A stretch of 25,907 nucleotides of DNA from a virus. Numbering within the stretch: position 1 is the first letter of the stretch; every line of letters begins with the position of its first letter. The stretch spans positions 1-25,907 of the IMG/VR virus record IMGVR_UViG_3300036770_001219, one strand, 5' to 3'. A program made the translations under genes and the position numbers. Below the pieces are notes generated by a model. The model ran no database searches. It saw only the letters and a program-made list of their open reading frames with translations, and was not told where the DNA came from. Shown here one piece after another: positions 1-25,907 of the stretch.

Positions 1-457
1 TGTCTTTCTTGAACCATGTCCAGAAAGAATATAAATTAGGTAGTTGATTGTGCGTAAATGATTTTCGATAAAAGTCATTTACAATTAATTCTCCTCTATA
101 AGTATAGGATTTATTAGCCACATATAATTCAGAATTTTTTAAAAAATAATCGATCCAATGACTACAGTCTCTTGTGAAAAGCATGTCTGCATCTAAACAT
201 ACTGTATAATCCCATGGAGATAAGTGGTCCATCCAGGATCTTCCGTCCCAAAATGTTTCTTTATCCCACTGGATTATTTCGTCAAACACCCAAGGTGATT
301 TTATCGCATTTATTTTTTCTTTGTTGTCTATAACTAAAGCTACTTTATCATAACCTTCTTTTTGAGTATTCTTGATACTCAAAGCAAGAGCATATGCAAG
401 TTTAAGATAATCTACAGTATCATTTGATGAAACTATTATTAAATAACCAAAATTCAT
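1..457 (-). CDS. GT-A-like glycosyltransferase candidate, partial (C-terminus beyond window)
   Basis: The first 152 residues are visible and the gene runs off the left edge. It begins MNFGYLIIVSSNDTVDYLKL, giving a first beta strand and a V-D-Y motif that the upstream gene also has. A hydrophobic strand ending in L-D-A-D (D89-A-D91) looks like the DxD metal/nucleotide-sugar motif of GT-A glycosyltransferases. Aromatic-rich stretches (SPWDY near 80-84, FWTWF near 145-149) follow. The ATG (455-457) overlaps the upstream stop (454-456) as ATGA, and AAAGG lies five bases before it, so translation is probably coupled. The fold assignment rests on strand pattern plus DxD only. The sugar donor and the acceptor are unknown. 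Modification of fibres, of other virion parts or of host glycans are all possible. Confidence 0.6.
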   Translation of the reverse strand, partial: MNFGYLIIVSSNDTVDYLKLAYALALSIKNTQKEGYDKVALVIDNKEKINAIKSPWVFDEIIQWDKETFWDGRSWMDHLSPWDYTVCLDADMLFTRDCSHWIDYFLKNSELYVANKSYTYRGELIVNDFYRKSFTHNQLPNLYSFWTWFKKD

Positions 458-1311
458 AATAACCTTTCAAATTGATCGTAACATCTTATGATACTTTGTT
501 TATTCATGATGTGGACATCCTGATTCTTTATAGAACCTAGATAAAAAGAATCAGGATCATTTAAATTCTTAATACAAACTATTAGTTTGCCATCATCTAT
601 TTTTTCTATTATATCTTTATCTTGTATAGTTAATAACGGAGGCAGAGACATATTTGATTTTTCAAATCCATCCAGTATATGTTTAGCTATACTAAATGAA
701 ATGTCATTCCTGTACTGCGCAGATTTAAATCTAAATAAATCTGCATAATATTTGTAATTTTCTTTTATAAATTTAACAAGGTCAAAAAACAATTTAGACT
801 TTTCAGATTTTGAAAATAAAACCGCCGTAGCCCAATACAGATGAACTCCGGTTTCCGAAGTCCATTTATCTAAAACTCCTATTCGATTTCCTTGAATATC
901 ATTTATAGATTCAGATATCAAAACATCTTCGTCAACGTTCCAATAATTGTTTAAATTATCAGACATGATCATAAAATCAGAATCTATTAACAGTGTTCTA
1001 TCATAAGGACTTAAATCGTAGGCTGAAAATCTATTAGAATTTATAAATGGAACATTATCTACTTCTGTTCCGTCATATAAAACTCTATGGTTATCAATAA
1101 CAGGACGATCGACTAAAATAATTTTTTCGAATATGTTAGATGCTTTTTCATATATTTTCGATTCGTGCATCCATTGAACAGTTGATTCATCAGTAATTAA
1201 TGATACAGGAACCTTTAAATTTTTTTTAGCAAAGCCCCCAGATATCAATGCCATTCTAGCATAATCTACCTGTCTATTATTGTGGGCAATAATTACAACT
1301 CCGTTTGTCAT
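454..1311 (-). CDS. GT-A-like glycosyltransferase candidate, 285 aa
   Basis: The protein starts MTNGVVIIAHNNRQVDYARM, a first beta strand with the same V-D-Y at 15-17 as its downstream neighbour. The strand SPYDRTLLIDSDFMI has a DxD at D110-S-D112 directly after hydrophobic residues, as in GT-A enzymes where two Asp hold a metal ion and the nucleotide-sugar. A later segment near residue 205 (RNDISFS) is where such enzymes often carry a catalytic or acceptor-side acid, but I cannot assign it. There is no signal peptide or membrane segment, so it should act in the host cytoplasm. The ATG overlaps the stop of the 116-residue gene (ATGA, 1308-1311) and has only a weak ribosome site, which suggests coupled translation. 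It may be a non-enzymatic GT-fold protein. Glycosyltransferase-like is fairly supported; the substrate is unknown. Confidence 0.6.
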   Translation of the reverse strand: MTNGVVIIAHNNRQVDYARMALISGGFAKKNLKVPVSLITDESTVQWMHESKIYEKASNIFEKIILVDRPVIDNHRVLYDGTEVDNVPFINSNRFSAYDLSPYDRTLLIDSDFMIMSDNLNNYWNVDEDVLISESINDIQGNRIGVLDKWTSETGVHLYWATAVLFSKSEKSKLFFDLVKFIKENYKYYADLFRFKSAQYRNDISFSIAKHILDGFEKSNMSLPPLLTIQDKDIIEKIDDGKLIVCIKNLNDPDSFYLGSIKNQDVHIMNKQSIIRCYDQFERLL

Positions 1312-1658
1312 AGATCTGTCAACTTTTCAATTGAACGACTGCTTTTGATCTTTCCGTAAGATTCTAAATATTCATAAGTAACTGTAAAATATCTATCAAA
1401 TATTTCGTCTCTAAATTTTGTTAAATCTTCTATCAGGATAGGATTATCGTTAATGTCTAACAGCGGAATTCCGCTTATCCTTTCTTGATCAATTAGGATT
1501 TGTACAAAGGTTAATAAATTCCTATCAATTTTAAAAATTCCGCCATTATACCCATAGGTTAATTTAGACTCCATTTTTTCTCTAAGAGTCTTTCGTTGTA
1601 CGGATAGTGTTTGTTGATAATTTGAAAAATCTAAGGCGTTTTTTAGACGGTCGTCCAT
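1308..1658 (-). CDS. Conserved marine T4-like phage protein, 116 aa, function unknown
   Basis: This small soluble protein has the start MDDRLKNALDFSNYQQTL, then K/R-rich helical sequence, a Y-G-Y-N-G-G-I-F-K-I segment near residues 35-44 and an acidic helical end. From memory, the ALDFSNY...YNGGIF pattern occurs in other T4-like marine phages beside fibre genes, usually without a function. No catalytic motif is visible. The start is secure: GGAG lies five bases before the ATG, just downstream of a late-promoter-like element. Its stop overlaps the next ATG, so it heads a coupled unit with the two glycosyltransferase-like genes. That position would suit an accessory or adaptor for those enzymes, or a small assembly factor, but this is only inference from order. 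Confidence 0.7.
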   Translation of the reverse strand: MDDRLKNALDFSNYQQTLSVQRKTLREKMESKLTYGYNGGIFKIDRNLLTFVQILIDQERISGIPLLDINDNPILIEDLTKFRDEIFDRYFTVTYEYLESYGKIKSSRSIEKLTDL

Positions 1659-1699
1659 GTATACTCCATAATAAACTGTGCAGTTTATTTATTAGGAGT
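1659..1699 (-). promoter_or_regulatory. Hairpin predicted to hide the Shine-Dalgarno site of the 116-aa gene
   Basis: On the minus strand an ACTCC (1699-1695) can pair with GGAGT (1667-1663), which contains the GGAG ribosome site. Between them an exact 8-bp inverted repeat, AATAAACT (1677-1670, the same on both strands by symmetry) with AGTTTATT (1689-1682), closes a four-base loop at 1678-1681. The two stems are separated by an uneven internal loop (five against two bases). A late-promoter-like element (1686-1693) lies between the arms, so RNA starting near 1680 would lack the 5' arm of both stems and leave the ribosome site free. There is no U-run after the stem, so it does not look like a terminator. 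Pairing was found by eye and no folding energy was calculated. Confidence 0.5.
1686..1693 (-). promoter_or_regulatory. T4-like late promoter candidate (AATAAATA)
   Basis: AATAAATA differs at the first base from the T4 late promoter box TATAAATA. It lies in the largest gap of the window (1659-1715), 28 bases before the ATG of the 116-residue gene. By T4 geometry, transcription would start about six bases after the box, near 1680. Two similar boxes stand at nearly the same distance from other starts. Such 8-mers occur by chance in AT-rich DNA, so position carries most of the weight. Confidence 0.5.
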
Positions 1700-1715
1700 C
1701 TTTACACCTTAAAAA

Positions 1716-2684
1716 TTATGAATAAATGAAAGATCCAAAAGATGTAGAACCGCCGTCGCCGGCTATAGGTCCTAGAACAGTAAAGTTTCCAGTTGCAGGA
1801 GCCGGTTGCATAACTCCGCCGGGCTTAACCATATCCGATGAAACTGTTAAAGTTCCTTCAATAGAATCCTCGGGAGGGAATTGTCCCGGATTGCCGCCAG
1901 GGGGATCAGAATAAGGATCATTTAAAAGAACACGTATGTAAACAATATTGGCTGTTCCGCTGCTGTTATCCGAAACATTACATCTAGCCTGTAAACGGTA
2001 TGTGTTACTTGCGTAAGGTCCGCTGGCAGTAGACGTATGATATGTCTGGAACGAATTAGTCAATCTGAAAAAATTTGTTCCGTTTAAGGGAGTAAATCCG
2101 CTTAACGGAGTTTGAGCTCCGAATGCCTGAGTACCTGCTGCTGCTAATAAATTAGCCCAACTGGTTGTTTGGTCTTTAGTCACACTAGGTACAAATGTAC
2201 TCGTAATTCTCAGTTGACCGCCAGCATTAAAAAAATGTCTAGCAGCATCTGCTGTATTGAAAGTATATGTAATGTCAACATATGTTTGGCTGAACCAAGT
2301 ATCTGATAAAGCAGCTGATCCTAAAGATTGAGTAGTAAACCTTCCCGATCCTAAATTGAATCTATTTGTGGTGACGGTATTTGCTAGTGTATCATATGCA
2401 TTATTAGGATGCCCTGCTCCGTACCTCACAGGATCTCCGGCAGAAATATTTACGATAGAAGGAGTTGTTCCGTTTTGATGTACTAGACAGTTAAAAATAT
2501 CAAATCTTAAATTTTGCCATTGGGTAGCAGTGACGGTATTTCCATCGCTAACAGAGCTACTCTGAATTCTTGCTGCTTGACCGTATCCGGTGTTTCCCGA
2601 CCCTGTGCCAAGGACAGCAATAACTTTATTTCTAATATTATTGTAATCTACATCTTCAATAATACCGCCAACACTATTAGCCAT
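1716..2684 (-). CDS. Conserved virion structural protein, fibre-associated, 322 aa
   Basis: The N-terminus has a conserved pattern I recognise from T4-like marine phages: IIEDVDYNNIRNKV, then VLGTGSGNTGYGQ (about residues 25-37), then a T-A-T-Q-W-Q-N-L-R-F-D-I helix near 53-64. A second signature, ADAARHFFNAGGQLRITS, lies near 145-162. The remainder is rich in Ser, Thr, Asn and Gly, and the end has Pro/Gly-rich segments (residues ~255-275), as in extended virion proteins. No enzyme motif is present. It follows the four fibre paralogues by ten bases, with AAGGA seven bases before the ATG. Its place suggests a fibre tip, fibre connector or decoration. These family members are normally annotated only as structural or hypothetical. 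Confidence 0.7.
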   Translation of the reverse strand: MANSVGGIIEDVDYNNIRNKVIAVLGTGSGNTGYGQAARIQSSSVSDGNTVTATQWQNLRFDIFNCLVHQNGTTPSIVNISAGDPVRYGAGHPNNAYDTLANTVTTNRFNLGSGRFTTQSLGSAALSDTWFSQTYVDITYTFNTADAARHFFNAGGQLRITSTFVPSVTKDQTTSWANLLAAAGTQAFGAQTPLSGFTPLNGTNFFRLTNSFQTYHTSTASGPYASNTYRLQARCNVSDNSSGTANIVYIRVLLNDPYSDPPGGNPGQFPPEDSIEGTLTVSSDMVKPGGVMQPAPATGNFTVLGPIAGDGGSTSFGSFIYS

Positions 2685-2694
2685 TATTCAATCC

Positions 2695-4464
2695 TTATAA
2701 TACTATAGCTTCTACTAATTTTACTGATGTATCTCGGTTATCTTCTAATGAAATAGCAAACACATCAGCAAAAGAATGCATGGCTGCTACAACCGCTACC
2801 CCGTTATCAGACGAAATCAATCTATCACCTTTTCTTACTGAGCCAACAACTTTAACCGGAACTCTTCCTTTTAATGCTATTGCTGTGCCGCCTTCTAAAT
2901 CTTTATTCATTAGGTAAGCAGGTTTCTCAGAGACAACACCGATCGCTCTTTCCCCGAACATAGCTGCTCTAACTTCTTTCTCCCCGCCAACTGCTATTAC
3001 TGTACCTATCTCATAATTCTTATCCGCTAGATAATTTTCTGCTAGGTCTGCATATCTAGCTGCGGTCGCAGTACCGTTAAAAATATTAGCTGTTAAATTT
3101 CCACTGCTATCTCTTGCTGCAATAGTATTAGCTGTAGCTGTAGTTTTAGCTGATCTAAATGTAGGATTAGTATCTACAGCAGAATCATCGATTTTTAATC
3201 TATCTGCAAAATCAACGATACCAAGAAATCTATTTGCAGTTAAGTTTCCGCTCGGATCCCTTAAGGCCAATGTTGTAGCTACAGCAGCAGTATTAGATAT
3301 CAATCCGTTTAGGGCAAGAGCATTATTAGCTGTACCGATTACATCTCCAACGACGTTTCCATTTAATAAGCCATTAAATGTTGCAGTAATATTTTTTGTA
3401 GAAGCATTAAATACTACAGATCCGTCAGACGCTAAGACATTTCCTCTAATAGTACCTAAAACATCTCCAGTAACATTACCAGTTAAATTACCGAAAAAAT
3501 CTGTAGAATGCACTTGCGACCACTTAGAGCCGGATGATCCCAATGCAAAGGTATTATCAGTGCCAGGCAACATTCCAAACGTTTGAAATATTGCTATAGT
3601 ATTCGAAGCGGATTCGCTAACTCTGATTTTAATCTTGACAGTGTTACCTAATTGGTTTTCAATTGCCGGTTCGTCGCCGTTTTCTACGAATATTCTTAAA
3701 TCGTTTTGATCACCTATAGTAATACCAGTGTCGCTTACTCCAATACCTGTAGCATTGAATGTTCCGCTTAATGTACTGCCCGCTCTAACAAAATCATCAG
3801 CTGAAAAGCCTCCTAATTTCAAAGAATTAGAAGCAGATCCCCAGAAGAAATGATCAGTTGTCGTAACACCGGTAGATCCAGCAGTATTAACTAAATTAAT
3901 ACCTTTTTTAATAACACTAAATCCTGTTATCGGATTCAGCGAACTATTCAGTGTAAATGCATCTTTGCTTATTACTGCGATTACGTCACCGCCTGACAGT
4001 AATTTTCCTATACTATGATTTACTCCAACTGTATCTTTAACCACTTGGGGTATTAGTGCAGATGTTCCTGTATCGGGAGCATTCTCTGGTCCAATTAGAA
4101 TATATTCTGTACCATTCCATGCATATAATTGTTCAGCAGATGTATCGAACCAAAAATCGCCGATTGTTAATCCTGAAGGTGCGGTCGTTCTCGCTTCTGC
4201 TCCACCTGCAGTTCTAAATTGTGTCCCATCATAAAATTTAAGTTTTTTATTAGCTGTATCAAACCAAATTTGTCCGGTTACTACTTTAGGAGGAGGGCTA
4301 GAATTAGCAAAATTCTCCATTAAATGAAGAAAGTTTTCGTTTTGTACTTCGCCGTAACCTGCGTAGTTTTTACCTACAAAACGTAAATCTGTGGTAGTAT
4401 CAATGGTACCATCGTCGACCGAGACTAAAAAAGTTCCATTAAATTTATCTACTTGATACGCCAT
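2695..4464 (-). CDS. Fibre-like virion protein, paralogue 4, 589 aa, with ADLAE-type C-terminus
   Basis: Residues 1-190 are the shared fibre N-domain: MAYQVDKFNGTFLVSVDDGT, GKNYAGYGE (31-39), NENFLHLMENFA (42-53), then two successive G-x-x-W-F-D units at about 64-85 and 102-124, and an ISKDAFT..ITGFSVIKKGINL segment. The shaft carries imperfect repeats of the form RDxSGNLTAN, each followed by a short hydrophobic unit, suggesting a trimeric beta-rich shaft. The C-terminal ~120 residues begin at A-D-L-A-E-N-Y near 472 and include GGEKEV, GVVSEKPAYLMN and ALKGRVPVKV. This end module is shared with the 608-residue paralogue and with many phage fibre proteins I remember, but its job is not known to me. 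GGAG stands before the ATG and a late-promoter-like box before that. It probably forms a receptor-facing fibre or baseplate appendage. Confidence 0.75.
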   Translation of the reverse strand: MAYQVDKFNGTFLVSVDDGTIDTTTDLRFVGKNYAGYGEVQNENFLHLMENFANSSPPPKVVTGQIWFDTANKKLKFYDGTQFRTAGGAEARTTAPSGLTIGDFWFDTSAEQLYAWNGTEYILIGPENAPDTGTSALIPQVVKDTVGVNHSIGKLLSGGDVIAVISKDAFTLNSSLNPITGFSVIKKGINLVNTAGSTGVTTTDHFFWGSASNSLKLGGFSADDFVRAGSTLSGTFNATGIGVSDTGITIGDQNDLRIFVENGDEPAIENQLGNTVKIKIRVSESASNTIAIFQTFGMLPGTDNTFALGSSGSKWSQVHSTDFFGNLTGNVTGDVLGTIRGNVLASDGSVVFNASTKNITATFNGLLNGNVVGDVIGTANNALALNGLISNTAAVATTLALRDPSGNLTANRFLGIVDFADRLKIDDSAVDTNPTFRSAKTTATANTIAARDSSGNLTANIFNGTATAARYADLAENYLADKNYEIGTVIAVGGEKEVRAAMFGERAIGVVSEKPAYLMNKDLEGGTAIALKGRVPVKVVGSVRKGDRLISSDNGVAVVAAMHSFADVFAISLEDNRDTSVKLVEAIVL

Positions 4465-4487
4465 TGATAAGCTCCATTAATTACTAT

Positions 4488-4495
4488 TATTTATC
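4488..4495 (-). promoter_or_regulatory. T4-like late promoter candidate (GATAAATA)
   Basis: GATAAATA matches seven of eight bases of the T4 late box. It lies in the 43-base gap before the 589-residue gene, 24 bases upstream of its ATG. GGAG (minus strand, 4475-4472) lies between box and start. The box is also the 5' arm of a weak 6-bp inverted repeat, TGATAA (4496-4491) with TTATCA (4470-4465). That pairing would put the ribosome site in the loop of read-through RNA but could not form in RNA started at the box. Confidence 0.45.
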
Positions 4496-4507
4496 AGTGC
4501 TTTATTC

Positions 4508-6334
4508 TTAAAGCCGACCAACTACAACTTCTATTATCCCTTCTTTTCCGTCAAAATCCTCTAGAGATTTGCCTATAACTGTACCTATTTCGGGTCGAAA
4601 AGCTGCTTTGGCATAACCATTTCCTGCAGAAACTAGCATCTGTCCTTTTTTAACAGATCCTAAAACTTTACAAGGTACTCTACCCTGTAGGGCTACAGAA
4701 ACAACATATTTCGATTCTAAATTAGAATTCATAAGATAAGCAGGATTAGTTGAAACTACACCCGCTATAGAATTAGAATCCTGTAATGCTTCTCTCACTT
4801 CAAACTCGCCGCCAAATTCTAAGACTGTTCCGGGATCATATTGTTTATCCGATGTATAATTTTCTGCTAAATCTGCATATTGAGCTGTGGTGGCAGTTCC
4901 TATAAAAAAATCAGCGTATATATTTTTCCATTTAGCTGTAGGAATACCTATATTAACCGATGAACTAGAGTTTGGAACTAGCGAAGGATTATTTGGACCG
5001 CCAGAATTTAAAGCAACATCTGCTGGAATAAATTTTATTTTTTCAGAGCCGCCTGGACGAGTAACATCATTAATCTGTAAATTAATAGATTTTCCTGCTA
5101 ACTGCGAGGCAATTACAGGATTTTCAGATCCGTCAGTGAAAAGTTTAATAGAATCATTGTCCCCAATGATTAAACCTAAATCAGTTATCTTAAGATTAGA
5201 AAGTATTCCTACGCTTTGTAAACTAGAATTAACTACTGTAGGATTAATGAATGTTCCGGAAAGTGTAGTAGCTGAAGCAGTTACAGTAACATCTGATGTT
5301 CCGTCAAAAAAGACTCCATTGATATTTCTTCCAGTTTCTAATTTTGTAGCTGTAAACGCATTTCCCGAAAGTCTGGCTCCAATTACTTGATTGGCCTCAA
5401 TAATATCAAAGAAACTAGTTCCGGAACTAGCAGTAACATTTCCGATCAAATTACCATTAAATGTAGCGGTAATTGTGCCTGCTGAAAAATCCCCCGAACT
5501 ATCTCTCGCAACAACTTTTCCTATAACATTAGCTGAACTTGCATCCACCGACCATGTAGTAGGAAATGATCCGTCAAAATTAGATCCTGTTAAGTAGGTG
5601 CCTTTGGTCAGTATACTGGTTGTACTAGATTTTATGGTGATATCTGTTTGTCCATCAAAATTTACACCGTTGATTTTTTTAGGGTCAGCTAATCTAGAAG
5701 CGGTGGTAGCATTTCCTATTAAATTTCCAATTAAATTATAAGTGGTTTCTGATTCGGTGGTCTGATTAGAAAAATTAATTCCTTTTCTAATAGTGGAAAA
5801 ACCGCTTATATTGTCTACTAAGGATATGGTAAATTCATCCGACGAAATAAAAGCGATTGTTTCATTATTTACAACTAAATCTAGTACAGGATGATCGTTA
5901 TCTAATGTGTCTTTAATTGTTCTAGCTCGAAGCCTCGTAGTGCCAAAATTAGGTACTGCTTCGGGCCCAATCAAATTCCAACCATTATTAAAAACATACA
6001 ACTGTTGAGTTTCTGAATTGAGCCACAATGCTCCTTCTAATTCAGGAGGAGCAAAATTTTCTACTGCTGCTGATCCTACGGAATTCCATTCTTGTCCGTC
6101 ATATATTTTTAACTTTTTAACTGATGAATCATACCATGTTTGTCCAGGCAGTGGTCTTGCAGGGGGATTATTATTTGCAAAATTTTCTAATAAAAATAAA
6201 AAATTTTCATTCTGTATTTCACCGTAGCCGGTATAATTTCTACCTACGAGACCTAAACTAGTTGATGTATCTAAAGTTCCATCTTCTAAAACAACTAGTT
6301 GCGTGCCGTTAAATTTATTAATAATATATGCCAT
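4508..6334 (-). CDS. Fibre-like virion protein, paralogue 3, 608 aa, with ADLAE-type C-terminus
   Basis: It has the same N-domain as its neighbours: MAYIINKFNGTQLVVLEDGT, VGRNYTGYGE, NENFLFLLENFA, two W-[YL]-[DN] units and a SDEFTIS..ISGFSTIRKGINF segment. The shaft has at least two copies of an A-T-x-x-x-L...I-N-G-V-x-F-D-G-x-x-D-[IV]-T-[IV] repeat, near residues 210-235 and 325-350, and a RDSSGDFSAG unit between them. Such repeats are typical of beta-structured fibre shafts. From about 487 (A-D-L-A-E-N-Y) the C-terminus is homologous to that of the 589-residue paralogue, with GGEFEV, GVVSTNPAYLMN and ALQGRVPCKV. GGAG precedes the ATG and there is a 12-base gap from the gene before. The two genes look like a local duplication with diverged shafts. 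Confidence 0.75.
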   Translation of the reverse strand: MAYIINKFNGTQLVVLEDGTLDTSTSLGLVGRNYTGYGEIQNENFLFLLENFANNNPPARPLPGQTWYDSSVKKLKIYDGQEWNSVGSAAVENFAPPELEGALWLNSETQQLYVFNNGWNLIGPEAVPNFGTTRLRARTIKDTLDNDHPVLDLVVNNETIAFISSDEFTISLVDNISGFSTIRKGINFSNQTTESETTYNLIGNLIGNATTASRLADPKKINGVNFDGQTDITIKSSTTSILTKGTYLTGSNFDGSFPTTWSVDASSANVIGKVVARDSSGDFSAGTITATFNGNLIGNVTASSGTSFFDIIEANQVIGARLSGNAFTATKLETGRNINGVFFDGTSDVTVTASATTLSGTFINPTVVNSSLQSVGILSNLKITDLGLIIGDNDSIKLFTDGSENPVIASQLAGKSINLQINDVTRPGGSEKIKFIPADVALNSGGPNNPSLVPNSSSSVNIGIPTAKWKNIYADFFIGTATTAQYADLAENYTSDKQYDPGTVLEFGGEFEVREALQDSNSIAGVVSTNPAYLMNSNLESKYVVSVALQGRVPCKVLGSVKKGQMLVSAGNGYAKAAFRPEIGTVIGKSLEDFDGKEGIIEVVVGRL

Positions 6335-6346
6335 TTATCGCTCCAA

Positions 6347-8227
6347 TCATGATACAAATGTCCATGCTCCCGTCACTAGTTGAAAAGTTTTCACAACTCT
6401 ACTAGGGGTAATAGTAGGAGCAGGAATAGTAGCTGTTGAAAATGCTACAGGTTCTATTACTGCCGGAGCAGTTCCACTAGGAGTTACAAAAGTTGCTGTA
6501 GTTGTTGATACCAGTGTGTTGATATTTAAAGAAGACGAAGATGCCGACAAAAAGCTGCAAAGAATTCTAGCAATAGTTCCATTTTCGTATTCTGCAGGTG
6601 GAGCAATCTGTGTTAATAACGCTGCTATTCCAGTATTTGATATACCGTCAGATATATCTAGACTCAATACAATCGATCGTGTTCTTACAAAATTAGTAAC
6701 GTATTTTTTATTGGTTGCTTCGCTTAATTCAGTCGCTGATAAAATAGCAGATGATTCTGTAGATTGATTAACACCGATATCACTTGTAGTTGATAGACCT
6801 TCGATTTTTGGAGAACCTATTAATACAACATCGCCAGTTCCGTCAGGAGCTAATTCTAAATCTAAATTAGTTTGAAGTGTAGATATTCTGTTATCTTGTA
6901 TTCTTACATATGGTGTGGGAACTGTGGAAGGTGAAATAACCGGTCCAACATTAATAACTGTCTGTGTTCCAAAACTGGTAACACCAGGAATTGATGTAAC
7001 TGTTGGCCCTAGAGATGTTTTCGATAGCACTGTCACGCCATCGATTTTAAATTCTTTACCGGAAAATAATTCTATATGTTCAGTTGATTCCCATGCTGTT
7101 TTTGCTTTGTTCCATAAAAACTCATGGTTGCTGGCTCCTTTTAATATGAAACCTCCCCCATCAGCATATTCATCTGTATTTGTAGAACTATCTCCCGTTT
7201 GTGCTAGAACGATCAACTTATCTTCGACTTGTAATTCAGAAGTTTTAATTACAGTAACATCTCCGTCATTGATAACTAAATTGCCTTTAATAGTTACATT
7301 TCCCTCAACAGATACATCTCCACCGACATCTAATCTGCTGTCTGTAAATCCTCTATAAAGATTTACTCTTCTATTAATCGTATCAATTTCAACTGCATTT
7401 TCAGCCACGACTCCCTTTCTAACTAAAAATCTTATATTTTTATCAGAAGCAATATTGGCTAAAATAACATTTCCGTTGTCAACAATTAATTGGGCTTGGC
7501 TAGCATCGCCGACAATCAATCCTAAATTAGATGCTAAAATTAATTGTCCGTTGATAATATTAGATGTATCATTTCTAACATACGAGCTTGCAGGTTGTCC
7601 GCCTAATGATTCCGAGTTAGTCGATGTTACATTAAATTTAATTCCCGACAAAGTTCCAGCATTAAAACCGGGCTGTATGGCGCCCGAAAAACCCTCAATA
7701 GGTAATTTAGGAGTAAATGAATCTTTACTAAAAATTCCAATTAAGATTCCATTAGTATAAAGATATGTAACAACACGATTTTGATTGAGAGTATCTAGAA
7801 TGTTTACTACTCTCAATCCGCTGATTCCTTGACTTACAGAATAATCCGGACCTAATAATATTGTATTTGTTCCGTCAAAGAAAAATAACTGTTTGTTTAA
7901 ATCGTCGAACCATAAATCCCCGACTCCTAATGTCAAAGGTTGTGTTGTTGATATAGTTGCTGAACTTACAGGAACGAATCCTGAACCGTTATACACTTTT
8001 AATTTTAATTCAGAGGCATCAAACCAGATCTGTCCTCTTATAGGATTATCTGGTTGTTCTGTATCTGCAAAATTTTCTAATATCTTAACAAAATTTTCAT
8101 TAAGAGCTTCGCCGAAACCGCTATAATTTTTTCCTATTAGCGTGATGCTAGTAGAAAATTGATCTATTTGGCCGTCAGCTACTGTTGCTAAAATTGATCC
8201 ATCGCTTTTATTAATTGAATATGCCAT
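6347..8227 (-). CDS. Fibre-like virion protein, paralogue 2, 626 aa, unique C-terminus
   Basis: The shared N-domain is clear: MAYSINKSDGSILATVADGQ, IGKNYSGFGE, NENFVKILENFA, G-Q-I-W-F-D-A and G-D-L-W-F-D-D units, and SKDSFT..IEGFSGAIQPGFN. The middle differs from the other paralogues. It has G-x-V-x-x-x-G-N-V-x-x-x-G-x-x-x-I-x-G-D steps near 305-325 that look like a beta-solenoid shaft, then TSELQVEDKLIVLAQTGDSS and a GGGFILKGASNHEFLW segment. The C-terminus is rich in Ser, Thr, Ala and Ile and ends TFQLVTGAWTFVS, without an ADLAE or collar module. It follows the collar-bearing paralogue by nine bases, with AAGGG before the ATG. The different end implies a different binding partner or place in the tail, but no ligand can be named. 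Confidence 0.72.
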   Translation of the reverse strand: MAYSINKSDGSILATVADGQIDQFSTSITLIGKNYSGFGEALNENFVKILENFADTEQPDNPIRGQIWFDASELKLKVYNGSGFVPVSSATISTTQPLTLGVGDLWFDDLNKQLFFFDGTNTILLGPDYSVSQGISGLRVVNILDTLNQNRVVTYLYTNGILIGIFSKDSFTPKLPIEGFSGAIQPGFNAGTLSGIKFNVTSTNSESLGGQPASSYVRNDTSNIINGQLILASNLGLIVGDASQAQLIVDNGNVILANIASDKNIRFLVRKGVVAENAVEIDTINRRVNLYRGFTDSRLDVGGDVSVEGNVTIKGNLVINDGDVTVIKTSELQVEDKLIVLAQTGDSSTNTDEYADGGGFILKGASNHEFLWNKAKTAWESTEHIELFSGKEFKIDGVTVLSKTSLGPTVTSIPGVTSFGTQTVINVGPVISPSTVPTPYVRIQDNRISTLQTNLDLELAPDGTGDVVLIGSPKIEGLSTTSDIGVNQSTESSAILSATELSEATNKKYVTNFVRTRSIVLSLDISDGISNTGIAALLTQIAPPAEYENGTIARILCSFLSASSSSLNINTLVSTTTATFVTPSGTAPAVIEPVAFSTATIPAPTITPSRVVKTFQLVTGAWTFVS

Positions 8228-8236
8228 TTCTTACCC

Positions 8237-10297
8237 TTAGAATGCCGGTGGACCGGACCTAATAATATAATTTAAAGTCAAATAAGGATTTATTACCGCA
8301 AAAGGTTGACCCAAAGATCCTGCTGTTCTGATTCCGCCAGAACTAGGAAGATACTGGCTCTGTCCGACCGTTGTAGGTCCTTTATCACTAAATGCTCCAG
8401 AATCCAACGGAGCGGCTGTGTCAATCCTTGTGGCAAAATATTGCTGCCCAGTTGACCCTCTCATGTTATGTTCGTGGTCTGGTAAATTTCCAACAGTTAA
8501 TGTATTTGAACTTTGACCTCCCGAGCCGCCTAGATTATCGGCTTCGGTTCCCGGAACCCTATCTGCATTTCCGCCGCCACCGTCAACGAAACCCCCTGTT
8601 GAATTAGGAACTTGTATACCATTGTCCATATTATCTTTACCTAATGGAAATCTTCCTCTTAGGTCTGGTAATCTGAATGTATTAACTCCTAAAGTACTTG
8701 CGCCGTATCTCGTACCAATCACGTCATATAAATCTTGATACTTGACTCTTTCTACTTCGCTACCATCACACAGCAAATACCCTTCGGGTGCATTAGATCC
8801 TGCGTAAGGAAGTATGGCTCCTATCGGAACTCCGAGGTCGGCAATAAAAGTATCTCTTTCGGATTTTAATAAACCCGTACCTGATCTAAATATTAAAATT
8901 TCATCATCTTTTATTGAAGTATTTGCTCTAGGTTTACTAGCAATAAGATTCGATGTTAGAGATGTAGTGAAAGTTTTTGTTAAACCTCCTACAGATCCGT
9001 CAAATGTAAAACTAGGCGACGACACATCGCCTGTCATAGCAAAAGTGGTTGTAAATCTTAAATTTGTGGCCGTTGTAGCGTTACCTGCAATGTCGCCTGT
9101 TAGGGTAGCTTGAATGCTATCTGCAATAACTGTTTTAGCTCTAACTGTGTTCCATCTTTTAATTACTGTTCCGCAATCGTATAGATCTGTTACTTTTGGT
9201 TGTATAGATACAAAGGAAGCAGTTCCCGAAACATCTAATGTATCTCCTACTAATAAATTTTTTCCTATAGCGACTCCGCCAGAAGTAACTATCGTTCCAT
9301 TGTTTAAATTAGTAGAAACATTGGAATTGGTAATTAACAAGGATCCGTCAATTAAAATATTTCCAGATACTTCCAACGATTCATCCGGATCTGGTACATT
9401 TATACCTACTTTGTTGTCGATTACTCTTAAAATAGTCGCTGGTATTCCGCCTCGATTGATCTGCAGATCTAAGCTACTACCTTCTGCAGAATTATAAATT
9501 TTTGAAGCCGTTGGACTAGAACTTAAACTAAAACTTCCGTCACTACCTATGGTTATTCCTGCATTATTTCTAACATTAAATCCAGCCTCGACTGTGTTAA
9601 TAACATCAGATCTTAAGAATCTACCGGCAGGAATTTCGGTTCCTGAAATGTTTAAAGCATCGGCGCTGGTTGCCTTAGAATATAATTTTGTTTCAAGAAG
9701 TGCATCGTCAATAATATTTTCAGTGATGTTCAACCCGGTTCTTATCGTAGTAAATCCCTGGATAGCTATCTTAGGTGTGAAACTGTCTTTACTAATAATA
9801 AAAACTGGTATATCCTCTACATAAAAACTTAAAATAATTCTAGCTAAACCGTCTGAGTCGTCTATCCTCTCTACCAACGGGCCGCTTCTTAAACCTGTAC
9901 TAAAGTTAGGACCTACTAGAATCCATCTAGAACCAGAAAACACATATAATTGTTGATTAGTAGTATCTACCCATAATTCACCAATTTTTGATTGTTCAAC
10001 AGCAGGCTCAACTGCACTCTTTTGAATATTACTAGCTGCCTTCCATTGAACGTTATCCCATACCATCAAAATACCGTTAACATTATCATACCACAATTGC
10101 CCTTCTGTGGGATTAATGGGCGGTTCGCTTTTTGCGAAATTTTCTAATAATGCTAAAAAGTTTTCAGCAATAATTTGGCCGTAACCTGTTATATTTCGTC
10201 CTGGAAATGTTAAACTGGTATCGGTGCTAGAAGTATTATCAAATACTGTAATAGGTACTTTATTTTGTCTATCAGTAAAATTTACAATATATGGCAT
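8237..10297 (-). CDS. Fibre-like virion protein, paralogue 1, 686 aa, with gp12-type collar domain
   Basis: Residues 1-200 are a diverged copy of the shared fibre N-domain: PGRNITGYGQ, AENFLALLENFAKSEPP, G-Q-L-W-Y-D-N and G-E-L-W-V-D-T units, and SKDSFTPKIAIQGF. A long beta-rich shaft follows, with VSGNILIDGSLLI-type steps. From about 490 comes a phage tail collar domain, the fold of T4 short tail fibre gp12: VPIGAILPYAG, G-Y-L-L-C-D-G, Y-x-D-L-Y-x-x-I-G-x-x-Y-G, then F-R-L-P-D-L-R-G-R-F-P-L-G near 541-555. A later Gly-rich region has N-L-P-D-H-E-H near 603-609, matching the metal-binding H-x-H of gp12 tips. It is the best candidate here for a short tail fibre that anchors the phage to the cell. 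GAGG precedes the ATG by seven bases, and the gap to the gene before is two bases. T4 gene 12 itself differs in the rest of its length, so I give no symbol. Confidence 0.8.
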   Translation of the reverse strand: MPYIVNFTDRQNKVPITVFDNTSSTDTSLTFPGRNITGYGQIIAENFLALLENFAKSEPPINPTEGQLWYDNVNGILMVWDNVQWKAASNIQKSAVEPAVEQSKIGELWVDTTNQQLYVFSGSRWILVGPNFSTGLRSGPLVERIDDSDGLARIILSFYVEDIPVFIISKDSFTPKIAIQGFTTIRTGLNITENIIDDALLETKLYSKATSADALNISGTEIPAGRFLRSDVINTVEAGFNVRNNAGITIGSDGSFSLSSSPTASKIYNSAEGSSLDLQINRGGIPATILRVIDNKVGINVPDPDESLEVSGNILIDGSLLITNSNVSTNLNNGTIVTSGGVAIGKNLLVGDTLDVSGTASFVSIQPKVTDLYDCGTVIKRWNTVRAKTVIADSIQATLTGDIAGNATTATNLRFTTTFAMTGDVSSPSFTFDGSVGGLTKTFTTSLTSNLIASKPRANTSIKDDEILIFRSGTGLLKSERDTFIADLGVPIGAILPYAGSNAPEGYLLCDGSEVERVKYQDLYDVIGTRYGASTLGVNTFRLPDLRGRFPLGKDNMDNGIQVPNSTGGFVDGGGGNADRVPGTEADNLGGSGGQSSNTLTVGNLPDHEHNMRGSTGQQYFATRIDTAAPLDSGAFSDKGPTTVGQSQYLPSSGGIRTAGSLGQPFAVINPYLTLNYIIRSGPPAF

Positions 10298-10299
10298 CG

Positions 10300-10944
10300 T
10301 TAAACCTCATTAAATCCAGTTAGACTCTGTACTCTGATAGTATAATCTATCTGTAAAAGTCTGTTTAAAGATTTTTGAACAGGATGAAATACAACATGAG
10401 TTAATAATTTTCCTGTTCCGCTGGGATTAAACGATCTTAAACCCAATTCATCAAATACAAAATCTCCTGCAAGGTCTCGACTATTGTCAAACGCTTCTTG
10501 ACCATCGGGTTCGCCGTAATCCAATAGACATGTTATTAAAATATCACTGTAAGTAGCTCCACTAATATGTCTAATTTCCATCTTATTTCTTACAGGATCA
10601 GTATTAGAAATACTATTTTGATCTACTACTTTACTATAAGTTTGATTATAGAGACTGCTATTAACTCCTACAGTATTAGGTGTTAGATAAGTGATCAATC
10701 CTGTAGGGTCGACTGTGGTTCCTCCAGTTCCGAATACCATTTCGTATACGGTTCCTTGTCCTTGGTTAGATAGCGCATTAACCATAGCCACACTCATATT
10801 TTCATAATGAATCGCATTTCTCTTATCTATAAACACTTCTTTGGTCTCAGGATCAAATATCTTGATGTGACCTTCAAAATGAAACCCGCCGGTTTCGTTT
10901 GGTTTATGCTGAATTTCTTCGGATTTTGGCTTATTTTCGACCAT
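10300..10944 (-). CDS. Conserved marine T4-like virion structural protein, ~214 aa
   Basis: After a charged, probably disordered start (residues 1-18) comes a conserved core: GFHFEGHIKIFDPETKEVF, KRNAIHYENMS, MVFGTGGTTVDPTGLITYL, ITCLLDYGEP, FVFDELGLRSF and HVVFHPVQKSLNRLLQIDYT. I recognise this protein from T4-like marine phages, where it stands beside the giant tail protein and is called structural. No function is proven to my knowledge. I choose ATG 10944 because AGAG lies six bases before it and a late-promoter-like box sits 26 bases upstream, in line with the other two boxes. A GTG at 10989, overlapping the giant gene's end by 17 bases, has AAGGA before it and would add 15 residues. Its location between giant wedge-slot protein and fibres suggests a baseplate or fibre-joining part. 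Confidence 0.72.
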   Translation of the reverse strand: MVENKPKSEEIQHKPNETGGFHFEGHIKIFDPETKEVFIDKRNAIHYENMSVAMVNALSNQGQGTVYEMVFGTGGTTVDPTGLITYLTPNTVGVNSSLYNQTYSKVVDQNSISNTDPVRNKMEIRHISGATYSDILITCLLDYGEPDGQEAFDNSRDLAGDFVFDELGLRSFNPSGTGKLLTHVVFHPVQKSLNRLLQIDYTIRVQSLTGFNEV

Positions 10945-10969
10945 ATCTATCTCTTTTGCTTTAGTAGTG

Positions 10970-10977
10970 TATTTATT
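10970..10977 (-). promoter_or_regulatory. T4-like late promoter candidate (AATAAATA)
   Basis: AATAAATA overlaps the last codons and stop of the giant gene, 26 bases before ATG 10944. It is the same 8-mer as at 1686-1693 and at nearly the same distance from a start. If used, it lets the structural gene and the fibre genes behind it be transcribed apart from the 14-kb giant gene. It also argues against the GTG 10989 start, since RNA begun here would lack that codon. Confidence 0.45.
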
Positions 10978-13900
10978 CGGGGAATTCACTAGACTTTTCC
11001 TTGATGAATTTTACAATTGGAGTTTGATTATCTAAAAACGTCACTCCTTTTGATGCTGAACTTTCTCCTTTTTCATACCACAATTTACCCGTTTTTCTTA
11101 TAATCGTTATCCTAGTTCCTGCAGGAGCAGATTTAGTTAATCGAATATACGGAGTAGCTCCATCTACGCTAAACTCGGCTTCTGTTTCTGAATCTGCAGA
11201 TGTGCTCGATGCTCCTTTAGATTCATCGTAAATTGAAATACTATCTTTTCTTAATCTAGTTCCACCAACAAATATTTCTATCTCATCACACGGACCATGA
11301 TTTTCAGGAATACTTATATATGAAAGTTCGGATCCGTTGATTTCGGTCATTCTATAAAATGTTCTATTGGATTTTCTAGGAATAAAATTTAATGGTCCTA
11401 TCAAAAGACTACTGCCGTCACTTACAAAATCATCTCTTTCTTGTTCTTCGGTATAAGGAATATTTTCCCTAAAACTAGAATCAACAACTAAGCTACCGGA
11501 CGAATGAATTTCAGCTATTCCGGTTCCTAAGGCACCTCGTCGAAGTTGGCTTAATATATTACCGTTTTTAGATAGATATTCGATTCTTTCGTTATTAACA
11601 ATAATTATTCCAGGAATATTTTTAGAAATAATCGGTTCGAAAAGTTCAGTGCCGTCGGTTACTTCTAATTCTAAATCGTAATAATTTAAATCTCTTACAA
11701 GCGTTATTTTTTTGCTTGTAGCAAAACGCTTATAATGATATTTGTTTAACATATCTTTAAAAATTTCATATGTTATTGGGGCCTGTCTTATCGATGATCC
11801 AAACTGCACTATTTTAATCGTGTCATCTAGATTAGATATACCTTTTAATTTAACCGCATTTCTCGGCAAAGACACTTCGTAATCTTCATCTTTAGTTAAA
11901 CGAACACCATTTTTATAAACCCAAACATAACTCGAACTCAACGGAGTCCTTGATAATTTATAAACAATTTGTCCGCCTTTATATTCGTCTGTGATCATAT
12001 CCATGCTAGGATATTCGCTGAACCAAACCACTTCTATTATATCACCTTCATTTAATGAAACTTCAGGCAAAATCACTAGATTATTATTTTCAAAATTAAA
12101 TTGAGTTCTTAAATCAACTTCGATCTTAATTTCATCTCCTATGTTCAAAACACTCGGAGAAATCGTGATTAAGTTTTGATTACCGTCATATACATAATCT
12201 ATAACAAATCTTAATAGATTATTATTAATGAAAACTTTTATATTTCCGCTAGTGATATTTCCGATCGCTTCCTCCGGATCAACACCTATTAATATAACGT
12301 TGTTGGTTCCATCGTAGGTTTCATAGATTGTATCTACACCATTTAACTGTGTGCCGTTTACTGAAACTAAAGTGCTTGATTTGGCGGAACCTCTTTGTAA
12401 ATTTACAAAAGAATCTAAGTCAAAAGATCTTGTACTACCATCAAATACAAATGTCTGATTGTTAACTCTTACGATACTGAGTCCCGACGAATCGACGTCA
12501 GAGGAGCTTCCTAAAGAAACAATTTTAATTTTTTGATTCAATGTTGGCTTGATGCCGAATTGAACTATCGTTAAATTTTGTTCATCTACTAGATCCGAAC
12601 TATTTAAAAATCCTGTATCGACAAATTCTCCATCGATTGTAACAAACACATTACTTGTTTGCTCATACCTAGCATTTGTTAAAAACAACGATGTATCACC
12701 GTCTGCTACAAATTCTTGATAGTCAAGAATTGTGATACCACCTATCCCGATTGAAATGATTTCAACGATAGATCCGCTAATAGGGGGATCATTAAATTCT
12801 ATAATGTTATCAACCAAGTTGATAGAATAGGTCGGTGACAATCCATCAAAAAATTGTTTGACTTTGTCAACATACACGATAATAGAATTAGATTCTATAA
12901 CTTCTAAACCTATGTTAAAAAATCTTGTAGAACCGTCTGCAATATATATTTTATTTTGTAGAGGTGCTGCGCCTGTGTTAGTTGTATTAAACACTTTAAT
13001 ACTAACACTATCTAATACTTGACCTGGAACATTTTCTTCAGGAGCAGGCACCTGATCGGGAGTTATAAATTTATCTCCGTCTATAACTATCTCTTCTGCA
13101 GCTATACCTGTAGCTGTAACGTATGCACCACCTAAAGATGCTAAAGATCCTCCGCTGATATTTGTATCTACTAGATTAAGATCTTGTATGACCACAGATC
13201 CGTCGCTTTCGATCGTTCTAAAAATTAAAGTATCCCCATCCTGAATATTAATATATGGAAAGCCTGTTACTGGATCATAAAATTCAACAGTATTAGTAGA
13301 TCCGTCTCCTATAAAGGTTGGCATAACTGCATATTCTGGAGCTGTTTTTCTTCCATTAGGCTGAATTGTAGATCCGTCATATAAATTGAAATACGGATCG
13401 TCTATTCGAATAATTCTCGAATCTCCCGGAACTTCATTTGTAAATTGTAAATTATCTATTTGTTTTTCAAACGTAGAATCTCTTGAAAGACCTAGATAGG
13501 GACTGATATAATTTCTCTTGTAATAAATTGTAATAAGTTGTCCTTGGGCGGGAGTAAATGGTAATTCAATTTTAAATGGTTCCCAAAATAGTTCCCAATC
13601 TTCTGTAAATGGAAGTACTATGCTACCGTCTTGCCGTTGCGTATCTCGTATAGCAACATATAATCTGTTGTCGACGCGAACTATGGATCCTGTTTTATAA
13701 ACCTGTGAAGAGTCTACAGTATTATCTGCGTTCACTACATAATAAAAATCGCTGTTTGATTCTACACTATCCCATCCTTCAGTAAACCAAGGCAATGCAT
13801 CCCATCCTCCTGTAACATCAAATGTTGTGCCTTGTACTTGAACTCCACCGAAATCTATTCCGGTCATAAGTTGTGAAATTTCTTTTCCGATCATTCCAGA

Positions 13901-16900
13901 AGAAGGTTCGTAGTATTTTTCAATTCTATTCACGCTGTCTAAAAGATCGTCGCTCTTTTCATAATCTATAGAGATAACATCTCCTTGATTAGGAGGTATA
14001 TTAAAAATTATTCTTCCTTTAAGAAGGCTATATGTATCTACTGAAGAAAAATATAAAGAAATATTATATTCGTTTGGTAGAACTAATTGATTATTTTTTA
14101 ATATATTAATTTTGCTTTTGTCTCGTGTCGGTGCATAATTTAAATCAAACACGGAGGTAGAACCAGTAGCAACAAATTGTTGAGATTGTCTGAAATTTCT
14201 ATAAATTCCTTCTTTAGAAATTCTATCAAATTTTACCGATAGGTTAAATGTTCTAACTTTACTATTTCCGAGAATAGGAACTGCTGTGGCTATGTCGGGA
14301 GAAGAACCATTACCGCCTACTAAGGAAATAGTAGGAGTAGATATATAACCTTTTCCTGATTCTATTACTCTGATAGCAGTAACTTTGCCATTCGAAATAT
14401 AGGCTTGAGCAATAGTTCCAGAGCCGGTGCCCTCTATCACCACTCTAGGGGGTTCAGTATAACCAGATCCACTATTAGCTACTCGAATTGATACAATACT
14501 ATAGTCATTATTATCATTCCACCATTTCCATGGATATTCTGACAATCTACTTGAATTCTGATCAATAGGTAAAACTTCTCCTACTGTAACAAAATACGAC
14601 GGTGGCAGATCAAAATCAGTCACTGCATTATCAGAATTATCCATATTATTGTATCTACTAGTATATTCTCTAATAGTAGTTCTATAAGGCTTGACTTCTT
14701 CTAGATATTGTTGATAGCTGACTAAATTGTCATTTTTATAACTGATTCTCTGATCTAAAAATCCTACATTATGTATCGCGCTTAAAAAGCTAGTTTTAAA
14801 TGCCCAGTCAATATATTCTTGTTCTGAAAAAGAATAATTAATACAAACAAAAAATAATTTATTCCACTCTATTCTTAAGTCTTCTACAAAAATATCTTCT
14901 TTGACTGCCTTAAAAATATTTCTTAGTTCGTTGGTCGGTTGAAGATCATAAAGTGCGGTATCAAACGCTCCTACATTATCGAAACCTATAGGTGTAGTTT
15001 TTGTGTTATATAAAGAATCCTTTAGTCGAATAGTTCCATTCTGTCTACCAACTAAATTATAATTTTCGGCTAAATCTCCTGTTCCTTCTGAGACTCTTTC
15101 TAATACTGCCCAGCCTCCGCTGCCGAATTCCTTTATTTTGATTAAATCTCCTTCGGACAAAACTAACGTCGGTTCTAAGTAGAAATCGGATATTTCTACA
15201 ATTATTCTAGATGTGGCAGAATAACCAGGTTTCCACCAATCAACAAATTCCCAATAGGAACGAGTATCAAACCCCTGAGATTTACTTCTATAGAATATAT
15301 TTCTTTGTTGATCCCACGAATATATACTCCAGAATCCGTTAGATGTTAAATCATTTCTAACTAAAACAGAAAATTGTCTTATTTTTACAATCGCGGTGCT
15401 ATATTTTCTTCCTCTAGTTAACACGGTAACCGAAGCTACTCTTCCTTGGCTATCAAGAGTAATAGATGCTCTAGCCCCTTTACCGTCACCTTCGATTTCT
15501 ATAAATGGAACTGTTCGATAGCCGAAACCAGAATCTATAATTTGTATAGATTCTAATTCACCGTCAACTAAAAATGGTTCTAAAACCGCTTGCCTTATTC
15601 TTGCAGTACCGATTTGTTCCAAATCAAGATTAGTATCTACCGCTACGTCATATTCATTTAATTGTTCTGCAGGTAACGGATCTGTTAGATTTAAATTTGT
15701 AAAATTAATAGTATCAGCAAAAGGTTTAGATTCTAATACAGAATTAATATTATCTATGACGATTTTTAAAATCTTCTCTCTATTAACAAACATTGTTTGT
15801 CGAGGTCTAAATGCTATTCCATATTTTTGTTTATCTGATAAGAAAATATCCGGTACTGCATTGCCTTGTTGATCGAATCCAACTAAACTATCTATCCATT
15901 TTCTTTCAAGTGCTTCGTTCGGTAAGCTGTCTGCCTGGCCTTCGGTTATCAATTGATATTCGGAATGTATCGAGTTCAATTCGACATCTTTTTTCTTATA
16001 TTGAATATTAATGTAAGATTCGTTGTTAGATAATAAAGAATCGAAATTATAAACAAGAAACTTATCTTTATCTATAAATGAAATTATTGGAAGATTCGAA
16101 CCTGCTGGATTTTCAATTAGTGAAGTTATTTCGGAAGCAGGAATCTTTCTTTTATTCGACTTCGGAAGAATAGTTTTTCCTTTTACCCAGAAATAATATA
16201 AAGTTTCTGATAAGTCTCCAGTTGATGTATTATAAATTTCTTTAATAGAATATACCGAATCGTCGGAATAAAGAGGAATTCCAGAAATTCCTGCAGAGAT
16301 TCCTTCGGTCGTATCTGCTATTAGAGCCCATTCAGAAGGTAGTAGTCTGCTTTCGACCCATTCGTAGATGTCAATTGAAGATCCTTCGGCTTGTCTATTC
16401 CAGTTTCCGACTCTGTATGATATTTCGCTCTGTTCATAATTAATCCACTTAGCTGTGCTTATATTCCACCATATCTCCCCTACGTGCTTTTCTTTCCACG
16501 ATTGAGAAGAATCTACAACTTGTTCATCAGTACCAACAGAATAAATTGCAGGATCATACATAGTTTTAAAGTTTATTTCTTGTTCGGCTATGCCTAACAA
16601 TTTTAATTTAAAATGGTCGACATAATCGATATCAGCTAATTTTTTATTATTAACTGTGTCAAAAACCGATACTGATCTAATTTTATTAATATCAACTAAT
16701 TCTTCTTCCGAAGATATTGTTTTCCAAGGATTGATATTACTGGGTTTTTTAAACAATCTTATTTTACCGGGTGTTGAAGTATAACTAACTGTTCCTCCAC
16801 CCGAGTTATCAGACCCGTCTACAGAGGCTGTAAAACTTGTACCTTCGTCGTTACTCGGTGATCCCAATAATGTAAAATCTGTTTGATTTCCTTCCGGACC

Positions 16901-19900
16901 GATAGATATAATTTTATATTCTCTACCTGCTGTAATATCAGTTGCTGATAAGGTTTCTGTTTGAGTATAATTAGGCGAACCTACTATAATTACAGAATTA
17001 GTTGCATCAACGCTGTATCCAAACGATTCAAAAGGTAATAAATCTGATTCAAGTTTTTCAGATAAAAGATAAGTTTGATCTTTTCGTTGAAAAACATAAA
17101 CTTGTCCGGGGTAACCCTGTGTAGTAGAAAAAACAGTAGTTCCTCTATCAAATGTAGTCCCTGTGTCAAACCTTGCGTAAATCTTATAAGAAGAGTTTTT
17201 TGCGCCCACTACTATTTTTTCTGTAGCGGCTGTAATTGAAACTGAGGATCCGAAGAATTCGTTTGAATTTCTTTCATAACTTTCTAATTTTTGTTTTAAT
17301 CTATATTCTAAATTAGAAAATCCGTTAGTTTCAAAAATATAAACTGCTCCTTGATTTACTAAATTAACATCGGCTTCGGGACTAGATGCAACTATTGTTG
17401 TTCCAGTAGAATCTATATCCAGAGCATAACCGAACTGATCTCCCGAGCTTATCATTTCTAACAATCCAGTATCGTTTATATCTTCTAAAGTATCAGTTGT
17501 TATTACTTGTTTTAAAGTGTATCTTTGATATTGATCTCTCTGATAGATATAAATTTTTCCTGTCGGAGTTCCGGTGCTATCGCCTACCGAAATCCACGGA
17601 TCTCCGGCAGTATCTTCGCCCTGACTTGAAAAAATAATACTCGAATCAATAACATCTTCTCTTGGATCGATTAATTTATAATACCCGCCGTTGTTTCGTA
17701 CAACATCGCCTTCGAAATACGTTATTTCAGATTTCCAGTCTCCTTTGAAATTTGCAAAATATTGCCCGTCGCTGTTAGGAGATCCAACAACTAAAATACT
17801 TCCATCTCTATTCATAGCTAGAGTCGAACCGAATTTATCTCCTGACTTTGTTAATGCAGAGATATCTTCCGGAGACAACAATCCAGATGTAAGTGTTGAT
17901 CCGTCATCATCTAAGAAAATATTTTTAGGTAAAGATGATTCTGTGCTGACTGGATCGACACGTGTCCAAGTGCCGGTAACATCGCCTTCTACACTTATTG
18001 TGCTACTATCACCTAACACATCGACCTGTGCCTGCCATAGCTTATTATCCCACCAAACAATTGTACCGGAAGGATAGAATGTTGACGAATTATACTTTCC
18101 AGCATAATTTGTATCAACCAAATGAGACCACTCTGTTCCATTATATGTATACAGATATACCCTGCCTCTATCATTGGCTGCGCCTGGGGCGGATACAGCC
18201 ATATAATAAAGATTACCAGATTTACTAATTTTTATTTCGTGCCCGAATAATTCTTCTAGATCAGGAACAGGACTTATAATTGTTTTGTCATGTAACCACT
18301 GTTGATCGATCCATTCGTAAATTTGAATGCATCCTTGCTGAAAATACCCGTTTCCTCTACCTATGGAATTTGCTTCTATTAAAGAACAAGGTTCCCATCG
18401 ATCAGAATAAACATCAATAGTACTTCCATCGCCGACAATATCTTCTGTGGCTTTCCACAATCTATTACCGTATCGAACTATTTCGCCTAGGAAATATTGT
18501 CCGGAAGGATCATAGTCTCCTCTAAAATTAGATTTAATCCCGCTAGCCCTTGGCGCTCCAACAATTAACCATTTTCCGTCGGGGCTTATAGCTAAACTTT
18601 CTCCGAATGAATTATTCATTAAATTAATAACAGAATCTTCTGGAGCGATTATATGTCTTAAATTTAATTTATCTAAAGATTCTTTGTAAGACATAACGAA
18701 ATTAGATCTCGGCATACTTGCAAAAATCTGAGATAGCATGTCTGCATATAAAACTCGATAACCTGTATTTTTCGGATCAGGTATGCCGTATTCTATCAAA
18801 GATTTATCTGTATACTGATTAGTTTTTTCAATAACTTCCCATCTGTTATTGGCGTCTTTTTCTATCCATAATTTAGAATTATTTTTTAGAAGGGCAGTTT
18901 GTTGTAAATTTAAATCCTGATATGAAGAAAATTTTGATTCAGTTAATTCATAAACAAAATTAAATGTGCTTTCATCAAATTCGGGATCCTGTGTACCAGA
19001 CGGAACTTCTACTACGACCGTTAATGATGTTTTAGAAATTATCTTAAAGAATCCTGTAAGATTTGGTATATCTTTCAAACCAATTATTTCGTTGACTTCA
19101 TACCTGTGTGGTCTATTAAAAGAAATGGTTATTAAATTATCTTCTTTAATTACATTTTCTACAATTAATAATAAAGATTTATTAAATCTCAATACTGTCC
19201 AGTTATTAGAATTATCAAAGGTTATCCAAATATGATCATTTTCTAATAATTGATTTATATCGAAATTAATTAGATCATCTCGAGATTTTAAAACAAATTC
19301 AACCTGATCCAATCTTACAAATCCCGCCGATCTATTTAGATCATCGTAGTATTTTGTAGGATTAACATTAACTGTAAAAGGAGTAGGAATAATAGAGAAT
19401 TTTGTAGGATCTACTCTAAAATACTGATCGACTACAGCACCAGTCTGTTGAACATCAGTGACTATTAAAGGCTGAGGATTAATTTGTAATCTGTCTTTCG
19501 GAACGTTAAATTCTAATTCGGTTATTTGCCCTGTTCCGCCAAATTTCCCTGTTCTAAAAGCCCATTCTTCTTTTAAAACTATACTGTCATCATTTGTTTT
19601 GCTTGTTTTATCAAAAACTTTTATAATAGAATTAGCTGTACCTTTTTCTCTTATAAATCCCTGATATAGTTTAAACTGTATTACTTCATCTTCAGCAAGA
19701 CTTTGTAAATACTCCCGAGATTGATATCCGATAATATGTCTACCTAATTCTCGCTGGCTTTCTCCTATAGCATCTGCATCAAGATCATAATAGTCTTCAA
19801 ATTGATTGATTCGATAATCAAAATTAGTAACTAATTTTCTTTCTGGTGTTGTATCTAATTTACTCCAGTTATCGTCGATAAACGATTCCGAACCATCTTG

Positions 19901-22900
19901 ATTTATTTTGCTTACCCAGTTATAACTCTTATAAGAAACAATATCGCCCAACTTGTAATCAACAAAGGGCTGCCATATTTGTATATCAACATTGTCAAAA
20001 ATAAATCCAGGACTTGTATAATCACCATCCCAGTCAGTGGTTCTGAACCCTCTACTTTTGATTCTTTCTTGACGATAACCTGTAGTTTTATCGTAGATAA
20101 CGTCGTTGAAAACTGTCCTATCATCAAAAACTGTTACGTGTTCTTTCAACACTAAAAACATTTTTAAAAAGTAAATGCCTTCGTTGGTGTTAGTTGTAGA
20201 AATTTGGAATGATTGAAAATCTCTTAGCACGTCAAGAAATTCAATAGACAGCGGAGTTCCGTCTGATTTGTAAATGTTGTATTCGTAAAAACTATCTAAT
20301 AAATTATCAACCACGCCAACAGGAATTGAAACTTTTATTTTTTCTGCCGACGGGCTCAGAGACAATAAAGCACCTATTTCCCAACTCTGCTTTGTCCAAA
20401 ACATGAATTCTTTAGCAGCGGTAAACCAATCTCTTGCAACCCCGGCCTGTGTGTCATATCCGTCAAACACAAATCCTTGACCAATTAAAAATTGTTCGTA
20501 CCCTAGTAAAAAATCTACTACTGATTGTATTGAGGTTAATACTGTTCCGTACACTAATTGTCTAACCTGCAACCTATTAAAATTTCTACGTTTAAAAGCT
20601 TCAACGCCTCCAACTGTCGGCAGTTTAGAAAGTTTTTGCCAATTAGATGTTTGAAATTCAGTGCCGCTTGTATGGCTTCTTATGCTTCTGTAAAAGACAT
20701 TATTAAATCTTACAACTACTCCATTTCCATAAAATTTATCAGAGGTCCAATCAAAAAATGTTTCGCTGACGCCACCGACTGCCACAAGAGGATCAGTTTG
20801 GCTCGGCACAGCTTCATAGTAATTGAAGAAAGAATCTAATTGATCGTAACCATTTATTTTCCATCCTCTATCAGTCTTTTCTAAAACCACACCACTGTAA
20901 GTAAGGCTCATTGTTGGGCTACTTACATTAAAGATGATGTTATAATTCTCTGGGGGGACAAAAATACTTCCTGAAGTAGAACTTGGATTCTTACTATCTA
21001 AAATATATTTTTGATTTTTTTGATCGACAAATCCTGATAATCTTGTTGTTATTGCAACGTTTATATTTTTTAATTTAGTTTCTAAAACTGTTTTATCTAA
21101 TCCTTTACTCTTTAAGTAATCCATTACATAGATAATCAAACCAGAAGTTAAATTTTGTCCAGTACTTGGGATCGTGATATCATCGATCGTAGAAAAGTAC
21201 GATGAATTTTTGCTAACTGTTTGGCCTAATTTATTAATTGTTGTAACGAAATTATCTAAATTATCTGTAATATATTCGAAAGGTTTAAGTAAACATAGTG
21301 CAATTATTACAGAGTACGGAAACTCAGAACTAGATCTCCAGGCATATTCAACCGGAGCGATATCACCTGGTTTAAAATCTCCTTTATTATTAATTAGAGT
21401 AAAGTTATTGGCCAGACTTGAATCTAAAGGACTTAATAATTTTCCGTCACCATCAACAGGTAAATGGTCTAATAAGGTGGGTCTTTTATATCTATCGTAT
21501 GTTCCGGCTTTTTCACCTTGTCTAATAATTCCGTCTCTCAGATCTTCCCAAAGTAATAAATTTCCCGAAGTGTAAGGGGCTGGACCGTATTGTGTTTCCC
21601 ACCATGTTGGTTGTTCACTAAATCCTAGCATTTCCCATGGACAGCGATGTGGTCGATCTGTGTCATAAAACCATTGATAGACTCCTCTCCAAAATCCAGG
21701 AAGAGCAACCGTGCCGTCCTGGTCTGTCATATTTGAGTATGTATAAGTGAAACTATTTTCGCTATCAAAATATTGATTGGTTATAAAATCAATATTTGTA
21801 TCCGCCAACCATCTTAAAAATTCCCTATTTAAAATAGGATCAACTTGATTTTTGTTATAGAAACCAGTATTGTAATATCCGCCTAGCGTCTTATCTATAT
21901 CAAACACTGTCGAATCATATTCTTTTTTAATGTTGTTGTAAATTCTATTTTCTAATTCTAATAATACGTCATCTCTAAAATCTCCAAACGATATCGTTAT
22001 ACTTCCATCGTGTCCTTGGATGACTGTTTTAGGTTCGACATATGTGTCATCTATAAATTTTTGTGGCAAATATTTTTTATACAATCCTAATTTAGTAGGT
22101 GTAGGAGGAATATGATTATTTGCCGTTGATACATATTCTCTAATTTGTATTAGATCTCCTTCGTTTAAATTTCTAAGGATTCGAACAAATCCAAAATTAG
22201 AATCAAACGAATAATCTTTATTAGCAATTAATTGTAAATCATTAATATAAACATAGACAGCACGTCGGCTAGGTGTGGTTAAATCAAATTTTTCAGATAA
22301 CGCAAAGGTGTTGATACCCGTGTCTTCGACTTCATAATCAATTTTTGTGTATGCTCCCGAACCTGCCATATCGGAATCAGAAAAAGGATTTGAAGATTTT
22401 TTCGATTTACTTAATTCATTTAAAATCTCATCTACAAGATCCGAAATATTTTGATTAAAAAATAACTTTGTAGCTAAATCAATAAAATTGTTTTTAAAAT
22501 CGCTATATTGTTTTTTAGCGTACTGTAAAGATTTTATTACATTAATTTCTTTATCACAAAGCAGTAATACCGCCAACGGCGATACTCCGGAATGTTTTAC
22601 TATTCTTGATGCTAGAGACTGAAAACCATTTATATCTCTTACATTACTATCGCCCGGTATGTTTCCTGAAAAATTTTCAAAAAATTCTAATCCAGAAATA
22701 AGATGATCGGATGCTGTTCCGTAGGTAAAACTTTCAAGATTTTGATTGAGAGGATTTTTTTCTAATCCTATTGGAATTTCATAAAAGCCTCTATCCGGTG
22801 GGACCGAACAAAATATTTTTATATAAACTACATCATTTTTGTTTAGAGGGTTTACAAATGTAAATTTGTTATTATTTCTAGAATATTCTTTGAAATATTT

Positions 22901-25138
22901 TTTTCCGTTTACATAAATGTCTATTCTAGTATCTTGTTCGGCATCAAACTTTGTCCAGTCAACACTATTAAATTCAACTGTTTGAGTGTCTTCTTGAACA
23001 ACTAAGCTATCTATTATAGGTTGTAGATACCTAGATTCATTTTTAATCCAACAATTGCCATATTCTAGCGTAGCGACATTTTTATAAAATCCAGATCGGA
23101 TGGTTTTAGAAAATACATTTGTGTTTACTTGATAATTAAATTCATCTATTTCCCAATCAAATTCGTATTGAATATCGCCCACATTATCAATGTTTAAGTA
23201 ACTAAGAGAAAAACCTAATTCTCTATCGATTGATCCATTGCCTTGTTTGTAACTTACTATCTCAGTTCCTCTGAAAGTTGATACTGGATATTTAGAAACG
23301 TCTGCATAGCTTATTTCGTCTTCGTCAAAAACTTCAAATAATGGAGGTTGATTAACGGATGATTTAATTTGACTTTTAACCCACGATGATCCATCATAAT
23401 GATACATCAAGCGTTGATTATTTTTTCCTCTTTTAACTAAAACGCATTCGCCTAATAAAGAATCGCTGTCAGACATAGCTCTTAGACTTATCTGGCGATT
23501 TCCATTATGGTTAATAAAATTAACTTCATAGATTCTATTATTAGCTAAAGAGTCTGTATCGGCAATTACCAATAATCTCGCGCCCTGAAAAAGAGCTTCA
23601 CCGTCTACAATATATCCCTGACTTCCTTCGATTTTTGAAAAAACATCTGTAGTAAAATCATCTATGTAATCAACGGCGATTTTCGATTTTTCTCCGTGAT
23701 TATATAATTTGATATTCGGAGAAAATTCTATAATGGGACGCTTGGCTCTGCTTTCCTCATTTGAGTCGAAATCAGATCCAGATAATCTATGTGCATATTC
23801 TAATACAGATTTATGAAACCATCTATTATAACGAGACCAAGGATTTGAATCTTGGCTAACTCTATTAATCAATATATAATCTTTTTTTCCAGGATAATAT
23901 GTAGCATCATCATAAGGTTCGGAGTCAAATCCACCATTGTCGAATAACACTTCGGGTATTTCTTCATTAAGTCCGGAAGAAATAACTAAATCATCAAACT
24001 TAACTAAATTAATTCCAGTTCCTACACCCTCTACGATCCATGTTTCGTCAGTTTCAAATTTTTTAGGTACTACCGTGCCTGAGAACTTTACGGCCATGCC
24101 GTTTGATAAAGTTATATTATTAGCACTTGTGTATTGTAATTTTCCTAAGATATCTTTTTCAATATCTAAAAAAGTATTTGTATCAACATTACCTATAATA
24201 AATCTGCCTAATCTATTAGGTGAGGTATCACTTTGGTAATAAAGAACATCAGGAGCATCTAAAGGAACTGTAAATGTTAATGTGCCATTTTCGATTCCGT
24301 TATTTGTTACCCCTTTCGAATAATCCAACGATGAAGCGGTGCTTGCAGGTTCTACATATTCCCAATCTTGTGATTCTTCGTCGATAGAACTTCCGTCGCC
24401 CTGCGGAATATTATTTTTAGCTCTCCAGAGTTTATCTCCAAATAAAACTAGAGCGCCCTTGGGATAAGATAAATCTGGATTATATCTTAAACTTCCCGTA
24501 TCATAGGATGTTTTAATTGTAAAACCCTCTCCCGGAGCATTAACTATAAACTTATAAGTCTGTCCTCTATACAATGTTAATGTAGGGTTATTGGTAAGGC
24601 CATCTGGAAAAAAGATATAAGAATCTGTCAAACCTAGTTTTACTCGATAAGTGCTATTCACTTCTTGAGACTGGCCCTTGATCGTTATCGGTGGCGGACC
24701 TTCGGGTACCCAATAATATTCTCTGAAGTTAACAAATTTGTCCCAGTCGATAGGAGGATTCCAGGAATAATGTTGCTGTGATGTAATTAGATTATCTTGC
24801 TCGTCTGTATTTCCAAAGAATCTCAATTGATTTTTAAAGTCAATGTAATCATAAAAGTTTGTAATTTTGTCATTATCTTTTACAATCACTCCAGGGTCGA
24901 GTTGATACCGACTTCTTAAAGTGTCGTCGGAATCTAGATAAACGTCCGATCCTTTATATGTTTTTCCGTAGCGTTTTCCTACATATCCTACGTTTTTTTG
25001 TAATACACCGGGTTGAACAAGAGGATCTAATACTCCTCCTAAAAACTTTTCGTTTGAATTAGTTTTAAAAATCTGAGGTAAGAGATCTACAGTTTTTCTT
25101 ACCGGTACTTGACTATCTGGAAAAATTTTATCTGCCAT
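10973..25138 (-). CDS. Giant modular tail/baseplate virion protein, 4721 aa, in the T4 gene 7 position
   Basis: One open frame of 14.2 kb begins MADKIFPDSQVPVRKTVDLL, with GYVGKRYGKTYKGSDVYLD near residues 51-69 and SWNPPIDWDKFVNFREYYWV near 125-144. I remember this start from giant virion proteins of T4-like marine phages. It follows gp6 by five bases, where T4 has gene 7 (1032 aa), so a baseplate-wedge-linked role is likely but homology to gp7 is not shown. Order by residue: cupredoxin-like domain (175-318), aromatic-rich core (1140-1225), FG-GAP blades (2178-2797), G-x-G-Y repeats (from 3207 and 3560) and DGST-type repeats (3940-4450), with seven CBM5/12-like modules spread through it. There is no signal peptide, membrane segment or protease motif. 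The ATG has no Shine-Dalgarno match, so translation may depend on gp6. Cys residues are rare. Confidence 0.85.
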   Translation of the reverse strand: MADKIFPDSQVPVRKTVDLLPQIFKTNSNEKFLGGVLDPLVQPGVLQKNVGYVGKRYGKTYKGSDVYLDSDDTLRSRYQLDPGVIVKDNDKITNFYDYIDFKNQLRFFGNTDEQDNLITSQQHYSWNPPIDWDKFVNFREYYWVPEGPPPITIKGQSQEVNSTYRVKLGLTDSYIFFPDGLTNNPTLTLYRGQTYKFIVNAPGEGFTIKTSYDTGSLRYNPDLSYPKGALVLFGDKLWRAKNNIPQGDGSSIDEESQDWEYVEPASTASSLDYSKGVTNNGIENGTLTFTVPLDAPDVLYYQSDTSPNRLGRFIIGNVDTNTFLDIEKDILGKLQYTSANNITLSNGMAVKFSGTVVPKKFETDETWIVEGVGTGINLVKFDDLVISSGLNEEIPEVLFDNGGFDSEPYDDATYYPGKKDYILINRVSQDSNPWSRYNRWFHKSVLEYAHRLSGSDFDSNEESRAKRPIIEFSPNIKLYNHGEKSKIAVDYIDDFTTDVFSKIEGSQGYIVDGEALFQGARLLVIADTDSLANNRIYEVNFINHNGNRQISLRAMSDSDSLLGECVLVKRGKNNQRLMYHYDGSSWVKSQIKSSVNQPPLFEVFDEDEISYADVSKYPVSTFRGTEIVSYKQGNGSIDRELGFSLSYLNIDNVGDIQYEFDWEIDEFNYQVNTNVFSKTIRSGFYKNVATLEYGNCWIKNESRYLQPIIDSLVVQEDTQTVEFNSVDWTKFDAEQDTRIDIYVNGKKYFKEYSRNNNKFTFVNPLNKNDVVYIKIFCSVPPDRGFYEIPIGLEKNPLNQNLESFTYGTASDHLISGLEFFENFSGNIPGDSNVRDINGFQSLASRIVKHSGVSPLAVLLLCDKEINVIKSLQYAKKQYSDFKNNFIDLATKLFFNQNISDLVDEILNELSKSKKSSNPFSDSDMAGSGAYTKIDYEVEDTGINTFALSEKFDLTTPSRRAVYVYINDLQLIANKDYSFDSNFGFVRILRNLNEGDLIQIREYVSTANNHIPPTPTKLGLYKKYLPQKFIDDTYVEPKTVIQGHDGSITISFGDFRDDVLLELENRIYNNIKKEYDSTVFDIDKTLGGYYNTGFYNKNQVDPILNREFLRWLADTNIDFITNQYFDSENSFTYTYSNMTDQDGTVALPGFWRGVYQWFYDTDRPHRCPWEMLGFSEQPTWWETQYGPAPYTSGNLLLWEDLRDGIIRQGEKAGTYDRYKRPTLLDHLPVDGDGKLLSPLDSSLANNFTLINNKGDFKPGDIAPVEYAWRSSSEFPYSVIIALCLLKPFEYITDNLDNFVTTINKLGQTVSKNSSYFSTIDDITIPSTGQNLTSGLIIYVMDYLKSKGLDKTVLETKLKNINVAITTRLSGFVDQKNQKYILDSKNPSSTSGSIFVPPENYNIIFNVSSPTMSLTYSGVVLEKTDRGWKINGYDQLDSFFNYYEAVPSQTDPLVAVGGVSETFFDWTSDKFYGNGVVVRFNNVFYRSIRSHTSGTEFQTSNWQKLSKLPTVGGVEAFKRRNFNRLQVRQLVYGTVLTSIQSVVDFLLGYEQFLIGQGFVFDGYDTQAGVARDWFTAAKEFMFWTKQSWEIGALLSLSPSAEKIKVSIPVGVVDNLLDSFYEYNIYKSDGTPLSIEFLDVLRDFQSFQISTTNTNEGIYFLKMFLVLKEHVTVFDDRTVFNDVIYDKTTGYRQERIKSRGFRTTDWDGDYTSPGFIFDNVDIQIWQPFVDYKLGDIVSYKSYNWVSKINQDGSESFIDDNWSKLDTTPERKLVTNFDYRINQFEDYYDLDADAIGESQRELGRHIIGYQSREYLQSLAEDEVIQFKLYQGFIREKGTANSIIKVFDKTSKTNDDSIVLKEEWAFRTGKFGGTGQITELEFNVPKDRLQINPQPLIVTDVQQTGAVVDQYFRVDPTKFSIIPTPFTVNVNPTKYYDDLNRSAGFVRLDQVEFVLKSRDDLINFDINQLLENDHIWITFDNSNNWTVLRFNKSLLLIVENVIKEDNLITISFNRPHRYEVNEIIGLKDIPNLTGFFKIISKTSLTVVVEVPSGTQDPEFDESTFNFVYELTESKFSSYQDLNLQQTALLKNNSKLWIEKDANNRWEVIEKTNQYTDKSLIEYGIPDPKNTGYRVLYADMLSQIFASMPRSNFVMSYKESLDKLNLRHIIAPEDSVINLMNNSFGESLAISPDGKWLIVGAPRASGIKSNFRGDYDPSGQYFLGEIVRYGNRLWKATEDIVGDGSTIDVYSDRWEPCSLIEANSIGRGNGYFQQGCIQIYEWIDQQWLHDKTIISPVPDLEELFGHEIKISKSGNLYYMAVSAPGAANDRGRVYLYTYNGTEWSHLVDTNYAGKYNSSTFYPSGTIVWWDNKLWQAQVDVLGDSSTISVEGDVTGTWTRVDPVSTESSLPKNIFLDDDGSTLTSGLLSPEDISALTKSGDKFGSTLAMNRDGSILVVGSPNSDGQYFANFKGDWKSEITYFEGDVVRNNGGYYKLIDPREDVIDSSIIFSSQGEDTAGDPWISVGDSTGTPTGKIYIYQRDQYQRYTLKQVITTDTLEDINDTGLLEMISSGDQFGYALDIDSTGTTIVASSPEADVNLVNQGAVYIFETNGFSNLEYRLKQKLESYERNSNEFFGSSVSITAATEKIVVGAKNSSYKIYARFDTGTTFDRGTTVFSTTQGYPGQVYVFQRKDQTYLLSEKLESDLLPFESFGYSVDATNSVIIVGSPNYTQTETLSATDITAGREYKIISIGPEGNQTDFTLLGSPSNDEGTSFTASVDGSDNSGGGTVSYTSTPGKIRLFKKPSNINPWKTISSEEELVDINKIRSVSVFDTVNNKKLADIDYVDHFKLKLLGIAEQEINFKTMYDPAIYSVGTDEQVVDSSQSWKEKHVGEIWWNISTAKWINYEQSEISYRVGNWNRQAEGSSIDIYEWVESRLLPSEWALIADTTEGISAGISGIPLYSDDSVYSIKEIYNTSTGDLSETLYYFWVKGKTILPKSNKRKIPASEITSLIENPAGSNLPIISFIDKDKFLVYNFDSLLSNNESYINIQYKKKDVELNSIHSEYQLITEGQADSLPNEALERKWIDSLVGFDQQGNAVPDIFLSDKQKYGIAFRPRQTMFVNREKILKIVIDNINSVLESKPFADTINFTNLNLTDPLPAEQLNEYDVAVDTNLDLEQIGTARIRQAVLEPFLVDGELESIQIIDSGFGYRTVPFIEIEGDGKGARASITLDSQGRVASVTVLTRGRKYSTAIVKIRQFSVLVRNDLTSNGFWSIYSWDQQRNIFYRSKSQGFDTRSYWEFVDWWKPGYSATSRIIVEISDFYLEPTLVLSEGDLIKIKEFGSGGWAVLERVSEGTGDLAENYNLVGRQNGTIRLKDSLYNTKTTPIGFDNVGAFDTALYDLQPTNELRNIFKAVKEDIFVEDLRIEWNKLFFVCINYSFSEQEYIDWAFKTSFLSAIHNVGFLDQRISYKNDNLVSYQQYLEEVKPYRTTIREYTSRYNNMDNSDNAVTDFDLPPSYFVTVGEVLPIDQNSSRLSEYPWKWWNDNNDYSIVSIRVANSGSGYTEPPRVVIEGTGSGTIAQAYISNGKVTAIRVIESGKGYISTPTISLVGGNGSSPDIATAVPILGNSKVRTFNLSVKFDRISKEGIYRNFRQSQQFVATGSTSVFDLNYAPTRDKSKINILKNNQLVLPNEYNISLYFSSVDTYSLLKGRIIFNIPPNQGDVISIDYEKSDDLLDSVNRIEKYYEPSSGMIGKEISQLMTGIDFGGVQVQGTTFDVTGGWDALPWFTEGWDSVESNSDFYYVVNADNTVDSSQVYKTGSIVRVDNRLYVAIRDTQRQDGSIVLPFTEDWELFWEPFKIELPFTPAQGQLITIYYKRNYISPYLGLSRDSTFEKQIDNLQFTNEVPGDSRIIRIDDPYFNLYDGSTIQPNGRKTAPEYAVMPTFIGDGSTNTVEFYDPVTGFPYINIQDGDTLIFRTIESDGSVVIQDLNLVDTNISGGSLASLGGAYVTATGIAAEEIVIDGDKFITPDQVPAPEENVPGQVLDSVSIKVFNTTNTGAAPLQNKIYIADGSTRFFNIGLEVIESNSIIVYVDKVKQFFDGLSPTYSINLVDNIIEFNDPPISGSIVEIISIGIGGITILDYQEFVADGDTSLFLTNARYEQTSNVFVTIDGEFVDTGFLNSSDLVDEQNLTIVQFGIKPTLNQKIKIVSLGSSSDVDSSGLSIVRVNNQTFVFDGSTRSFDLDSFVNLQRGSAKSSTLVSVNGTQLNGVDTIYETYDGTNNVILIGVDPEEAIGNITSGNIKVFINNNLLRFVIDYVYDGNQNLITISPSVLNIGDEIKIEVDLRTQFNFENNNLVILPEVSLNEGDIIEVVWFSEYPSMDMITDEYKGGQIVYKLSRTPLSSSYVWVYKNGVRLTKDEDYEVSLPRNAVKLKGISNLDDTIKIVQFGSSIRQAPITYEIFKDMLNKYHYKRFATSKKITLVRDLNYYDLELEVTDGTELFEPIISKNIPGIIIVNNERIEYLSKNGNILSQLRRGALGTGIAEIHSSGSLVVDSSFRENIPYTEEQERDDFVSDGSSLLIGPLNFIPRKSNRTFYRMTEINGSELSYISIPENHGPCDEIEIFVGGTRLRKDSISIYDESKGASSTSADSETEAEFSVDGATPYIRLTKSAPAGTRITIIRKTGKLWYEKGESSASKGVTFLDNQTPIVKFIKEKSSEFPE
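11789..13321 (-). repeat. C-terminal DGST-type beta repeats of the giant protein (residues ~3940-4450)
   Basis: Units start with D-G-[SD]-T followed by a hydrophobic strand, then I-x-V-x-[IV]-[DN]-x-x-x, a Y-x-[IV] step and an I-x-I-x-x-x-G end. Clear D-G starts lie at residues 3945, 4068, 4146 and 4233, a spacing of 78 to 123. A last unit without DGST (SSYVWVYKNGVRLTKDEDYE, ~4395-4445) follows. A looser copy, ATGSTSVFDL, stands at about 3656. These look like tandem immunoglobulin-like or beta-sandwich units common in phage appendages. I assign no family name. Confidence 0.6.
13583..13711 (-). other. CBM5/12-like module 7 in the giant protein (residues 3810-3852)
   Basis: The pattern Y-K-T-G-S-I-V-R-V-D-N-R-L-Y-V-A followed by Q-D-G-S-I and closing E-D-W-E-L-F-W fits the short Y-x-x-G-x-x-V...Y-x-A...W layout of family 5/12 carbohydrate-binding modules. 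It lies between the G-x-G-Y and DGST repeat regions. Confidence 0.45.
14279..14494 (-). repeat. Double G-x-G-Y repeat of the giant protein (residues 3549-3620)
   Basis: The unit I-R-V-x-x-S-G-x-G-Y-x-x-x-P-x-[VI]-x-[IL]-x-G occurs twice, with the Tyr at residues 3560 and 3598, 38 residues apart. The two are joined by the strand AQAYISNGKVTAIRV. This is a recurrent phage structural repeat. A third copy lies near residue 3207. Confidence 0.6.
15404..15550 (-). repeat. Single G-x-G-Y repeat of the giant protein (residues 3197-3245)
   Basis: The stretch IQIIDSGFGYRTVPFIEIEG followed by GARASITLDSQGRVASVTV is one full copy of the unit seen twice at 3549-3620. The expected second half copy is decayed (TRGRKYSTAIVKI). 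It is about 350 residues from the double copy. Confidence 0.55.
16775..16958 (-). other. Small Gly/Thr-rich module inserted in propeller blade 6 (residues ~2728-2788)
   Basis: The stretch has a G-R-E-Y-K-I-I-S-I-G step, then D-F-T-L-L-G, an N-D-E-G-T-S-F-T-A step and a G-G-G-T-V end. From memory it resembles a short module (GxxYxI...TDFTxxGA...GTxFTA) repeated in many marine phage proteins. It lies between VGSPN of blade 6 and the closing strand KIRLFKK, so it appears to be a loop insert. Confidence 0.5.
17585..17749 (-). other. CBM5/12-like module 6, inserted in blade 3 (residues 2464-2518)
   Basis: F-K-G-D-W-K, then Y-F-E-G-D-V-V-R and G-G-Y-Y-K-L, ending D-P-W-I-S-V, follows directly after the VGSP strand of blade 3 and precedes its closing strand GKIYIY. 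The Gly-Asp after the aromatic (F-E-G-D-V-V) is the best match to the family's Y-x-x-G-D-x-V core. The middle is longer than in the other copies. Confidence 0.45.
17960..18106 (-). other. CBM5/12-like module 5, between blades 2 and 3 (residues 2345-2393)
   Basis: Y-A-G-K-Y-N-S, then Y-P-S-G-T-I-V-W-W-D-N-K-L-W-Q-A-Q, then D-S-S-T-I and T-G-T-W-T-R-V. It follows the closing strand GRVYLY of blade 2, so it sits between blades rather than in the GAP loop. Aromatic residues are dense, as expected for a sugar-stacking face. Confidence 0.5.
18389..18526 (-). other. CBM5/12-like module 4, inserted in blade 1 (residues 2205-2250)
   Basis: F-R-G-D-Y-D-P, then Y-F-L-G-E-I-V-R-Y-G-N-R-L-W-K-A, then G-D-G-S-T-I-D and D-R-W-E-P. 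It begins just after the VGAP strand of blade 1 and ends before its closing strand GCIQIYEW. It is nearly the same size and pattern as modules 1 and 5. Confidence 0.5.
19859..19981 (-). other. CBM5/12-like module 3 in the giant protein (residues 1720-1760)
   Basis: Q-I-W-Q-P-F-V-D-Y-K-L-G-D-I-V-S-Y-K-S-Y-N-W-V-S, then D-G-S-E-S-F and D-D-N-W-S-K-L. This copy is the closest to the published family layout (W...Y-x-x-G-D-x-V...Y...W). It lies outside the propeller, about 420 residues before it. Confidence 0.55.
20615..20749 (-). other. CBM5/12-like module 2 in the giant protein (residues 1464-1508)
   Basis: D-W-T-S-D-K-F-Y-G-N-G-V-V-V-R-F-N-N-V-F-Y-R-S, then S-G-T-E-F and S-N-W-Q-K-L. The tryptophan start, Y-x-x-G-x-x-V core and closing W agree with the other copies. 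Confidence 0.5.
21464..21721 (-). other. Conserved aromatic-rich core of the giant protein (residues ~1140-1225)
   Basis: Dense Trp, Tyr and Pro motifs occur in a row: L-P-G-F-W-R-G-V-Y, F-Y-D-T-D-R-P-H, P-W-E-M-L-G-F (Pro at 1167), W-W-E-T-Q-Y-G-P-A-P-Y and L-W-E-D-L. I recognise this as a signature of the giant protein in related phages. It is not part of any visible repeat and may be the structural heart that binds the baseplate; that role is inference. Confidence 0.45.
24185..24616 (-). other. Cupredoxin-like domain without copper ligands, split by an insert (residues ~175-318)
   Basis: The first half is N-P-T-L-T-L-Y-R-G-Q-T-Y-K-F with N-A-P-G-E-G-F-T-I-K-T. The second half is G-V-T-N-N-G then G-T-L-T-F-T-V-P-L-D-A-P-D-V-L-Y-Y. 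This is the beta-sandwich pattern of plastocyanin-like modules in marine phage proteins. Copper-binding relatives end in Y-Y-x-C-x-x-H; here the Cys and His places hold Ser, Asp and Thr, so metal binding should be lost. A CBM5/12-like module lies between the halves. Confidence 0.55.
24338..24475 (-). other. CBM5/12-like module 1, inserted in the cupredoxin-like domain (residues 222-267)
   Basis: Y-P-K-G-A-L-V-L-F-G-D-K-L-W-R-A-K, then Q-G-D-G-S-S-I-D and Q-D-W-E-Y-V-E-P. It begins after the FTIKT strand and ends before G-V-T-N-N-G. Its pattern is closest to module 4 (both have D-G-S-x-I-D before the final W). Confidence 0.5.
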
Positions 25139-25143
25139 AATTT

Positions 25144-25907
25144 TTAAGTGCTAGAAATAATAGTATTAGAACGTGCTCTAATTTCGGCTGCATTAATACT
25201 CGTTACGATTTCTATATCGTCAACTGTTGCTCCGCTGATAAAAATCTCATCGGATCTACTTTTAATCTCAAACAAACTTCCGAATGTTTGGCTTTCTTGC
25301 TGAGGTACTATAACTATATTGCTTATATCCGGTGCTGTAGAATTTGTAACATAAGTTATTAACTCGGCCAGGTAAAAAGTGTCTCCAAAATCCCAATTGT
25401 TAACATCAAAAAATTCATTGATTGCCGAAATGATTCTAACTTTTAAGTCATTGTCATTAATATTTTTGTTAGGATTTTTTACAACTTTGAACGTAGCCCG
25501 TAACTTTTCAGTGGCTGTTTGCCCAAACAGTACTTTGTAAACGACTGGGTGATATATGATCTCATCACTGATTGATTTTATTAAATCTAACTTAGAACCA
25601 AAAGCTATTCTTAAATTATCGCTGTTAGGTGCTTCTGGTTCTACAGTAGTAATACCTGCTAGATAATTTCTAAATTCATTATCATAGGATCTAGTTAAAA
25701 GATAAACATCTATGATGTTACTAGAACTAGGATCAATTCGTCTATCAACGCTGGCATTATGTATATAATGAAATTTTAAATTGTTTCTACCAACATTAGC
25801 TCTATATGTGCTTTCTAAAATAAAAGTATTTGTATTTTTATCAACTCTCTTAACTCTGTTCTCATCGATGTCATAAAAATAGACTAATCTACCATCTGTA
25901 AACTCAG
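25144..25907 (-). CDS. Baseplate wedge protein, gp6-like, C-terminal 253 residues (partial)
   Basis: The frame is open from the right edge to a TAA at 25146-25144. It contains I-I-Y-H-P-V-V-Y-K-V-L-F-G, then V-R-I-I-S-A-I-N-E-F-F-D-V-N-N-W-D-F-G-D-T-F-Y-L-A-E-L, then P-D-I-S-N-I-V-I-V-P and F-I-S-G-A-T-V-D-D-I, ending SNTIISST. This FF..NWDFGDTFY...EL and ISGATVDDI series is what I know from gp6 of T4-like marine phages. T4 gp6 (660 aa) forms the inner ring of the baseplate by dimerising through its C-terminal half, the part seen here. It ends five bases before the giant gene, with which it is probably co-translated. Identification is strong; the start lies outside the window. Confidence 0.85.
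   Translation of the reverse strand, partial: EFTDGRLVYFYDIDENRVKRVDKNTNTFILESTYRANVGRNNLKFHYIHNASVDRRIDPSSSNIIDVYLLTRSYDNEFRNYLAGITTVEPEAPNSDNLRIAFGSKLDLIKSISDEIIYHPVVYKVLFGQTATEKLRATFKVVKNPNKNINDNDLKVRIISAINEFFDVNNWDFGDTFYLAELITYVTNSTAPDISNIVIVPQQESQTFGSLFEIKSRSDEIFISGATVDDIEIVTSINAAEIRARSNTIISST

Follow-up and report, generated by a model that had tools for sequence, protein, structure and literature searches.

Small beta modules, three of them CBM5/12-like, occupy loops of a seven-bladed propeller in a giant putative baseplate protein of an uncultured phage

Introduction

FG-GAP propellers, CBM5/12 folds and phage-tail propellers with inserted domains are already known, the last of these from single proteins. 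The integrin alpha propeller combines FG-GAP repeats with DxDxDG calcium loops and carries a single inserted alpha-I domain. The chitin site of CBM5 is marked by an aromatic motif of the AKWWTQG type, and the N-terminal part of tailspike TSP4 has a role in spike assembly.

Among tail structures, that of phage SU10 contains a seven-bladed propeller whose blade 1 bears a fibre-dock loop and which has domains inserted between its second and third blades (PMC9509320). Cis13 is a tail-fibre-like trimer bound to the baseplate by its N-terminal domains (PMC8894136). The receptor-binding protein of phi11 and gp131 of PhiKZ place propellers at the baseplate periphery, and the phi11 propeller platform is the likely GlcNAc site (PMC4901313).

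The locus described here departs from each of these systems in a different way. The SU10 nozzle protein (T7 gp12-like), which was compared by its published description only, belongs to a short-tailed phage, has Ig-like inserts and stands in another protein context. The phi11 platform is five-bladed, and for neither phi11 nor PhiKZ gp131 does the accessible part of the source describe loop-inserted modules of the present kind (PMC4901313). Within our propeller, the inserts share the Y..GD.V.Y.G.LW pattern of CBM5/12 modules and differ from them in occupying propeller loops instead of following one another in series.

Results

A giant protein in the gp6 neighbourhood

The window, that is the whole 25.9 kb stretch analysed here, comes from an uncultured virus record whose phage is probably jumbo. 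Its ORF at 10973–25138 (minus strand) encodes a giant baseplate protein of 4,721 aa, which the PHROG 10938 profile matches at 1,037 bits (E = 0) with a match spanning the conserved core; named members of that family are also matched by the giant protein in both blastp and tblastn. One conserved core block (20879–22021, minus strand; aa 1040–1420) served as bait for relatives, and a second follows the propeller (14594–16726, minus strand; aa 2805–3515). The gene adjoins that of a gp6-type baseplate wedge protein (phrog_10646; 25144–25905, minus strand, partial at the window end), which is the next gene upstream, and from this place beside gp6 we call the giant the gp7-position protein of a T4-like contractile baseplate. 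Homology to T4 gp7 itself was not detectable, hhalign giving a probability of 0.1% with either core block; T4 gp8 homology was looked for and not found, and profile searches of the PDB returned no solved baseplate homologue of the core blocks.

The core blocks, the size class and the gp6 adjacency are as in the PHROG 10938 giants of PA5oct, RaK2, GAP32, Atu_ph07, Phosso, SCTP-2 and a Vibrio phage. Seven cultivated-phage homologues measure 3,326–4,555 aa, and in five of the seven the gene immediately ahead carries a baseplate wedge annotation. The PA5oct homologue adjoins gp6 and, per its record, was found in virions by mass spectrometry. For the window protein we infer incorporation in the virion, in several copies per baseplate, and a docking role. 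At the propeller site the giants diverge: all seven PHROG 10938 giants compared lack a recognisable FG-GAP propeller there, the site being taken up by a short linker or by different domains. GSGYT-type repeats occupy the site in Atu_ph07 and Phosso, and in Salicola phage SCTP-2 (L010; giant aa about 1840–2390) the sequence, judged by eye, seems to contain a LamG/concanavalin-like domain there. Repeats of the GSGYT type also occur in the window giant, at aa 3190–3257 and 3544–3609, where they match PHROG profiles for a baseplate wedge subunit and for head closure Hc2.

Directly behind the giant, a 229-aa protein (10300–10989, minus strand) has a strong match to phrog_11259, a family of unknown function. 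Four consecutive tail-fibre-like proteins are also encoded downstream (2695–4464, 4508–6334, 6347–8227 and 8237–10297, all on the minus strand). Their first ~190 aa are common (about 31–48% pairwise identity) and the remainder differs, while the first two also have their last ~135 aa in common (51%). Judged from these sequences, the four look like several heads on a single baseplate anchor.

Seven blades and four inserts on one face

The propeller, with its inserts, occupies 16748–18754 (minus strand; aa 2129–2797) and was recognised by Pfam FG-GAP_2, AlphaFold and Foldseek. Within it, segment 17585–18526 (aa 2205–2518 of the ORF at 10973–25138, minus strand) scores 81 bits with FG-GAP_2 (cut-off 23) and 28.0 bits with CBM_5_12 (PF02839; cut-off 26.2), single inserts alone falling below the latter cut-off, and both families match in 39 of 39 aligned members (E <= 1). 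An AlphaFold2 model built from the alignment of 39 members (pLDDT 80.3, pTM 0.82) contains seven blades of four strands each. Foldseek places integrin alpha propellers at the top of the matches to this model (E 9e-13; for one alpha-5 structure, TM 0.59 of the target), and it also matches viral FG-GAP proteins. The seven four-stranded blades and the FG-GAP repeats are the same as in integrin alpha, the closest PDB fold, whereas the window propeller carries several small inserts and the calcium-binding DxDxDG is absent from its 1-2 loops, which read SPDGK, SKSGN, NRDGS and DSTGT.

FG motifs lie at aa 2178, 2298, 2436, 2569, 2629 and 2706, giving intervals of 120, 138, 133, 60 and 77 residues, in agreement with an earlier note that had put blade spacing at 60–77 residues when bare and 120–138 with an insert. 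That note had counted six blades; the model has seven, a degenerate first blade with four strands (18647–18754, minus strand; aa 2129–2164) preceding the one called blade 1 there and below. The surplus in each long interval is one CBM5/12-like module, as had been proposed, and AlphaFold strand order and mutual homology both bear this out. Insert 1 (18377–18532, minus strand; aa 2203–2254) lies in the GAP loop of blade 1, the 2-3 loop between strands B and C; insert 2 (17948–18112, minus strand; aa 2343–2397) lies in the 4-1 connection after strand D of blade 2; and insert 3 (17579–17755, minus strand; aa 2462–2520) lies in the GAP loop of blade 3, again the 2-3 loop between strands B and C. 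The three are mutually homologous, with hhalign probabilities of 99.5, 96.9 and 95.4%, and reach at most 5% against the blade motifs or the fourth module. The latter value supports the claim that the fourth module is unrelated to the other three. This insert 4 (16787–16939, minus strand; aa 2734–2784), of the pattern AGxxYxI..G, sits in the 2-3 loop (B/C) of blade 6, beyond the segment 17585–18526, and is modelled with low confidence.

Since the 2-3 and 4-1 turns of an up-and-down blade share a face, all four inserts are predicted to project from one face in this protein, and the strand order of the model thereby agrees with the same-side arrangement that the earlier note had suggested. The anatomy of propeller and inserts can be stated with high confidence. 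A contrary reading would take the inserts not as modules in their own right but as strands belonging to the blades of a propeller that is larger or irregular; in its favour the beta content of the inserts, and nothing else, could be cited. The predicted structure contradicts it, all seven blades being four-stranded in the model without the inserts. Moreover, the flanking strands are retained in insertless relatives, and by profile the inserts match one another and PF02839 but not the blades, so that this reading is highly improbable.

The same kind of module recurs elsewhere in the chain. CBM5/12-like copies lie outside the propeller at 24350–24484 (aa 219–263) and 13589–13714 (aa 3809–3850), and in the conserved core at 20627–20752 (aa 1463–1504) and 19850–19978 (aa 1721–1763), all on the minus strand. 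The core copies near aa 1463 and 1721 are seen again in most relatives, and the PA5oct and SCTP-2 giants also have one CBM5/12-like module in the core.

Module traffic among environmental relatives

Relatives were gathered via the conserved core block, which yielded 80 IMG/VR loci with 41–70% identity there. Searches by tblastn with the propeller only gave no matches among isolated phages and only two distant loci in IMG/VR; distant propellers were compared by strand-pair HMMs. Among the relatives the flanking core blocks stand 626 to 1,902 aa apart, and the number of CBM-like modules per propeller varies from 0 to 5 across about 70 environmental relatives.

Within the close relatives aligned, insert 1 is present in 39 of 39 and insert 3 in 38 of 39, with invariant positions in both. 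Insert 2 is missing from L031, L059 and L053, the last of which also lacks insert 3. Insert 4 is confined to the window protein, and L022 has a different segment at that site. Modules also occur in further places: an insert-4-type module is nested within insert 2 in L038, L042 and L047, extra modules occupy the 3-4 hairpin of blade 2 in L019, L022, L044 and L050, and an insert of ~400 aa fills the 1-2 loop of blade 2 in L054–L056. Among the more distant relatives, L062, L073, L076, L091 and L093 have propellers near minimal length without a CBM-like module, and L086 and L088 have other large modules in the propeller. On a core tree obtained by a quick method, the module number class changes at least 12 times, with at least 6 changes between none and some.

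A freshwater lineage (L006, L096–L104), modelled separately (pLDDT 77, pTM 0.81), has three large inserts, each placed between strands C and D in the 3-4 hairpins and consisting of modules that differ from those of the window. By this placement in the model, they would project from the face opposite to that of the window's inserts. For the inserts of this lineage there is a match, of low TM-score, to the N-terminal part of the CBA120 tailspike TSP4. Beta modules of similar look are inserted in the freshwater propellers, and CBM-like segments nested in the freshwater inserts were recognised by eye in L100 and L102.

Because the loops are empty in some relatives and filled in others, the inserts are separable loop modules, and their one-sidedness is a trait of this lineage rather than of the family. 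The proposal of loop-only insertion on one face accordingly stands for this protein and fails for the family, in which inserts of the 1-2 and 3-4 loops occur. With inserts 2 and/or 3 missing in close relatives and some propellers bare, the presence-absence pattern agrees with separable insertion at the same loops.

The breadth of this variation, in insert types, sizes, loops and faces, and the existence of bare propellers would also suit a neutral elaboration, in which the turns of a giant structural protein take up passing modules without specific function. The near-universal retention of inserts 1 and 3 among the close relatives, with their invariant positions, speaks for selection, and we regard largely neutral variation as unlikely.

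Sequence features bearing on sugar binding

The Pfam CBM_5_12 match is carried mostly by the opening ~25 residues of the family, and the conserved insert positions G2207, Y2215, V2221, W/Y2228 and W2248, with their equivalents, make up a general fold pattern. Among 44 aligned inserts, none has the aromatic chitin-site motif. The stretch in its place is mostly aromatic-free, with a GDGSS/T signature in inserts 1 and 2. Against the PDB, the solved structure that the inserts match best is Cis13 (All3316) of the Anabaena contractile injection system (1.8e-7), with chitinase and deacetylase domains ranking lower; further matches are to a phage tail spike and a putative tail fibre, both near the N-termini.

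Hypervariability of the kind seen at receptor tips is weakly borne out in 11 close pairs, the inserts diverging more than the blades in 9 of them, mostly to a modest degree. Between L022 (aa 2661–2740) and L058, whose core and blades are about 94% identical, insert 3 has its distal half replaced, with windows of 23–42% identity.

These observations bear directly on the possibility of a glycan-binding platform, in which inserts of CBM5/12 fold would bind host-surface or matrix polysaccharide and provide multivalent attachment beside the fibres. The Pfam match above cut-off, the PDB matches to chitinase and chitin-deacetylase domains, the three copies on one face, the replacement of the insert 3 tip between sister phages and the likely GlcNAc site of the phi11 platform are all compatible with such a function. 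Set against them are the loss of the CBM5 aromatic stretch, a best PDB match that is a baseplate-bound protein and not a chitin binder, the module copies in the conserved core and the mostly modest insert divergence. We consider this platform possible, though rather doubtful. At the level of sequence, sugar binding by the inserts is not supported, and the earlier view of them as binding units on a platform is weakened by the missing aromatic motif, the structural nature of Cis13 and the copies in the core.

Discussion

We favour a modular docking or contact hub over direct glycan binding, and rate this reading at about an even chance. In a contractile baseplate of T4 type, the giant would stand at the gp7 position, and its seven-bladed integrin-like propeller, set between two core blocks, would act as a rigid platform. 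Small beta modules spliced into the propeller turns would leave the blades undisturbed and would serve chiefly for contact with other proteins, as docks for tail fibres or spikes or for adjacent baseplate parts, and they may be gained, lost, nested or exchanged with changing fibre sets. The likenesses to Cis13, to the tail spike and fibre, to TSP4 and to SU10 point to docking or structural contacts. Also in favour of docking are the four fibre genes with a common N-terminus in the window and the module copies in the conserved core. The faster divergence of the inserts (9 of 11 pairs) and the replaced half of insert 3 (L022/L058), on the other hand, would also fit a receptor-facing surface and weigh against docking.

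Here one homologous propeller can be traced through about 70 phages, in forms that range from bare to bearing five CBM-like modules. No baseplate protein combining an FG-GAP propeller and CBM5/12 folds with module traffic across a whole family turned up in the literature searched, which covered few subscription papers, and this counts as weak evidence of novelty. A caution follows for annotation: a part of a phage baseplate that is labelled 'carbohydrate-binding module' may be structural. The propeller is also a possible scaffold for domain display.

For this uncultured jumbo phage family, we put forward tentatively that the propeller is a plug-in display scaffold. Each lineage would independently have filled chosen loops with binding modules of its own, which may lie on opposite faces and are nested in some cases; exchanging modules within one giant structural gene would thereby alter the attachment or the set of fibres. 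The family is a natural experiment on the acquisition of fibre docks or binding surfaces by large phage baseplates.
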